DNA of 64,000 nucleotides from assembly GCA_017999365.1 (NCBI GenBank), contig JAGNLW010000001.1:938239-1002238 (forward strand), in the 5' to 3' direction. Below, in pieces: positions 1 to 64,000 of this stretch. The position numbers and the translations under genes were made by a program. The notes beneath the pieces are model-generated. The model was not told where the DNA came from and did not search any database. It was given only the letters and a program-made list of their open reading frames with translations. The DNA is from Candidatus Aminicenantota bacterium (lineage in GTDB: Bacteria; Acidobacteriota; Aminicenantia; Aminicenantales; Saccharicenantaceae). How positions within the stretch are numbered: position 1 is the first letter of the stretch; every line of letters begins with the position of its first letter.

Positions 1-636
1 CACGGCCGAGGCCGTCTCGCCGCGCTCGACGCCGCGGACGGAGAAGAGATGGACGAGCCCGCCGGGCGAATGGCTCCAGTCGACGGCGAGGGACCGACCG
101 GCCTGTTCGGCCCGCAGGACCTTCTCGACGAGGGCGCGCTCTTCGTCGTCGGCGGTGACGACCCGGCCGCGCAGGACCTGGGCCTGGGGCCGGTCGGGGT
201 CCTCGGCGAAGAGGCCCTCGACGGCGATCTCCATGTCCGGCCGCACGACGGTGAAGCCGAAGGCGAAGCGGGCGAAGGCCTTGGGCACGTCGAGGACGCG
301 GCCGACCCGGACGACGGCCTTGTAGTCCTGGCCGGGCTTGAGCCCGTCGCGCGGCGTGAAGACGAGCTCGCGCGGGCTGCGCCATTCGGCCTTGCCGGCG
401 AGAGACGGGGTGAACTCGATGAGCCCGGCCTCGGCCGGGCCGGGCATGGCGGCGTCGGCGACGAAGAGGACCCGGACGGCCGCCTTGCGCGAGACCGCCC
501 CCGTGGTGAAAGCGCTGATGTAGCGGTACCACTCCATCTCGGACGGAGCCGGGCCGGCGGGGGCCTTGGGCTTGCAGCCGAAGGCGCCGGCGACGGCCAG
601 GGCCAGAAGAAGGCAGGACACGGTCCTCTTGGTCAT
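1..636 (-). CDS. Alpha-2-macroglobulin family lipoprotein, N-terminal part (gene runs off the window)
   Basis: Reading leftward from the ATG at 636-634, the frame stays open for 212 codons to the window edge, so the 3' part is missing. A GGGGAG Shine-Dalgarno lies just upstream. The product starts with a short hydrophobic signal ending in AGAFGC around Cys 21, a weak lipobox, then a beta-rich segment with the FTPSLAGKAEWRSPREL and FTPRDGLKPGQ patterns of the first macroglobulin (MG1-like) domain of bacterial alpha-2-macroglobulins. Full members are about 1500-1900 residues and are thought to trap proteases in the periplasm. The thioester and bait regions would lie outside the window. The gene is divergent from the oxidoreductase at 800. 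The family call rests on the N-terminal pattern only. Confidence 0.7.
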   Translation of the reverse strand, partial: MTKRTVSCLLLALAVAGAFGCKPKAPAGPAPSEMEWYRYISAFTTGAVSRKAAVRVLFVADAAMPGPAEAGLIEFTPSLAGKAEWRSPRELVFTPRDGLKPGQDYKAVVRVGRVLDVPKAFARFAFGFTVVRPDMEIAVEGLFAEDPDRPQAQVLRGRVVTADDEERALVEKVLRAEQAGRSLAVDWSHSPGGLVHLFSVRGVERGETASAV

Positions 637-737
637 GAGATGCTCTCCCCTCGGTGGCGGTGATCGGTCATGCGGGAATGGCGAAAGGCCTATGCCGGAA
701 GGGTATGCGGGGCCCGCGGGAAAGTCAAGACGACGGC

Positions 738-767
738 TTCATCTCCGGCCCCCATTTATTGTATGAT
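738..767 (+). promoter_or_regulatory. Possible sigma70 promoter for the 800-5234 operon
   Basis: TTCATC at 738-743 and TATGAT at 762-767 are separated by 18 bases, 32 bases before the start codon at 800. The -10 is good, the -35 poor. Confidence 0.4.
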
Positions 768-799
768 GGGGCGGCTTCGAAGACGACAGGAGACAGCCC

Positions 800-2179
800 A
801 TGGGCAAGACGCATCCGGCGCCGGCCGCCGACCCCATCAGCCGGCGCGATTTCCTCCGATCCTCGGCCGCGGCCGGCCTCGGCGCCGCGTTCGCCGGCGC
901 GGCCTTCGGCCAGACCGCCGCGCCGGCCGCTCCGGCGGCCGCCGCCGCGAAGGCCGCCGACGAGCTGCGGGTGGCCGTCATCGGCTGCGGCGCCCAGGGC
1001 CGGGTCCTCATCGAGGCCATGCTGCGCGTCCCCTCGGTCCGCATCGCGGCCATCTGCGACATCTGGTCCTACAGCCGCCAATACACGGGCAACTACCTCA
1101 AGAAGTACGGCCACGCCGCCAACGTCTACGAAGACTACCGCGAGCTCCTGGCGGCCGAGAAGGACATCGACGCGGCCGTCGTGGCCACCCCCGACTGGGT
1201 CCACGCCGAGCACGCCAACGCCTGCCTCCGGCGCGGCTGGCCCGTCTACTGCGAGAAGGAGATGGCCAACACGCTGGAGAAGGCCCGGTCCATGGTCCTG
1301 ACGGCCCGGGAGACGGGGAAGCTCCTCCAGATCGGCCACCAGCGCCGCTCCAATCCCCGCTACATCCACGCTCTCGACCGGCTCATCCGCGACCGCGCCC
1401 TGCTCGGCCGGGTGACCGTCGCCTACGCCCAGTGGAACCGGGCCAAGGCCGACCTCCTGGGCTGGCCGGAGAAATACGCCATCGACCAGGCCACCCTCGA
1501 CAAGTACGGCTACGCCAACATGACCGAGTTCCGCAACTGGCGCCTTTACAAGAAGTTCGGCGGCGGCCCCATGGTCGACCTGGGCTCCCATCAGATCGAC
1601 CTGTTCAGCTGGGTCTACGGCGGGCCGCCCAAGTCGGTCGTGGCCAGCGGCGGCCTCGACTACTACAGGGACTGGGAGTGGTACGACAACGTCATGGCCA
1701 TCTACGAGTACGCCACGCCGCAGGGCACGGCCCGGGCCTTCTACCAGGTCCAGACGACGACCCAGCACGGCGGCTTCTACGAGACCTTCATGGGCGAGAA
1801 CGGCTCGCTCGTCCTGTCCGAGATCCCCGAACGCGGCAACTGGGCCATGCGCGAGCCCCACGCCCCCGAGTGGGACTCCCTGGCCAAAGCCGGCCTGCTC
1901 CAGTCCGAAGCCGTGCCGATCCAGAAGTCGGCGACCAAGAACATCTACGTCGACGTCCGGGTCACGGCCGAGGCGGGCCGCTGGCCGCTGCCGGTCGAGC
2001 TGGCCAAGCCGGCCCACCAGCCCCACCTCGAGAACTTCTTCGACGCCGTGCGCCACGGCACGCCGCTCAACTGCCCCGCCGAGCTGGCCTACGAATCGTG
2101 CGTCGCGGTCCTCAAGGCCAACGAGGCGGTCAAGGCCCGCCAGGTGGTCGATTTCCGGCCGGAGCAGTTCAAGGCATGA
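800..2179 (+). CDS. Tat-exported Gfo/Idh/MocA family oxidoreductase
   Basis: 459 residues. An AGGAGA Shine-Dalgarno precedes the ATG. The N-terminus carries a Tat signal with SRRDFLRSS (twin Arg at 15-16) and an Ala-rich hydrophobic stretch, so the enzyme is probably folded with its nicotinamide cofactor and exported. The Rossmann motif GCGAQG is at 62-67. The usual EKP motif reads EKE (152-154), so the lysine is kept but the proline is lost. The second-domain signature DLGSHQID (260-267) supplies the expected Asp and His. Family members oxidise sugars or glycosides; the substrate cannot be read from sequence. The stop overlaps the next start as ATGA, so this gene is translationally coupled to a heptaheme cytochrome, an unusual partner that suggests electrons leave through haem. 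Confidence 0.9.
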   Translation: MGKTHPAPAADPISRRDFLRSSAAAGLGAAFAGAAFGQTAAPAAPAAAAAKAADELRVAVIGCGAQGRVLIEAMLRVPSVRIAAICDIWSYSRQYTGNYLKKYGHAANVYEDYRELLAAEKDIDAAVVATPDWVHAEHANACLRRGWPVYCEKEMANTLEKARSMVLTARETGKLLQIGHQRRSNPRYIHALDRLIRDRALLGRVTVAYAQWNRAKADLLGWPEKYAIDQATLDKYGYANMTEFRNWRLYKKFGGGPMVDLGSHQIDLFSWVYGGPPKSVVASGGLDYYRDWEWYDNVMAIYEYATPQGTARAFYQVQTTTQHGGFYETFMGENGSLVLSEIPERGNWAMREPHAPEWDSLAKAGLLQSEAVPIQKSATKNIYVDVRVTAEAGRWPLPVELAKPAHQPHLENFFDAVRHGTPLNCPAELAYESCVAVLKANEAVKARQVVDFRPEQFKA

Positions 2180-4527
2180 GCCGCCGCGGCAGGGTCCTCT
2201 CCGCCCTCGCGTCCTTCGCCGCGGCGATCGCCGTCGCGGCCGCCGGGCAGGCCGCCCAGACCCCGCCCGCGGCCGACACGCACGCCGTCTGGGACGGGGC
2301 CCGGACGACGCCCGTCCACCTCATCCCCCTGCGCGACGAGAACGACGAGCTCATCGTGCCGACCGAGACCGATCCCCTGCCGTACTCGGCCCGCTTCACC
2401 TGCGGCCCCTGCCACGACTACGCCACGGTCAGCGGCGGCTGGCACTTCGCCGGCAAGGCCTCGGCGAACGACGGCCGTCCCGGCGAGCCCTGGCTCCAGT
2501 TCGACCCGCGGACGGGCACCGTCCTGCCGCTCTCGTACCGCAAGTGGCCCGGCCTCTACGATCCCGCGGCGGCCGGCCTGACGGCCTGGGACTTCACCCT
2601 GCTCTTCGGCCGGCACATGCCCGGCGGCGGGGCGGCCGAGCCCCCCGACGAGGAGGTCCTGGCCCATCCCGAGGCCCGCTGGAACGTCTCCGGCCGGGCC
2701 GAGGCCAACTGCCTGGCCTGCCACAACGGCTCGGGCCGCCAGGACCCGAGCGAGTGGGCCAAGCAGATCCTGCGCGAGAACCTGCGCTGGGCGGCCACGG
2801 CGGCCGGCGGCCTCGGCGAAGTCGGCGGCATGGCCTCCCGCCTCAAGGAGACCTGGGACGTCGTCGACGGGCCCAACCTCGACGACCACCTCTGGGCCGT
2901 GGCCCCCTCGGTCAAGTACCGGGCCGCGGACTTCGACTCCAAGCAGCGCACCTTCTTCGACCTCGACCACAAGCCGGCCGACGCCAACTGCCTGGCCTGC
3001 CACGCCGTTTCGCCCGCGGGCGAAGCCCAGTGGACCGCCGACGGCGACGTCCACGCCGCGGCCGGATTGACGTGCGCCGACTGCCACCGGAACGGCCTCG
3101 ACCACGCCATGGTCCGCGGCTACGAGGGCGAGGCGGACGAGACCGGCAACCGGCCGGCCGAGGCCTTCACCTGCCGGGGCTGCCACCTCGGCGAGAACGC
3201 CAAGGGCGAGAAAAAGGTCGTCCCCGGCCGGTTGGGCGCCCCCTTCCCCAAGCACACCGGCCTGCCCCTCGTCCACTTCAAGCGCCTGGCCTGCACGGTC
3301 TGCCACTCGGGGCCCATGCCCAAGGACGGCTTCACCCGGGTCCGGACCTCGCGGGCCAATCGCCTCGGAATCTACGGCGTGGCGACGTGGGCGACGGAGG
3401 CGCCGGTCCTCGTCGAGCCCGTCTATAAGAAGGACGGTCGGGGCCGGATCGCGCCGCACCGGCTGGTCTGGCCGGCCTACTGGGCCAAGAGGGCCGGGCA
3501 GGACCTCGTCCCCCTCCAGCCCAAGGCCGTCGAGGCCGCCGCGGGCGACTTCCTCAAGCCCGAGGAACGGATCGCGCAAACCCTCGCCGCCCTCGGACAG
3601 ACCCTGGCCGAGGACGAAACGCCCGTCCTCGTCTCGGGCGGTTTCGTCTTCGCCCCCAACGTCGACCTCGGCCTGGACGCCTCGTCCCGGCCGGAGGGCG
3701 CGGGGGACGGCGCCGCGCCCGCCTTCTGGGCCCTGCGCACGGCCGCCGGCATCGCGCCCCTGGTTCCCGACTTCGACCCCGCCTCGCCCGACAAGGACCC
3801 GTCCGTCGACGCCCGTTTCCAGGACTTCCTGCAGGCCCTGGCCACGACCCCGGGCAAGCCCGGAGAGCCGGTCTTCCTCGTCCGGTCGACGCTCTACCGC
3901 ATCGTCGACGGCTTCCTCGACGCCTCCGAGGCGCCGGCCGACCTCGGCGGCGCGCCCGGCCCGGGTTGGATCGTCGAGGGCAAGCTCGTCCCCCTGGCCG
4001 CCGACTTCGACATCGGCACCGTCACCGCCAAGGCCGGGACGGACAAGACCCTGACCGAGGAGCAGGTCGGGCTCGTCCTGGCGGCCCTGAGGAAAGCGGA
4101 CGACCAGGCCGAGTTCGTCTACATCTCCGGCGGCCGACTCTTCCGGCTCGACAAGAAAGGCCGCCTCGAAAGCGTGAAAGACGAGGCCGCCGAGCCCGTC
4201 ACCTGGCCCCTGGCCCACGGCGTCCGCCCGGCCCAGCAGTCGCTCGGCTGGAAGGGCTGCACGGACTGCCACAGCGGCGGCTCGGACTTCTTCTTCGGCC
4301 GCCTCGAGGGCACGGGCCCGCTGCTGACCGCGTCCGTGGCCGAGCGGTCCGCCTCCTCCTTCATGGGCCTCGGCGGGCTGTTCCAGCGCGTTTTCGGGCT
4401 GTCCTTCATCGTCCGGCCGGCCCTCAAGATCGTCCTGGGGGTCTGCGCGGCCGTCATCGGCGCGCTGTTGTTCCTGGCCGGCCTGGTCGCCCTGGGCCGG
4501 GTGGCCGGCTTCCTGGAGAAGAGGTGA
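2176..4527 (+). CDS. Heptaheme c-type cytochrome with C-terminal membrane anchor
   Basis: 783 residues. The frame is open upstream, but the ATG at 2176, overlapping the previous stop, is followed at once by a signal peptide (Arg-rich start, Ala-rich core, AQA-like end near 28), so I start there. Seven CXXCH haem sites are visible: at 76, 179, 272, 300, 333, 373 and 695. Residues 380-690 have no haem and hold repeated VFLVRSTLYRI- and FVYISGGRLFRL-like strands, probably a beta-rich structural region. A single membrane helix lies near 745-770 before a short basic tail. It is likely a periplasmic electron carrier tethered to the inner membrane and working with the cytochrome b-like protein that follows 5 bases later. 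I do not recognise a named family. Confidence 0.9.
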   Translation: MSRRGRVLSALASFAAAIAVAAAGQAAQTPPAADTHAVWDGARTTPVHLIPLRDENDELIVPTETDPLPYSARFTCGPCHDYATVSGGWHFAGKASANDGRPGEPWLQFDPRTGTVLPLSYRKWPGLYDPAAAGLTAWDFTLLFGRHMPGGGAAEPPDEEVLAHPEARWNVSGRAEANCLACHNGSGRQDPSEWAKQILRENLRWAATAAGGLGEVGGMASRLKETWDVVDGPNLDDHLWAVAPSVKYRAADFDSKQRTFFDLDHKPADANCLACHAVSPAGEAQWTADGDVHAAAGLTCADCHRNGLDHAMVRGYEGEADETGNRPAEAFTCRGCHLGENAKGEKKVVPGRLGAPFPKHTGLPLVHFKRLACTVCHSGPMPKDGFTRVRTSRANRLGIYGVATWATEAPVLVEPVYKKDGRGRIAPHRLVWPAYWAKRAGQDLVPLQPKAVEAAAGDFLKPEERIAQTLAALGQTLAEDETPVLVSGGFVFAPNVDLGLDASSRPEGAGDGAAPAFWALRTAAGIAPLVPDFDPASPDKDPSVDARFQDFLQALATTPGKPGEPVFLVRSTLYRIVDGFLDASEAPADLGGAPGPGWIVEGKLVPLAADFDIGTVTAKAGTDKTLTEEQVGLVLAALRKADDQAEFVYISGGRLFRLDKKGRLESVKDEAAEPVTWPLAHGVRPAQQSLGWKGCTDCHSGGSDFFFGRLEGTGPLLTASVAERSASSFMGLGGLFQRVFGLSFIVRPALKIVLGVCAAVIGALLFLAGLVALGRVAGFLEKR

Positions 4528-4532
4528 GCGCC

Positions 4533-5234
4533 ATGCTGTTCGCGGCCGTCACCCTCCTCGCCGCCGCCGGGACCTTCCTCGGGCTGGCCTTCCACCGCTT
4601 CTGGACGACCCGCCCGGAGGCCCACACGACCATCCTCTACGCCGAGATCGCCGAGAAATTCTTCGCCTGGCTGGCGTTGCGGACCGTGCAGATGTCCCGC
4701 CGGGCCTCGCCCCGGGCCTGGGCGGCCTATCTCCGGGAGTTGCCGGTGTGGCGCTGGCCGGTCCTGGAGAGATGGCTCCACGTCGTCCTGTACGCGAGCT
4801 TCCTCTATCTCGCGGCCAGCGGCTTCTTCTTCGCCCTGTTCGTCCACCGGGGTCTTTACGGCTTTCCGCTCGTCGGCCACGTCGTGGCCGGGGGGCTGTT
4901 CGCCGTCTCCCTGACCGTCCTGGTCGTTTTCAAGGGGCGGCACTTCATCGCCGTGCCCCGGCCGGCCCTGCTCAGCTTGACGCTCCTCGACCCGAGGAAG
5001 ATGGGCATCACCCCCGCCCGGGTCAGGGCCTGGGCCTTCTGGGCCTTCGTTCTCGCGGGCTTCCTGCTGACGGTCTCGGCCCTCCTGCCGATGCTGCCGC
5101 TCCTGCGGACGGCCGGGCAGGCCTTCATGTTCGAGTTCCACCGCCTGAGCGCCGTCCTCTCGGCCGTCGCCGCGGCGGTCTATCTGGGGCTCGAGGTCTT
5201 CGCCGCCGCCCCGCCCCCTCCGCCGGCCCCCTGA
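4533..5234 (+). CDS. Cytochrome b-like integral membrane protein
   Basis: 233 residues, starting 5 bases after the heptaheme gene. The frame is open far upstream, but only the part from the ATG at 4533 has membrane-protein composition. About five helices are visible: residues 1-20, near 85-110, 115-140, 165-190 and 200-225. Histidines sit in or beside helices (WLHVV, VGHVV, EFHRL), as in di-haem cytochrome b or NapC/NrfD-like quinone-facing subunits. The likely role is electron exchange between the quinone pool and the haems of the neighbouring cytochrome. The C-terminus is a short Pro-rich tail. Haem ligation is inferred from histidine placement only. Confidence 0.65.
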   Translation: MLFAAVTLLAAAGTFLGLAFHRFWTTRPEAHTTILYAEIAEKFFAWLALRTVQMSRRASPRAWAAYLRELPVWRWPVLERWLHVVLYASFLYLAASGFFFALFVHRGLYGFPLVGHVVAGGLFAVSLTVLVVFKGRHFIAVPRPALLSLTLLDPRKMGITPARVRAWAFWAFVLAGFLLTVSALLPMLPLLRTAGQAFMFEFHRLSAVLSAVAAAVYLGLEVFAAAPPPPPAP

Positions 5235-5264
5235 CCCGCCGCCCGGGGGTCCGCCGCCGCGTCC

Positions 5265-5293
5265 TTGCTATTTCTCCCCTGTTGGGATATCAT
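5265..5293 (+). promoter_or_regulatory. Sigma70-type promoter for glutamate dehydrogenase
   Basis: TTGCTA (5265-5270), 17-base spacer, TATCAT (5288-5293). Transcription would begin near 5300, leaving a leader of about 70 bases filled by two stem-loops. Confidence 0.65.
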
Positions 5294-5297
5294 TTTC

Positions 5298-5340
5298 TGT
5301 CGCGGGAACCGCGACATGAGGGCGTCTTCGGAGGCCCTCA
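5298..5340 (+). promoter_or_regulatory. Two tandem stem-loops in the glutamate dehydrogenase leader
   Basis: Stem 1 pairs TGTCGCGG (5298-5305) with CCGCGACA (5309-5316) across a 3-base loop. Stem 2 starts on the next base and pairs TGAGGGC (5317-5323) with GCCCTCA (5334-5340). Both are perfect. There is no T-tract, so this is not an obvious terminator. The Shine-Dalgarno AGGAG lies 15 bases downstream and stays free. A regulatory leader or mRNA-stabilising structure is possible; I do not match it to a known riboswitch. Confidence 0.45.
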
Positions 5341-5368
5341 TCATTTCACATCCGATAGGAGCGTATCA

Positions 5369-6655
5369 ATGGCCGTGAAAGGGTTCAACGCCTTCGAGAT
5401 GGCCCAGAAACAGTTCGACGCTGTGGCCGACCTTCTCGAGCTCGATCAACCCACCCGGGACCTCCTGCGGCAGCCGCTGCGGGAATACCACTTCTCCATC
5501 CCCGTCCGCATGGACGACGGCAGCGTCCGCGTCTTCAAGGGCTTCCGCTGCCAGCACAACGACGCCCGCGGGCCCTGCAAGGGCGGCATCCGCTTCCACC
5601 CCCAGGAGACGATCGACACCGTCCGGGCCCTGTCTATGTGGATGACTTGGAAGTGTTCCGTCGTCGACATCCCCCTCGGCGGCGGCAAGGGCGGCGTCAT
5701 CTGCGATCCGCACGATCTCAGCCAGCGCGAACAGGAGCGCCTCTGCCGCGGCTGGATCCGGGTCCTGGCCCACGACGTCGGCCCCCTCCGCGACGTCCCC
5801 GCCCCCGACGTCATGACCAATCCCCAGCACATGCTCTGGATGCTCGACGAATTCGAGACCATCCACAACGCCAAGTACCCCGGCTTCATCACCGGCAAGC
5901 CGGTGGGCATGGGCGGGTCCCTCGGCCGGACGGAAGCGACGGGCTACGGAGTCGTCTACACCCTCCGCGAGGCCCTCAAGGAGCTGGGCCTCAAGGTCGA
6001 GCTGACCTCGGCCGCCGTCCAGGGATTCGGGAACGTCGCCCAGTACGCCATCCAGCTCTACACCAAGCTCGGCGGCAAGGTCGTCGCGGTCTCCTGCTGG
6101 GACCAGAACGACCAGGCCTCCTACACCTACCGCAAGAAAAGCGGCGTCGTCCTCGAGGAGCTGCTGGCCATCACCGACCGCTTCGGCGGCATCGACAAGG
6201 CCAAGGCCGAGGCTCTCGACTACGAGCGCCTGCCCGGCGACGCCTGGATCGAGCAGGACGTCGACATCCTGATCCCGGCGGCCCTGGAGAACCAGATCAA
6301 CGCCGAGACCGTCAAGAGGATCGCCAAGAAGGTCCGGGTCATCGCCGAGGGCGCCAACGGACCGACGACCCCCGAGGCCGACGAGGTCATCAAGAGCCGG
6401 GGCATCTTCGTCATCCCCGACTTCCTGGCCAACGCGGGCGGGGTCACCTGCAGCTACTTCGAGCAGGTCCAGTGCAACATGAACTTCTTCTGGACCAAGG
6501 ACGAGGTCCTGATCAAGCTCGACGACAAGATGACCTCGGCCTTCAAGGCCGTCAGCGAGCTGGCCCGCACGCGCAAGCTCTACATGCGCGACGCCGCCTA
6601 CGTCATCTCCGTCAGCCGCGTCGCCAACGCCTGCAAGGACCGCGGCTGGGTCTGA
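5369..6655 (+). CDS. gdhA: Glutamate dehydrogenase (Glu/Leu/Phe/Val dehydrogenase family)
   Basis: 428 residues, the usual length of the hexameric family. AGGAG precedes the ATG. The dimerisation domain carries the substrate lysine in MTWKCSVVD (Lys 95) and the glycine-rich GGGKGGV with Lys 107. The catalytic Asp is Asp 147 in VPAPDVMTN. The Rossmann domain has GFGNVA at 219-224. Late signatures ALENQIN and IAEGANGPTTPEAD are typical of glutamate dehydrogenases. It interconverts glutamate with 2-oxoglutarate plus ammonia in the cytoplasm. It stands alone between its own promoter and a strong terminator. NAD versus NADP preference is not decided from the sequence. Confidence 0.95.
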   Translation: MAVKGFNAFEMAQKQFDAVADLLELDQPTRDLLRQPLREYHFSIPVRMDDGSVRVFKGFRCQHNDARGPCKGGIRFHPQETIDTVRALSMWMTWKCSVVDIPLGGGKGGVICDPHDLSQREQERLCRGWIRVLAHDVGPLRDVPAPDVMTNPQHMLWMLDEFETIHNAKYPGFITGKPVGMGGSLGRTEATGYGVVYTLREALKELGLKVELTSAAVQGFGNVAQYAIQLYTKLGGKVVAVSCWDQNDQASYTYRKKSGVVLEELLAITDRFGGIDKAKAEALDYERLPGDAWIEQDVDILIPAALENQINAETVKRIAKKVRVIAEGANGPTTPEADEVIKSRGIFVIPDFLANAGGVTCSYFEQVQCNMNFFWTKDEVLIKLDDKMTSAFKAVSELARTRKLYMRDAAYVISVSRVANACKDRGWV

Positions 6656-6678
6656 CCGCTTCCGACGCTGCGTTCACG

Positions 6679-6721
6679 CGCCCGTCCTCCCCGGTCTCCC
6701 CGGGGAGGGCGGGCGTTCTAT
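6679..6721 (+). terminator. Rho-independent-type terminator after gdhA
   Basis: A 16-base GC-rich arm (6679-6694) pairs with 6700-6715 with one G-T type mismatch and a 5-base loop TCTCC, followed by TTCTAT. It begins 24 bases after the gdhA stop. Confidence 0.75.
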
Positions 6722-6786
6722 AAGCTCCCGGCCCCGGGCCGGGCGAGGACAGGGCCGCCCCGGCGGCCGAGGAGGGACGCAGCCCG

Positions 6787-9700
6787 ATGACCAACTCCCG
6801 CACGCCCAATCCCGTCAACACCCTGTTCTCCACCCTCCACGAGCGGGCCAAGGAGCTGAACTGCCTCTACCGCATCGAGGAGATCCTCAGCCTCTACGAC
6901 GTGCCCCTGGAGGAGGTCTTCCGCCAGGTCATCGAAGCCATACCGCCCGGCTGGCAGTACCCCGAGTGCTGCCAGGCCCAGATCACCTACGGCTCGGACG
7001 TCTTCGAATCGCCGGACTACGAGGAGACGCCGCACACGGAGTGCGCCGAGATCCGGGTCCAGGACGCCTCGGTCGGCCGCCTCTGCGTGTCCTATAAGAA
7101 ACCCATGCCCGAGAGCGACTGCGGCCCGTTCATGAAGGGCGAGGTCAAGCTCATCCACACCGTCGCCGAGCGCCTGGGCCACTTCATCCTCCATCAGCGC
7201 CTCCGCGGCATGTACGAGAAGATGAGCGACGACCGCCGGGAGGCCGCCGGGGAGAAGCAGGGCTGGCGGATCGCCCTCGACCTCCTCCGCAACACCAATC
7301 CCGGCCTGCTCATCGGGGTCTCGCGCAAGATGATGAACTACCTCGGCTGGCGCGGCGTCCCGGAGGCCCGCGACCTTCTCCAGCGCTTCAGCGGCGGCCG
7401 GACCATCGAGAGCCTGTTCGGCGAATCGAACCTGCCCCAGAGCCGGGAGTCCATGGACCGGTTCTTCGAGCTGACCGAGGAGACCTTCCGCATCGCCTCG
7501 GCCAACCTGGCCGACGACGACATCCTCGACCGCATCCAGCGCTGGATCAACGAGGACCGCTCGAGCTCGGCCGTCCAGAGCCTGGAGAACGTCTACGCCG
7601 ACCTGGCCGAGGTCCTCGACAGCATGCGCCGGATCAAGATCCTGGCCCCGGAGGGCATCGCCCTGCCCCGGTCTAAGGCCAACAGCGTCCGGGTCAGCCT
7701 CATCCGCCGTTTCTTCACCGAGCAGCTCGAGTTCATCAACGTGGCCAAGAAGTACGTCGACCTCGAGGACTTCTTCGACCTCATGGAGCGGATCGTCTTC
7801 CCGTCGGGGAGCCACGGCAAGCTCGGCGGCAAGAGCGCCGGGCTGTTCCTGGCCAGCCGCATCCTCAAGCAGGCGGCCCGCCGCAACGCCATCATCGGCT
7901 CGGTCAAGAAGCCCAAGACCTGGTACATCACCTCGGACGGGCTGAGCGCCTTCTCGACCCACAACAATCTCGACGAGGTCCACGAGCAGAAGTACAAGGA
8001 CATCGAGGTCATCCGCCAGGAATATCCCCACCTCGTCCAGGTCTTCAAGAACTCGTCCTTCCCGCCCGAGGTCGTCAAGGGCCTGTCGGTCGCGCTGGAC
8101 GACTTCGGCGAGGTCCCCCTCATCGTCCGCAGCTCGAGCCTTCTCGAGGACCGGCTGGGCACGGCCTTCGCCGGCAAGTACAAGAGCCTGTTCCTGGCCA
8201 ACCAGGGCGACAAGCAGAAGCGCCTGGAGGCGCTCTGCGACGCCGTGGCCGAGGTCTACGCCTCGATCTTCAGCCCCGACCCCATCCAGTACCGGTCCGA
8301 GCGCGGCCTCCTCGACTTCTACGAGGAGATGGGGGTCATGATCCAGCAGGTCGTCGGGACGCGGGCCGGCAAATACTTCTTCCCGGCCTACGCCGGCGTC
8401 GCCTTCAGCCGGAACGAGTTCCGCTGGTCCCCCCGGATCAGGCGCGAGGATGGCCTGCTCCGGATCGTGCCCGGCCTGGGCACCCGGGCCGTCGACCGGG
8501 TCAACGACGATTACCCGGTCCTGGTCGCCCCCAGCCAGCCGAACCTGCGGGTCAACGTCTCGACCGAGGAGGCCGTCCGCTACTCGCCCAAGAAGATCGA
8601 CGTCATCGACCTCGAGGAGAACCGCTTCGTCACCAAGGACATCCGCGAGCTCCTCGAGGAGGTCGGACACGAGTTCCCGGCCCTGACCAAGGTCTTCTCG
8701 GTCTACAAGGAGGGCCTCCTCCAGAGGCCCATGGGCCTGGCCACCGACATCGCCAAGGTCGACGCGGTGGTCACCTTCGACGGGCTCATCGCCGGCACGC
8801 CGTTCATGCTCCAGATGGAGGCCATCCTCAAGACCCTGTCGACGGCCATGGGCGTGCCCGTCGACATCGAGTTCGCCTCGACGGGGACGGACTTCTACCT
8901 CCTCCAGTGCCGGCCGCAGAGCCAGGCCTCCGAGGACGTGGCCATGGAGATCCCCTCCAACCTGCCCGACGCCGCCGTCCTGTTCACGGCCCGCAAGCAC
9001 GTCTCCAACGGCCGCGTCGCCGACGTCACCCACCTCGTCTATGTCGACCCGGACCGCTACGGCGAGCTGGCCGACTACGGCGACCTCGTGGCCGTCGGCG
9101 AGGCCGTCGGCAAGCTCAACAAGCTCCTGCCCCGCCGCCAGTTCATCCTCATGGGCCCGGGCCGCTGGGGCAGCCGCGGCGACATCAAGCTCGGGGTCCG
9201 CGTGACCTACTCGGAGATCAACAACTCGGCCATGCTCATCGAGGTGGCCCGCAAGAAGGGCAACTACGTCCCCGACGTCTCCTTCGGGACCCATTTCTTC
9301 CAGGACCTCGTCGAGTCGGGCATCCGCTACCTGCCGCTCTACCCGGACGACGAGGGCGTGATGTTCAACGAGCGCTTCCTGCTCGAGGCGCCCAACAAGC
9401 TGGCCGAGCACTGCCCGGAATGCGCCGCCGTGGCCCACGCTCTGCGGGTCATCGACATCCCCGAGGCCACCGGGGGCAAGGTCCTGCGCGTCCTCATGAA
9501 CGCCGACCGCGAGCTGGCCGTCGGCTTCTTCGCCCCGCCCGAGGCGGCCGTGCGGACGGCCTGCGCGGGCGGCCCGGCCGGGGCCCGCGAGGACGAGGAC
9601 GGCTCCCGTTGGCGCCAGCGGATGGCCGAGCGCGTGGCCTACCATTGCGGGGGGCAGCGCTGGGGCGTCCGCGGCGTCTACTATCTCGACGAGAGCGAAG

Positions 9701-9975
9701 GCGCGGAGATCGACCCCTCGGCCCCGATCCGGCTCGTCCTCCATTTCCTCGGCGGCGGCCGGCAGCGCAAGGAGATCGAGACCTGGCTCCAGGGCTGGAG
9801 CCTGTCGCTGGCCGAGATGAACTACTTCCGGACCGGCTTCCACTCCGAGGGCCTTCTCGACGTCCACTTCCTGACCGACGAGAAGGTCCGCGGCGAGAAG
9901 GACGTCGCCGCCCGGCTCAAGGTCGCCTCCGACGCCGTCCGGGAGCTGCCGCTCGGCCCGAAGGCCGGGGCATGA
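6787..9975 (+). CDS. PEP/pyruvate-binding (PPDK/PpsA ATP-grasp) protein with extra N- and C-terminal domains
   Basis: 1062 residues, preceded by GAGGAGG. Residues about 1-150 look like a small GAF-like sensor region with several Cys (ECCQ, TECAE, DCGP). The nucleotide-binding domain of pyruvate phosphate dikinases begins near 344 (KLGGKSAG), has VRSSSLLED and AFAGKY near 447-460, and ends near 705 with LLQCRPQ. The usual phosphohistidine swivel motif (GGRTCHAA type) and the C-terminal TIM barrel are absent; instead there is a unique tail (720-1062) with MGPGRWGSRGDIKLG. A normal PEP synthase reaction is therefore unlikely without a partner. It may phosphorylate another substrate or act as an ATP-dependent regulator. 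It leads an operon coupled to apbE by ATGA. Confidence 0.8.
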   Translation: MTNSRTPNPVNTLFSTLHERAKELNCLYRIEEILSLYDVPLEEVFRQVIEAIPPGWQYPECCQAQITYGSDVFESPDYEETPHTECAEIRVQDASVGRLCVSYKKPMPESDCGPFMKGEVKLIHTVAERLGHFILHQRLRGMYEKMSDDRREAAGEKQGWRIALDLLRNTNPGLLIGVSRKMMNYLGWRGVPEARDLLQRFSGGRTIESLFGESNLPQSRESMDRFFELTEETFRIASANLADDDILDRIQRWINEDRSSSAVQSLENVYADLAEVLDSMRRIKILAPEGIALPRSKANSVRVSLIRRFFTEQLEFINVAKKYVDLEDFFDLMERIVFPSGSHGKLGGKSAGLFLASRILKQAARRNAIIGSVKKPKTWYITSDGLSAFSTHNNLDEVHEQKYKDIEVIRQEYPHLVQVFKNSSFPPEVVKGLSVALDDFGEVPLIVRSSSLLEDRLGTAFAGKYKSLFLANQGDKQKRLEALCDAVAEVYASIFSPDPIQYRSERGLLDFYEEMGVMIQQVVGTRAGKYFFPAYAGVAFSRNEFRWSPRIRREDGLLRIVPGLGTRAVDRVNDDYPVLVAPSQPNLRVNVSTEEAVRYSPKKIDVIDLEENRFVTKDIRELLEEVGHEFPALTKVFSVYKEGLLQRPMGLATDIAKVDAVVTFDGLIAGTPFMLQMEAILKTLSTAMGVPVDIEFASTGTDFYLLQCRPQSQASEDVAMEIPSNLPDAAVLFTARKHVSNGRVADVTHLVYVDPDRYGELADYGDLVAVGEAVGKLNKLLPRRQFILMGPGRWGSRGDIKLGVRVTYSEINNSAMLIEVARKKGNYVPDVSFGTHFFQDLVESGIRYLPLYPDDEGVMFNERFLLEAPNKLAEHCPECAAVAHALRVIDIPEATGGKVLRVLMNADRELAVGFFAPPEAAVRTACAGGPAGAREDEDGSRWRQRMAERVAYHCGGQRWGVRGVYYLDESEGAEIDPSAPIRLVLHFLGGGRQRKEIETWLQGWSLSLAEMNYFRTGFHSEGLLDVHFLTDEKVRGEKDVAARLKVASDAVRELPLGPKAGA

Positions 9976-10913
9976 AGCGGGTCCCGCGCTTCGCCCACGA
10001 GGCGATGGCCACGGTCTTCGAGATCTTCGTCGCCGGCCGCGAGGAGGCCTACGCCGGCCAGGCCGCCCGGGCCGCCTTCGGGGAGATCGACCGCCTGGAG
10101 CGCCTGTTCAGCCGCTTCGACCCGGCCAGCGAGATCAGCCGCATCGGGCGGCTCCGGGCCGGCGAGGCCCTGCCCGTCGGGCTCGAAACGGCCGAGGTCC
10201 TGGGCCTGGCCGCGTTCGTGCAGGCGGAGACGGCCGGCGCCTTCGACGTCAACTTCCGCACGGCCGCCGCACCGGTCCGGGGCCGCGACCGGCGGCTCCC
10301 GGGCCCGGCCTTGGCCCGGCTCATCCGGGTCGACCGGACCGGGACCGGCTTCACGGTCACCCGGCTCCCGGCCCGGGGCCGGTCGAAGCTCCCGCCGCTC
10401 GACCTCGACCTCGGCGCCGTCGGCAAAGGCTACGCCCTCGACGCCGCCCTGGCCCTGCTCAAGGACTGGGACGCCGCGAACGTCCTTCTCCACGCCGGCA
10501 CGAGCACCGCCTTGGCCGCAGGGCCGGGACCCGGAGCGAACGAGACGGGTGAAGGCTGGCCCGTCGGGACCGGCGCGACGAAGGGCCGGGCCTCCGGCCC
10601 GGGCCGGGTCCTGCTCAGGAACCGGGCCCTCAGCGGCTCGGGGACCGAGGTCAAGGGCGAGCACATCGTCGACCCGCGGACCGGACGGTCCGCCGCGGGA
10701 CACGCCGCGGCCTGGGCCTCCCACCCCTCGGCGGCGGCGGCCGACGCCCTGTCGACGGCCTTCATGGTCCTCGCGACCCGGGACGTGGCCGGGTTCTGCC
10801 GCAGGCACCCGGCGGTCTGGGCCCTCGTGAAAACCGGCCCCGAAACGTGTAGAATATTCAACGCGGGCGAGATCGACGGAAAAGGGCCCGCGCCACGAAG
10901 GAGTCGCCGATGA
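9972..10913 (+). CDS. apbE: FAD:protein FMN transferase (ApbE family)
   Basis: 313 residues. The start overlaps the previous stop by 4 bases. The family core is visible: an N-terminal MATVFEIFV strand, FSRFDPASEISR (47-58), the FAD-binding DLGAVGKGYALD (146-157) and the metal-binding GEHIVDPRTG (229-238), where many members have TH(I/L)IDPRTG. ApbE attaches FMN through a phosphoester to Ser/Thr of FMN-binding-domain proteins. No signal peptide or lipobox is obvious, so it may act in the cytoplasm or lack a canonical export signal. No FMN_bind target is visible in this window. A TAGAAT hexamer at 10850-10855 near the 3' end could be an internal -10 for the next gene. Confidence 0.88.
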   Translation: MKRVPRFAHEAMATVFEIFVAGREEAYAGQAARAAFGEIDRLERLFSRFDPASEISRIGRLRAGEALPVGLETAEVLGLAAFVQAETAGAFDVNFRTAAAPVRGRDRRLPGPALARLIRVDRTGTGFTVTRLPARGRSKLPPLDLDLGAVGKGYALDAALALLKDWDAANVLLHAGTSTALAAGPGPGANETGEGWPVGTGATKGRASGPGRVLLRNRALSGSGTEVKGEHIVDPRTGRSAAGHAAAWASHPSAAAADALSTAFMVLATRDVAGFCRRHPAVWALVKTGPETCRIFNAGEIDGKGPAPRRSRR

Positions 10914-11584
10914 CAAGAACGCTCGCCGCCACGGCCCTCGCCGCCCTCGTCCTCTCCCTGGTCCCCGCCGCCGAGGCCCAGGAAGCCGGGAAGGAGGTCC
11001 TCAAGATCCAGCTGCCCAAGCCGATGTTCGTCGGCACGCCCAAGAACATCCGCACCCCCAACCTGGAGTCCATCACCGGCAAGCCCAGGGGCCCGTTCCT
11101 GGTCCCCGCCGGGACGGTCCTGCTGTCGGCCGGCAAGCCGGTCACGGCCAGCGACAAGGAGCCCGTCATCGGCGAGACGGCCTACGTCACGGACGGCAAG
11201 AAGTCCGGCGAGGACGGCTACTACGTCGAGCTCGGGCCCATGCTCCAGTGGGTCCAGATCGACCTCGGCAAGCCCTGCGAGCTCCAGGCCATCGTGGCCT
11301 GGCACTACCACAGCCAGGCCCGGGTCTACCGCGACGTCGTCGTCCAGGTCTCGGACGACAAGGACTTCGTCGCCGGCGTGACCACCGTTTTCAACAACGA
11401 CCACGACAACACCTCCGGCCTCGGGGCCGGCAAGGACAAGGAATACATCGAGACGTTCGACGGCAAGCTCTTCGATCCCAAGGGGGTCAAAGCCCGCTAC
11501 GTCCGGCTCTACAGCGGCGGCAACACCTCGAACGACATGAACCACTACGTGGAGGTCGAGGTCTACGGCCTCCCGGCCAAATGA
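10910..11584 (+). CDS. Secreted discoidin-like (F5/8 type C fold) protein
   Basis: 224 residues with a clear signal peptide ending near AEAQ (residues 20-24). The rest looks like one galactose-binding jelly-roll: LSAGKPVTASDKEP, a YVTDGKK loop, QWVQIDLGKPCEL in the middle and ARYVRLYSGG plus VEVEVYG at the end, which are the core strands of discoidin domains. Such domains bind carbohydrates or anchor enzymes to them; no catalytic domain is present. It is coupled on both sides by ATGA overlaps, to apbE before and the Agl23-like gene after. Ligand unknown. Confidence 0.75.
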   Translation: MTRTLAATALAALVLSLVPAAEAQEAGKEVLKIQLPKPMFVGTPKNIRTPNLESITGKPRGPFLVPAGTVLLSAGKPVTASDKEPVIGETAYVTDGKKSGEDGYYVELGPMLQWVQIDLGKPCELQAIVAWHYHSQARVYRDVVVQVSDDKDFVAGVTTVFNNDHDNTSGLGAGKDKEYIETFDGKLFDPKGVKARYVRLYSGGNTSNDMNHYVEVEVYGLPAK

Positions 11585-13158
11585 CGAAGAAGGCCTTCGC
11601 CGGTCTCTTCCTCTGCGCCCTGGCCGGCGCCCTCGTCCTGCGCCTGGCCCGCCCCGAGGCCCGGCCCGTCCATCCCGACGAGGCCAACCAGGCCGTCAAG
11701 TTCGGGGCCCTGCTCGAACGCGGGGACTACCGTTTCGATCCCCGCGACCACCACGGCCCGACCCTGTATTACCTGACCCTGCCGGCGGCCCGCCTGGCCG
11801 GGGCCCGGACCCTGGCCGGGCTCGACGTGGCCGCGCTGCGCGCCGTCCCGGCCCTGGCCGGCGCGGCCGTCCTCCTTCTGCTCCTCCTGCTCGCGGGGGG
11901 CCTCTCCCGCGAGGCCGTCCTGGCCGCGGCCGCCCTGGCCGCGGTCTCCCCGGCCATGGTCTATTACAGCCGCTTCTACATCCAGGAGACGCTCCTCGTG
12001 GCCTTTCTGGCCGCTCTCATCGGCGCCGGCTGGCGCTACGCCAAGACCCGATCCGCCCGGTGGGCCCTGGCCGCCGGAGCCGCGGCCGGGCTGATGGCGG
12101 CCACCAAAGAGACGAGCGCCCTTCTCTTCGCCGCCGCCGCCGCCGCCCTGGCCGCGACGGCGCTCGCGGAGAAAGCCTACGCCCGGCCCGGCGGCCGGAC
12201 CGCCGCCGATGGGTCCTGGACCTGGCACGGCGGGCGGAACGGGCTGCCGCGTCCGGAGCACGCCGTCCTGGCCCTGGCCGCCGGAGCCGCGGTCGCGGCC
12301 CTGTTCTACTCCTCGTTCTTCACCAACCCCGGGGGCTTGGCCGACGCGGTCCGCGCCCTCGGCCTGTCCCTGGAGCGGGCCGGGCATCCCGGCGTCCACG
12401 CCCATCCCTGGCATTACTATTTCGGCCTCCTGGCCTACGCCAAGGGCGCGTCCGGGCCCGTCTGGAGCGAGGCCTTCCTCCTGTTCCTGGCCCTGGCCGG
12501 CGGCATCGGGGCCCTGGCCCCGGACGGCGGCCGCGACGATTCGCCGCGCTTCCTTCGCTTCACGCTCTTCTTCACCGTGTTCACGGCGGCGGCCTACAGC
12601 CTCGTCCCCTACAAGACGCCCTGGAACCTCCTGCCCTTCTATTTCGGGCTCGTCCTCCTGGCCGGCCACGGCGTCGCCCTGCTCCTCCGCATCAGCCGAT
12701 CCCGCCTGGTCAAGCTGGCCGTCCTGGCGCTCCTCGTCCCGGGCTTCGCCGGGCTGGCCGCCCAGAGCTACCGGGCCAGCTTCGCCCGCCCGGCCGACCC
12801 GGCCAATCCCTACGCCTACGCCCAGACGGTCCCGGACCTCCTCCGTCTCGTCGGGGAAGTGGAGAGGGCGGCCGCGGCCGCGCCAGAAGGGAAGGACCTG
12901 CTCGTCGCGGTCGTCGCCCCGCCGGACGAGACCTGGCCCCTGCCGTGGTACCTCCGGGATTACGGGCGGGCCGGCTACTGGACGAGCCCGGCGGCCGCGC
13001 GCGAAGGGCTCGGAGAGGCGCGGCCGGCCGTCGTCGTTTCGTCCGCCGCTTTCGCCGAAGAGGTCGGCGCGGCGCTCGGCGCCGACTATCGGATGAGCTT
13101 CTACGGCCTCCGCCCGGAGGTCGTCCTGGCCCTCTTCGTCCGCGGCGGACGGCCCTAG
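11581..13158 (+). CDS. Agl23-like polytopic membrane protein (TIGR03663-type, GT-C fold)
   Basis: 525 residues, starting in an ATGA overlap. Many hydrophobic segments (roughly ten or more helices) follow a first extracytoplasmic loop with HPDEANQAVKFG (31-42) and DHHGPTLYY (56-64). That HPDE motif and loop are characteristic of the 'flippase activity-associated Agl23' family and resemble the acidic catalytic loop of GT39/ArnT-type glycosyltransferases that use lipid-linked sugars. A soluble domain occupies about 430-525. The likely role is glycosyl transfer at the outer face of the inner membrane, perhaps glycosylating exported products; donor and acceptor are unknown. It ends tail-to-tail with the minus-strand gene, overlapping it by 4 bases. 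Confidence 0.8.
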   Translation: MTKKAFAGLFLCALAGALVLRLARPEARPVHPDEANQAVKFGALLERGDYRFDPRDHHGPTLYYLTLPAARLAGARTLAGLDVAALRAVPALAGAAVLLLLLLLAGGLSREAVLAAAALAAVSPAMVYYSRFYIQETLLVAFLAALIGAGWRYAKTRSARWALAAGAAAGLMAATKETSALLFAAAAAALAATALAEKAYARPGGRTAADGSWTWHGGRNGLPRPEHAVLALAAGAAVAALFYSSFFTNPGGLADAVRALGLSLERAGHPGVHAHPWHYYFGLLAYAKGASGPVWSEAFLLFLALAGGIGALAPDGGRDDSPRFLRFTLFFTVFTAAAYSLVPYKTPWNLLPFYFGLVLLAGHGVALLLRISRSRLVKLAVLALLVPGFAGLAAQSYRASFARPADPANPYAYAQTVPDLLRLVGEVERAAAAAPEGKDLLVAVVAPPDETWPLPWYLRDYGRAGYWTSPAAAREGLGEARPAVVVSSAAFAEEVGAALGADYRMSFYGLRPEVVLALFVRGGRP

Positions 13159-13670
13159 CCGCGACCGCCGGAGTCCCGACGGTACCCGACGACGGCGTCC
13201 ACGTAGACGGGCCTGGTGTCGTCGTTGACGATGCGGATGGTGTCGGTCGACTGGGCGACCGGGAACATGGCCGGACCGAACTTGAAGCCGCCGGGACCGC
13301 GCCCCGGGTGCAGGGGCTGCCAGGCGTCCTCCCCTTCCTCGTCCATCCGGAACAGCCCGGCCAGGCCGTAGCTCGCGCCGCCCTTGGTGACGACCGAGCC
13401 GTCGTCGGACGATTCCGAGTAATAGATGCGGCCCTCCATGCGCACGGTCAGTTCGCCGCCGGGACGGATCTCGGAGAAGAGGCCGTCCGGCTCGCCCAAG
13501 GCTTGGTCGGGCGCGACCACCTCGACCTTGTCCACAACGGAGCGGGCGTAGAACTCGTCCGTCTTGTCTTGAGGCCGGGAGGCCGCGGGCGCGGCCGGCT
13601 CGAGGAGGGCGATGCCGGCCGCGACGGCCAGGGCCAGGCCGGCGGTCCGGATAAAGGTCTTGGCGTCCAT
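13155..13670 (-). CDS. Small secreted protein of unknown function
   Basis: 171 residues with a signal peptide (MDAKTFIRTAGLALAV core, cleavage likely near 30). The mature part is predicted beta-rich: VVDKVEVVAPDQALGEPDG, then GELTVRMEGRIYYSES, a FKFGPAMFPVAQSTDTIRI strand pair and VYVDAVVGYR. It resembles the small beta-sandwich sensor or ligand-binding domains often carried by exported proteins near sugar-degradation genes, but I do not recognise the family. It is last in a minus-strand group after the ThuA gene, 74 bases away, so it may be cotranscribed. Confidence 0.7.
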   Translation of the reverse strand: MDAKTFIRTAGLALAVAAGIALLEPAAPAASRPQDKTDEFYARSVVDKVEVVAPDQALGEPDGLFSEIRPGGELTVRMEGRIYYSESSDDGSVVTKGGASYGLAGLFRMDEEGEDAWQPLHPGRGPGGFKFGPAMFPVAQSTDTIRIVNDDTRPVYVDAVVGYRRDSGGRG

Positions 13671-13744
13671 TCCCCTCTCCCTTCACCCACAGCTGTAGCA
13701 CGGGGAGGGCCGCCCGTCAAGGCGAGGGGCCGGCTCGGCCGCGG

Positions 13745-14533
13745 CTACTTCTTCAGGAGCGGGGCGTAGGGGTTCGTCGGAGACGGGTCGTCGCCGGAGA
13801 TGCGGGCCGCCCAGAGCATCCCCCGCTGGACGATCTCGCGGGCCTCGGGGACGTCGAAATCGGCCCGGACGTGCCCGAGCGAGGTGTAGAAGACCCGGCC
13901 CTTGCCGTAGAGCTTCTTCCAGACGACCGGGACGACCGCGCCGTCGATCCACGGCGCGTGGGCCCCGGAGAAGGTCGTCGTGGCCAGGACCTGGACGGCC
14001 GGATCGACGTGCATGTAGTACTGCTCCGACTTCATGTGAAAGCGGCGCTCCAGTCCCTTCGTGACGGGATCGGCCGGGTCGGTGATGTCGACGTCGTAGT
14101 CGATGACGCCGCCCGGATGGGCCACCCACTGCCCGCCGACCATGAACTGGTACTCGACGGCCGAGCGGTGGGCGTCGCCCAGGCCGCCGTGCCAGCCGGC
14201 CAGCCCGACGCCGCTCTTGACGGCCTCCTCGAGGTTGCGCTCCTGCTCGCCGCCGATGTCGGACATGGTGAAGATGTGGACGATGAGGTCGAGCGTCTTG
14301 AGCTTGGCCAGGTCGAGGTAGGCGTCGAGGGTGTGCGAGACCTCGACCTTGAAGCCCTGGCTCTCGAGCCAGGGAGCGAACAGGTCGACGCACGGTTTGG
14401 GCTCGTGGCCCTCCCAGCCGCCCCAGACGACGAGGGCGGACTTGCCCCGGGCCGGGGCCTGGGCCGCGCCGGAGCAGACCAGCAGGCCGAGGACGGCGGC
14501 GGCCGCGGCGAAGGCGAGGATCGTTCTCTTCAT
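13745..14533 (-). CDS. ThuA-like domain protein, exported
   Basis: 262 residues from the ATG at 14533, which has AGGAG 7 bases upstream; the longer GTG start at 14548 would place that Shine-Dalgarno inside the gene and is rejected. After a signal peptide the protein shows the ThuA (class I glutamine-amidotransferase-like) fold: [28 protein letters not shown], a [15 protein letters not shown] loop and [17 protein letters not shown] near the end. ThuA proteins are repeatedly found with DUF1080 and Gfo/Idh/MocA proteins in saccharide utilisation loci and have been linked to 3-keto-sugar metabolism. The gene follows DUF1080 by 11 bases. Confidence 0.88.
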
Positions 14534-14544
14534 GGCGGGCTCCT

Positions 14545-15336
14545 TCACTCGAGCTCCCGGAGCCAGATGTTCCGGAAGCGGACGGGATGGTCGTGGTCCT
14601 GCAGGGAAATGGGCAGGCGGTCGGCGTGGGCCTTGTAGGGCGGCCGGGCCTTGTGGGCCGTCGGGCCGGTCAGGACGTCGTTGTCGTGGACGAGGAGACC
14701 GTTGTGGAAGACGGTCATCCGGGCCGGCGCGACGAGGGCCCCGTCCTGGTCGAAGCGCGGCCTATGGAAGACGATGTCGTAGGTCTGCCACTCCCCGGGC
14801 GGGCGGCAGGCGTTGACCAGGGGCGGGTGCTGGCCGTAGAGGGCCGCCGTCATGCCGTCGGCGTAGGTTCGGTTGCCGTAGCAGTCGAGGACCTGGACCT
14901 CGTAGAGGTCCATCAGGAAGACCCCGCTGTTGCCGCGGTCCTGGTCCGTCCCCTTGGCCGGCGACGGGGCCATCCATTCGACGTGGAGCTGGCAGTCGCC
15001 GTAGCCGGCCGCGGTCCGGATGCCGCCGCTCTTGGGCACGATCTCCATATAGCCGTTCTCGACCTTCCAGCGGGCCGGCCCGCCCTTGGCGTCGGTCCAG
15101 CGGCCGAGGTCCTTGCCGTCGAAGAGGACGACGGCGTCGGCCGGCGGCGGGACGGGCGGCCCGGCCGGGCCGGGCGCGACGACCTTCGGCTGAGGCCGTT
15201 CGCGGTCGTGGACGGCCCAGGTCAGGTCCTGGGCGGCCGCCGCGGCGGCGGCGGAGAACAGCAGCGCCGCGGCGACGGCGAAGCCCACCAGAGCCAAGTC
15301 CTTCGTCCGAATTCGGAAGATCTCTCTTGGGTTCAT
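14545..15336 (-). CDS. DUF1080 (3-keto-disaccharide hydrolase-type) secreted protein
   Basis: 263 residues. The start at 15336 has AGGAAGG just upstream; the frame is open further upstream without a good start. A signal peptide of about 40 residues ends in an Ala run. The mature part is a single concanavalin-like DUF1080 domain: [30 protein letters not shown], a QLHVEWMAP strand, [17 protein letters not shown] and [12 protein letters not shown] at the end, a classic terminal signature. Members are annotated as hydrolases of 3-keto-disaccharides. It probably acts in the periplasm on the product of the upstream Gfo/Idh/MocA oxidoreductase. It has its own leader with a possible Shine-Dalgarno-masking hairpin. 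Confidence 0.9.
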
Positions 15337-15370
15337 GGATACCTTCCTCTCCCTCATGTAATGAAGGTAT
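15337..15370 (-). promoter_or_regulatory. Leader hairpin that could mask the DUF1080 ribosome binding site
   Basis: In the mRNA sense, ATACCTTC (15370-15363) pairs with GAAGGTAT (15346-15339) across a 16-base loop. The second arm contains the Shine-Dalgarno, 2 bases before the ATG region. Perfect 8-bp stem; function inferred. Confidence 0.4.
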
Positions 15371-15548
15371 ATCGGAGTTCCCTCTCGAGGCGGCGAAGGG
15401 GATTGTCCTCGCAGATCCCCGTTGCTGGAGGAGGGGACCCGCGCAGCGGGGGGGAACCGTGCGAACTGGTTCCCCGGGGGGCCGGGGAGCCAGAGGATAT
15501 CCCCGAGCCGAAACCGAGAGAGGGACTTCCCGGGAACGGGGGCAGAGC

Positions 15549-15584
15549 AAAAGCAGGGACGGTCCCCGGAGGGACCGTCCCTGC
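15549..15584 (-). terminator. Terminator after the minus-strand Gfo/Idh/MocA gene; REP-like palindrome
   Basis: A perfect 14-bp inverted repeat (15553-15566 with 15571-15584, loop of 4) is followed in the minus direction by TTTT (15552-15549). It lies 15 bases past the stop at 15600. Its GGGACGGTCCC core resembles dispersed REP-type palindromes. A second palindrome, GGGGAACC/GGTTCCCC, lies at 15451-15475. Confidence 0.7.
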
Positions 15585-15599
15585 GGCGATCATCGCGAG

Positions 15600-17003
15600 T
15601 CAGAGGCTCCAGCCGGGCCGGTAGGCGAAGTGCAGCAGCTCGTTGGCCTCGGGGAGGTTGGTGAACTCCATCTTGGCGGCGTCCCAGAGGAGCTTCATGT
15701 TCTTGTCCTTGAGGCGGACGGCGACGTTGGCCAGCAGCATGGCCTCGGTCAGCGGGCCCGAGTAGGAGAAGTCGGTCGTGGACTTGGTGCCGTTCTTGAT
15801 GGCCTCGAACCACTCCTCGCGGATGCCTTTGGAACGGGGGATGGTCTTGTCCGGCCGCTTGAAGTCCTGCATCCGGGTCTCGGGGACCAGGCGCGGGTTC
15901 TCGCCGTAGGTGCCGCACATGAGCAGGCCCTTGTCGCCGCGGATGAAGCAGCCGCCCCCGTCGTCGCCGACCATGCGGCCCGGTTCGAGCTCGGCCGGGC
16001 GCGGCGGCATCAGCCCGCCGTCCCACCAGGTCAGCTTGACGGGTCCGCGCGAGCCGTTGGCCGGGAACTCGTAGGTCACGACCTCGGCCTGGGGCGCGTA
16101 GTCGTTCGAGAAGACCGTCGACGAGCCCTCGACGCTGACGGGGGCCTTGAGGTCGAGGGCCCAGAAGGGCTGGTCCATGATGTGGGCGCCCATGTCGCCG
16201 AGGGCCCCGGTGCCGAAGTCCCACAGGCCCCGCCACTTGAAGGGGTGGTAGGCCGGGTGGTACGGGCGGAAGGGCGCCGGCCCCAGCCAGACGTCCCAGT
16301 CGAGGGTCGAGGGCGTCGAGGGGATCTCCTTGGGCGCGTCGATGCCGCCCTGGGGCCAGATCGGCCGGTTGGTCCAGCAGTGGACCTCGAAGACGTTGCC
16401 GATGGCGCCGGCCCGGATCCACTCGCAGACGAGGCGGGCGCCCTCGCCGGCGTGGCCCTGGTTGCCCATCTGGGTGGCCACGTTGGCCGCCTTGGCCGCC
16501 TCGGCCAGGGCCCGGGCCTCCTTGATGGTGTGGGTCAGGGGCTTCTGGACGTAGACGGCCTTGCCCAGCTTGATGGCGGCCATGGCGATGACGGCGTGGT
16601 TGTGGTCGGGCGTCGAGACGGTGACGGCGTCGATGCCCTTCTCCTTCTCGAACAGACGGCGCCAATCGCGGTACTTGGCGGCCTTCTCGTACATGGCCTT
16701 CTCGGCCGGCTCGAGGTCGTCACGGCGCAGGAGCCGGGCCACGCTCTCGTCGTCGACGTCGCAGAGGGCGACGACGTTCTGGGAACGGCAGCCGCGGGTG
16801 TCCGCGGCGCCCATGCCGCCGACGCCGACGCAGGCGATGTTGAGCGTATCGCTGGGGGCCTTCTTGGCGCCTTTCTTCTGCCCGCCGACGACGTGGCGGG
16901 GCACGACCATGAGGCCGGCGGCGGCCGTCGAGGCCGCCCCGAGGAACTTGCGCCGGCTCCAGGAGGGCTCGGCGGGCGCGGGGGTTTTGGTCGATTCGTC
17001 CAT
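15600..17003 (-). CDS. Tat-exported Gfo/Idh/MocA family oxidoreductase (second copy)
   Basis: 467 residues from the ATG at 17003, preceded by AAGGAAGG; upstream in-frame codons lie in the leader. The Tat signal SRRKFLGAAS has twin Arg at 17-18. The nucleotide motif is GVGGMG (60-65), the EKP-like motif reads QKP (153-155), and GDMGAHIMDQ in the C-terminal domain gives the expected Asp/His. It is of the type found with DUF1080 and ThuA proteins, where the oxidoreductase is thought to oxidise a glycoside at C3 before hydrolysis. It is only distantly similar to the copy at 800 and has different motif residues. A terminator separates it from the DUF1080 gene, so cotranscription would need read-through. 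Confidence 0.92.
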   Translation of the reverse strand: MDESTKTPAPAEPSWSRRKFLGAASTAAAGLMVVPRHVVGGQKKGAKKAPSDTLNIACVGVGGMGAADTRGCRSQNVVALCDVDDESVARLLRRDDLEPAEKAMYEKAAKYRDWRRLFEKEKGIDAVTVSTPDHNHAVIAMAAIKLGKAVYVQKPLTHTIKEARALAEAAKAANVATQMGNQGHAGEGARLVCEWIRAGAIGNVFEVHCWTNRPIWPQGGIDAPKEIPSTPSTLDWDVWLGPAPFRPYHPAYHPFKWRGLWDFGTGALGDMGAHIMDQPFWALDLKAPVSVEGSSTVFSNDYAPQAEVVTYEFPANGSRGPVKLTWWDGGLMPPRPAELEPGRMVGDDGGGCFIRGDKGLLMCGTYGENPRLVPETRMQDFKRPDKTIPRSKGIREEWFEAIKNGTKSTTDFSYSGPLTEAMLLANVAVRLKDKNMKLLWDAAKMEFTNLPEANELLHFAYRPGWSL

Positions 17004-17075
17004 GTTTAGACCTTCCTTATCGGTGAGTGGGAATGATGGGCGGAGCCGGAATTCGTCCACATGGGGTCCATGGGG

Positions 17076-17105
17076 CTTATAGCACAAAGCCGCGGCGAGA
17101 ATCAA
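17076..17105 (-). promoter_or_regulatory. Sigma70-type promoter for the second Gfo/Idh/MocA gene
   Basis: On the minus strand TTGATT (17105-17100) and TATAAG (17081-17076) are 18 bases apart. The leader would be about 66 bases. Confidence 0.55.
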
Positions 17106-17143
17106 ACGGCCTCGAGAGGGCGACCCGGACGTGGGAAAAGAAC

Positions 17144-17179
17144 AAAAAAGGGGGGGGAGGGCGGGCGCCCTCCCCCCCC
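17144..17179 (-). terminator. Strong rho-independent terminator of the FadL-like gene
   Basis: A perfect 13-bp stem (17150-17162 with 17167-17179, 4-base loop) is followed in the minus direction by six T (17149-17144). It starts about 24 bases after the stop at 17203. Confidence 0.9.
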
Positions 17180-17202
17180 GGGGAATGCGAAGTCCTAAGG
17201 CC

Positions 17203-18519
17203 TTACCAGCCGAAACTCAGAGCGAACATCGGGACGAGGATGTTCATCTCGTAGAGGCCGGGCAGGTTGTCGCCGGACGGGGCCACGGTGCGGTCCTTGC
17301 CCATGAGGTACTCGAGGGCCAGGTCGATCTTGAGGGCACCGCTCTTGAAGCCGAAGCCGGCGGTGACGCTGTTGAACGTGAAGCTCGGGATCAGGATGTT
17401 CAGCGTGGCGTCCGGAGCCGGGGCGGGGTCGTAGTAGTAGCCGCCGCGGACGGCGAAGTTGCCGAGGTCGTACTCCGCCCCGAACCGGAACTGGGTCTTG
17501 TTGGCCCAGTTCAGGACCAGCGCGGCGTCCTCGCCGAGGGCGGCATCCCAATAGGGATCCGCGAAGGTCAGGGCGATCTCCTGGAGCTTGCTCCAGTTGG
17601 TATAGTGGGCGTCGACCGCCAGGGTCAACTTATCCATCGGCTTGATGGCCACGCCGCCGGCCAGCCACATCGGGCTGACGACGCTCATGCTGGTGTCGGA
17701 CTCGTTCTCGAGGCCGACGAGATTGATGTTCTCGAACTCGGTCGTCCCTTTGAGCTTCATCTTGGCCTGGGTCCGGAAGGTGCCGCCGAAGCTGATCCAC
17801 TCGGCCGGCTTGACCAGGACGCCGAAGGTGGCCCCGAAACCCCAGCCCTTGACGTTGAGGGTCTGCTGGCCGAAGTTGACGAGCATGGGGGCGACGGCGA
17901 CGCGGCCGTCAGCGGGGGCGCCGATCCCCAGGGCCATGTACTTGCCCCACTGGTCGGTCTTGAAGAAGCCGTAGTTGATGTTGAAGGTCGCGCCGAGGTA
18001 GACCATGTCGCTCAGCTTGACGGCGATCGAGGGGGCCAGGGTGACGGAGCCGATGAAGCTCTCCCACTTGGACGGCTCGAGCGTCGGGGTGAAGGCGGCC
18101 GGCGGATAGGGCGAAACGAGAGCGGCCTCGAGGCCGGTGTTCTCCCAGGCCACGCCGAGGCCCGACAGGGTGTAGGCGCCGACGCCGACGACGATGTTCT
18201 CGCCGACCGGGGTGAAGAAGCCGAGCAGCCCGGCGGGGTACATCTTGTTCTTGGTCGACATCTCGTACTCGCCCAGGGTGTACGTGGCCTTGGGGATGAG
18301 GATGTCACCGGTCAGGCCGAAAGTCGGCTGCTTCAGCAGGGCCAGCCCGGCCGGATTCCAATAGACGGCCGTGTAGTCGTTGGCCAGGCCGACGAAGGCG
18401 CCGCCCATGGCGGCGGATCGGGCGCCGAAGCCGTTGAGGTTCAGGCCGTTGGCGAACAGGCCCGTCGTGAGGACGGCGGCCAGCGCCAGGACGAGGGACG
18501 TGCGGACGATTGCTTTCAT
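17203..18519 (-). CDS. FadL/OmpP1/TodX-family outer-membrane transport protein
   Basis: 438 residues, with AGGAGG 4 bases before the ATG. A signal peptide ends near ANG, then the family N-terminus NGFGARSAAMGGAFVG and AVYWNPAGLA. The remainder alternates short amphipathic strands and ends in LSFGW, with a terminal aromatic residue as needed for outer-membrane insertion. The family forms 14-strand barrels that import hydrophobic compounds such as fatty acids or aromatics. It has its own terminator and is divergent from the DDAH-type gene, so it is probably monocistronic. It supports a didermic cell. Substrate not predictable. Confidence 0.88.
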   Translation of the reverse strand: MKAIVRTSLVLALAAVLTTGLFANGLNLNGFGARSAAMGGAFVGLANDYTAVYWNPAGLALLKQPTFGLTGDILIPKATYTLGEYEMSTKNKMYPAGLLGFFTPVGENIVVGVGAYTLSGLGVAWENTGLEAALVSPYPPAAFTPTLEPSKWESFIGSVTLAPSIAVKLSDMVYLGATFNINYGFFKTDQWGKYMALGIGAPADGRVAVAPMLVNFGQQTLNVKGWGFGATFGVLVKPAEWISFGGTFRTQAKMKLKGTTEFENINLVGLENESDTSMSVVSPMWLAGGVAIKPMDKLTLAVDAHYTNWSKLQEIALTFADPYWDAALGEDAALVLNWANKTQFRFGAEYDLGNFAVRGGYYYDPAPAPDATLNILIPSFTFNSVTAGFGFKSGALKIDLALEYLMGKDRTVAPSGDNLPGLYEMNILVPMFALSFGW

Positions 18520-18700
18520 ATTTCCTCCTATCTGTATTTCCGCGGATTCTACAATATCCCGTCAAGAAAATCCAGAGGAAACCTCGCACACCACTGCATT
18601 TGTTTTATTATCTGCGACATATCTGGACAAATCGAGACCTTCGCGCCGTCCGTTCCAAGCCCGCGGGGAGGAACGGCGGACCCTCGGGCCGACCGCCCCC

Positions 18701-18729
18701 TTGAACGCCCCCCGCCGGACCGATATGAT
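18701..18729 (+). promoter_or_regulatory. Sigma70-type promoter ending 6 bases before the start codon at 18736
   Basis: TTGAAC (18701-18706), 17-base spacer, TATGAT (18724-18729). The expected transcript start falls on or next to the ATG, so the mRNA may be leaderless. No Shine-Dalgarno is visible. Confidence 0.55.
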
Positions 18730-18735
18730 GCCCGC

Positions 18736-19617
18736 ATGGAAATTCCCGCCTTGTCCGAAGTGGCCCCGATCCGGGGCCTTCTTCTCAAACATCCCAAGGA
18801 GGCCTGGGGCGATCAGAAGCGGGTCGCGGCCGAGTGGCGCGCCTTAGGCTACACGGCGGAGCCCGACTTCGCCCGGGCCTGCGATGAATACGACGCGTTC
18901 GTCGCCGTCCTGCGGCGCTTCGTGCCGGACATCCGCTTCCTACCGGCCGCCCCGGGGACGACCCTCGACTCGATCTACGTCCGCGACGCCGCCTGCGCCG
19001 GTCCCGACGGCCTCGTCCTCTGCCGCATGGGCAAGGACCTCCGCCGGGGCGAGCCGGCGGCCGTCGGCGCGTTCGCGGCCCGGTCCGGCTGGCCGGTCGC
19101 CGGCGAGGTCCGCTCCCCGGCGACCCTCGAGGGCGGCGACGTCGTCTGGCTCGACGGCCGGACGGCCGCCGTCGGCCACGGCTACCGGACCAACGGCGAA
19201 GGCATCCGACGGTTCCGGGAGATCGTCGGGACGGACGGCCGCCAAGTCCTCGAGGTCCCCCTCCCCCATTGGAACGGCCCCGGCGACGTCCTCCACCTGA
19301 TGTCCATGATCAGCCCGGTCAGCGACGCCAAACTCCTGGTCTACTCCCGGCTTCTCCCGGTCCCGTTCCGCCGCCTCCTCCTCGACCGGGGCTACACGCT
19401 CGTCGAGGTCCCGGACGAAGAATACGCCACCATGGCCACGAACGTCCTGGCCCTGGCCCCGGGGGTGTGCCTGGCCCCGGCCGGGAATCCCCGGACGGCG
19501 GCTCTCCTGGAGGAGGCCGGCGTCGAGGTCCTGACGTACCGGGGCGGGGAGATCTCGGTCAAAGGGGCCGGCGGGCCGACCTGCCTGACCCGGCCCTTCC
19601 GGGGCGTTTCCCCCTGA
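18736..19617 (+). CDS. Amidinotransferase/dimethylargininase (DDAH)-fold enzyme
   Basis: 293 residues; the long open frame upstream has no promoter or start signal, and this ATG sits directly after a promoter. The guanidine-modifying fold is recognised by DSIYVRDAA (Asp 78, Asp 84), LEGGDVV (Glu 132, Asp 135), the catalytic His 187 in DVLHLMS and the nucleophile Cys 283 in PTCLTRPF near the C-terminus. Such enzymes hydrolyse dimethylarginine or related guanidines, or transfer amidino groups. DDAH-like hydrolysis to citrulline is the best guess because of the length and the DxxYxxD pattern. It is cytoplasmic, with no signal peptide. It lies just before the oxoamine synthase, which has its own promoter. 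Confidence 0.85.
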   Translation: MEIPALSEVAPIRGLLLKHPKEAWGDQKRVAAEWRALGYTAEPDFARACDEYDAFVAVLRRFVPDIRFLPAAPGTTLDSIYVRDAACAGPDGLVLCRMGKDLRRGEPAAVGAFAARSGWPVAGEVRSPATLEGGDVVWLDGRTAAVGHGYRTNGEGIRRFREIVGTDGRQVLEVPLPHWNGPGDVLHLMSMISPVSDAKLLVYSRLLPVPFRRLLLDRGYTLVEVPDEEYATMATNVLALAPGVCLAPAGNPRTAALLEEAGVEVLTYRGGEISVKGAGGPTCLTRPFRGVSP

Positions 19618-19619
19618 AA

Positions 19620-19648
19620 TTGACTTATCCGGCGGGAAAATCTATACT
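19620..19648 (+). promoter_or_regulatory. Near-consensus sigma70 promoter of the oxoamine synthase
   Basis: TTGACT (19620-19625), 17-base spacer, TATACT (19643-19648). The palindrome ATCCTTC/GAAGGAT at 19661-19675 follows and contains the Shine-Dalgarno AAGGA. Confidence 0.8.
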
Positions 19649-19681
19649 TATCGGCTGGAAATCCTTCCGAAGGATGTGACC

Positions 19682-20914
19682 ATGGACCTCTTCGAGAAAT
19701 GCAAGGACTTCTATTCCAATCCCATGGGCGGCAAGAGATACGGCTATCCGGTGACACCCCGGTCCGCCCAGGCCATGGGCCTGTTCCCCTATTTCATCCC
19801 CATCGAGCACGCCGAAGGGACCGAGGTCTACATCCACGGCCAGAAGTACATCATGATCGGCTCGAACAACTACGTCGGGCTGACCAACCACCCCAAGGTC
19901 AAGGAAGCGGCCGCCGCGGCCGTCATGAAGTACGGCACGAGCTGCACCGGCTCGCGCTTCCTCAACGGCACCCTGGACCTCCACCTCGAGCTCGAGGAGC
20001 GCCTGGCCAAGTACACCGGCATGGAGGCGGCCCTCGTCTTCAGCACCGGCTTCCAGGTCAACCTGGGCACCATCCCGGGCATCATGGACAAGGACGACAT
20101 CATCGTCACGGACAAGGAGGTCCACGCCAGCATCATCGACGGCGTCCGGATGGCCAAGGCCCTCAAGAACGTCCAGATCCGGACCTACAAGCACAACGAT
20201 CCGGCCGACCTCGAGAAGGTCCTCAAGGGCCTGCCCGAGGGCCCGGCCAAGCTGGTCATCGTCGACGGCGTCTTCAGCATGAGCGGCGACATCGCCAAGC
20301 TGCCCGAGATCATCCCCATCTGCAAGAAGTACGGGGCCCGGTTCATGTCCGACGACGCCCACGCCATCGGCGTCCTCGGCGGCGGCCGCGGCACGGGCTG
20401 GCACTTCGGGATGCAGCCGGACGTCGACCTGGTCATGGGCACCTTCAGCAAGTCCCTGGCCTCGGTCGGCGGCTTCATCGCCGGTCCCAAGGAGGCCGTC
20501 CACTTCATCCAGATGTTCGCCCGGCCGTTCATGTTCAGCGCCAGCCTGCCGCCTTCCAACGTGGCCACGGTCCTGGCCTGCCTCGACGTCCTCGAGGCCG
20601 AGCCCGAGCGGGTCGAGCGCGTCAACGCCATCGCCGCCCGGGTCCGGGGCGAGCTCCGGGACATGGGCTACAACATCGGCGACAGCCAGACGCCCATCAT
20701 CCCCATCGTCATCGGCGACATGATGAAGGCCCTGGAGGCCTGGAAGGTCTTCTTCGCCGAGGGCATCTACACCAACGTCGCGCTCCCGCCGTCCGTCCCG
20801 CCCGAGTTCTCCTGCCTGAGGACGAGCTACATGGCCACCCACACGGACGAGCAGGTCGACAAGGTCCTGTCGGTCTTCAAGAAGGTCAAGGGCCTCGTCC
20901 ACGTCGGCGGCTGA
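19682..20914 (+). CDS. Alpha-oxoamine synthase family PLP enzyme (serine palmitoyltransferase candidate)
   Basis: 410 residues from the ATG at 19682, 7 bases after AAGGA; a GTG at 19676 is possible but too close to it. Landmarks are SNNYVGLTNHP (61-71), SCTGSRFLNGT (88-98), His 148 stacking on the cofactor, DDAHAIG (224-230) and the PLP lysine Lys 257 in GTFSKSLASVGGF. The family condenses an amino acid with an acyl-CoA. The FSKSLAS(V/L)GG pattern is closer to bacterial serine palmitoyltransferases than to KBL (LGKALGG-type) or BioF, and no biotin genes are near. Sphingolipid synthesis is therefore my preferred but unproven reading. A methyltransferase gene follows after 14 bases. Confidence 0.85.
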   Translation: MDLFEKCKDFYSNPMGGKRYGYPVTPRSAQAMGLFPYFIPIEHAEGTEVYIHGQKYIMIGSNNYVGLTNHPKVKEAAAAAVMKYGTSCTGSRFLNGTLDLHLELEERLAKYTGMEAALVFSTGFQVNLGTIPGIMDKDDIIVTDKEVHASIIDGVRMAKALKNVQIRTYKHNDPADLEKVLKGLPEGPAKLVIVDGVFSMSGDIAKLPEIIPICKKYGARFMSDDAHAIGVLGGGRGTGWHFGMQPDVDLVMGTFSKSLASVGGFIAGPKEAVHFIQMFARPFMFSASLPPSNVATVLACLDVLEAEPERVERVNAIAARVRGELRDMGYNIGDSQTPIIPIVIGDMMKALEAWKVFFAEGIYTNVALPPSVPPEFSCLRTSYMATHTDEQVDKVLSVFKKVKGLVHVGG

Positions 20915-20928
20915 GGCGGCGGGACGCG

Positions 20929-21666
20929 ATGCCCGACAAGCACTTCTGGAACATCCGGGCCCGGAACTACGACCGGCTCTACTGGACCAAGGACACCGGC
21001 TACATCGACCGCATCATCGAGGTCGCCAAGTTCTCCCGCAACGACCTGGTCCTCGACGTCGGCACGGGCACAGGGGCCATGGCCCGGTCCATCCGGCCCC
21101 ACGTCCGCCACGTCGTCGGCATGGACTTCTCCGACTCCATGCTCAAGCGGGGCAAGTGGGACGGCATCTCCATGGTCCGCTGGGACATCAACGAGAGCCT
21201 GTTCCACAACCACCTGTTCGACAAGATCGTCGGGCGGATGGTCTTCCATCACATCCTGGACAACCTCGACCGGGCCTTCCTGCGCTGTTACGACCTCCTC
21301 AAGTGCCGCGGCCAACTGATCATCGCCGAGGGCGTGCCGCCGGCCGAGGACCCCGACGTCGTCGACTGGTACACGGAGATGTTCAAGCACAAGGAGGTCC
21401 GGCGGACCTTCACCAAGACCCTCCTCGTCCGCTATTTCCAGAAGAACGGCTTCCAGGACGTCCGGGCCTACAAGTACAGGATGAAGCGCTTCAACATCAA
21501 CAACTGGCTGGTCAACTCCGGCCTGCGCAAGGCCAAGCAGACCCTCATCCTGAACATGCACCGCGAGGCCCCGGACAAGGTCAAGGCCGCCTACAACATG
21601 GCCTTCGAGAACGGGACCTGCTACGTCGACACCGAGAACCTCATCATCGTCGGCACCAAGCTCTAG
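20929..21666 (+). CDS. Class I SAM-dependent methyltransferase
   Basis: 245 residues. The SAM motif LVLDVGTGTGAMA lies around 41-53, followed by VVGMDFSDSML (motif II), the acidic WDIN post-motif and IVGRMVFHHI. The C-terminal half, with RYFQKNGFQDV and KRFNINNWL, resembles lipid or small-molecule methyltransferases. The start is 14 bases downstream of the oxoamine synthase, so the two are probably cotranscribed and may modify the same lipid. A terminator overlaps its stop codon. The substrate is unknown. Confidence 0.85.
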   Translation: MPDKHFWNIRARNYDRLYWTKDTGYIDRIIEVAKFSRNDLVLDVGTGTGAMARSIRPHVRHVVGMDFSDSMLKRGKWDGISMVRWDINESLFHNHLFDKIVGRMVFHHILDNLDRAFLRCYDLLKCRGQLIIAEGVPPAEDPDVVDWYTEMFKHKEVRRTFTKTLLVRYFQKNGFQDVRAYKYRMKRFNINNWLVNSGLRKAKQTLILNMHREAPDKVKAAYNMAFENGTCYVDTENLIIVGTKL

Positions 21667-21694
21667 GCCGGACCCCCTCCGGCCTTAACGTTTT
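21665..21694 (+). terminator. Terminator overlapping the methyltransferase stop
   Basis: AGGCCGGA (21665-21672) pairs perfectly with TCCGGCCT (21678-21685), loop CCCCC, then TAACGTTTT. Confidence 0.65.
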
Positions 21695-21721
21695 CGCCCC
21701 GGCGGGGGTAGAACCAGGCGA

Positions 21722-22282
21722 ATGAACGAGACGGAAAAGGAGCTCGTCGCCATGGTCCTCGCCGGCCGTCCGGACGCTTTCGAACCTCTGGTCACCCCTT
21801 ACCGGCGGCCCCTGCTGGCCTTGGCCTGGCGGCTGACCCGGGACGCCGAGGAGGCCCGGGACGTGGCCCAGGAGGCCCTTCTGCGGGCCTACCGCTCTCT
21901 GGCCGGTTACGATACGGGGCGCAGCTTCCGCAACTGGCTGTTCCAGATCGCCGCCAACGAGGCCCGGGACCGCTACCGGAGAAAGGCGCGCGAGACGGCC
22001 GCCTTCGGCGCCGTGGCCGCCGCGGCGCCGCCCACGGAAAGCCCGGAGGCGGGGCGGGAGCGCGGGGAGGTCCGTTCGGACATCCTGCGCGCGCTCGCCG
22101 TCCTCAGCCCCCGCGAGCGCGAGGTCCTCGTCCTGCGGGACCTCGAGGAACTCGACGTCCGCGAGACGGCCCGGACGCTCGGCTGCTCGGCCGTCGCCGT
22201 CCGGGTCCACCTGTCCAAGGCCCGCCGCAAGCTGCGCGACGTCCTCCGCCGCGATCTCCCCCACCTGGAGGTAGGACGATGA
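21722..22282 (+). CDS. ECF-type RNA polymerase sigma factor
   Basis: 186 residues. Region 2 is visible as DAEEARDVAQEALLRAY plus FRNWLFQIAANEARD (about 42-90), and region 4 as LSPREREVLVLRDLEEL followed by the helix-turn-helix ARTLGCSAVAVRVHLSKARR (about 126-175). Regions 1 and 3 are absent, as in extracytoplasmic-function sigma factors. The stop overlaps the next gene by 4 bases, and that gene has a zinc-binding anti-sigma motif. A weak TTAACG-N18-TAGAAC lies just upstream; an autoregulated promoter of its own type would be expected but I cannot define it. Confidence 0.93.
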   Translation: MNETEKELVAMVLAGRPDAFEPLVTPYRRPLLALAWRLTRDAEEARDVAQEALLRAYRSLAGYDTGRSFRNWLFQIAANEARDRYRRKARETAAFGAVAAAAPPTESPEAGRERGEVRSDILRALAVLSPREREVLVLRDLEELDVRETARTLGCSAVAVRVHLSKARRKLRDVLRRDLPHLEVGR

Positions 22283-22803
22283 CCTGCCGCACCATCCGCC
22301 GGCTCATGCCGCTCGCCGCGGGGGACGACCTCCGGCCGCGGCGGGCCCGGGCCTTCCGGGCCCACCTCGACGCCTGCCCGGCCTGCCGGGAGGAACTCCG
22401 GACGTTCCACGAGGCGCTCGCGACGCTCCGGACGGCGGCCACGGACGAAGGCGTCCCGGACTGGACTGAGGCCGAATGGCGGGCCCTGATGGCTCGGGCG
22501 GCCGGCCAGGCGGGGACGGGTGAAGCGGGACATGCGGCGCCGGCCCGGCCGGCCTTCCGGCCGCGTTGGGCGGCCGCGTCCGCGGCGGGGGCCCTGATCG
22601 GCCTCGTCGCCCTGGCCCTGCTCTTCCGTGGGCCGGTCCCCGGACCGGAGGGACGGGTGAGGGCGGGTGCTCCGGCGGGCGGGACGGCCCTCGCAGCCGG
22701 CGGGCAGGACGTCCTGTCCATGACCATGGTCTCGCGGGAGACCGGGCTCCAGATCGTCTGGTTCTTCGACAAGAACTTCGATTATAAAGGAGAGAACGAA
22801 TGA
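22279..22803 (+). CDS. Zinc-finger anti-sigma factor, membrane-anchored
   Basis: 174 residues, ATGA-coupled to the sigma factor. The N-terminal part has HLDACPACREE (His 31, Cys 35, Cys 38), the zinc-binding anti-sigma motif that clamps the cognate sigma factor. A single membrane helix sits at about 99-115 (AAGALIGLVALALLF). The short exported tail, rich in Gly/Ala, ends in GLQIVWFFDKNFDY. It is likely released by a periplasmic signal through an unknown protease. It overlaps the following secretin-like gene by 4 bases, so that gene may encode a target or a sensor partner. Confidence 0.88.
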   Translation: MTCRTIRRLMPLAAGDDLRPRRARAFRAHLDACPACREELRTFHEALATLRTAATDEGVPDWTEAEWRALMARAAGQAGTGEAGHAAPARPAFRPRWAAASAAGALIGLVALALLFRGPVPGPEGRVRAGAPAGGTALAAGGQDVLSMTMVSRETGLQIVWFFDKNFDYKGENE

Positions 22804-23564
22804 AGAAGATGATGATCGCGGCTGTCACCTTGGCCTTCGCCCTGGCCCTCGTCCTGCCGGCCCTGGCCGATGACCCGGCCGCGGCCCCGGCCCCGTCCCA
22901 GAACACCGAAGCCAAGAACCTGCGCAAGGAGATCGTCAAGCTCAAGTACGTCCGGGCCCAGGACATCCAGCAGCTGCTCTACGCCTACGTCAGCCGCGAG
23001 GGCCACATCCAGTTCAATCCCAACATGCCGTCGATCCTCTCGGTCAGCGACACGCCCGAGAACGTGGAGAAGATCCTGGCCGCCATCCGCGAGATCGACA
23101 TCAAGCCGGCCGACGTCCTCTACACGGTCCAGCTCGTGCTGGGCTCGGAAGCCGATGCGACGACGGACGCGGAACTCAAGAATGATCCGGTCATCAAGGA
23201 GCTCGGCAAGCTCCTCCGATACAAAGGCTACTCGGTCCTGGACTCGACGCTGATCCGGGTCATCAACCGGGAGAGCGCCGAGGTCGTCCTGGGCCCCAAA
23301 GCCGAATTCGAGTTCGCCCTCAAGCCCGACGTGGCCGGGGACGCCAAGGCGCCGGTCATCAAGACCGAGGTCCGGCTGCGGCAGATCACCCGCCGCGGAG
23401 CCCCGGCGTCGGAGACCATGAAGGCCTTGGATCCCGTCGTCGTCACCCTGATCGAGAGCGCCCTCAACGTCAAGTCCGGCGACCGGACGGTCGTCGGGGT
23501 GTCCAAGCTCGACGGCGGCGACAAGGGGCTCATCCTCATCATCTCGGCCAAGATCGTCGAATAG
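22800..23564 (+). CDS. Secreted protein with secretin N-terminal (NolW-like) repeat
   Basis: 254 residues with a signal peptide (MKKMMIAAVTLAF core, end near ALA/D 23). Residues 45-100 read as a secretin N-subdomain: IVKLKYVRAQDIQQLL, IQFNPNMPSILSVSDTPENVEKI and AAIREID, the KH-like beta-alpha-beta-beta-alpha ring-building fold of type II/III and pilus secretins. The beta-barrel pore domain is absent, so it cannot form an outer-membrane channel itself. The C-terminal part has GDRTVVGVSKLDGGDKGLILIISAKI, resembling the tail strands of secretin-like proteins. As the third gene of a sigma/anti-sigma unit it may sense envelope assembly. A terminator follows. Confidence 0.7.
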   Translation: MKKMMIAAVTLAFALALVLPALADDPAAAPAPSQNTEAKNLRKEIVKLKYVRAQDIQQLLYAYVSREGHIQFNPNMPSILSVSDTPENVEKILAAIREIDIKPADVLYTVQLVLGSEADATTDAELKNDPVIKELGKLLRYKGYSVLDSTLIRVINRESAEVVLGPKAEFEFALKPDVAGDAKAPVIKTEVRLRQITRRGAPASETMKALDPVVVTLIESALNVKSGDRTVVGVSKLDGGDKGLILIISAKIVE

Positions 23565-23589
23565 GGGCCTTTCCCACAGGCCGTCCTGA

Positions 23590-23630
23590 ACGGGGGCACG
23601 TACCCCTGGTACGTGTCCCCGTTTTCTTTT
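23590..23630 (+). terminator. Strong terminator after the sigma operon
   Basis: A 15-base arm (23590-23604) pairs with 23608-23622 with one mismatch and a CCT loop, followed by TTTTCTTTT. The GGGCACGTACC core resembles REP palindromes. A TACAAT at 23630-23635 could serve as -10 for the next gene. Confidence 0.85.
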
Positions 23631-23669
23631 ACAATACCGGCGGACCCAAAAGGCAAAGAGGAGGCCCCC

Positions 23670-25031
23670 GTGAGACGATCCGTCCTGCCCGTCGTCCTCG
23701 TTCTCGCCGCCGTCGCCTTCCTGGCCATGGCCGCCGCCCAGGCGCCCAAGGCCGGCGAGGCCGCCCTCGGCACGCGCAAGTACGCCGATTACCAGACGCC
23801 GCAGTTCTGCGGCACGGCCTGCCACACGGACATCTACCGCCAATGGCAGCAGGCCATGATGTCCCAGGCCTACACCCATCACTGGGACGAGATCGAGTAC
23901 TTCAAGCTGGCCGTGCCCCACGCCGAGAAGGACCCCGTCGTGGCCGGGGTCAAGGCCGGCTGCAACGGCTGCCACGCCCCCATCGCCTTCCTGGCCGGCG
24001 ACGTCCCGCCGCCGGTCCCGGCCAAGAACAGCCGGGCCAACGAGTCCGTGCCCTGCGAGATCTGCCACACGGCCACCGGCTTCCAGGGCGACACGCCCCA
24101 CAACTTCAACTTCGTCTCCGAGCCCGGCAAGACCAAGTACGGTCCCCGCGAGAACAAGAACTCGCCGGAGCACAACCTGGTCAGGTCCGAGTTCCTGGGC
24201 ACGGCCGACTTCTGCGGCACCTGCCACAACGAGATGAGCCCCTACGGCGTCTGGGTCAAGTCGACCCACCTCGAGTGGAAGGAGGGCCCCTACGCCAAAC
24301 AGGGCGTCAAGTGCCACGACTGCCACATGACCTACGCCCCGGGCAAGTCGGCGGCCATGGGCGCGGCCTACCCCGACGTCCGCCAGCATCTCTTCCACGG
24401 CGCCCACGACGAGGGCAAGGTCCGGGGCACGATCGAACTCCGCATCCACCCCGACGTCCGCGAGGCCGTGCCCGGCGACCCCGTCAAATTCACGGTCGCC
24501 CTGTTCAACCAGAAGACCGGCCACAAGTTCCCGTCCGGCTCGGTCGAGGACCGCATCGTCTGGATGCACGTCGAGGCCGTCGACGCCAAGGGGACGGTCT
24601 ACCATCTGCCGGTCGACAAGAAGGGCTTCGCGGGCGAGGAGTTCACCATCGCCGCCGACACCCTGGCCTATCAGGACATGGGCATCGCCCTCGGCGACCC
24701 GGCCTTCAAGGGCCTCCAGCGCGACGGCGTGCCCATCGGCGACCGCATCTTCCGCATGGCCTACTTCGACCCGCAGGGCCGCATGACCCTCCAACAGTGG
24801 AACACCAAGTCGCTCGGGACCGACTACCGCCTCGGGCCGCGCGAGACCAAGCTCGAGACGTGCACCTTCCGGCTCCCCGACGGCGTCGCCCTGGGCGAGC
24901 TCAAGGTCACGGCCGTCCTCTACTATCAGAAGCTGGTCAAGCCGGCGGCCGACTTCCTCGGCGTCCCGCCCGACGAGGCCGAGCCCATCGAGGTCAACCG
25001 GCACTCGACGACGGTCGCCATCGTCGATTGA
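23670..25031 (+). CDS. Pentaheme c-type cytochrome, periplasmic
   Basis: 453 residues from the GTG at 23670, with AGAGGAGG 5 bases upstream; the longer ATG frame starting at 23613 would run through the terminator hairpin and is rejected. A signal peptide ends near 23. Haem motifs: an unusual CX3CH (CGTACH, 47-52), then CNGCH 98-102, CEICH 129-133, CGTCH 182-186 and CHDCH 215-219. The spacing and extra His recall the multiheme cytochrome c-554/NrfA-like fold family. Residues 260-453 are a haem-free beta-sandwich with TGHKFPSGSVEDR. It is probably an electron carrier working with the Cyc2-like protein 26 bases downstream. Confidence 0.9.
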   Translation: MRRSVLPVVLVLAAVAFLAMAAAQAPKAGEAALGTRKYADYQTPQFCGTACHTDIYRQWQQAMMSQAYTHHWDEIEYFKLAVPHAEKDPVVAGVKAGCNGCHAPIAFLAGDVPPPVPAKNSRANESVPCEICHTATGFQGDTPHNFNFVSEPGKTKYGPRENKNSPEHNLVRSEFLGTADFCGTCHNEMSPYGVWVKSTHLEWKEGPYAKQGVKCHDCHMTYAPGKSAAMGAAYPDVRQHLFHGAHDEGKVRGTIELRIHPDVREAVPGDPVKFTVALFNQKTGHKFPSGSVEDRIVWMHVEAVDAKGTVYHLPVDKKGFAGEEFTIAADTLAYQDMGIALGDPAFKGLQRDGVPIGDRIFRMAYFDPQGRMTLQQWNTKSLGTDYRLGPRETKLETCTFRLPDGVALGELKVTAVLYYQKLVKPAADFLGVPPDEAEPIEVNRHSTTVAIVD

Positions 25032-25057
25032 TCGGACCCGGGAAAGGAGAACCGAAC

Positions 25058-26233
25058 ATGAAGACCGCCCTCCGCTTCATCCTGGCCGCGACCCTGCTCG
25101 CGGCCGTCTCGCTCGGCAGCCTGCGGGCCATGCCGGCCTTCGCCCGCAAGTACAGCATGTCCTGCAAGACCTGCCACGCCCCCTTCCCCAAGCTCAAGCC
25201 CTACGGCGAGGAGTTCGCCGCCAACGGCTTCGTCATCAAGGACAAGGACACGCCGCGCTATACCATGGACACCGGCGACTCGCTGCTGTCGCTCCTGCGC
25301 GAGGTCCCCATCGCCCTGCGGCTCGAGGGCTTCCTCGACTACAACGACGGCAACGACCGCAAGCTCGACTTCGGCGCCCCCCACATCCTCAAGATCATCT
25401 CGGGCGGCCAGCTCTTCAAGGACGTCTCCTACTACTTCTACTTCTTCTTCAGCGAGAAGGGCGAGGTCGCCGGCGTCGAGGACGCCTTCGTCTATTTCAA
25501 CGACGTCTTCAATACCGGGATCGGCCTGACGGTCGGCCAATTCCAGGTCTCCGACCCGCTCTTCAAGCGCGAGATCCGCCTGCCCTACGAGGATTACGCC
25601 GTCTACAAGGCCCGGCCGGGAGCTTCGGGTATCGACCTGACCTACGACCGGGGCGTCGTCCTGACCTACGGCCTGCCGACGGGGACCGATCTGACCGTCC
25701 AGGTCGTCAACGGCAACGGCATCGGCGAGGGCAACATCTTCGGCAATTTCGACGACGACAAGTACAAGAACGTCATGTTCCGCCTGTCCCAGGACGTGGC
25801 CCCGGCCGTCCGGGTCGGCGGCTTCGGCTACCTGGGCAAGGAGGCGCCGGAAGGGACCGCCAACGCGGTCTGGATGGCCGGCGGCGACGCGACGGTCACG
25901 GTCAAGCCGTTCGAGCTCAACCTCCAGTACCTCGAGCGGCGGGACAGCAATCCCTTCTTCGCCGAAATCCTGCCCGAGGGCCGGGTGGCCACCCGCGGCG
26001 CCTTCGCCGAGCTCATCTACACACCCAAGGGGGATGACAGCCGCTGGTACCTGGCCGGGCTCTTCAACTGGGTCGACTCCGACCTGTCGGACCTCTTCTA
26101 TACATCCGTGACGGCCCACTACGGCTATCTCCTGCGCCGGAACATGCGCCTCGTCCTGGAGGGGACCTACGTGCTCAGGGGACCGTTCGCCAGGCACGCC
26201 CGGGCCGGAGCGGGCCTGGTCATCGGGATGTGA
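25058..26233 (+). CDS. Cyc2-like fused monoheme cytochrome-porin
   Basis: 391 residues with a GGAAAGGAGA Shine-Dalgarno. After a signal peptide ending around 24, the mature start MPAFARKYSMSCKTCH has one haem site at 36-40 followed by APFPKLKPYGEEFAANGF. This PAFAR...SCxxCHxxFPxLxxxGxxFxxNG pattern is the one seen in Cyc2, the outer-membrane cytochrome fused to a porin that oxidises Fe(II) in iron-oxidising bacteria. The remaining 330 residues alternate short amphipathic strands (YYFYFFF, GIGLTVGQFQVS, WYLAGLFNWV, MRLVLEGTYVL), consistent with a beta-barrel of about 16 strands. Electrons would enter from outside and pass to the pentaheme protein. The family also occurs outside iron oxidisers, so the donor is uncertain. 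Confidence 0.75.
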   Translation: MKTALRFILAATLLAAVSLGSLRAMPAFARKYSMSCKTCHAPFPKLKPYGEEFAANGFVIKDKDTPRYTMDTGDSLLSLLREVPIALRLEGFLDYNDGNDRKLDFGAPHILKIISGGQLFKDVSYYFYFFFSEKGEVAGVEDAFVYFNDVFNTGIGLTVGQFQVSDPLFKREIRLPYEDYAVYKARPGASGIDLTYDRGVVLTYGLPTGTDLTVQVVNGNGIGEGNIFGNFDDDKYKNVMFRLSQDVAPAVRVGGFGYLGKEAPEGTANAVWMAGGDATVTVKPFELNLQYLERRDSNPFFAEILPEGRVATRGAFAELIYTPKGDDSRWYLAGLFNWVDSDLSDLFYTSVTAHYGYLLRRNMRLVLEGTYVLRGPFARHARAGAGLVIGM

Positions 26234-26254
26234 GTTCAGGGCAGGACGGCCGGG

Positions 26255-28543
26255 TCAGGCCTTAGCCGGGCCGGACAGCTCCTCGAGCCGGGCGGAGACG
26301 TTGCGGAAGCCCGGGTTCCAGTCGGCGACCTGCCGGAAGAGGCCCACGGCTTCGTCCCGGTCGCCGGCGGCCTGGGCGACGTCGGCGAGTTCGAAGAGCA
26401 GCGCGAAATAGGGCTCGGTCCCGGCCTTGGTCTCGGCCAGGGCCGTCTTCAGCCATTTCGAGGCCTCGTCGAAATCCCTCTTGTAGCGGAAGCACTGGCT
26501 GATGAGCGTGTAGCTCTCGACGGCCAGCTTGGGGTCGCCCCCGGCCTGGGTCAGCTCCTCGACGGCCTCCGTGATCAGTCCCTGGCCCAGGAAGGCCAGG
26601 CCGAGCTGATAGTGGGTGTCGGCGTCCCCGGCGCCGCCCCGCGTCCGGAGGTCCTTGCGGAAGTCGGCGACGATGCCCGTGAGATCCCGCTCGTAGGGCG
26701 AGGAGCCGCCGCGGAGCTGGCGGGAGCGGGCCGCGGCGATCCAACGCAGCTCGTCCGCCGCCGCCGCCGCGAGTTCGTAGTAACGCCGCTCGGCGCGTTC
26801 TTCCCCGATGAAGGGGATGATGTCGGTCTCGGCGAAGATGTCGGCCGTGCTGACCTTCTCGCCTCCGAGGACGTCGTCTCCGAAGGGTCCGGACGTCCGG
26901 CGGCGTCCGTCATCGGGGCGGGCCGCGGCGGGCTTGGTCTCGGCTGAGGGCTGCGGGACCGGCGGCCGCGCCGGCGGGGACTCCTCCGGGACCGGGCCGG
27001 GTTCCGGTCCGGCCTCGGCCGGCGGCGGTTCGGGCTCGGGCCGCTTGTCCGGGCCCTTCCGCTCGGCGGCCCTCTTCTCGGCCGCCCGCTCCCTCGCCTG
27101 GGCCTCGAGCTGGCTCGTCTTCTCCACCCGGCGGCGGATCTCATCCTCGTCGATGTGCGTCCGGACCTCGTCGAGGACGGCGATCTTGCGGACGATCTGG
27201 GGGTCCTCGGGGTAGCGGAAGCGGAGGTTCTCGAGCAGGCGGCGGGCGATGCGGACCAGGCCCTGCTGGAGGTACATGTCGGCCTGGTCCATGGCTTCCT
27301 TGATGGCCTCGCGGTCCTTCTCCGACAGGCCCGGCGTCTCGTCGCGGACCTCTTCCACCGCCAGGCCCAGATCCTGGCGCAGCGAGCGGGCCTCCTGGGC
27401 CAGGTCGGCATCGTCGGGCCGGAGCTCGGCCAACTCGTTGTAGACGCCGATCATGCGCTCCTTGTCGCCGATCTTGCGCAGCTCGTCGAGGATGGCCCGG
27501 TCGACGACCTCGAGCTTCTTGACCTCTTTGTTCGACCGGTAGATGAGGGCCAGGCGCTCGAGGGCCGGCAGGTGGGGCTTCTGGCTCTCCAGGATGAGGC
27601 CCAGCAGGCCGATGGCCTTCTCGTCGCGGTGCTTCTTGACCAGGTTGTTGATGAGGGGCTCGAACAGCTCGTAGGCCTGGTCGAGCTTGTCCTTGAGGAT
27701 CTGGATGCGGCCCAGCTTGATGCGGGCGTTGACGTTGAGGGGGTGGCCCGTGACGATGCGGGTGAAGATGTCCTCGGCCTTCTTGGTGTCGCCGGCCTCG
27801 AAGTGGATGTTGCCGAGGATGTTGAGGAGCTGGACGCTGTCGGGCGCGGCCGCCAGCTCGCCCTCGAGCAGTTCCACGGCCATCCCGGGCCGGCCCTGCT
27901 TCTTGAAGACCTCGACCAGCCCGACCAGGGTGCGGACGTCGCCGGGCCGGACGGCCAGGGCCTCGCGGAGGACGTCCTCGGCGGCCTCGAGCTGGCCCTT
28001 CTCGACGCGGACGTCGGCGCTGCCGTTGAGCTGTTCGAGGGCCGCGTCGACGTTGCCGAGGGCCCGGTACAGGCCGGCTAGGGCCCGGCGGGCCTCGTGG
28101 TCCTCGCGGTCGAGCTTGACCGTCTTCTCGTAGATGGTCACGGCCTCGGCGGCCAGGCCTTCGCCGGCGAAACGACCGGCCACGGCCCCGTAGAGGGCCT
28201 TGGCCTCGGCCACGAAGCCCTGCTGGGCGTAGAGGTCGGCCAGCTTGAGAGCGTAGTCGGATTGGTCGGGGAAAAGCTTGTGGATCTTCTTGCAGATGGC
28301 CAGGGCCTGGGAATAGAGCCCGCGGCGCTCGTACTCGTCGGCGACCTTGAGGAAGAAGTGGACGGCCCGGTCGTTCTGGCCGACGCGGATGTGGAGGTCG
28401 CCGATGATATTGAGCGTCCCGACGTCCTGGGTGTCGGCCAGGGCCAGCTTCTCGTACTCGGCGATGGCCTCCCGGAGGCGTCCGCCGCGGACGAACTTCT
28501 CGGCCTGCTCGATGACCTTGACGCGGTCGGCGCGTGCGCCCAT
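26255..28543 (-). CDS. Large tetratricopeptide-repeat protein with proline-rich linker
   Basis: 762 residues, with AAGGA upstream of the ATG. From the start to about 430 the sequence is a run of TPR-like helix pairs (LREAIAEYEKLAL, AVHFFLKVADEYERRG, QALAICKKIHKLFP and so on). Residues roughly 455-505 are a charged coiled-coil-like stretch, followed by a Pro/Glu-rich linker (about 505-560) and a short C-terminal TPR block (620-755). No signal peptide, so probably a cytoplasmic scaffold. It starts 13 bases after the rnhB stop and is likely the last gene of the ribosomal-protein operon. Function unknown. Confidence 0.85.
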   Translation of the reverse strand: MGARADRVKVIEQAEKFVRGGRLREAIAEYEKLALADTQDVGTLNIIGDLHIRVGQNDRAVHFFLKVADEYERRGLYSQALAICKKIHKLFPDQSDYALKLADLYAQQGFVAEAKALYGAVAGRFAGEGLAAEAVTIYEKTVKLDREDHEARRALAGLYRALGNVDAALEQLNGSADVRVEKGQLEAAEDVLREALAVRPGDVRTLVGLVEVFKKQGRPGMAVELLEGELAAAPDSVQLLNILGNIHFEAGDTKKAEDIFTRIVTGHPLNVNARIKLGRIQILKDKLDQAYELFEPLINNLVKKHRDEKAIGLLGLILESQKPHLPALERLALIYRSNKEVKKLEVVDRAILDELRKIGDKERMIGVYNELAELRPDDADLAQEARSLRQDLGLAVEEVRDETPGLSEKDREAIKEAMDQADMYLQQGLVRIARRLLENLRFRYPEDPQIVRKIAVLDEVRTHIDEDEIRRRVEKTSQLEAQARERAAEKRAAERKGPDKRPEPEPPPAEAGPEPGPVPEESPPARPPVPQPSAETKPAAARPDDGRRRTSGPFGDDVLGGEKVSTADIFAETDIIPFIGEERAERRYYELAAAAADELRWIAAARSRQLRGGSSPYERDLTGIVADFRKDLRTRGGAGDADTHYQLGLAFLGQGLITEAVEELTQAGGDPKLAVESYTLISQCFRYKRDFDEASKWLKTALAETKAGTEPYFALLFELADVAQAAGDRDEAVGLFRQVADWNPGFRNVSARLEELSGPAKA

Positions 28544-28555
28544 GCGGTCCCGTCC

Positions 28556-29167
28556 TTATCCCAGCCGGAATGAGGCCCGGTGGAGACCCGTCGGGCCCTT
28601 CTCCCGCAACGCCCGGAAGTGCTCTTCCGTTCCGTATCCCTTGTTCCGGGCCAGACCGTACCCTTCGTAGAGGGCGTCGAAGACGGTCATCAGCCCGTCC
28701 CGGTAGACCTTGGCCACGATGGACGCCGCGGCGATCGACCGGCAGGTCCGGTCGCCCCCGGTGATGCCCATCTGGCGGTAATGTACATCTTTTATCGGGA
28801 AACCGTCAACCAGGAGGACGTCGGGGGATGCGGCCAGGCTCTCGACGGCCCGGACCATGGCCAGGTGGGTGGCCCGGTAGATGTTCCGTTCGTCGATCTC
28901 GGCCGCCGACGCCAGGCCCAGGCCCACGTCGCCGGCCTCCCTCAGAAGGGCCGCCGCGAGCTCCTCGCGGCGGGCGGGAGACAGGGTCTTGGAATCGTCC
29001 ACGGCGCCGGCCCAGGCGGGCGGGCGGCCGGCCAGCCAGCTCTCGGGCAGGACGACGGCGGCGGCCACGACCGGACCGAACAGGGAGCCGCGGCCGACCT
29101 CGTCGACGCCGGCGACGAGCCGGGCCCCCCCTCGGTAGAGCTCCTTCTCGAGCTTGAGGGTGGCCAC
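28556..29167 (-). CDS. rnhB: Ribonuclease HII
   Basis: 203 residues, GTG start at 29167. Catalytic acidic residues are Asp 22 and Glu 23 in VDEVGRGS and Asp 121 in LLVDGFP; DDSKTLSPARRE and SIAAASIVAKVYRD are the other family blocks. It nicks the RNA strand of RNA-DNA hybrids and misincorporated ribonucleotides. It follows rplS by 12 bases, the classical position downstream of trmD-rplS in many bacteria. Confidence 0.97.
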   Translation of the reverse strand: MATLKLEKELYRGGARLVAGVDEVGRGSLFGPVVAAAVVLPESWLAGRPPAWAGAVDDSKTLSPARREELAAALLREAGDVGLGLASAAEIDERNIYRATHLAMVRAVESLAASPDVLLVDGFPIKDVHYRQMGITGGDRTCRSIAAASIVAKVYRDGLMTVFDALYEGYGLARNKGYGTEEHFRALREKGPTGLHRASFRLG

Positions 29168-29179
29168 GGCTTGCGGCGG

Positions 29180-29524
29180 TCAGCCCTGGTCTTCTTTGAG
29201 GCGGGCAGCCTTGCCCTTGAGGTCGCGCAGGTAGTAGAGCTTGGCCCGGCGGACGCTCGCTTTGCGGACGACCTCGATGGTCTTGATCATCTTCGAGTGG
29301 CGGGGGAAGACGCGCTCGACGCCGATGCCGAAGGAGACCTTGCGGACGGTGAAGGTGGCCTTCACGCTGCCGCCGCGCTTGGCGATGACGTCGCCCCGGA
29401 AGATCTGGACGCGCTCCTTGTCGCCTTCCCGGATGATGTAGTGGACCTTGACGGTGTCGCCGACGTTGAAGTCCGCGAGGTCCTTGCGGAGATGTTTATC
29501 CTCGATCGCGCTGATCTGGTTCAT
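29180..29524 (-). CDS. rplS: 50S ribosomal protein L19
   Basis: 114 residues, the standard length. Recognised by [17 protein letters not shown], the [15 protein letters not shown] loop, [17 protein letters not shown] and [17 protein letters not shown]. It sits at the interface of the ribosomal subunits. The start overlaps the trmD stop as ATGA. Confidence 0.98.
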
Positions 29525-30261
29525 TCGTCGTCCTTCCTTTCCTCTGAGATTTCCTCCAGAAGACGCCGGTCCTCCGGGGACAGGGCCCTATCCCTGATCA
29601 GGTCCGGCCTTTGCCGGGCCGTCTTTTCCAATGCCTTCTTGCGCCGCCAGCGCTCGATCCGGCCGTGGTCGCCCGAGAACAGCACGGGCGGCACCTCGTG
29701 GCCCCGGAACTCGCGCGGCCTCGTGTACTGGGGGTAGTCGAGGATCCCCCCGGCGAAGGAGTCGTTCCGCACGGAACCCTCCTTGCCGACGACGCCCGGC
29801 ACGAACCGGGCCGCCGCGTCGACGACGACCGCCGCGGCCAGCTCCCCGCCCGACAGGACGTAATCCCCGATGGAGATCTCTCCGTCGGCCAAATGCTCCG
29901 CGACGCGCTCGTCGACGCCTTCGTAGCGGCCGCAGATCAGGATGACCTGGTCCTCGCCCGCCAGCTCCCGGGCCAGCGCCGCGTCGAGCGGTCGGCCCTG
30001 GGGCGAGAGCAGGAAGACCTTGCTCCGCCCGGGCCCGCGAACGGCCTCGACGGCGCGGAAGATGGGCTCGGGTTTCAAGACCATGCCTTCCAGGCCCCCG
30101 AAGGGCCGATCGTCGACCTGCCGGTGTTTGTCCGTGGTGAAGTCCCTCAGGTCGTGGATGCCGATCCGGACGACCTCGCGGTCCAGGGCCTTCTTGACGA
30201 CCCCCCCCGAGAAGACGCCGGCGAACATCTCGGGGAAGATCGTGATTATATCAAATCTCAT
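29521..30261 (-). CDS. trmD: tRNA (guanine-N1-)-methyltransferase (m1G37)
   Basis: 246 residues. The N-terminus [13 protein letters not shown], the YTTDKH-type block [16 protein letters not shown], and the knot region [12 protein letters not shown] and [15 protein letters not shown] are diagnostic of this SPOUT methyltransferase. It methylates G37 of tRNAs to prevent frameshifting. It overlaps rimM by 11 bases and rplS by 4 bases, so translation is coupled. Confidence 0.98.
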
Positions 30262-30772
30262 TCAACTCCAAAAGACCGTCCGGGGGATCGACGACGATCT
30301 CCCGGGCCTCCCGGTCCACCCGGACCAGGATGGGCTCGACGAAGGGGACGTAGACGTCCCCGTCCCCCCGTCTCACGACGAGCAGGACCTGGCCGCCGGC
30401 CTCGAGCAGGCCGGCCACCTCGCCGATCTCCGTTCCGTCGGCCCCCGCGACCCGGCAGCCGATGACCTCGAAGTCGTAATACCGGCCCGCGGCCGGCCGC
30501 TTGAAGTCGGCCGCCCGGGCCAGGACCTCCGCGCCGGCCAGGGCGTCGGCCGCGGCCAGCGTGTCCACGCCCCGGAGCTTCAGGAAATACGCGTTCCGGT
30601 CGAGGACGAGCGATTCCACGTTGTAGGCCTCGAGCCCGCCGGGGCGGGCGATATAGACCGAAGCGCCCTCGAATCCGGTGGGTCCCTTCTCGCTGAGCTT
30701 GAGCTTGAGGCGTCCGTCGCGACCGTCGCTGCGGACGACCCTGCCGAGGGCGACGAGGTCAGCCTTTTTCAA
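30251..30772 (-). CDS. rimM: Ribosome maturation factor RimM
   Basis: 173 residues. The start codon is TTG at 30772, inside the last codons of khpA (overlap 14 bases), with only a weak GAG upstream, so translation probably depends on khp[20 protein letters not shown] is the RimM N-domain opener, and the PRC-barrel shows [20 protein letters not shown] and a final [17 protein letters not shown]. It assists maturation of the 30S head and binds S19. Confidence 0.96.
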
Positions 30773-30995
30773 TGATCTCGAGGTTGTAACGCCTCTTGAG
30801 CTTCATGCCCGCGGCGCCGAGGAGGATGCGGATCGCGCGCGCCGTCCGGCCCTGCTTGCCGATCACCTTGCCGAGGTCTTCCGGGGCCACTTTGAGCTCG
30901 AGGATGGTGGTCTGTTCGCCTTCGAGCTGGGTCACGAGCACCTTCTCCGGCTGGTCCACGAGCGCTTTGGCGATGAGCTCGACCAGTTCTTTCAC
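30759..30995 (-). CDS. khpA: KH-domain RNA-binding protein (KhpA/YlqC family)
   Basis: 78 residues, start GTG at 30995 with a strong AGGAGG 5 bases upstream. The single KH domain is evident in [16 protein letters not shown] (GXXG = GKQG). Its position between rpsP and rimM is the conserved one. It binds RNA, usually together with KhpB. Confidence 0.95.
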
Positions 30996-31007
30996 GCTGA
31001 CCTCCTT

Positions 31008-31274
31008 CTAGGATTTCGCGCTAGGAGCGGGTTTGGCGGACTTGGAGACCCTGTCCAGGAGGGACTGCACGGTCGCCGACGGGCGCACGCCCTTGGCGAT
31101 CCAGGCCTTGGCCTTGGCCAGGTCGAGCTTGACCCCGGCCGGGTCGTCGAGCGGGGTGTAGGTGCCGATGGTGTCGAGGGCCTGGCTCTGGCGGGCCGTC
31201 TTGGCCTCCATGACGACGATCCGGTAGGTGGGCTTCTTCTTGGTGCCGAATCTCTGCAAGCGCATGGTCATCAT
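31008..31274 (-). CDS. rpsP: 30S ribosomal protein S16
   Basis: 88 residues as counted from the first of three close ATG codons (31274, 31271, 31265). The family start MRLQRFGTKKKPTYRIVV begins at the third, which may be the true start. DTIGTYTPLDDP and AKAWIAKGVRPSATVQSLL are the remaining blocks. First gene of the operon; a near-consensus promoter lies 39 bases upstream. Confidence 0.96.
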   Translation of the reverse strand: MMTMRLQRFGTKKKPTYRIVVMEAKTARQSQALDTIGTYTPLDDPAGVKLDLAKAKAWIAKGVRPSATVQSLLDRVSKSAKPAPSAKS

Positions 31275-31312
31275 TGTGGTATCACTTCCGCGAAAGAGGA
31301 TTTTGCTGGGAA

Positions 31313-31341
31313 ATCATAGCGGAATTCGCGGGCCAAGTCAA
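31313..31341 (-). promoter_or_regulatory. Near-consensus sigma70 promoter of the rpsP operon
   Basis: On the minus strand TTGACT (31341-31336), 17-base spacer, TATGAT (31318-31313). Strong, as expected for ribosomal genes. Confidence 0.85.
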
Positions 31342-31343
31342 CA

Positions 31344-31385
31344 CTCCCGAGGGGGCTGTCCTCTCGAGGGGACACCCTCCCGGGA
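31344..31385. repeat. Imperfect palindrome between rpsP and the plus-strand gene
   Basis: CCCGAGGGGGCTGTCC and GGGGACACCCTCCCGGG form an interrupted inverted repeat around TCTCGA. It resembles the GGGAC-core palindromes at 15553 and 23590 but is not perfect. It could be a degenerate REP element. Confidence 0.3.
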
Positions 31386-31443
31386 AAGGGCTTTTTCCGG
31401 CCGCCGGACTCTGTTATCCTTACGGGCGGAAGGAGACAGGGAC

Positions 31444-32238
31444 ATGGCCAAGATCTACTACGTGGGCGACTGGGCCGTCCTGACCGGCCCGGTCTTCGCC
31501 GAGACGCCCTTCTACCACTCCGTCAAGGGCTTGGACATCTTCAATTACGGCAAGTGGCTGAAGGAAGCGCTGGAGTCGACCGGGGAGCATCAGGTCGAAT
31601 CCGTCCCGGCCTGGGACTTCTACAACCGCCTGGGCCCGGGCGACTACGAGAAGGTCCTGGCCGATCACGACGTCCTCGTCTTCAGCGACGTCGACGCCAA
31701 GCTCTTCCAGCTGGCCCCGGGCTTCTTCGACCGGGACAAGTTCGGCCGGTCCGTCCTGACCTACCCGGACCGCGTCCGCCTGACGGTCGAGGCCGTCAAG
31801 GACGGCAAGTCGGCCATGTTCCTGGGCGGCTGGTACTCCTTCACCGGCGAGCTGGGCAAGGGCGGCTGGGGCCGGACCCGCCTGCGCGAGATCCTGCCCG
31901 TGCGCTGCCTCGACCACGAGGACCTCGTCGAGAGCACCGAGGGCTTCGACGCCGAATTGACCGCCGCCGGCGAGCGCTTCTTCAAGTCCGTCAACCTGCG
32001 GACCATGCCGCCCCTGCTCGGCTACAACAAGACCCTGGCCATCCCCGAGGGCCGGGTCCTGCTCGAGGTCCGCGACACCCACGACCCGCTCCTGGCCGTG
32101 CGGACGTGCGGCCGCGGCCGGGTCCTGGCCTTCATGTCCGACCCCGCGCCGCACTGGGGCCTCAACTTCGTCTACTGGGAGGACTACGCCGCCTTCTGGC
32201 TCGAGTGCCTCGCGCACGTGCTCGAAGGGAAGCCGTAG
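31444..32238 (+). CDS. COG5426-like putative glutamine-amidotransferase-fold protein
   Basis: 264 residues. AAGGAG precedes the ATG. The sequence KIYYVGDWAVLTGPVF, SVPAWDFYNRLGPGDYEKVLADHDVLVFSDVDA and a GGWYSFTGELGKGGWGRT loop match the class I amidotransferase-like proteins of COG5426, which have the flavodoxin-like fold but usually no catalytic Cys at the elbow (here LGGWYSF). So it is probably non-enzymatic or a different hydrolase. No signal peptide. It lies on the opposite strand between the ffh and rpsP operons, convergent with ffh. Function unknown. Confidence 0.75.
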   Translation: MAKIYYVGDWAVLTGPVFAETPFYHSVKGLDIFNYGKWLKEALESTGEHQVESVPAWDFYNRLGPGDYEKVLADHDVLVFSDVDAKLFQLAPGFFDRDKFGRSVLTYPDRVRLTVEAVKDGKSAMFLGGWYSFTGELGKGGWGRTRLREILPVRCLDHEDLVESTEGFDAELTAAGERFFKSVNLRTMPPLLGYNKTLAIPEGRVLLEVRDTHDPLLAVRTCGRGRVLAFMSDPAPHWGLNFVYWEDYAAFWLECLAHVLEGKP

Positions 32239-32268
32239 GGAGGGTCCCGGCGGAGGTGGCGGTCGGGC

Positions 32269-33591
32269 CTACTTCAACCCGCCGAGGAGCTTGCGGACCG
32301 ACGAGCTCCCCATCATCTTCTTCATCTCCTGGAACTGCTTCACCAGCTGATTGATCTCGTGGACGGGCCGGCCGCTGCCCCGGGCGATGCGGGCCCGGCG
32401 GCTGCCGTTGAGGATGCGCGGGTCGTCCCGTTCGGCCGGGGTCATGGAATTGATGATGGCCTCGAAGTGGACGACGCGCCGCTCGTCGATGGGGGCCTTG
32501 GCCAGGCCCTTGAGCGGCCCGACCTGGGGCAGGTGCCCGAGGAGGTCGGCCATCGAGCCCATCTTCTTCATCTGGCCGATCTGCTTGCGGAAATCCTCCA
32601 GGGTGAACTCCCGCTTGCGGAGCCGGCGGGCCATGTCCTCGGCCTCGGCGACATCGGCCTCGTCCTGGGCTTTCTCGACGAGCGACAGGATGTCGCCCAT
32701 GCCCAGGATGCGCGAGGCCATGCGCTCGGGGTGGAAGACCTCGAGCTTGTCGCTCTTCTCGCCGACGCCGACGAACTTGACCGGCCGTCCGGTCGCGGCG
32801 ACGATGGACAGGGCCGCGCCGCCCCGGGCGTCGCCGTCGAGCTTGGTCAGGACGACGCCGGAGAGGCCGATGCGCTCCTCGAAGGCCTGGGCGCTCCTGA
32901 CGGCGTCCTGGCCGGTCATGGCGTCGCCGACGTAGAGGACCTCGACCGGGTCGAGGATGTCGCGGACGAGCCGGAGCTCGGCCATGAGCTCGTCGTCGAC
33001 GTGGAGGCGGCCGGCCGTGTCGACGATGAGGGGGTCGAAGCCGCGGTTGGCCGTGTAGTCCCGGAGCTCCTTGAGGGCCGCCCGCGGCTCGGCCATGCGG
33101 GTCTCGGTCATCTCGTAGAAGGGCCGGCCCAGGGAGGCGGCGATCGTCCGGAGCTGGTCCTGGGCGGCCGGACGCTTGAGGTCGAAGGACACGAGCAGGG
33201 GGTTCTTGCCGATCCCGGCCACCCAGCGGGCCAGCTTGCCGCAGGTCGTTGTCTTGCCGCTGCCCTGGAGGCCGACCAGCATGAAGATGGACGGCGGGCG
33301 GCTCGCGAACTGGAGGGGCTTCTGAGCCCCGCCCAGGACGGCCGCCAGCTCGTCGTGGACGATGCGGATGACCTGGTGGGCGGGATTGAGGCCGTCGAGG
33401 ACCCCGGCGCCCAGGGCCTTGTCCCGGATGCGGGCCTCGAAGTCCTTGACGACCTTGTAGCTGACGTCGGCCTCGAGGAAGGCCAGGCGCATCATCTTGA
33501 GGGCCTCGCCGAGGCTCTTCTCGGTGACCTGGACCTCGCCCCGGAGGAATTTCAGCATCTTCTCGAGGCGGCCGGAGAGCTGTTCGAACAT
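32269..33591 (-). CDS. ffh: Signal recognition particle protein (SRP54)
   Basis: 440 residues. N domain, then the GTPase with G1 GLQGSGKTTTCGKL, G3 DTAGRLHVDDELM, the insertion-box region VEVLYVGDAMTGQDAV and G4 TKLDGDARGGAALS. The Met-rich M domain (about 325-440) includes FRKQIGQMKKMGS and MTPAERDDPRILNGSRRARIARGSG, the SRP RNA-binding helices. It recognises signal peptides on nascent chains and delivers them to FtsY. It has a near-consensus promoter. It normally sits beside rpsP; here a plus-strand gene separates them. Confidence 0.98.
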   Translation of the reverse strand: MFEQLSGRLEKMLKFLRGEVQVTEKSLGEALKMMRLAFLEADVSYKVVKDFEARIRDKALGAGVLDGLNPAHQVIRIVHDELAAVLGGAQKPLQFASRPPSIFMLVGLQGSGKTTTCGKLARWVAGIGKNPLLVSFDLKRPAAQDQLRTIAASLGRPFYEMTETRMAEPRAALKELRDYTANRGFDPLIVDTAGRLHVDDELMAELRLVRDILDPVEVLYVGDAMTGQDAVRSAQAFEERIGLSGVVLTKLDGDARGGAALSIVAATGRPVKFVGVGEKSDKLEVFHPERMASRILGMGDILSLVEKAQDEADVAEAEDMARRLRKREFTLEDFRKQIGQMKKMGSMADLLGHLPQVGPLKGLAKAPIDERRVVHFEAIINSMTPAERDDPRILNGSRRARIARGSGRPVHEINQLVKQFQEMKKMMGSSSVRKLLGGLK

Positions 33592-33611
33592 CGCGTCCTG
33601 TCTCTCCGGCC

Positions 33612-33640
33612 ATCATAGGCGATGGCCGAAAGACCGTCAA
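33612..33640 (-). promoter_or_regulatory. Near-consensus sigma70 promoter of ffh
   Basis: On the minus strand TTGACG (33640-33635), 17-base spacer, TATGAT (33617-33612). The leader would be about 15 bases. Confidence 0.8.
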
Positions 33641-33773
33641 CCGGTGTCCGCTCGGGCGGCTCGGGAGGCCGCCCATGTGCGGACATCGGAATAGCCGACG
33701 ACACTCGGGGCCTCTGGGATCCTTCCATATGGGGAGAACGGGCGCGGCGGCCATCCAAAAGGGGGGCCGCGGC

Positions 33774-33802
33774 TTGACAAAGCCGGGCCGGGCCGATAAG
33801 GT
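33774..33802 (+). promoter_or_regulatory. Promoter of the accB-accC operon
   Basis: Consensus TTGACA (33774-33779), 17-base spacer, TAAGGT (33797-33802). Confidence 0.7.
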
Positions 33803-33831
33803 AGGGGCACTCCCGCGAGGTGGATAAGGGC

Positions 33832-34326
<495 letters not shown>

Positions 34327-34331
34327 GGCCG

Positions 34332-35690
<1,359 letters not shown>

Positions 35691-35697
35691 GGCGCCG

Positions 35698-35714
35698 GCC
35701 CGCTCAGAGCGGGC
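35698..35714. terminator. Short hairpin in the accC/35704 convergent gap
   Basis: GCCCGCT (35698-35704) pairs with AGCGGGC (35708-35714) around CAG, overlapping the stop codon of the minus-strand gene. No T-tract on either strand, so weak. Confidence 0.3.
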
Positions 35715-36246
35715 GACGGGCGACGACGACCTGGAACTCCCCCCCGTTGTCCCGGGTCACGTTCTCGTTGATCCCCAGATAGAGACGGCCCTGGAAGGGC
35801 ACGGTCTGTACGCTCTCCGCCCCGACGAGGAAGAGGACGAAGATCTCGTCGCGGATCTCCTGCCCGGAGTCCTCGTCGAGACGCCGGGCCACGGGCTGGA
35901 CGACCTTGCCGATGAGGGCTCCCAGGTTGGCGTTGGGGACGGGCTGTTCGACGGTGACGAGGTCGACCCCCTCCGGGCCGCACGAGGCCTCGGGATTGCC
36001 CATCTGCAGGTCGACCCGGCCGGTGGCCGCGAAGCGGATCTCCTGGCCCGGCCCGACGTCGATGCCCGTGTCCACCCAGCCGGCCGCGCCAGGGACGGCG
36101 ACGGCCTTCTCGAGCGGCGGCGGGATGACGATGGCCCCGGGAAGGTCCTGGTCTTGGGCCGATCCGGCCGAACCACCGGCGGCCCCCCCAAGGGCGGCGA
36201 CGGCGGCCGCGGCAAGAAGACAGGCGGTCCGAAGGCCTTTCCTCAT
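35704..36246 (-). CDS. Secreted protein with LecA/PA-IL-like domain
   Basis: 180 residues with a signal peptide (LAAAAVAALGG core). The mature part resembles the PA-I galactophilic-lectin-like domain: VPGAAGWVDTGIDVGPGQEIRFAATGRV, NANLGALIGKV, a hydrophobic EIFVLFLVGAES strand and GRLYLGINENVTRDNGGEFQV near the end. In lectins of this type calcium and sugar ligands come from the last loop (NENV...DN), which is retained. It could bind galactosides or act as a beta-sandwich adaptor. It starts in an ATGA overlap with the IMPase-family gene upstream. Confidence 0.75.
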   Translation of the reverse strand: MRKGLRTACLLAAAAVAALGGAAGGSAGSAQDQDLPGAIVIPPPLEKAVAVPGAAGWVDTGIDVGPGQEIRFAATGRVDLQMGNPEASCGPEGVDLVTVEQPVPNANLGALIGKVVQPVARRLDEDSGQEIRDEIFVLFLVGAESVQTVPFQGRLYLGINENVTRDNGGEFQVVVARRPL

Positions 36247-37046
36247 CGCGCTCCTCCCCCCGAAGCGTCGAGCTTCAGGACCTCGACGATGTCGGCGTGG
36301 ATGAGGCCGTTGGAGGCCACGATGCCGGGGGCGCCCAGGGTGAACGGCTCCCCGGCGAAGTCCGTGACCCGGCCGCCGGCCTCGGCCACGATGAGGGCCC
36401 CCGCGGCCACGTCCCAGGGCTTGAGCTTGAGCTCCCAGAAACCGTCGAACCGGCCGCAGGCGACGTAGGACAGGTCCAGCGCGGCCGAGCCGCAGCGCCG
36501 GATGGCCTGGGCCCGGACGATGAACCGGCCCCAGTGGTCGAGGTTGTTGACGGCGCTCTGCCGGACGTCGTAGGGGAAGCCCGTGGCCAGCAGGCTCGCG
36601 CCCAGGCCGGCGACCGCGGAGACGCGCGCGGGCGCCCCGTTGAGGGTCGCGCCGCCGCCCGCCTCGGCCCGGAAAAGCTCCTCGCGCATGGGGTCGTAGA
36701 CGAGCCCCAGGACCGGGCGTCCGGCCCGCTCGAGGGCGGCCGAGACGCTGAAGACCGGGAAGCCGTGGGCGAAGTTGGTCGTGCCGTCGAGCGGGTCGAT
36801 GATCCAGCGGAACTCGGAGCTACCCGCCCGGGCCAGGCCCTCCTCGGCCAGGAAGGCGTCGTCCGGGAAGGCCTCCGAGAGGCGGCCGACCAGGATCTCC
36901 TGGGCGCCGAGGTCGAAGGGGGTGACCAGGTCCACGGCCCCCTTGAAAGTGGCCTCGAACCGGCGGCCCAGGTTGGCCTTGAGATAGCGGCCGGCCTCGA
37001 GGACGGCGGCCTGGCCGGCCCGGGTGCGGTCGTCGGGAATGCCCAT
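36243..37046 (-). CDS. Inositol-monophosphatase family phosphatase
   Basis: 267 residues. Metal-binding signatures are visible: FLAEEGLAR (first Glu), WIIDPLDGTTNFAHG, and the C-terminal KLKPWDVAAGALIVAEAGG. Members dephosphorylate inositol-1-phosphate, sugar phosphates or PAP; no specificity residue decides this. The ATG follows a promoter very closely, suggesting a near-leaderless mRNA. No signal peptide. It is coupled to the LecA-like gene by ATGA. Confidence 0.9.
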   Translation of the reverse strand: MGIPDDRTRAGQAAVLEAGRYLKANLGRRFEATFKGAVDLVTPFDLGAQEILVGRLSEAFPDDAFLAEEGLARAGSSEFRWIIDPLDGTTNFAHGFPVFSVSAALERAGRPVLGLVYDPMREELFRAEAGGGATLNGAPARVSAVAGLGASLLATGFPYDVRQSAVNNLDHWGRFIVRAQAIRRCGSAALDLSYVACGRFDGFWELKLKPWDVAAGALIVAEAGGRVTDFAGEPFTLGAPGIVASNGLIHADIVEVLKLDASGGGAR

Positions 37047-37055
37047 GGGAAGTCC

Positions 37056-37084
37056 ATAGTATCAATTCGGCCCGGGGGCCGCAA
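37056..37084 (-). promoter_or_regulatory. Promoter of the IMPase/LecA-like pair, close to the start codon
   Basis: Minus strand TTGCGG (37084-37079), 17-base spacer, TACTAT (37061-37056). Transcription would begin about 3 bases before the ATG at 37046; no Shine-Dalgarno is present. Confidence 0.5.
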
Positions 37085-37138
37085 CCGGGGGCCCCTCCCC
37101 CCCCCGGGGCCATGAACGGAACTCCTCGGCATCCGTAG

Positions 37139-37144
37139 TATAAT
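37139..37144 (+). promoter_or_regulatory. -10 element for the HlyD operon
   Basis: Perfect TATAAT 39 bases before the ATG at 37184. No good -35 at 16-18 bases. Confidence 0.5.
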
Positions 37145-37183
37145 AGACGAACGACTGCATACCCCGAGGAAAGGCGGATCCCC

Positions 37184-38431
37184 ATGCCCGAAAAACAGAG
37201 CTTCTTCAGGCGGCGCAAAAAGCCGATCATCGTCCTGGCCGTCCTTCTGGCCCTGGGGGCCCTCGTCCTGGGCAACCTGCGCTCGAAGCGCGAGAAGTCG
37301 GTCCGCGTCACGGTCGAGAAGGCCGTCAAGCAGGACCTGACCTCCATCGTCTCGGCCTCCGGCGAGATCAAGCCCAAGAAGAACATCAACATCAGCGCCC
37401 AGGTCCCCGGCCGGATCATCAAGATCGGCGTCATCGAGGGCCAGGAGGTCAAGGCCGGCGACTTCCTGCTCAAGCTCGACTCGACCCAGTACGAGGCCAA
37501 CGCCGACCGCGACCAGAACTTCATCCGGGCCGCCAACGCCGACCTCATCCAGGCCGAGGCCCGGCTCCAGCGCGACAAGAACTCCTACGAACGCCAACAG
37601 AAGCTCTTCGAGGAAGGGGTCATCTCCCAGGAACAGGTCGAGGCGGCCCAGGCCCAGTACGACGTCTCCCTGGCCCAGACCAACGCCATCCGCTTCCAGA
37701 TCAAGCAGGCCGAGGCCTCGCTCAAGAGCACCCTCGACAACCTGGCCAAGACGACCTACAGCTCCCCCATCGACGGCGTCATCACCAGCCTCCGGGTCGA
37801 GGAGGGCGAGGTGGCCATCATCGGCACCATGAACAATCCCGGCACGGTCCTGCTGACCATCGCCGACCTGTCGGTCATGGAAGTCGAGGTCGAGGTCGAC
37901 GAGACCGACGTCGTCGGGGTCCAGATGGGCCAGACCGCCAAGGTCCGCGTCGACGCCCTGCCCGAGACGGTCTTCACCGGCCTGGTCACCGAGATCGGCA
38001 GCTCCGCCCTCCAGCAGTCGACGGGCGTGGCCGCGACCCAGGAGTCCAAGGACTTCAAGGTCGTCGTCACCCTCGACGACCCCTCCCACAAGCTCAAGCC
38101 CGGCCTGTCCGCCTCGGCCGACATCGTCGTGGCCGAGCGCAAGCAGGCCCTGGCCGTGCCCATCTCGGCCCTCGTCCTGCGCGACAAGCCCCAGGCCGAT
38201 CCCAAGGCCCCGGCCGGGGCCAAGGAGGAGGAGGGCGTCTTCCTCGTCGAGAACGAGCGGGCTAAGTTCGTCCCAGTCGTCAAAGGCATCACCGGCGGCA
38301 TGATGATCGAGATCGTCACCGGCCTCCAGGAAGGGCAGTCCCTCGTGACCGGACCCTACGCCTCCCTGCGCGAGCTCAAGGACGGCGTCCTCATCAGGAC
38401 GGAGACGAAGAAGGACGAGCCCGTCAAATGA
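37184..38431 (+). CDS. HlyD/RND-type periplasmic adaptor subunit
   Basis: 415 residues. GAGGAAAGG lies upstream. A single N-terminal membrane helix (17-32) is followed by the lipoyl-like half [23 protein letters not shown], an alpha-helical hairpin around 105-185 rich in Gln/Glu, the second half [19 protein letters not shown] and a beta-barrel with [20 protein letters not shown]. The layout is that of MacA/HlyD membrane-fusion proteins that bridge an inner-membrane transporter to an outer-membrane channel. It is ATGA-coupled to the ATPase. No TolC gene is in the window. Confidence 0.92.
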
Positions 38432-39126
38432 GCGGCGCCGAACCCGTCATCTTCGCCGAGGACCTCTGGCGCGTCTACGAGCTCGACGAACAGAAGGTCG
38501 AGGCCCTCCGGGGCGTCTCCCTGACCGTCGAGCGCGGCGAATTCGCCGCCATCATGGGCCCGTCCGGGTCGGGCAAGTCGACCCTGATGAACCTCATCGG
38601 CTGCCTCGACACGCCGACCTCCGGCACCTACCGCCTCAACGGCAAGCTCGTCAGCGCCATGTCCGAGGACGAGCTGGCCTTCACCCGCAATCGCGAGATC
38701 GGCTTCGTCTTCCAGGTCTTCAATCTCCTGGCCCGGGCCTCGGCCTTCCGCAACGTCGAGCTGCCCCTCGTCTACGCCGGGATGAGGAAGGCCGAGCGCG
38801 AAGAGAAGGCCCGCAAGGCCCTGGAGCGGGTCGAGATGAAGGCCCGCATGTCGCACAAGCCGGCCGAGCTCTCGGGCGGCGAGCGCCAGCGCGTGGCCGT
38901 GGCCCGGGCCCTGGTCAACGAGCCCTCGCTGCTGCTGGCCGACGAGCCGACCGGGAACCTCGATTCCCGCACCGGCCGCGAGATCCTCAACCTGTTCCAC
39001 AAGATCCACGGCCAGGGCAACACCATCATCATGGTCACCCACGACCGCGAGGTCGCCGATCAGGCCCAGCGCATCATCCACATCCGCGACGGCCGGATCG
39101 AGAAGGACGAACGGAAAGGAGCCTGA
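38428..39126 (+). CDS. ABC transporter ATPase, MacB/LolD type
   Basis: 232 residues. Walker [10 protein letters not shown] near 42-50, Q-loop, signature [15 protein letters not shown], Walker [10 protein letters not shown] and the H-loop MVTHD. The [32 protein letters not shown] opening is that of MacB/LolD-type ATPases (exporters of lipoproteins or macrolides). It couples to the preceding adaptor. The expected MacB/FtsX-like permease is not next; a Yip1-family protein is. Confidence 0.95.
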
Positions 39127-39129
39127 CCC

Positions 39130-39837
39130 ATGAACCTGCTCAAGCGCCTGTCCGGGGTCTTCTTCGAGCCCCGTCCGACCTTCGAGGGGCTGGCCGCCCG
39201 CCCGGTCTGGATCGACGCCCTGGTCGTCGTCCTGCTGGCCCTCATCGCCTTCAACCTCGTCGTCGCGCCCATCCTGCAGAAAGACCAGCTCTCCCTGCTC
39301 AAGGACAACGCCGCGCTCAAGGAGCGCATGGGCGAGGACTCCTTCGCCAAGATGATCGAGCGCACGGAGCACCCCTCCCCGGCCGGCCGCATCCTCCAGA
39401 CCTTCGTCATCACGCCGCTCTTCTACCTCGCGGCCATCCTCCTCCAGTGCCTGTTCCTGCTCGTCCTCGGGCGGTTCCTGTCGACCCAGGGGACGTACGT
39501 CCAGGTCCTGGCCGCCCTCGTCCACGCCAACTTCGTCGACAAGCTCCTCGGCAACGCCGTCCGCCTCGTCCTCGGGCTGACCCGGGGCTCGCTCATGCAG
39601 ACCTCGACCGGGCTGGCCTTGCTCTTCCCCCGCCTCGAGGTCACCTCGACGGCCTACATCGTGCTGGCCCAGATCGACCTGTTCCAGCTGTGGATGTTCG
39701 GCGTCCTGGCCTTCGGGCTGGCCGCCATCTTCAAGGTCACCCTGAAGAAGGCCCTGGTCCTGTCCTACGGCCTGTGGTTCCTCAAGGCCCTGGTCAACAT
39801 CGGCATGGGCCTCGTCGGCACGGCGTTCCTGCGGTAA
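39130..39837 (+). CDS. Yip1-family polytopic membrane protein
   Basis: 235 residues, starting 3 bases after the ATPase stop. About five helices are visible (near 23-45, 85-115, 118-140, 178-200 and 205-232). The first segment FLKRLSGVFFEPRPTFEGLAARPVW is the typical Yip1-domain opener (F.EP..TF..L). Yip1 domains have no established transport activity in bacteria. The gene may supply a membrane partner for the ATPase, or be merely cotranscribed. Confidence 0.75.
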   Translation: MNLLKRLSGVFFEPRPTFEGLAARPVWIDALVVVLLALIAFNLVVAPILQKDQLSLLKDNAALKERMGEDSFAKMIERTEHPSPAGRILQTFVITPLFYLAAILLQCLFLLVLGRFLSTQGTYVQVLAALVHANFVDKLLGNAVRLVLGLTRGSLMQTSTGLALLFPRLEVTSTAYIVLAQIDLFQLWMFGVLAFGLAAIFKVTLKKALVLSYGLWFLKALVNIGMGLVGTAFLR

Positions 39838-39838
39838 A

Positions 39839-39867
39839 TTGACTTCCCGCCGTCCCGCTTATACATT
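39839..39867 (+). promoter_or_regulatory. Promoter immediately before the DUF4388 gene
   Basis: TTGACT (39839-39844), 17-base spacer, TACATT (39862-39867). The -10 ends 6 bases before the ATG at 39874, so a leaderless mRNA is predicted. Confidence 0.6.
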
Positions 39868-39873
39868 AGGGAC

Positions 39874-40980
39874 ATGGACGACTGGTTCGCCTCGGCCGAG
39901 TTCGCCCGCGCCCCGCTGGCCCGGGTCCTGGCCGAGATCTGGCGGCAGGGGCTGAGCGGCTCCCTCTACGTCCGTTCGGACGGCGTTCCCCAGTGCCTGT
40001 CGTTCGAGCGGGGCGCCCTGGTCCTCGACTCCGTGTCGTTCGAGGAAAAGGACTTCCTGCGTTTCCTGCTGACCTCGGGCGAGACGGACCTCATCGCCCT
40101 GACCCGGGTCGAGGAGCACGCCCAGCGGACCGACAGCTCGACGCTGCGGGCCCTGGTCGAGACGGCGACCGTCGAGCCGGAGCGGCTCTGGCGCCTGCTC
40201 GAAGCCCACGCCCGCGGCGAGGCCCTGGCCCTGCTCGCCGGCGGCGGCGACGAGCGCGAGTTCCACACCCGGAGCGGCCCGCCCAGCCGCGTCTACGTCG
40301 AGTCCATCGACGTGCCCGGGCTCATCCTCGAGGCCGCCCGGGCGGCCAAGGACGACGCCGTCCTCGACGGCGTCCTGCCCGGGCCGGGCGAGACCGTCCG
40401 GCGCCTCCACGCCGGCGCGCCGGACGCCTTCGGCCTGTCCCTCACCGAGCGCTACGTCCTCGGCCTGCTCGACCCGCCGCGGACCCTGGCCGAGATCTGC
40501 GGCGACAGCGACGCCGGCGAGGAGGCCACCCGCCGGGCCCTGTTCGCGCTCATCCTCCTCGGCCTGGCCGGCACGGCCCTCCCCAAGCCGAAAACGGGCA
40601 AACTGGCCCCAGAGCTGGCCCTGGCCGGCATGGACCGGCTCCTGGCCGTCTTCAACGCCAAGTGCGCCGTCGTCTTCAAGCACATCTCGAAGGAGGTCGG
40701 GCCGGTGGCCTACACCCTGGTCGGCAAGGCCGTCGACGAGGTCCGCGGCCGGCTCGATCCCGCCTTCCAGACAGCCGAGCTCAAGCCGGACGGCCGCCTC
40801 GAGCTGCGCTCGCCGCTCAAGGTCAGCGCCAACATCGCCGGCGACGAGACCCGGCTCGGCATGCTGCGGAGCATGGACGAGGTTCTGGCCGCCGAGCTCC
40901 TGGTCGTCAAGAAGACCCTCGGCCCGGAGCAGGAATCGGCCCTCGTCCGCAGCCTCGAGAAGATCGGGGAGGCCGCGTGA
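39874..40980 (+). CDS. DUF4388 (PatA/FrzS-type N-terminal) domain protein
   Basis: 368 residues. The first 110 or so (FARAPLARVLAEIWRQGLSGSLYVRSDGVPQCLSFERGALVLDS) fit the DUF4388/PATAN pattern found in two-component regulators and gliding-motility proteins, where a region is tied to a readout of 'is the product made'. The central part has ERLWRLLEAHARGEALALLAG and a helical array. The C-terminal 120 are helical with no recognisable motif. No signal peptide or membrane helix. Its promoter sits unusually close to the start. It ends in a GTGA overlap with a 26-codon frame. Confidence 0.7.
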   Translation: MDDWFASAEFARAPLARVLAEIWRQGLSGSLYVRSDGVPQCLSFERGALVLDSVSFEEKDFLRFLLTSGETDLIALTRVEEHAQRTDSSTLRALVETATVEPERLWRLLEAHARGEALALLAGGGDEREFHTRSGPPSRVYVESIDVPGLILEAARAAKDDAVLDGVLPGPGETVRRLHAGAPDAFGLSLTERYVLGLLDPPRTLAEICGDSDAGEEATRRALFALILLGLAGTALPKPKTGKLAPELALAGMDRLLAVFNAKCAVVFKHISKEVGPVAYTLVGKAVDEVRGRLDPAFQTAELKPDGRLELRSPLKVSANIAGDETRLGMLRSMDEVLAAELLVVKKTLGPEQESALVRSLEKIGEAA

Positions 40981-41057
40981 GGCGCCGCCAGCTCCTGGCC
41001 ATGCTCGTTTTCGCCTCCCTCCTGGCTCTCTGGGTCCTGATCGAAATTGGAACCTGA
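40977..41057 (+). CDS. Possible 26-residue single-helix membrane peptide
   Basis: A GTG at 40977 overlaps the previous stop (GTGA), and the frame runs 26 codons into the start of miaA. The peptide begins with a basic RRRQ and continues as one hydrophobic helix (LLAMLVFASLLALWVLI). Such an orphan membrane peptide is plausible, but its size, unusual start and overlap with miaA (11 bases) could also arise by chance. Its main interest is that it may couple translation of the TTG-started miaA. Confidence 0.35.
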   Translation: MRRRQLLAMLVFASLLALWVLIEIGT

Positions 41058-41970
41058 AGCCCCCGTCCTCGCCGTCGTCCTCGGCCCGACCGCCGTCGGC
41101 AAGAGCCGCGTCGCCGTCGACCTGGCCCTGCGCTTCGGGGGCGAGGTCATCGGCGGCGATTCCATCCAGGTCTACCGCGGCTTCGACATCGGCACGGACA
41201 AGCCGACGGCCGCCGACCGGCGCGGCGTCCCGCACCACCTCATCGACGTCGTCGACCCTTCGGTCCAGTTCACGGCCGCCGACTTCGTCCGCGAGGCCCT
41301 GGCGGCCGCCCGGGCGATCGCCGCGCGCGGGCGCCTGCCCATCGTCGCCGGCGGCACGGGCCTGTATCTCAAGGCCCTGCTCGACGGCCTCTTCCCCGGC
41401 CCCGGACGCGACGAGGCCGTACGGGCGGCCCTCGAGGCCGAGGCCCGGGAGAAGGGCCTCGCGGCGCTCTTCGAACGCCTGCGGCGGGTCGACCCGGAGT
41501 ACGCGGCCAAGGTCCGGGACCGCGACCGTATCCGCGTCGTCCGGGCCCTGGAGGTCTACGAGACGACCGGCCGGCCCATCTCCGCCCATTTCCGCGACAC
41601 GGCCTCGCCTGTGGCCGGCCGCCGGGTCGTCCGCCTCGGCCTGCGCCTCGACCGGGCCGTCCTCGTCCGGCGCATCGAGGCCCGGGTCGACCGCATGTTC
41701 GCCCGGGGCCTCGTCGACGAGGTCCGCGACCTGCTGGCGCGGGGCGTCCCGGCCGACGCGCCGCCCTTCCGGGCCCTGGGCTACCGCCATGTCGTCCGCC
41801 ATCTCGAAGGCGCCCTGTCCCTCGCGGAGGCCACGGCCCTGACCAAGACGGACACCCGGCAGTACGCCAAGCGCCAGATGACCTGGTTCCGCAAGATGGA
41901 CGGCGTGGCCTGGTTCTCCCCGGACGACGGCCCGGCCCTTGAGGAACACCTCCGAAACCGATTACAATAG
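41047..41970 (+). CDS. miaA: tRNA dimethylallyltransferase
   Basis: 307 residues with a TTG start at 41047. An in-frame TGA at 41038-41040 and the P-loop GPTAVGKS only 12 residues in leave no other start. Further blocks: GGDSIQVYRGFDIGTDKPT, VPHHLIDVVDP, ARGRLPIVAGGTGLYLKALL and TRQYAKRQMTWFR. It adds a dimethylallyl group to A37 of tRNAs reading UNN codons. hflX follows, the conserved neighbour in many bacteria. Confidence 0.97.
   Translation: MEPEAPVLAVVLGPTAVGKSRVAVDLALRFGGEVIGGDSIQVYRGFDIGTDKPTAADRRGVPHHLIDVVDPSVQFTAADFVREALAAARAIAARGRLPIVAGGTGLYLKALLDGLFPGPGRDEAVRAALEAEAREKGLAALFERLRRVDPEYAAKVRDRDRIRVVRALEVYETTGRPISAHFRDTASPVAGRRVVRLGLRLDRAVLVRRIEARVDRMFARGLVDEVRDLLARGVPADAPPFRALGYRHVVRHLEGALSLAEATALTKTDTRQYAKRQMTWFRKMDGVAWFSPDDGPALEEHLRNRLQ
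41939..41968 (+). promoter_or_regulatory. Possible promoter for hflX inside the miaA 3' end
   Basis: TTGAGG (41939-41944), 18-base spacer, TACAAT (41963-41968), 17 bases before the hflX ATG. Confidence 0.5.
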
Positions 41971-41984
41971 GCCCCCGGCCCGAT

Positions 41985-43253
41985 ATGGAACGCGCGCTCC
42001 TGGTCAACGTCGCCTCGACCAAGTCCGAGAAGGACGAGGCGGAGGCGTCCGTCGAGGAACTTGCCGGCCTGGCCGTCGCGGCCGGGGCCGAGGTGGCCGG
42101 CCGCGTCTTCCAGTTCCGCCCCCGTCTCAATCCCCGCTGGCTCGTCGGCGAGGGCAAGGTCAAGGAGATCGGCCAGGCCGCCCGAGAGGCCGGGGCCGAC
42201 ATGGTCATCTTCGACCGCAACCTCAACGCCTCCCAGCAGCAGAACCTCGAGGACGAGATCAAGGTCAAGGTCGTCGACCGGAGCCAGCTCATCCTCGATA
42301 TCTTCGCCCAGCGGGCCCGGACCAACGAAGGCAAGCTCCAGGTCGAGCTGGCCCAGCTCAGCTACCAGCTGCCGCGCCTGCGCGGCAAGGGCCTGAGCCT
42401 GACCCAGCAGGGCGCCGGCATCGGCACCCGCGGCCCGGGCGAGAAGAAGCTCGAGGTCGACCGGCGGCGCATCACCGACCGCATCACCAAGCTCAAGCGG
42501 GACATCGACGCCCTCGGGAAGCGCCGCTCGAGCCAGCGCCAGAGCCGGCGCAAGAGCCCCGTCCCGACGGTCTCTCTCGTCGGCTACACGAGCGCCGGCA
42601 AATCCACTCTTTTCAACCTCTTGACCGACGAGAGGCGCTACACCTCGGCCAACTTGTTCTCGACCCTCGACCCGCTCCTGCGCCGGGTCTCCTTCCCCGA
42701 CGGGGCCTTCTTCTTCCTGACCGACACGGTCGGCTTCATCAAGAAGCTGCCGGTCGAGCTGGTGACCTCCTTCCGGGCCACGCTCGAGGAGGTCGGCGAG
42801 GCCGACTGCGTCTGCCACGTCGCCGACGTCGCCTCGCCCGCGGCCGAGCACCAGCTCGGGGCCGTCGAGGCCATCCTGGCCGACCTCGGCGTCGCCGACG
42901 TTCCCGTAGTCAAGGTCCTCAACAAGATCGACCTCCTGCCGGACGACGAGCGGGCCCTGCTCCTGCGGCGCAACGCCGAGCCGGAGACCCGGACGATCGC
43001 CATATCGGCACGGACGGGAGAGGGCGTCCCGGACCTCCTGCGGCGGCTCCGCGAGGTCCTGTTCGGCGGCTACCGGCTCTACCACATCCGCGTCCCCCGG
43101 GAGACGCGCGAGATCACCGACTCCCTGCCGCTGCGCTCCCTCGTCCTCAAACGCCGCGAGAGCGCCGGCCACGTCGAGTTCATGGTCATGGCCGAGCCGG
43201 CCGGGATCGTCAACTTCCTACCCTACCTCGAACAAGGAGACGCGTCATGGTGA
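41985..43253 (+). CDS. hflX: GTPase HflX
   Basis: 422 residues. The N-terminal HflX domain includes FQFRPRLNPRWLVGEGKVKEI and VIFDRNLNASQQQNLEDEIKVKVVDRSQLILDIFAQRA. The GTPase has P-loop GYTSAGKST, G2/G3 LFSTLDPLLRR and DTVGFI, and G4 NKID. It splits stalled ribosomes under stress. It overlaps the next gene by 7 bases. Confidence 0.97.
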   Translation: MERALLVNVASTKSEKDEAEASVEELAGLAVAAGAEVAGRVFQFRPRLNPRWLVGEGKVKEIGQAAREAGADMVIFDRNLNASQQQNLEDEIKVKVVDRSQLILDIFAQRARTNEGKLQVELAQLSYQLPRLRGKGLSLTQQGAGIGTRGPGEKKLEVDRRRITDRITKLKRDIDALGKRRSSQRQSRRKSPVPTVSLVGYTSAGKSTLFNLLTDERRYTSANLFSTLDPLLRRVSFPDGAFFFLTDTVGFIKKLPVELVTSFRATLEEVGEADCVCHVADVASPAAEHQLGAVEAILADLGVADVPVVKVLNKIDLLPDDERALLLRRNAEPETRTIAISARTGEGVPDLLRRLREVLFGGYRLYHIRVPRETREITDSLPLRSLVLKRRESAGHVEFMVMAEPAGIVNFLPYLEQGDASW

Positions 43254-44569
43254 AACGGATCGTTGTCGTCGGACTGGCCCTCGTGGGCGCCTGGTCCTGC
43301 GCCACCGCGCCCGTCGCCCCGCCGGCCTTCTTCGTCGAGGACCTGCCGGAAGCGGCGGCCACGCGCCTCAAGCTCGACGACCGCATCGCCGCCGAGGACG
43401 CCTGGGACGCGCTCAAGACCAACCGGCCCGAGCTGGCCCGGAAATACCTGCTCAAGCTGGGCACGGCCAATCCCGTCCGCGAGGCCGGGCTGGCCTACGT
43501 CGACCTCATCGCCGGCGACCTCGCGGCGGCCGAGGCCCGCTTCAACTCCTCGGTCTCCATCACCCCCGACATGATCCCCTCGCGGGTCGGCCTGGTCCAG
43601 ATCCACGAATCGCGCCGCGACCGCGACAAGGCCTTCGCCGAGCTCAAGGAGATCCTGGCCCGCGCCCCCGACCACCGTTGGGCCGCGCCCCGGTTCGAGG
43701 CGCTCAGGGCCGACCTGGTCCGCGAGGCCACCGCGGCCGCCCGCACGGCCTACGCGGCGGGCAACCGCGAGACGGCCAAGCGCGAGTTCCTCAAGGTCCT
43801 GGCCTACGCCCCGGAGTCGCCGGCCATCCACCTCGAGCTGGCCCGCCTCCTGCGGCAGGAGAAGAACGCCGCCGCTGCCCTGCCCCACTACCGGGCCGCC
43901 GTCGAGGGCCAGAAGGCGGACAAGGCCCTCCTGCGCGAATACGCCGAGTTCCTGGCCGAGGCCGGCGAGCTCGGCCTGAGCCTGGAGATCCTCGAGCGGC
44001 TGGCCGCGGCCGAGCCCAAGGACGCCGCGGTCGGAAAGAAGGTCGAGGAGATCAAGTCCAAGCTTGGCGTCTACGAGCTGCCGAGCCAGTACGACGCCAT
44101 CCCGGCCCTGGAGGCCGTCACCCGCGAGGACCTGGCCGCCCTCATCGGGGTCATGTTCGGCGACTTCCTGGCCGCCCCGGGGCCGCGGACCGAGATCCTG
44201 ACCGACATCGCCACCTCCTGGGCCCAGCGTTTCATCGTCAAGGTGGCTTCGCTCGAGATCATGGCCGGCTCGGTCAACCACACCTTCCAGCCGCGCCGCA
44301 TCATCAATCGGGCCGACCTGGCCGACGCCGCCGTGCGGCTCATCGGCGTGCTCCAGCAGCGGGGGGCCAAGTTCGTGCCCCTGGTCGAGACGCGCCGCAT
44401 CCAGATCGCCGACGTCGGCCCGGACAATTTCTACTACGCCCCCATCTCCAAGGCCCTCGCCTACCAGGTCATGGCCCTGACCCCCGAGCGGGCCTTCGAG
44501 CCCGACCGGATCGTGTCCGGGGCCGAGGCCATCCGGGTCCTGGACATCATCCTGGGGCTGGCCAAGTGA
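43247..44569 (+). CDS. TPR lipoprotein with S-layer-homology-like C-terminus
   Basis: 440 residues from the ATG at 43247. The N-terminus is a lipoprotein-like signal ending in GAWSCAT (Cys 17-18), an imperfect lipobox. Residues about 50-270 are TPR-like helix pairs (AWDALKTNRPELARKYLLKL, EILARAPDH, EFLKVLAYAPESPAIHLELARLL). Near 285 DAIPALEAVTREDLAALI resembles the first SLH motif, followed by a helical tail. It probably sits in the envelope and contacts an outer-surface layer or peptidoglycan. Its role is unknown; it is translationally close to hflX. Confidence 0.75.
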   Translation: MVKRIVVVGLALVGAWSCATAPVAPPAFFVEDLPEAAATRLKLDDRIAAEDAWDALKTNRPELARKYLLKLGTANPVREAGLAYVDLIAGDLAAAEARFNSSVSITPDMIPSRVGLVQIHESRRDRDKAFAELKEILARAPDHRWAAPRFEALRADLVREATAAARTAYAAGNRETAKREFLKVLAYAPESPAIHLELARLLRQEKNAAAALPHYRAAVEGQKADKALLREYAEFLAEAGELGLSLEILERLAAAEPKDAAVGKKVEEIKSKLGVYELPSQYDAIPALEAVTREDLAALIGVMFGDFLAAPGPRTEILTDIATSWAQRFIVKVASLEIMAGSVNHTFQPRRIINRADLADAAVRLIGVLQQRGAKFVPLVETRRIQIADVGPDNFYYAPISKALAYQVMALTPERAFEPDRIVSGAEAIRVLDIILGLAK

Positions 44570-44583
44570 AGGAAAGGAACGGC

Positions 44584-45162
44584 ATGAGCGGCAGGCGCGA
44601 TATCCTCACGATCCCTAACCTCCTGTCCCTGGCCCGCATCGTCCTGACGCCGGTCTTCATCCTGATGATGGTCCAGCACCGGTCCTGGCCGGCCTTCATC
44701 GTCTTTCTCGTCGCCGGGGCGACCGACGCCCTCGACGGCTTCACCGCCCGCGCCCTGAAGCTCAAATCGACCCTGGGCTTGTGGCTCGACCCCATCGGCG
44801 ACAAGGTCCTGCTGACGGCCGCCTTCGTCGTCCTGACCCTGCCCGCCCTGGCCAAGCCGAACGCCTTGCCGCTCTGGCTGACGGTTCTCTGCATCGGCCG
44901 GGACGTGGCCATCGGCTTGGGGGCCCTGATCATCGTCCGGGCCCGGGGCAAGCGGGCCTTCCCGCCCACGCTGGCCGGCAAGGCCAGTACCATCTGCCAG
45001 GTCGTGGTGCTCTATTACGTCCTCTACGCCAACGCCGCCGGCCTGTCGCCCTTGGCCCTGCGCTGGTGTTACCTGCTCACGGCCCTGCTGACAGCCGCCT
45101 CCTGGGTCCAGTACGGCTTCATCGGCGTCCGCATGCTCCGCGAGGGGCGACCGGACGCCTAG
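44584..45162 (+). CDS. pgsA: CDP-alcohol phosphatidyltransferase (PgsA-type)
   Basis: 192 residues, about six membrane helices. The family signature is complete: DALDGFTARALKLKSTLGLWLDPIGDK, i.e. DG-x2-AR-x8-G-x3-D-x3-D. The first segment TIPNLLSLARIVLTP is also typical of phosphatidylglycerophosphate synthases. It makes an acidic phospholipid from CDP-diacylglycerol. The start is 14 bases after the TPR gene. Confidence 0.92.
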   Translation: MSGRRDILTIPNLLSLARIVLTPVFILMMVQHRSWPAFIVFLVAGATDALDGFTARALKLKSTLGLWLDPIGDKVLLTAAFVVLTLPALAKPNALPLWLTVLCIGRDVAIGLGALIIVRARGKRAFPPTLAGKASTICQVVVLYYVLYANAAGLSPLALRWCYLLTALLTAASWVQYGFIGVRMLREGRPDA

Positions 45163-45171
45163 CCCCCCTCC

Positions 45172-46164
45172 TCACATCACGAGCGCGACCTTTCCTTCGG
45201 CCCGTCCCGACTCGAGATAGCGGACGGCCTCGGCGGCTTCCTCCATCGGGAAGCGCTTGTCGAGGATGGCCCGGACCGCGCCCGCTTCGGCCAACTCGCG
45301 GACCTCGAGCATATCCTTGAGACCGCCGGGCGCCAGCGCGCAGACGACCCGCCGGCCGCGGGAAAAGGACGTCCGGGCCATCGCCAGCAAATGGCGGCTC
45401 TTGAAGCTGGCGCAGAGGAGAACGCCGCGGGGCGTCAGGACACGCTTGACCCGGGAGATGGGCGCCCGGCCAAGGACGTCCAAGACGACATCGTAAGTAT
45501 CGGAGCCGCGGGTGAAGTCCTCTTCGGCGTAGTCGATGGCCCGGTCCGCGCCCAGGGCCCGGACGTAGGCGAGCCGGGGACCGCCGCAGACCGCGGTCAC
45601 GTCGGCCCCGAGACGCTTGGCGATCTGCACCGCGGCCGAGCCGATGCCGCCGCTGGCCCCGTTGATGAGGATCCTCCGGCCCGGCCGGAGGTCCACCCGG
45701 CGGAGGAGAGCGAGGGCCATCAATGCGCCGTAGGGGATGACGGCGGCCTCTTCGTAGGACAGGTTGGCGGGCTTAAGGGCTACCGCCGCGGTTTCGGGCA
45801 GGCGGATGAACTCGGCGTGGGCGCCGAAGCGCTCGCCGGTGTAACCGAAGACCGCGTCGCCGGGCTTGAAGCGGGTGACGTCCCGGCCAGCCGACACGAC
45901 GTCCCCGGCGAACTCGTTGCCCAGGACGCGGATCCGGGGCTTCCTCCAGCCGATGGCCAGCTTGGCCGGGAGCCAGAACAGGAACGGCATGTTGAAGCCG
46001 CGGGGCGTCACGGACCGGAAGCTCCGGGCCATGAGGTCCCCGAAGTTGACGCCGGCGGCCCGGACCCGGACCAGGACCTCGCCCCGGCGCGGCTCGGGCC
46101 GCGGGACCTCGACGGTCCGGAGGACGTCGGGAGAGCCGAATTCGGTGTAGACGACAGCCTTCAT
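45172..46164 (-). CDS. MDR-type NAD(P)-dependent alcohol dehydrogenase/quinone oxidoreductase
   Basis: 330 residues, preceded by GGAGGGAGGAAG inside the panE-like gene, whose stop overlaps the start (ATGA). GroES-like N-domain with AGVNFGDLM and LGNEFAGDVVSAG; cofactor domain with ILINGASGGIGSAAVQIAK and ADVTAVCGG. The zinc ligands of classical alcohol dehydrogenases are not obvious, so a quinone-oxidoreductase-like zinc-free member is likely. Ends the six-gene minus-strand cluster. Substrate unknown. Confidence 0.9.
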   Translation of the reverse strand: MKAVVYTEFGSPDVLRTVEVPRPEPRRGEVLVRVRAAGVNFGDLMARSFRSVTPRGFNMPFLFWLPAKLAIGWRKPRIRVLGNEFAGDVVSAGRDVTRFKPGDAVFGYTGERFGAHAEFIRLPETAAVALKPANLSYEEAAVIPYGALMALALLRRVDLRPGRRILINGASGGIGSAAVQIAKRLGADVTAVCGGPRLAYVRALGADRAIDYAEEDFTRGSDTYDVVLDVLGRAPISRVKRVLTPRGVLLCASFKSRHLLAMARTSFSRGRRVVCALAPGGLKDMLEVRELAEAGAVRAILDKRFPMEEAAEAVRYLESGRAEGKVALVM

Positions 46165-47129
46165 GGTCTTCCTCCCTCCGAGGTTCGCGCTCCCGCCGGT
46201 CCCGGGCCTGGGGCGCGGGCGGCCCGTTCCATGGGCAGGATGCAGCCGTGGACAAAGCGATTGATCGGGGCTTCGATGCCGAGCTCCGCGGCCAAGCGGA
46301 CGACCGTCCCGTTCTGGTACTCGATCTCCGACGGCCTCCCCTCCATGACGTCCCTGGTCAAGGACGAAACGGAATCGGGGGGATAGGAGTCGATCAAGAC
46401 CATCGTCTCGTCGACGAGGCCGGGATCTCTCAGGATCTCCAGCCGCGACGCGACCTCGTAGATCTCGGACAGCAACCCTCTCATCAGCGCGCGGGTTTCC
46501 GCCATTTCCCGGACGACCCCGTAGGGCGACCGGGCCAAGGCCAGCAAGCCGCTGACGCAGATGGCCATGAACTTCTTCCAGAGCGCCGAGCGGATGTCGT
46601 CCTCGAGGAGCACGGAGATCCCGGCTCCCGCGAGGCGATCCCCGATCGCCAGGCATCGGCCCGTCCTCCGCCCGTCCAGCTCGCCGAAAGCCACGAAGGG
46701 CTCGAGGCCCGAATGAAGGATCACGCCGGGCGACTCGATCCGGCTGAGGATCCGGCAGAGGCCGCCGACGACGCGCCCGGGGCCCAACGCCTCTTCGACC
46801 TCTTGGGCGGCCATGACGCCGTTCTGCAGCGGCAGGACGGTCGTCCGTTCGTCGACGACGCTTCGTAGGGCCTCGGCGACGCCCTTGACCTGCCAGGCCT
46901 TGACCCCCAGGAGGATGAGGTCCGCATTCCCGACGGCGGCGATGTCCTCGACGGCCTGCGCCTGTTCGATCAGGAGATCCCCGAGAACGCTCCTGACGGT
47001 CAATCCGCGATCGCGGATCGCCCGTCCGTGGGCCCCGCGGGCGACGAAGACCACGTCGTTCCCGGCGGCCGCGAGCCGTCCCCCGAAATACCCGCCGACG
47101 CCGCCCGCGCCGATGACCGCGATCCTCAT
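46161..47129 (-). CDS. panE: 2-dehydropantoate 2-reductase (ketopantoate reductase) family
   Basis: 322 residues, ATG at 47129 in an ATGA overlap with the esterase stop. The nucleotide motif GAGGVGGYFGGRLAAAG is at the start, then LGVKAWQVKGVAEALR, LPLQNGV, WKKFMAICVSGLLAL and VEIDYLNG-like SEIEYQNGTVVRLAAELG. It reduces ketopantoate with NADPH for pantothenate synthesis, but the family also covers other 2-keto acid reductases, and no other pan gene is near, so the exact substrate is uncertain. Confidence 0.85.
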   Translation of the reverse strand: MRIAVIGAGGVGGYFGGRLAAAGNDVVFVARGAHGRAIRDRGLTVRSVLGDLLIEQAQAVEDIAAVGNADLILLGVKAWQVKGVAEALRSVVDERTTVLPLQNGVMAAQEVEEALGPGRVVGGLCRILSRIESPGVILHSGLEPFVAFGELDGRRTGRCLAIGDRLAGAGISVLLEDDIRSALWKKFMAICVSGLLALARSPYGVVREMAETRALMRGLLSEIYEVASRLEILRDPGLVDETMVLIDSYPPDSVSSLTRDVMEGRPSEIEYQNGTVVRLAAELGIEAPINRFVHGCILPMERAARAPGPGPAGARTSEGGRP

Positions 47130-48055
47130 GCCCCCCGTCCTTCTCGGTCTTCTCCGATCGCCTCGAGCCGGGCGGCCGCCCGGGCCCGCGATCCGGGGAT
47201 CGTCTCCCTGCCGGTCGGCTCGGCCTTCTTCCAGCCCTCGAATGCGAGGCGCAGGCCTTCGACCAAGGAGTTCCCGGGGACGTGGCCGCCGCCGCGCAGG
47301 ACCGCCAGCCGGCATGACAGGCCGGCCGGGGCGAGGGCGTCGCATCGCTCTTTCAACGCGCCGTTCTGGCTCAGGACGGTGGGCAGGTCGTTCTCGCCCA
47401 TGATCAGGACCATCCGCTTGTCCCCTCCATTGAAGTCGCGGATCCAGGCGTCACGGTTGTCGCGGAGAATGGGAACGGAGAGCGTCGCGCTCGCGGCGAT
47501 GGTGACGTTAGCCAACGGGGGGTACTTAAAGAGCGCATAAACCGCGGTGAAGCCCGTGTTGGACGTCCCGTACAGAACGCGGAGCGGCTCGGTCCGGTAG
47601 GTCTTCTCGATCCGGGGAACCAGCTCGTCGCCGATAAAGCCAAGGAACGCGTCGGCCCGGCCGCCGTCCTTGGTGCCGTCACCGTAGGTCACGACTTCCG
47701 GGAAGATGTCCTTGGAGCGATCGGTGTTGACCACTCCTACGACGATGAATTCGGGCATCTCCCCAAGAAGAGCCGCCTGGCGCAAGCCGCCGATGACGCC
47801 CGAATGGAAGTTGATCTCTCCGTCGAGCATGTAGAGGACGGGATAGCGGTCCCCGGTCTCGTCATAGCGGTCGGGCAGCGAAACCCAGTATTCCCTGGTT
47901 TCGCCGAGCTTGGCCGAAACGAGCTTCTCGACCCTGACGGGCGAGATCGGCATGGAGACGCTCCCGGCCTGGGCCGGAATGATCCAGAAAAGGACACAAC
48001 CGACAAATCCCGCCAGAGGCCACCGGCATCGCTTAACGGGCATCATTGACTCCAT
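47126..48055 (-). CDS. Secreted alpha/beta-hydrolase esterase
   Basis: 309 residues with a signal peptide or membrane anchor (LAGFVGCVLFWIIPAQA). Residues 50-160 fit the esterase-D-like fold: YWVSLPDRYDETGDRYPVLYMLDGE, EFIVVGVVNTDR. The nucleophile elbow is GTSNTGF and the catalytic His is in RGGGHVPG. Substrate unknown, perhaps acyl esters of sugars or siderophores. The gene overlaps the preceding serine-hydrolase gene by 23 bases, and several Met codons near the start (48055, 48046, 48043) are possible. Confidence 0.85.
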   Translation of the reverse strand: MESMMPVKRCRWPLAGFVGCVLFWIIPAQAGSVSMPISPVRVEKLVSAKLGETREYWVSLPDRYDETGDRYPVLYMLDGEINFHSGVIGGLRQAALLGEMPEFIVVGVVNTDRSKDIFPEVVTYGDGTKDGGRADAFLGFIGDELVPRIEKTYRTEPLRVLYGTSNTGFTAVYALFKYPPLANVTIAASATLSVPILRDNRDAWIRDFNGGDKRMVLIMGENDLPTVLSQNGALKERCDALAPAGLSCRLAVLRGGGHVPGNSLVEGLRLAFEGWKKAEPTGRETIPGSRARAAARLEAIGEDREGRGA

Positions 48056-49577
48056 GCGAAGCGGGGCTCGTCACTTGCAGAGCGCTCACCGCTTTATTGT
48101 ATTCTTTGACGTAGCGCTTGTTCTTTTCATCGCTGTCGTAGAGGCTGACACATTTTTTGTACAACGTGAGGGCCCTTTCATCATCGATGCCCCTTAGGGC
48201 CTCCGCGCAGTAGAAATTCAGCCTGAAATCGTTGGGGAAATCGGCCAGGCCCGCTTCCCATATTCTGATCGACTCTTGCTTCAGATCGTGTTTGTTGTCC
48301 AGTTCACTGGCGAGATAGTGATAATCCGTCGCGTTGATCTGATAGTCGTCGCTCTTCTTGAGCAGAGACAATTGCGCTAAGGCCTGCTCGATCCCGGCCT
48401 GCCCGATAGTCAGGCCGACGGCTTTGGCGATCGATCTTTTGGCCTCCTTGACGTCCCTGCCCGCCAGGATGTCGATGATGTCTTCGGTGATATCGTAACA
48501 CCACTTGACGCCCACATCGGTCCTGAAATAATCGTTCTCCAAAATGATGATATCCGTTTGGTCTTCGACGATCCTGGTCGAGTAGGCCTTATATCCGTCG
48601 GTCGAGCCGCCGTGACTGATCAGCGTCTTTTTTTTACCGTCCGGCGCGATCGTATCGATCCACCAACCGTAGCCGTAAAACTGCCAGTCTTTGACGTGCG
48701 GGGTGAACATCTTTTGATACAGCGCTTTGGTCGTCAGCGTTCGGTCTACGAAGCATTCTTGGTTGAATTTGGCCATGTCTTCGACGGTGGACAGGATCCC
48801 TCCGCTGCCCTTGCAGTGATCCATGGAAATGTAGGAGGGGAGTTTATACCCTTCCAGCAGGTGATACTCATAGCCATAGGCCCGTTTGGAGTCGATGGCG
48901 AGGTTGTCGTTAAGCGTGGTGTTGCCCATGCGGAGAGGCGTGAAGATCCTTTGCTTCAACAATTCGGCGAAACTCCTATGGGTCACCTTCTCGCACATGA
49001 TGGCCAGCAGGTTGTAGGCGATCCCGCTATATTGAAAACCCGTGCCGGGCTCGAACTTCAAGGAAGTTTCCTTGACCAACTCCAGGTATTGATCCGAATC
49101 GTATATCCAGCGGACCCGCTTTTTGGACAGATCGGGGATCGCTCCATGATCCGGGATGCCGGATGTATGCGTCAGCATCTGGTGGATCGTGACCCGGTTC
49201 TTGCCCGGGCCGTCATATTGCGGAATATAGGCATTGAGGGTGGCATTCAGGTCGATCAGGCCTTCGCCCGCCAGGATCAGCACCATCAGTGCCGTGTACG
49301 ATTTGCTGACGGACCCGATCAGGAATTTCGAGTCCAGCGTGTTCTTGACGTTCCATTGCCGGTCAGCCAGACCGAACGCCTTCGCGTAGATGACGTCCTT
49401 GCCTTTCTTGACCAGGATGGCGCCGTTGAATTGCCCGCATCGGCTATACGATGTCATGACCCTGTCGATCCTCCGCGAGGCGTTCTCGGCGCGAAGCGGC
49501 CACGCGGAAAGTAGCAGGATCAAGACCGCCCGAGTGATGAAAGCGTTGCGTCGCAGGTCTGTTCTTTTCATGGCCAT
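48033..49577 (-). CDS. Serine beta-lactamase-family hydrolase (S12 type) with C-terminal helical extension
   Basis: 514 residues; two close ATG codons (49577, 49571) are possible. A signal peptide (AVLILLLSAWPLRA) is followed by the class C-type core: catalytic SVSK (Ser 89, Lys 92), the Tyr-containing FQYSGIAYN and the HGGSTDG motif. The last 130 residues (EQALAQLSLLKKSDD...LYKKCVSLYD) are TPR-like. Such periplasmic or secreted enzymes cleave D-amino-acid peptides or esters. The gene is visibly AT-richer than its neighbours, which hints at a more recent acquisition. Confidence 0.9.
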   Translation of the reverse strand: MAMKRTDLRRNAFITRAVLILLLSAWPLRAENASRRIDRVMTSYSRCGQFNGAILVKKGKDVIYAKAFGLADRQWNVKNTLDSKFLIGSVSKSYTALMVLILAGEGLIDLNATLNAYIPQYDGPGKNRVTIHQMLTHTSGIPDHGAIPDLSKKRVRWIYDSDQYLELVKETSLKFEPGTGFQYSGIAYNLLAIMCEKVTHRSFAELLKQRIFTPLRMGNTTLNDNLAIDSKRAYGYEYHLLEGYKLPSYISMDHCKGSGGILSTVEDMAKFNQECFVDRTLTTKALYQKMFTPHVKDWQFYGYGWWIDTIAPDGKKKTLISHGGSTDGYKAYSTRIVEDQTDIIILENDYFRTDVGVKWCYDITEDIIDILAGRDVKEAKRSIAKAVGLTIGQAGIEQALAQLSLLKKSDDYQINATDYHYLASELDNKHDLKQESIRIWEAGLADFPNDFRLNFYCAEALRGIDDERALTLYKKCVSLYDSDEKNKRYVKEYNKAVSALQVTSPASHGVNDAR

Positions 49578-49592
49578 CTGCCCAGTCGGACT

Positions 49593-50132
49593 CTATTTCC
49601 GCGCATGCTTGAGTTCCGCGCCGGGCTGGGCCGCGTAGCGGGCCTGGAGCTTCTTGGCCAGCTCGAAGGCGTTCGGCCACTCTTTCCAGAACGACTTGTC
49701 GCACGAGGCCAGATCGAGGCACTGGACGCACGACTCGAGCCCGGCGGCCGCCGGACAGACGCGGACGGGGCACTCGGCCATGCCGACCTTCAGGGGCTTG
49801 CCGCCCGGCTTACAGCCGTAGCAGAAGATCTTGTCGGGATCGAAGTCGATCCCGAACTTCTTCTTCATCTCCCAGCGCTCGTGGACGGACCTCTTCAGCT
49901 CGACGTCGCTTTCCCGGGTGGCCTTGAACAGCTCGCACTGCTGCTCGCAATACGTCTGGGGAATGCCGCAATAGCACAGCGCCTTCGGATCGAGGGGCTT
50001 TTGGGGCTGCCCCGATGAGGTCCCGCTCCCCTGCGCCCGCGAGACCCGGCCGAAGGCCAGGAGGGCCGCGCAGCCGCCGCCGCACTTCGCGCATCGCCCG
50101 AGAAAACTCCGCCGACTTTGCTCGTTGCTCAT
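49593..50132 (-). CDS. DUF3795 cysteine-rich protein with Tat-like signal
   Basis: 179 residues. The N-terminus RRSFLGRCAKCGGG looks like a Tat signal, with Cys residues directly after it. The DUF3795 core is evident: LCYCGIPQTYCEQQC, IFCYGCKPGGK, CPVRVCPAA and ESCVQCLDLASC, ten or more Cys in pairs that could hold iron-sulfur clusters or zinc. Role unknown; DUF3795 proteins are often near redox enzymes. It starts 10 bases downstream of the Tricorn gene. Confidence 0.85.
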   Translation of the reverse strand: MSNEQSRRSFLGRCAKCGGGCAALLAFGRVSRAQGSGTSSGQPQKPLDPKALCYCGIPQTYCEQQCELFKATRESDVELKRSVHERWEMKKKFGIDFDPDKIFCYGCKPGGKPLKVGMAECPVRVCPAAAGLESCVQCLDLASCDKSFWKEWPNAFELAKKLQARYAAQPGAELKHARK

Positions 50133-50142
50133 GGTATTCTCC

Positions 50143-53100
50143 TTATCCTAACGGGACTCCCTTTCGCGCCTCCCGCTCGGCGAGGCGCTTCATCAGCTCC
50201 GCGACGGCGCGCTCCAACTGCCGGTCGACTCCCCGCATCGAGTCCTCCGGCCGGTTCTCGACGTCGATATCGGGCGATACGCCCACGTTCTCGATGACAC
50301 CCTTGCCTTCCGCCGGATAGACGAGGACGCCGCCGTCGATGAGCCTCATCCCTCCCGTCGAAGCGAGGCGTCCCGCCGTACGGCGGCCGATGATGGGGCC
50401 GACGTCCCACTGGCGAAAGATGGCCGCGAACGTCTCCCCGCTCGATTCGACGCCCTCGTTGATCAGGCAGACCTTGAGCCCGGCGAACACGGGATCGGGC
50501 TCGGAGATCGGAGCCTTCCCGTGCGGGAGCGCCGACCGGAAGATCGTCCGGCGGTTCAGCCGCTCGATCATCCAGACGGGCGAGTATCCGCCGCCGTTGT
50601 CGCGCAGGTCCAAGATCAGGCCTTCCTTGTGAAGGAGGGCGGGGGCCTGGCGGAAGAACGCCGCGATGCCCGGGATGTAGGTGTCCGGCAGATGGAGGTA
50701 GCCGATCCGGCCGCCGCTCGCCTTGGCAACGGCCTCCCGGTTGCGCGAAACCCAGTCCGCGTAGCGGAGCGGATCGCCCCCATTCTCCGAACATGCCGCC
50801 GGCCTCACGGTCAGGCGCCGGGCGCCTTCCGGGCTCGGGCGCGAATTGACCGTGACGACGACGTCCCGTCCGGCCTTGTCGAGGAGCAGGGAATCCGGGT
50901 TAATGCCTTCTCTCAGCGGAGCGCCGTCGATGGCCAGGAGATAATCTCCCGGCTTGACGTCCATTCCCGGCAGCGTGAGAGGGCCGATAAGGTCCGGCTC
51001 TCCGTTCCGGCCGCGGAAGACCCGGACGATGCGGTAGAGATGCGTGGCCGGGTCGGGCTCGAGGTCGACGCCCAGCAGTCCGTGACCGCGCCGGGGGGCC
51101 ACCGGCAGGTCCCCGCCCGAGATCTCCAGGTGGCTGTGGCCCAGCTCGGCGAACATCTCTTCGAGGAGGTAGTTGAGGTCCTGGCGCGAGGCCACATGGG
51201 ACAGGAGGGTTTCGTATTTCCTCCGGACGGCCGGCCAGTCGAGCCCGCGCAGACCGTCGTCGTAGAAAAAATCCCTGACGATGCGCCAGGAATCGCCGAA
51301 GATCTGGGCCCATTCGCGGCGGCGGTCGACGTCCATGCGCAGCCCGGACAGGTCCAGCTTAGCGTCGCCCGCGTTTTTCTCCCCATGAAGGTCGAGAATC
51401 CCGATCCCCTCATCCGCCCGATAGACGGCCTTGGCCGAACGGGCCGCCGGCGCCAGGTAAAAGGCGTCGCTCGACAGGACCGACTCCTTTTTCGAGGCCA
51501 GGTCGAACAGCTTGAAGCTCGACGCGCCGGAAGACGGCGACGAACGATAGACGAGGCCCCCTTCGACGGCCCGCAGGGCATCGTAGGTCGAATCCTCCAC
51601 GGGCAGGGCCACGATCCGCTCGCCCAGTCCTTCGACGTCGATCCGCAGGGGGCCCGGCCCGGCGCCTCCGGGAACGGGGGCGTCGTTCACCGCGCCCGGG
51701 GTGAACGGAGACGGGTCCTCGCGCCGCAGCGTCGCGGCCACGATGGTCGACGGATCGACGATATGATGGTCCCCGTCCCAGAAAGAATCTTCCACGTTGG
51801 TCTGACCGTAGGCGACCCAATAGAGCAACCGGCCGGCGAGGTCGAACCGGGGATCGGAGGCGTGATAGGTCCCGTCCGTCACGCGGAACGAACGGTCCTG
51901 CTCCAGCGAATAGAGCCAGACCGAGCTGAGCCAATTGGGCTCGCCGAGAGTATAAGCCAGCCAGCGGCCGTCGGGAGACCAGGCCGCGGACGCGAACGGC
52001 ACCGACCCCTGATAAGCGTTGAAGAAGATCCGTTTCGTGAGGCCGGTATCGAGATCGAGGATATGGTAAGCCGCCCGATGATCGGGGAAGCCGAGTCGCC
52101 GCCCGTCGGGCGACCAGCTCGGCGGTCCGATCCGGCCGGCTTCCATACGACTGACCTGCTCGGGCTCCCCGTCGTCGCCTTCCCGGAGGATGTAGATCTG
52201 GTCCTCTCCCGTGGCGTCGGAAACGTAGGCGATGCTCCCGCCGTCGGGATGCCACTGCGGATATCGTTCGCAGGCGCCGGGGGTCCGGGTCAGGTTCACG
52301 GAGGACTTGCTGTCCGGGGCGAGTAAGAACAGGTCTCCCCGGGCGCTCAGGACGACCTTGCGCCCGTCGGGCGACAGGGCCGGGGCGCCCGAGATGTATC
52401 CTTCGACGCCGACGGCCCGCTCGACTTTGGGCTCCCCCGCTCCGGGGACCTCGATGGGGACGGGCGTCAGGGTCTCGGTGCGGACATCGAAGACGGCGAT
52501 CCGCCCCTCGTTCTCGAAGACGATCCGGCCGCCGCCCCGGCTCGGACAGCGGACCGGCCAATCCCGGAAAAAGGTCAGCTGCCGGGAGGCCTTGGTCTTG
52601 AGATCGTGGACCCATAGATTGGGCCGGGCCCGGTCGCCCTTGTCGCTGACATAGTAGACGCGGTCCCCGATCCAGAGGGGGTCGCCGTTGACGCACCCGT
52701 CCGCGACCAGGGGCTCCGAAGTCCCCAGGGCGGGATCGTACGTCCAGATCCCGGGCGCGGCCCCGCCGCGATAGCCCTGAGGCAGGCCATCGGAGGGAGT
52801 GCGGCTGAAGGCCACCTTGTCCCCCGCTTCGTTGAAGCTCGCCAGATCGGCTTCCGGCAACGCCAAGGCCCTGACCAGTCCGCCCTCGGCCGGAACGCCG
52901 AGGAGGCGGTTGACCCGGTCGGAGGAGCTGAGCGCGTTGGAGCGGAAGACGACGCTCTTCCCGTCCGGGCTCCAGTCGACGACCCGATCGTCGGCCGGAT
53001 GGAACGTCAGCCGCCGCGGCTGCTCCCCCGACACGGACATGACGTAAACATCCAGGTTGCCTTCGAGCTCGGCCGTGAAGGCGATCCGCCGGCCATCGGG

Positions 53101-53319
53101 CGAGAACTTCGGCAGGAGCTCCTCCCCCGGCAGAGACGTGAGGCGCCGGGCGCTCCCCCCGTCGCTGGAAGCGATAAAGAGGTCGCCGCCGTGACAGAAG
53201 ACGATCTTGTCCCCATGGATGTCCGGATAGCGCAGCAGGCGCGTCTCCCGTGACGAGGCGGCCGGCGGCCCGAGGACGAGAAGGCCGGCGGCCAGGATAT
53301 AAGGGCTGAGCTTGGTCAT
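50143..53319 (-). CDS. Periplasmic Tricorn-type protease (S41 family)
   Basis: 1058 residues with a signal peptide. Residues about 25-620 form two WD-like beta-propellers with TolB-like PDGRRIAF and SPDGKSVVF repeats. A PDZ-like segment lies near 740-850. The S41 protease part has LGHSHLEIS (His near 730) and the catalytic Ser in EGVESSGETFA (near 957), with the C-terminal ELVPAYGKGV-like region. AAGG start near AASSRETRLLRYPDIHGDKIVF is the usual Tricorn opener. It degrades peptides in the periplasm. An RBS AAGGAG and TATATA lie upstream. Confidence 0.94.
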   Translation of the reverse strand: MTKLSPYILAAGLLVLGPPAASSRETRLLRYPDIHGDKIVFCHGGDLFIASSDGGSARRLTSLPGEELLPKFSPDGRRIAFTAELEGNLDVYVMSVSGEQPRRLTFHPADDRVVDWSPDGKSVVFRSNALSSSDRVNRLLGVPAEGGLVRALALPEADLASFNEAGDKVAFSRTPSDGLPQGYRGGAAPGIWTYDPALGTSEPLVADGCVNGDPLWIGDRVYYVSDKGDRARPNLWVHDLKTKASRQLTFFRDWPVRCPSRGGGRIVFENEGRIAVFDVRTETLTPVPIEVPGAGEPKVERAVGVEGYISGAPALSPDGRKVVLSARGDLFLLAPDSKSSVNLTRTPGACERYPQWHPDGGSIAYVSDATGEDQIYILREGDDGEPEQVSRMEAGRIGPPSWSPDGRRLGFPDHRAAYHILDLDTGLTKRIFFNAYQGSVPFASAAWSPDGRWLAYTLGEPNWLSSVWLYSLEQDRSFRVTDGTYHASDPRFDLAGRLLYWVAYGQTNVEDSFWDGDHHIVDPSTIVAATLRREDPSPFTPGAVNDAPVPGGAGPGPLRIDVEGLGERIVALPVEDSTYDALRAVEGGLVYRSSPSSGASSFKLFDLASKKESVLSSDAFYLAPAARSAKAVYRADEGIGILDLHGEKNAGDAKLDLSGLRMDVDRRREWAQIFGDSWRIVRDFFYDDGLRGLDWPAVRRKYETLLSHVASRQDLNYLLEEMFAELGHSHLEISGGDLPVAPRRGHGLLGVDLEPDPATHLYRIVRVFRGRNGEPDLIGPLTLPGMDVKPGDYLLAIDGAPLREGINPDSLLLDKAGRDVVVTVNSRPSPEGARRLTVRPAACSENGGDPLRYADWVSRNREAVAKASGGRIGYLHLPDTYIPGIAAFFRQAPALLHKEGLILDLRDNGGGYSPVWMIERLNRRTIFRSALPHGKAPISEPDPVFAGLKVCLINEGVESSGETFAAIFRQWDVGPIIGRRTAGRLASTGGMRLIDGGVLVYPAEGKGVIENVGVSPDIDVENRPEDSMRGVDRQLERAVAELMKRLAEREARKGVPLG

Positions 53320-53424
53320 GGACGCTCCTTTGTCCTATATACGCACGGGCGGACGGCGGCGGCTATCGGGAAACCGCGTGAATCGGGGAATTCATACCGA
53401 TTCCCGAGGCCTCCGAAGGCCTTC

Positions 53425-53453
53425 TTGCCAGGGGGCGGCCGTTCCCCTATAAT
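53425..53453 (+). promoter_or_regulatory. Sigma70 promoter of the membrane LuxR regulator
   Basis: TTGCCA (53425-53430), 17-base spacer, TATAAT (53448-53453). Confidence 0.75.
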
Positions 53454-53480
53454 CCCCTCCCGTCAGAGAGAATTCCGGCC

Positions 53481-54449
53481 TTGAAGCATTTCAACGTCCT
53501 GACCATGGGCCTGAACCTCGTCGTCGGGGTCTGGGCCGTCGTCGAGTTCCGCCAGCGGGCCAGGCTCTACGCCCAGCACCGGCTAAGCGGCCTGTGGCTC
53601 TTCCTGGTCTTCTACAACGCCCTGGCCGTGGTCTCGTTCCTGGGCGCCTACGGGCAGAGCAATCTCAATCCGGACCAGCTGGCGGGATTCTCCTTCTGGT
53701 ACAGGTTCGTCGATTGGCCGGTCCTGGCCGCGCTCGTCCTGGGCGTCCATATCTCGCTCTACGTGTTCATCTTCCGGCGCCGGGAGAGGGCCCTGCCGCT
53801 GTGGCTCGTCCCCGTCGCCGGGTTATCCGCCGTCGCGGTCTTGGCCTGGTACTTCCTGGCCATGAAGTATCCGGCCCTGGCGCCGCCGAGGCCGGATAAC
53901 ACCTATTGGCTGGCCCTCATCTGGCCCCCGGGACTTATCGACATCGCTTGTCTCGGCTGGCTGCTGGCCGCGAGCCGGAAGGAAGCCGACCCGGGACGGC
54001 GCAAAGTCGACGCCGCATTCGCCTGGCTGTTCCTGGCCCGCTATCCCGTGCACCTGGCCTTGACCGTGTGGAACCCGGCCGGTGCGGAGATCTGGGCCCT
54101 GGCGCTCACCAAGCTCCTTGGTCTGTACACAAACCTCGCGCCCCTCGTCTGGCTCAAGGGTTGGTTCCTGCCCTGGGCGGGCGGCCTCGGCCAGGTGCTG
54201 GCGACGCGCTTCGACCTGCCGGCGATCGGCCGGGCCCGCGGTCTCACCGCCCGGGAGATGGAGATCCTGGAGCTCATGATCGACGGCAAGAGCTACAAGG
54301 AGATCGAGACCGCCCTCCACATCTCCATCCACACGGTCAAGAGCCACGTCTACAGCCTGTACCGCAAGATGGACGTCAAGAGCCGCCACCAGCTGATCCA
54401 CAGGATCGGCGTCTACGGCGGCGAGGGCGGCCCGGCACGCTCCGCATGA
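53481..54449 (+). CDS. LuxR-family regulator with seven-helix membrane domain
   Basis: 322 residues with a TTG start at 53481 (an ATG at 53505 is the next choice). Seven hydrophobic segments fill residues 4-225. The C-terminal 70 residues are a LuxR helix-turn-helix: LTAREMEILELMIDGKSYKEIETALHIS and HTVKSHVYSLYRKMDV. The protein is thus a one-component, membrane-embedded transcription factor. Its promoter and the Tricorn operon are divergent, so it may control that operon. Signal unknown. Confidence 0.85.
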   Translation: MKHFNVLTMGLNLVVGVWAVVEFRQRARLYAQHRLSGLWLFLVFYNALAVVSFLGAYGQSNLNPDQLAGFSFWYRFVDWPVLAALVLGVHISLYVFIFRRRERALPLWLVPVAGLSAVAVLAWYFLAMKYPALAPPRPDNTYWLALIWPPGLIDIACLGWLLAASRKEADPGRRKVDAAFAWLFLARYPVHLALTVWNPAGAEIWALALTKLLGLYTNLAPLVWLKGWFLPWAGGLGQVLATRFDLPAIGRARGLTAREMEILELMIDGKSYKEIETALHISIHTVKSHVYSLYRKMDVKSRHQLIHRIGVYGGEGGPARSA

Positions 54450-54475
54450 GGCCGGCCGTCATCCGCTGTTCAGAT

Positions 54476-54811
54476 CTATTCTATCAAGTGAGTGATCCGG
54501 CTTTTGTCAATGAGCTTCCCCGTGTCATAATCAAAAATCAAACTCAGATCTGATCGAAGAAAGATCGCACCACTATAGACCCAAAGAATGGTCCGATTGG
54601 TTTCTAATACTCGTCCGATCCCAGTTTCGATTGGACGCGGATATTCGGCAATTATGATAGAAGGGCGGCCTAGTTGAACATCGACATCATCAAAGCTGTC
54701 GCCAATTTCTATTCTTGTGTTGAAGATCCTAACCTTATTATTGAATTTCCATGCTCCATATACATAGATTGGGAACGCGATGAACAGGATCCCTAAAATG
54801 AGCTTAGGCAA
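54476..54811 (-). CDS. Small membrane protein, candidate immunity or accessory gene of the Rhs locus
   Basis: 111 residues with a TTG start at 54811 (ACAGGACC immediately before it gives a poor ribosome site; an in-frame stop lies upstream and no better start exists). Residues 2-22 are a membrane helix (LILGILFIAFPIYVYG), and the rest is a soluble beta-rich part (VDVQLGRPSIIIAEYPRPIE). AT-rich. No family recognised. It lies after the Rhs gene and a lipoprotein gene, where immunity genes are usually found. Confidence 0.55.
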   Translation of the reverse strand: MPKLILGILFIAFPIYVYGAWKFNNKVRIFNTRIEIGDSFDDVDVQLGRPSIIIAEYPRPIETGIGRVLETNRTILWVYSGAIFLRSDLSLIFDYDTGKLIDKSRITHLIE

Positions 54812-54867
54812 GGTCCTGTTTAACTTCTGTTGAATTCTCCATCTGGCTGGATCCGGTTACCATGGTC

Positions 54868-55020
54868 TTATGCCAAATATATGAAAAGCGCCGAGGTCAA
54901 GCGCTCGCGGTCGTTCAGAAATAACAAACGCTGGGCGTGGAGGATCTGTTCATCGATTCCGCTCTGGTCTTGGTATCTGCTCCAATAAATGTGCACGTCG
55001 GTTGACACGGCCTTCCGGTA
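54868..55020 (-). pseudogene. Orphan coding remnant
   Basis: An open frame between stops encodes 50 residues, ending in HAQRLLFLNDRERLTSALF, that look protein-like but have no good start (a GTG at 55008 is the only candidate). It begins 10 bases after the lipoprotein stop. It could be the C-terminal remnant of a displaced Rhs tip or of an older gene. Confidence 0.35.
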
Positions 55021-55032
55021 TCATTATGAGCA

Positions 55033-55476
55033 TTAAACACCGATATTCATCACAATGAGAATTGATTTCTTGGCCTTAGTCCTCCGATCGACCTGAATAA
55101 TGCCTATGACGGATTGCCAACCGACAACTGTTGCTTTAAAGCAATATCGCCCCTCGGCGACGCCAGGAATGCAAAAAAATCCTTCCCCATCAGCGTAGGT
55201 CTTGATGGTTCCGCCGCCTCCCCTTAATTCGCGTATTTCGAAGAGAATCGACGTATCTTTAGGCCAACCTCCCTGTTCATTTGTTATTTTGCCTTTAACA
55301 GCGCGGACTAATATTGGCCGTTTGATCTCATCAACAATGTGCTCAATTGGGGAAATGGTAAAACCCTCAATCCCGCAAATTAATCCAGGCCGGAGGTCTT
55401 CATGCTCGACCTGTCCGACAGAGGCGCAAGCTTGGAGGATTAAGATACTTAAAAACAGGATTATTGCGTTCTTCAT
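55033..55476 (-). CDS. Small lipoprotein, candidate Rhs-locus immunity protein
   Basis: 147 residues, with AAGGAG before the ATG. The signal ends in a canonical lipobox LILQAC (Cys 17). The mature part includes PILVRAVKGKITNEQGG and YADGEGFFCIPGVAEGRYCFKATVVGW, the folding pattern of carboxypeptidase-regulatory-like (transthyretin/CnaB-type) domains. AT-rich like the Rhs gene, whose stop is 41 bases upstream. An outer-membrane or periplasmic lipoprotein next to a toxin-like tip is a reasonable immunity candidate, but it is unproven. Confidence 0.65.
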   Translation of the reverse strand: MKNAIILFLSILILQACASVGQVEHEDLRPGLICGIEGFTISPIEHIVDEIKRPILVRAVKGKITNEQGGWPKDTSILFEIRELRGGGGTIKTYADGEGFFCIPGVAEGRYCFKATVVGWQSVIGIIQVDRRTKAKKSILIVMNIGV

Positions 55477-55516
55477 AATCTCCTTCTCCGGATGGTACGG
55501 GATAATTAGCCCGAAA

Positions 55517-58500
55517 TTAGCGAAGACGATAAAGGTTTCCTCCGCCAGGATAGCAAGTGAAATCTATGCGTTGGTTGATTAATCGTTGTTCCCAACTTAA
55601 AGCTAAAAGGTGTGCGCCCGGCGAGCCGTTCTCTCCAGAATATTGAATCCTAAACACGATTTTATAATATGCCTCTGCCAATTCGTGAAAAGCTACTGCC
55701 GCGAAGGAGACCGATTTGGATTTGGTAGCATTATCAACCCAAGCGCGGTTCGGATTAATCACCACCTGGTCATTAATCCCAAGAGGCGGCAATTCCCGCA
55801 AAGATTTCCCGCCTTTCCAATCGAATCGCCAATCCGGAGCATCATCAAGATTTGATACTCCCTCAATGGTGCACTCGCCTCCTGCTGTCATCGCAGATGT
55901 AGCTTCAGCAAATGAAAATATATAATCGCTCTCAGCAAGAGCGACTAGAAGCTGGACTCCTGGGTCTTTCAGGTCTTCATCGGTAATCTTGGACACATCG
56001 AGCCTGCCATCCTTAATGGACAATCTGGCTGCGGCTGTGCCAGCAATTGCTTGTATTGAACCATACATCTGTGCAACGTATAGTACGCTTCCTTTAGGAT
56101 CAACAAGATTCTCGGGATTATTAGCGCAAAATGTATATAGATTCCAAAGCTGGGAATTGGCTATGGCTCTGCTTCTGTCAAGGACGGGATCTATAGAAAG
56201 CCAACGATAGCTACCACTTGAATGTCCATCTGCCCATTTGATCGGTGCGGTGTAATACCTCGCCCCGAAATAATCCAGACCTGTCTCCTCGTCCCTCTCC
56301 TTGTCAGAGAACTTCCTTTTCGGCTCGAAGTTGTTCACCCAGGTCTTCTGGATCCCCCCGTAGGGATCATAAGCTTCGGCATAAACGACGGCACCGGCAT
56401 CATTCGTTACCACGCGGGTGGAACCGATCTGGTCCTGAGTGTAGTAGAAATATTGGGTCGTGGCGGGCTTGAACTCTGCGACAAGGCGGGCGCCCATGTA
56501 GATATAATCCTTGAGGCATTCCCCGTAGATATCGTATTCCGCCAGGAGGCGCCCGTCAAAGGAATAGATGTAGAAACAGCCTTCCCTCGGGTCGGAAAGA
56601 GTTAAGAGGGCAGACCCTCCGGCCTCGCCAGTCGGCAATTCTGCCGCGGGGACGGAGAGCCCGAGCTTGTCCAGGCCGGTCTCGGCCACGCCGGATGCGG
56701 CGTCGCTCAAGACATCATTTCCTTCGATGCCTGGATCGACGTCGTCGGTATCAATCCCAACATCCCCCGTGGTTATCGCAAAAGAGGAGAGACTGATATC
56801 GTAGGGCATGGTCTCCGGGAGTGCAATTCGTTTCATGATCAGGCATGAGCTTCCTTCCGGCTGTTCGAGCTTCAATGCTTTCAGCGGCGAGAGGAATTCA
56901 CCGTCATCGATAAAAGCCGGGAAGATCCCCTGGGGATCGGCGGCTAAAGCAACTACTTGGCCGGCCTCCGGCGCGGCCTCCGCCGTCACTTCGTTCGGGG
57001 CTTCTTCCCCGACGGACCAGCCTCCCAAGCCGGGGAAGCCCCCCGAAGCGTAGGGATCGAACATCTCCCGCACGATCAGCCTGTCGATCGATGGCCATTC
57101 CTCGGGAGCCTTGATCGTTTGATCCTGAAACTCAACCTCGAGATCGTCCAGCCAAGCTTCGAACGGTCGAGGCAGGTCACGAAGGACCTCGATCCAGGGG
57201 CCGGTCGCGGCAAACGGCCCATTCGTTAAAGAGATCTTATCTAAGATAACGCGTCCATCAATGAGAAGCGACGCCGAAAGCTCCTCCAGGTTGAGCTTGA
57301 TCTGGCTATTGTGCCATGGCGATTGAGGGATCCCGGTATCCTTCAGATCCGAATCAGCGCCGTTGAGCATCGCCTTGGCCAGCGATCCTTGCGGATCAGT
57401 AAAGACCACCAGTTCGGCGACACGAGAGATCTGGGCGTCCCTATCCGGCAGACATACGCGAAGCCCCCAGCGTCCATCCGAAACGGCCTCGTCCGAGGAG
57501 TGGGCAAGCTTGATATTGAAGCTGACGGACAATCCTCGCGGAACCGCGCGGAGCCCGTCGGGATCGCTGATCCTGATGAGGCAGGAGGGGAGAGGCTCTG
57601 CCGGCACCTGCCATTCGTAGAGGCCCGTATTCGGAGTCCTCTCCGCGATCGCCTGATAGGTGCTCCCGTTATCCGCGGAGAACTCCAGCTTCACGAACTC
57701 GGATGACTCGCCCCCTGTCCAGGCGATCGTCTGGATCGAGCCGGCGAGCATCTTCTCTCCACCGGCGGGAGCCAGGATCCGGAGCGCACCATCGTCCGCC
57801 TTGTCAGATCCGCTCTCTCCGTATCCCATTAAGGTGATGTTATATGGATTTTCATTTGGATCGTTGTTGGCGATCGAAAGCTGGGCATAGCTTTGGCCGA
57901 TCCGGAGGGCGACGTAATCCACCAGGAACGACGCCGTTCCGCCAGGCGGTATCACGGTACTGGGCTGCTGGACGACGATGAATTGGCCGTAGGGATCGCC
58001 CGTGATCACGACGGGGGGATTTCCACTGAGTACCAGGTCCACCTCACCCAGGTTCTGGATGGTGAACTCCTGCTCCACGGATTCAGGGATCGGGACAGTC
58101 CCGAAGTCCCAAGTTCCCCCATCGGGCGCCTGAACGATGTTCATTTCCGGAAAGGGATTCCCGCAAAGAGCGATATCGTAGAACCTCTCGTCGGGATCGT
58201 TGTTCGTGATCTGGAGCGAGGCCGTTTTTGTCCCGGTCGATGTGGGTGTGAAACGCATAATGAACGTCGTGCCTCCATTGGGAACGACGGGGGATGAAGG
58301 CTGTTGCTGCACGCTGAACTGATCATGGTCCACGCCGGTGATGACGATGATCGGCGCCCCGGCCAGGATCAGATCAGCAGTTCCAGTATTCGCGATGGAG
58401 AGTGTTCTATCGACATGCTGGCCGACTTCACACTCGAAAGCAACGATCCCTCCATCTGGCACCACTACCTGTTCTCCCTCTTCTTCGCGCGTGACGTCTA

Positions 58501-61500
58501 TTTCGGGGAGAGGGGGATTGGCAAATAATCGCAGCCCGCGTTCATCATAAAGGTATTCCCCCAGGACCTTCCCTGAGAGATCCGTGACATATGACAACTG
58601 ATTATGTGCATTCCAATAGAAAGCACGATCTTCGGTCGAAGTGACGTTACCCCGGAGGTCGTAGGGGTCACCAACGATCCTGTTGTGGCTGTCGTAATAT
58701 TTATCGAAATCGGGGACGCCGTCTTCCAGGACCGTCCGCATATTGCCATACTCATCATAAGCGTACGTGAACGTGCCGATCCGGCCCGAGCTATAGGCGG
58801 CGGACGTGAGCCGATTCAGCGCATCATAACCGAAGCTGGCGTTCATGGCCGGGGAGGGAGCGGCGCTTGAGATGGTCAGGACATTACCGTTCCCGTCATA
58901 AGTATAGGCAGCCTGATAGAGGGACGTGCCGCCGTTAGCTAAGGTTGCAGTCTGGAGCTCGCCTGAGCTGTAATACGTCGCCGAATGCTGCGTGCCATTC
59001 CTGGCGAACGACAACGCGGTCACCGCCTTGCCCGGTCCATAAGAGGCTGCGCTGACCAGGAGGTCATTGCCGTTGAAGGTCAGGGTTTCCGGCATATTCA
59101 GGGTGTTGCTGGTGACCCTGGCTTGCCTTCCGTCGGGGTAGATGATGCTTTCCGGATTGTTGTTCCTGTCGTACGTATAGCCGACCGTCTTGGGCGCGAG
59201 GCCGGGGATGAAAATGGTATCGCTCGTCACGTTTCCGTATGGATCGTAGGTGATATTCTCGCGCTTCCAGTTCTTATTGCTCGAAACCCGCCAAACCCGG
59301 GAGTGCTCGTTATAGACATAGGTGATCTCTTCGGGGAATGGGCCATCCGTCCAGACCATGATCAGCCGGCCGTTATTAGAGGTGTAGCCGTAATGCGTGA
59401 CCGCGTCGGCCCAGGTCTTGGTGATGAGCCAATTCTCGTCGTTGTAGGAATAAGAAATGAGTCCGGTCTCGGGGTGTGTTTCGGAGAGCAGGTTGTCGGC
59501 CCGATCGTATTGGAAGCCGTGGGTGCGGGCCCCATTGATGTAATCGACCGCGATAAGCCTACCAAGGCCATCGTATCCATAGACGGCCCTGTGCCCTTGG
59601 GCATCGGTCACGGCCGTCGGCAGGCCCGGCAGATGCTCGTATTCGAATACGGTCGTTTGTTCTTTGGGGTCTCTCACGGTCTTGGTCGTGCCGGCGAGCT
59701 CAATGTGCGTGATCCTTCCCTGCGGATCCCTGATCTCCACGATGTCCCCGGCGGAATTATATGAGTATTCCGTCTTGGGCCCGGAAGTGTCGCTTCCCGT
59801 GTTCTTGGCGATAACCCGCCCCTCCGCGTCGAGCGTTTTCAGGAAATAGATCGTGGTGCTGTCGCCCTCTTCGGTATAGCCCGTATCGCGGCCCATCCCG
59901 TCCCAATATTTCGTGATCGTGTGGTAACCGTGCGTCGGGTCCCCGCGGGTCGTGACGGACTTGTTCTGTCCGCTCGGGCTCCAGACGGTGTTCCTGTCAT
60001 TGCGGTCCTCGTCCGGCCAATTTTCCTGAAGGATTCGGCCGAGCGCGTCATAGGTCAAGCCGATGCTGGCCCCATCCTGGGTGCCCGCCGTTGTGACTGA
60101 ACTGTCGTATTCCGAGATCGTGTGGCTGATGAGCTGTTGATCACCCAAAGATTCGGACTTCTTGACGCCGTAATTATAGGTTGCGGACGTGATGGATCCC
60201 ACTGGTCCATGCGTCGAGATGAGGACGGACCGGCATTGCTCATCCTGAGGCTGGAAGTAATGCGTCCATTCGTTGTATTCGGTCGTGGAGCCGGATTTTA
60301 GTGAACGGACGTGATAAGGAGCGCCCCATTTCCCGTCTTCCTCGTGATAATCCGTGGCCTTCTTCTTGATGAGCGTATCGTCCCCGAAATACTCAGCCTC
60401 CCAGGAAGGCAGGGACAACAGATACTTCTCCTCGATCGCGGGGCGGCCGCCGAAGTAGTAGGAGATCGTTTTATAATTGAGCGGCGAGGACGAGCCGTTC
60501 ACGTAGTGCGACACCTTCCAAGGGAGACCATATCTCTTATAGTCTGGGGACTCGTCATACAGGAATTCCTTTTTGAGCGTCGATTCCCCGGCCTTCTGCC
60601 GGGTAACGGACGACAGCAGAAGTCCTTTCGCCGTCCCCATGTCCGTTCCGAACACCCACCAATGCTCGGTCGATATCTCTTGGAATGCCCATTCCTTGGA
60701 TTCCGAAAGGCTCCCGTCATCGTTTTGGAGCGAGTGGATCGTCCCGGTCTTCCATGGAAAAGCCGGATCATAGGCATGGTAGGTGACGGAGATATCATAA
60801 ATCGGACCTTGGACATTGACCGTTCCGCTCGATAGGCCGTAATACGAGGGGTAGGCATAGTCCCAAACGGCCGGCTCGTCGCCGCTGTTGTAAGCGATCT
60901 TCTTCTGCGCCAGGACTCTGGAGTGGATCTGGGTCGACCCCATATAGAACGTCTGGTCGCTGTAGGAGTACTCGAGCACTCCGCCATATCCGGTCGTCAT
61001 CTTCTTGAGCTCGTAGTGATTCTGCGAACCATCGTTATATTCGAAGAGCGTGGGCGCCAGGCCAGGGGGCTGGACCGAGATCAGTCTCGTATAGCCGTTG
61101 GCAAATGTCCCGACCGTATAGTTGACGATCCGGTTCTGCGTCGCGGTGTATTTATGGCTGATCCGGGTGAGCTTGCGGGGCGTCCCGGTTGAGGTGAACG
61201 TGATCACGCGCCCAAAGCCGTCTGTGATCGTGCTGATCGTGGGCGAGGACGCGTTGTAGGCGATATCGACGTGCTGGCCGAAAGCATTCTCGATCTTCGT
61301 GACCATTCTCACCGGGTCCGACGTCCCGTCCGCGCGAGTGATCGTTCTCGCGACGCCGAACGTCCAGATCACCCCATTTTGGAAATAAAGCTTCGGGAAC
61401 ACGAGAGGAAGCGATCCCCTGTCGTATTTCAAAAAATCCCGGGTGATGAATTTCCCCTGGTTATGAGCGTCGGGGAACGCCGTCTCCAGCCGGCCGTCGG

Positions 61501-61882
61501 GGAATTCGATGACCGGAGCGTTGGGATTGAGGGTGTGGACCAGGCCCATGTGCATCGTCCATCCGATACCCACCCAGGATTGATGGTAGCCCTGGATCCC
61601 CGGCTGGCCGGTCTGCCAATCCTTGAGGATCTTCGAGTTGTAGATGCGCCAGACTTCGACGTCGAGCCCGTTGGGCCCGGGAAGATAGACGTCGCGATAG
61701 CGGAGGGTCACATTACCGGTGAAAAGGTCAACGCTCTCCTCCGGGAGTGTGCCATGGGAGCCATGGCTGGGGATGATCCCCGTCCGGTCAAATAGCCCGC
61801 TTTGGCCCTGGAGGTGGGCGCTCCCGGTCCAAACGAGAATAACGAGCGGGATGAGGATAATGGCCTTGAAGTTCTTGGACAT
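55517..61882 (-). CDS. Giant Rhs/YD-repeat protein with inserted HYDIN-like region and variable C-terminal tip
   Basis: 2121 residues; GGAGG lies 4 bases before the ATG. A signal peptide (IILIPLVILVWTGSAHL) is followed by an Rhs N-terminal region (HGSHGTLPEESVDLFTGNVTLRYRDVYLPG) and YD repeats (about 600-1120). At about 1125-1765 the array is broken by an insert with two choice-of-anchor-D/HYDIN-like domains (LSIANTGTADLIL, FTIQNLGEVDLVL), a GGEKMLAGSIQTIAWTGG domain and a beta-sandwich. YD repeats then resume and end in the Rhs core DEETGLDYFGARYY (about 1865-1880) and NLVDPKG (about 1928). The last 190 residues are a distinct tip with FHELAEAYYK and GAH, possibly a metal-dependent hydrolase. 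Likely an exported toxin-like or adhesive protein. AT-rich. Confidence 0.9.
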   Translation of the reverse strand: MSKNFKAIILIPLVILVWTGSAHLQGQSGLFDRTGIIPSHGSHGTLPEESVDLFTGNVTLRYRDVYLPGPNGLDVEVWRIYNSKILKDWQTGQPGIQGYHQSWVGIGWTMHMGLVHTLNPNAPVIEFPDGRLETAFPDAHNQGKFITRDFLKYDRGSLPLVFPKLYFQNGVIWTFGVARTITRADGTSDPVRMVTKIENAFGQHVDIAYNASSPTISTITDGFGRVITFTSTGTPRKLTRISHKYTATQNRIVNYTVGTFANGYTRLISVQPPGLAPTLFEYNDGSQNHYELKKMTTGYGGVLEYSYSDQTFYMGSTQIHSRVLAQKKIAYNSGDEPAVWDYAYPSYYGLSSGTVNVQGPIYDISVTYHAYDPAFPWKTGTIHSLQNDDGSLSESKEWAFQEISTEHWWVFGTDMGTAKGLLLSSVTRQKAGESTLKKEFLYDESPDYKRYGLPWKVSHYVNGSSSPLNYKTISYYFGGRPAIEEKYLLSLPSWEAEYFGDDTLIKKKATDYHEEDGKWGAPYHVRSLKSGSTTEYNEWTHYFQPQDEQCRSVLISTHGPVGSITSATYNYGVKKSESLGDQQLISHTISEYDSSVTTAGTQDGASIGLTYDALGRILQENWPDEDRNDRNTVWSPSGQNKSVTTRGDPTHGYHTITKYWDGMGRDTGYTEEGDSTTIYFLKTLDAEGRVIAKNTGSDTSGPKTEYSYNSAGDIVEIRDPQGRITHIELAGTTKTVRDPKEQTTVFEYEHLPGLPTAVTDAQGHRAVYGYDGLGRLIAVDYINGARTHGFQYDRADNLLSETHPETGLISYSYNDENWLITKTWADAVTHYGYTSNNGRLIMVWTDGPFPEEITYVYNEHSRVWRVSSNKNWKRENITYDPYGNVTSDTIFIPGLAPKTVGYTYDRNNNPESIIYPDGRQARVTSNTLNMPETLTFNGNDLLVSAASYGPGKAVTALSFARNGTQHSATYYSSGELQTATLANGGTSLYQAAYTYDGNGNVLTISSAAPSPAMNASFGYDALNRLTSAAYSSGRIGTFTYAYDEYGNMRTVLEDGVPDFDKYYDSHNRIVGDPYDLRGNVTSTEDRAFYWNAHNQLSYVTDLSGKVLGEYLYDERGLRLFANPPLPEIDVTREEEGEQVVVPDGGIVAFECEVGQHVDRTLSIANTGTADLILAGAPIIVITGVDHDQFSVQQQPSSPVVPNGGTTFIMRFTPTSTGTKTASLQITNNDPDERFYDIALCGNPFPEMNIVQAPDGGTWDFGTVPIPESVEQEFTIQNLGEVDLVLSGNPPVVITGDPYGQFIVVQQPSTVIPPGGTASFLVDYVALRIGQSYAQLSIANNDPNENPYNITLMGYGESGSDKADDGALRILAPAGGEKMLAGSIQTIAWTGGESSEFVKLEFSADNGSTYQAIAERTPNTGLYEWQVPAEPLPSCLIRISDPDGLRAVPRGLSVSFNIKLAHSSDEAVSDGRWGLRVCLPDRDAQISRVAELVVFTDPQGSLAKAMLNGADSDLKDTGIPQSPWHNSQIKLNLEELSASLLIDGRVILDKISLTNGPFAATGPWIEVLRDLPRPFEAWLDDLEVEFQDQTIKAPEEWPSIDRLIVREMFDPYASGGFPGLGGWSVGEEAPNEVTAEAAPEAGQVVALAADPQGIFPAFIDDGEFLSPLKALKLEQPEGSSCLIMKRIALPETMPYDISLSSFAITTGDVGIDTDDVDPGIEGNDVLSDAASGVAETGLDKLGLSVPAAELPTGEAGGSALLTLSDPREGCFYIYSFDGRLLAEYDIYGECLKDYIYMGARLVAEFKPATTQYFYYTQDQIGSTRVVTNDAGAVVYAEAYDPYGGIQKTWVNNFEPKRKFSDKERDEETGLDYFGARYYTAPIKWADGHSSGSYRWLSIDPVLDRSRAIANSQLWNLYTFCANNPENLVDPKGSVLYVAQMYGSIQAIAGTAAARLSIKDGRLDVSKITDEDLKDPGVQLLVALAESDYIFSFAEATSAMTAGGECTIEGVSNLDDAPDWRFDWKGGKSLRELPPLGINDQVVINPNRAWVDNATKSKSVSFAAVAFHELAEAYYKIVFRIQYSGENGSPGAHLLALSWEQRLINQRIDFTCYPGGGNLYRLR

Positions 61883-62010
61883 GATCCCTCCTTGGCTTCT
61901 TATTTCAATTCATGAGTTGGCTGGAAGAGGATGAGCTGGTACGCCGGCTGAATGGATCTTCTTAATAAAAACCAAAGGCCCACCCGGACGACTGGCGCTA
62001 TGGTCGGCGC

Positions 62011-62046
62011 GGAAGGAAGGAAGGAAGGAAGGAAGGAAGGAAGGAA
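62011..62046. repeat. (GGAA)9 tetranucleotide repeat
   Basis: Nine perfect copies of GGAA, read as TTCC on the Rhs coding strand, 129 bases upstream of the Rhs start codon. Tetranucleotide tracts of this length slip readily and can cause phase variation if they lie in a promoter. Confidence 0.95.
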
Positions 62047-62160
62047 GACACATCGGAAAAGAGAAGAAACAGGCGTTGCCTGAACAACTCGCCCATCATA
62101 TGCCCTTAGGGCGGGAGATTATGCGAAAGGATTCATGAAGTCAATAGCCCCGGGACGCCT

Positions 62161-62189
62161 TTGTTTTTTCTCCCCCGGCGTGATAAGAT
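62161..62189 (+). promoter_or_regulatory. Promoter of the M20 peptidase gene
   Basis: TTGTTT (62161-62166), 17-base spacer, TAAGAT (62184-62189). The transcript start near 62196 supports the ATG at 62223 over one at 62199. Confidence 0.65.
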
Positions 62190-62222
62190 TTCCCCCTCAT
62201 GTCCGCATCCAGGAGCGACCGC

Positions 62223-63461
62223 ATGAATCTCCCCTCGAATTTCGATAAGCTGGCCCGCCGCATCGAGAGCTTCCGCGACGAGATGACCGACCTCCAGATG
62301 AAGCTCTGCGCCATCCCGGCCATCGCCCCGTCGAGCGGCGGCGAGGGCGAAGCCAAGAAGGCCGCCTTCCTCGTCGATTGGCTCGGGGCCAACGGCTTCG
62401 TCGACATCTCCCTCATCAAGGCCCCCGACCTCGACGCCCCCGACGGCTACCGGCCCAACGTCCTGGCCTACTACCGCGGCCTGACCTCGGCCCGGACCGT
62501 CTGGATCATGACCCACACCGACGTCGTCCCGCCCGGCGAGATGTCGCTCTGGCGCGGCAACCCCTTCAAGGCCTGGGTCGAGAAGGGCCGCGTCTACGGC
62601 CGCGGCGTCGAGGACAACCAGCAGGACATGGTCGCCTCGCTCTACGCCGTCAAGGCCCTCCAGGCCGAGGGCATCTGCCCGAACTGCGACATCGGCATCG
62701 CCCTGGTCGCCGACGAGGAGACGGGCAGCCGCAAGGGCATCGACTACGTCCTCCAGAACCACAAGGTCTTCCGGCGCCAGGACCTCATCGTCGTCCCCGA
62801 CGCCGGCAACGAGACCGGGACCATGATCGAGGTGGCCGAGAAGAGCCTGCTCTGGCTCAAGTTCAAGGTCCTCGGCAAGCAGGCCCACGGCTCGACCCCC
62901 GAGCGGGGCGTCAACAGCTTCAAGGCCGGCAGCTTCTTCATCGCCGCCCTCAACGACCTCTACAAGATCTACCCCGGCAAGGACAAGCTCTTCGATCCGC
63001 CCATCTCGACCTTCGAGCCGACCAAGAAAGAGGCCAACGTCCCCAACGTCAACACCATCCCCGGCGAGGACGTCTTCTACACGGACTCGCGCATCCTGCC
63101 CGACATCAAGGTCCAGGACGTCGAGAAGACCATCCGGACGATGGCCTCGCAGATCGAGCGGAAGTTCAAGGTCAAGATCCACATCGAGGTCGTGCAGAAG
63201 GCCCCGGCCGCGCCGCCGACCTCGCCCCAGGCGCCCGTCGTCATGGCCCTGAAGAAGGCCGTCAAGGCCGTCTACCGGAAGGAAGCCCGGGCCATGGGCA
63301 TCGGCGGCGGAACCGTGGCCGCCGTCTTCCGCCGGGCCGGCTTCCCGGCCGCCTGTTGGTCCAAGCTCGACGAGACCGCCCACCAGCCCAACGAGTACTG
63401 CATCATCGACAACATGGTCGGGGACGCCAAGGTCTACGGCCACGTCTTCCTGCAGGACTGA
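62223..63461 (+). CDS. M20-family metallopeptidase
   Basis: 412 residues from the ATG at 62223, which has AGGAG 8 bases upstream; the ATG at 62199 has none and would leave almost no leader. Zinc ligands are visible: MTHTDVVPPG (His), GRGVEDNQQ (Asp), DEETGS (Glu-Glu), VVPDAGNE (Asp) and the late ETAHQPNEY (His). The lid domain carries KQAHGSTPERGVNS. The family includes dipeptidases, ArgE and DapE; no signal peptide, so cytoplasmic. It is convergent with the histone-deacetylase-family gene. Confidence 0.92.
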   Translation: MNLPSNFDKLARRIESFRDEMTDLQMKLCAIPAIAPSSGGEGEAKKAAFLVDWLGANGFVDISLIKAPDLDAPDGYRPNVLAYYRGLTSARTVWIMTHTDVVPPGEMSLWRGNPFKAWVEKGRVYGRGVEDNQQDMVASLYAVKALQAEGICPNCDIGIALVADEETGSRKGIDYVLQNHKVFRRQDLIVVPDAGNETGTMIEVAEKSLLWLKFKVLGKQAHGSTPERGVNSFKAGSFFIAALNDLYKIYPGKDKLFDPPISTFEPTKKEANVPNVNTIPGEDVFYTDSRILPDIKVQDVEKTIRTMASQIERKFKVKIHIEVVQKAPAAPPTSPQAPVVMALKKAVKAVYRKEARAMGIGGGTVAAVFRRAGFPAACWSKLDETAHQPNEYCIIDNMVGDAKVYGHVFLQD

Positions 63462-63491
63462 GCCCCGGACGGGGCGCGAAGGCGCCGGCGC

Positions 63492-64000
63492 CTAGACCGG
63501 CCGGCGGACCGCGGCCAGCGGCGACGGCGGGTCGGGGTAGATCCGCTGCACCCTCTGGGCGATGCGCACCGTGTTGAGGTGGATGTCCACGGTGTCTTTG
63601 ACGTCGAGGGCGTAGCCCCCGGCCAGCGCCACGGCCACGGGGATGCCCAGCCGGCGGGCGTTCTCGACGACCAGCTTGTCCCGCTCCTTCAGTCCCGCCT
63701 TGGTCACGGCCAGGCCGCCGAGTTGGTCCTTCTCGAAGGGATCGGCCCCGGCCAGATAGATGACCAGGTGGGGCCGGAACTCCCGGTAGACCTTGGGGAT
63801 GTGGGCCCGCAGGCCGGCCAGGTACTTGGCGTCGCCGTCGCCGGCCCAGAGGGGGATGTCGAGCGTGCTCTTGGGCTTCTCGTTGGGGTAGATGTCCATC
63901 TGGTGGATGGACAGGGTGAAGATCTCCGGGAGGCCGGCCAGGGCCGCGGCCGTGCCGTTGCCCTGGTGGAGGTCGCAGTCGACGATCATGACCCGCTCGG
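63492..64000 (-). CDS. Histone deacetylase family protein, C-terminal part (5' end outside the window)
   Basis: The frame is open to the right edge with ERVMIVDCDLHQGNGT at the edge, so the start lies beyond 64000; the internal ATG at 63989 is not a true start. The zinc-binding DCDLHQGNGT block, YLAGADPFEKDQLGG and the late ALAGGYA are family signatures. In bacteria such proteins deacetylate acetoin-utilisation enzymes, polyamines or histone-like proteins. Partial. Confidence 0.93.
   Translation of the reverse strand, partial: ERVMIVDCDLHQGNGTAAALAGLPEIFTLSIHQMDIYPNEKPKSTLDIPLWAGDGDAKYLAGLRAHIPKVYREFRPHLVIYLAGADPFEKDQLGGLAVTKAGLKERDKLVVENARRLGIPVAVALAGGYALDVKDTVDIHLNTVRIAQRVQRIYPDPPSPLAAVRRPV

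Follow-up and report, generated by a model that had tools for sequence, protein, structure and literature searches.

A conserved operon linking a Tat-exported Gfo/Idh/MocA oxidoreductase to a heptaheme cytochrome and a b-type membrane protein in Acidobacteriota

The Gfo/Idh/MocA proteins form a very large family of sugar oxidoreductases that are considered to regenerate their NAD(P), whether bound or in solution. The LacABC dehydrogenase is an FAD-dependent enzyme of the GMC type with a small cytochrome of its own. Proteins with DUF1080 have been shown or proposed to hydrolyse 3-ketoglycosides (PMC9007349). Here we describe an operon in a Candidatus Aminicenantes genome (2.8 Mb, 95% complete) in which the gene for a Gfo/Idh/MocA protein, Gfo1, is followed by those for a heptaheme cytochrome and a b561-like membrane protein, within a 64,000-nucleotide stretch of DNA that was analysed as a whole (the window). 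The gene set points to an undescribed route by which electrons from extracytoplasmic sugars would enter the respiratory chain.

The operon and its conservation

The three genes of the operon are as follows.

800..2179, + strand: Gfo1, Tat-exported Gfo/Idh/MocA oxidoreductase of 459 aa (PF01408, PF22725, PF02894 and TAT_signal above cut-off; alignment of 27 orthologues)
2176..4527, + strand: heptaheme c-type cytochrome of 783 aa (seven CXXCH motifs; 14 invariant His in 23 orthologues)
4533..5234, + strand: b561-like membrane protein of 233 aa with about five helices (H116 and H203 invariant; one polypeptide with the cytochrome at two loci)

The gfo1 and cytochrome genes share an ATGA overlap at 2176, and five bases lie between the cytochrome stop and the start of the membrane protein gene. 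This layout, including Tat export and a heptaheme cytochrome, had been given in a preliminary description, and the open reading frame coordinates together with motif and profile matches confirm it.

The presence of Gfo1, the cytochrome and ApbE was scored per genome in about 141 genomes of the class Aminicenantia (Acidobacteriota), to which the present genome probably belongs. Gfo1 was found in 60 of these, the cytochrome in 58 and both in 56 (Fisher p ~8e-32, with the genomes treated as unrelated). The two genes are adjacent in 57 of the 60 Gfo1 genomes; in 55 of these, they are same-strand neighbours separated by a median of 86 bases, and in G045 and G086, the adjacency holds in loci cut by contig ends. 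Of the three genomes that lack adjacency, one (G092) is cut inside gfo1, and in the other two (G069 and G070) a DoxX gene takes the place of the cytochrome gene. The preliminary description had named separation of the oxidoreductase and cytochrome genes in most relatives as evidence against coupling; the reverse is seen and, judging by these counts, the pairing did not arise by chance. The cytochrome occurs in 29 of 34 genomes of the window's family, and every locus there of sufficient length has the order gfo-cyt-cytb, which recurs in other families of the same order (one locus, L037, is cut before gfo). The pair is also present in other Acidobacteriota classes, at about 50% identity for Gfo1 and about 40% for the cytochrome, so that the search for a conserved gene order proposed at the outset traces it across families and classes. 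The distribution was sampled within Acidobacteriota, and a scan of genome contigs for relatives yielded only two matches, both from Aminicenantes.

In seven loci of other Acidobacteriota (L105-L111), a DoxX/DoxD-like membrane protein is encoded directly after Gfo1 and the haem genes are absent; the same gfo1-DoxX arrangement, also without haem genes, is found in the Aminicenantia genomes G069 and G070. The DoxX-type Gfo1s group in a single clade (support 0.97) that branches from within the cytochrome-linked Gfo1s (0.94 and 0.98); the tree tips L086-L088 and L090-L093, although labelled cyt, correspond to the DoxX loci. Thiosulfate:quinone oxidoreductase contains DoxD as one of its subunits. 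The replacement in situ of the cytochrome c and b unit by a quinone-type protein is the strongest argument for a quinone end point, and we favour the quinone pool as the place where Gfo1 electrons would end. Of the two outlets first envisaged, the quinone pool is thus retained, whereas nothing points to an outer acceptor. At two further loci, L056 and L057, a single polypeptide combines the cytochrome with the b-type protein, which makes them one physical unit there. The adjacency, the c/b fusions and the DoxX replacement of the haem unit in a nested clade together strongly support the original proposal that the oxidoreductase, the haem chain and the membrane protein are a functional unit.

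The oxidoreductase and the haem proteins

Both profile and fold matches assign Gfo1 to the Gfo/Idh/MocA family, with a Rossmann NAD-binding domain and a Gfo C-terminal domain. The scores are 73.6 bits for PF01408 (2.8e-20), 52.6 for PF22725 and 45.4 for PF02894, all above cut-off, and 24.2 bits for the TAT_signal model PF10518 (cut-off 22.7). The GCGAQG motif occupies residues 62-67, and D87, which closes the second strand, suggests a preference for NAD over NADP. Among the 27 aligned orthologues, K153, the candidate catalytic Lys, and D260 and H264 of the DxxxH motif are invariant. The EKP motif reads EKE (152-154) in 54 of 55 Gfo1 orthologues, cytochrome and DoxX types alike. The EKE reading had been noted early on and tentatively related to a changed cofactor cycle; the motif itself is a stable feature of Gfo1, but as a marker of haem coupling it is ruled out because DoxX-coupled orthologues share it.

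The predicted structure of Gfo1 (pLDDT 82.6) fits glucuronide-3-dehydrogenase, L-glucose dehydrogenase, GenD2 and glucose-fructose oxidoreductase (GFOR) about equally, at 18-21% identity, and the fold matches are mostly dehydrogenases. Against NF058561, the model of the BT_2158 glycoside 3-dehydrogenase, Gfo1 scores 84.4 bits, outside the family at a cut-off of 750. Sugar oxidation, perhaps at C3, is a plausible activity given the modelled fold. From known Gfo/Idh/MocA chemistry, and with GFOR among the near-equal best fold matches and a second Gfo in the cluster, it could be argued that Gfo1 recycles NAD by itself, internally or by substrate exchange in the manner of GFOR or GH109, and that the cytochrome and the b-type protein serve another oxidation of the cluster with no contact to Gfo1. 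However, the cytochrome follows Gfo1, and never Gfo2, in every locus, DoxX takes the same slot, and the co-occurrence of Gfo1 with the cytochrome is near complete, and we consider such self-recycling unlikely.

The cytochrome has a signal helix at its N-terminus, a hydrophobic helix (752-770) at its C-terminus and exactly seven CXXCH motifs, at residues 76, 179, 272, 300, 333, 373 and 695. All 23 heptaheme orthologues compared retain 14 His, namely, the seven of the haem motifs and exactly seven others (H48, 90, 293, 310, 360, 367 and 681; a single partial sequence is missing the last two). With seven haem motifs and seven further invariant His, the cytochrome looks like a membrane-anchored wire of seven haems with predicted bis-histidine ligation and no open catalytic haem, rather than an enzyme. 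Distant octaheme relatives (28-31% identity; L050, L051 and L059-L063), with no neighbouring Gfo1, share nearly all the His of the heptaheme protein and carry an additional haem motif; in L060, the octaheme protein is joined to a cytochrome b resembling formate dehydrogenase gamma and hydrogenase subunits. Given this shared pattern, the heptaheme protein probably represents a branch in which one haem was lost and a pairing with Gfo1 arose.

The other similarities of the cytochrome are weak, to NrfB-like and octaheme-like proteins and to NrfA chains, and with 22 bits against a cut-off of 375, and seven haems instead of eight, it falls outside the octaheme tetrathionate reductase family TIGR04315. 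These similarities, and the cytochrome b joined to the octaheme relative, would be accounted for if the heptaheme protein were a terminal reductase, kin to the octaheme tetrathionate or nitrite reductases, with Gfo1 only incidental to it. We judge this very improbable: candidate distal His are conserved for all seven haems and the additional haem of the octaheme proteins has no counterpart, so that no open haem site is evident, and the co-occurrence shows that Gfo1 is not incidental.

The predicted model of the cytochrome has a mean pLDDT of 54.1, mostly below 50 in the haem domain, and is confident only for an insert between haems 6 and 7 (residues ~412-680, window ~3409-4215), which consists of repeated beta-hairpins and is mostly absent from relatives in other classes; its stretch at ~440-640 occurs in Aminicenantia and not in those relatives. 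No PDB fold match was found for the cytochrome model (best E 0.028, prob 0.09) or for the insert, and the only solved sequence relatives of the cytochrome or the b-type protein are short NrfA-like haem stretches. The b-type protein is weakly similar to PF01292, with 20.7 bits for the window copy (cut-off 30.1) and matches for 8 of 14 orthologues (best E 3.5e-8). Its only invariant His are H116 and H203, so that it probably holds one b haem.

The window encodes another secreted multihaem cytochrome (23613-25031, + strand), with four CXXCH motifs and a weak match to ExtKL (48 bits against a cut-off of 250), downstream of a pair of RNA polymerase sigma-like genes. Two proteins are encoded further along on the - strand: a Tricorn-type protease that combines a PD40 propeller with PDZ and S41 peptidase domains (50143-53319) and a secreted RHS-repeat protein of 2121 aa with Ig-like HYDIN/ASH-type domains (55517-61882).

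The wider cluster, the proposed pathway and a possible flavin

The cluster extends beyond the three genes first described, to the following six.

9972..10913, + strand: ApbE-family flavin transferase (PF02424 118 bits, cut-off 25.6; triad S223-H231-D258)
10910..11584, + strand: F5/8 type C (galactose-binding-like) secreted protein (PF00754 and PF22633 above cut-off)
11581..13158, + strand: PMT-like membrane protein, TIGR03663 (flippase activity-associated Agl23; 205.9 bits, cut-off 126.25)
13745..14548, - strand: ThuA-family protein (PF06283, 166 bits)
14545..15336, - strand: 3-keto-disaccharide hydrolase family protein (DUF1080, PF06439; 151 bits, cut-off 26.8)
15600..17003, - strand: Gfo2, a second Tat-type Gfo/Idh/MocA protein, glycoside 3-dehydrogenase-like (NF058561 521 bits, below the cut-off of 750)

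The apbE, F5/8 type C and TIGR03663 genes form a tight block (9972-13158) with ATGA overlaps that is conserved over Acidobacteriota classes (as in L072, L076, L077 and L085), even at loci devoid of haem genes. In the window's genus, genes for glutamate dehydrogenase and a PEP-synthase-like protein lie between the b gene and apbE; in other families, apbE directly follows the b gene, and we rejected these two intervening genes as members of the unit. The ThuA, hydrolase and Gfo2 genes of the window converge with the operon; in other classes, they are partly co-directional with it. The proximity of a 3-keto-disaccharide hydrolase, a ThuA protein and a glycoside-3-dehydrogenase-like Gfo suggests catabolism of 3-keto-glycosides.

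We hold it to be slightly more probable than not that the operon specifies a periplasmic sugar dehydrogenase linked to quinone. Gfo1 would fold in the cytoplasm with NAD and then be exported by the Tat system to oxidise a secondary alcohol, for which C3 of a glycoside is the likeliest position; its reducing equivalents would pass to the membrane-anchored heptaheme cytochrome, in place of NADH release, and along the bis-histidine wire to the b-type protein and menaquinone, and the 3-keto-glycoside would be split by the neighbouring hydrolase and ThuA proteins. Gene content and order with their conservation, the haem motifs, the c/b fusions and the exchange for DoxX come from the sequences themselves; the flow of electrons and its direction, the use of NAD, the substrate and the protein complex are the parts of this scheme that we infer. 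The score of only 84 bits for Gfo1 against the glycoside 3-dehydrogenase model and the existence of octaheme relatives without a Gfo count against it. Identical parts would also serve the opposite flow, in which electrons from quinol enter at the b-type protein and reach Gfo1 by way of the heptaheme cytochrome, and Gfo1 would then reduce a keto-sugar or another periplasmic carbonyl; units of multihaem and b-type cytochromes are often quinol dehydrogenases, and the weak NrfB-like and octaheme-like matches stem from reductase systems. Nevertheless, with catabolic neighbours, mostly dehydrogenases among the fold matches of Gfo1 and the poor energetics of keto-sugar reduction by menaquinol, reverse flow appears distinctly improbable.

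It also counts against a dehydrogenase of the proposed kind that NADH is not known to reduce haem directly without a flavin or something similar and that no flavin site was identified. The conserved ApbE may hint at a flavin on the way from hydride to haem: a bound flavin is a candidate converter of hydride into single electrons. ApbE of this type is encoded in 54 of the 58 cytochrome genomes and also alongside several DoxX-type Gfo1s, that is, it tracks Gfo1 and not the haems. Its Ser-His-Asp triad, of a kind reviewed in PMC12052999, is invariant in the alignment, and the protein, with neither signal peptide nor membrane helix, is apparently cytosolic. It is the sole ApbE found in the genome, where searches for FMN_bind, RnfD/NqrB and DUF2271 proteins found none, and we rejected service to FMN_bind, Rnf/Nqr or DUF2271 proteins for this genome. 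The target motif D-x-x-[ST]-G-A-[ST] is absent from all proteins of the cluster; orphan ApbEs with unknown substrates are acknowledged in the literature (PMC8238504). On one hypothesis, a cytosolic ApbE modifies the enzyme that Tat exports, which would overcome the difficulty of passing electrons from hydride to haem. As a speculative and rather unlikely possibility, we propose that this orphan ApbE attaches FMN to a non-canonical site of Gfo1 before Tat export and that the flavin splits the hydride of NADH into single electrons for either of the swappable outlets, the heptaheme and b-type proteins or a DoxX quinone reductase.

Comparison with described systems

No described Gfo-multihaem or Gfo-DoxX system was met in the papers searched, among which subscription journals were thinly covered and the family name, being written with slashes, could not be searched; the initial impression that no system with these genes had been described agrees with this. 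If the proposed pathway is correct, a conserved branch of the Gfo/Idh/MocA family with a dedicated, swappable respiratory outlet ties periplasmic sugar oxidation directly to the quinone pool, which would account for some of the energy metabolism in uncultured Acidobacteriota. The route from a nicotinamide enzyme to haem and the substrate of an orphan ApbE become testable questions.

Flavinylation-linked extracytosolic electron transfer (PMC8238504, PMC11334425) resembles the locus in having apbE within a periplasmic redox cluster, and orphan ApbEs; here, by contrast, the genome lacks FMN_bind, RnfD and DUF2271 proteins, the cluster lacks [ST]GA[ST] and ApbE lacks a signal peptide. With the octaheme tetrathionate reductase-type cytochromes (TIGR04315) and the octaheme-cytochrome b proteins, the heptaheme protein shares the haem and His pattern seen in the Acidobacteriota octaheme relatives, and a membrane b-type partner, but it is one haem short, has no evident open site and is partnered by a sugar oxidoreductase. 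The Gfo/Idh/MocA glycoside 3-dehydrogenases (the BT_2158 family and the glucuronide-3-dehydrogenase 8tdi) and GFOR, which is also Tat-exported, have the fold, the NAD-binding domain and the predicted catalytic Lys, Asp and His in common with Gfo1, which differs in EKE for EKP, in reaching 84 of 750 bits with NF058561 and in the dedicated electron-transfer genes of its operon. The lactose/glucoside 3-dehydrogenase LacABC of Caulobacter with its DUF1080 hydrolase (PMC9007349) combines periplasmic oxidation of glycosides at C3, a respiratory acceptor and DUF1080 genes nearby, all of which the gene content suggests here as well. In the present locus, however, a profile search found no GMC domain in the three operon proteins, the catalytic protein is a Gfo/Idh/MocA oxidoreductase, and the outlet is a heptaheme cytochrome with a b-type protein, or DoxX. 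Because its catalytic protein comes from another family, the operon would be LacABC-like in its working without being a member of that family.
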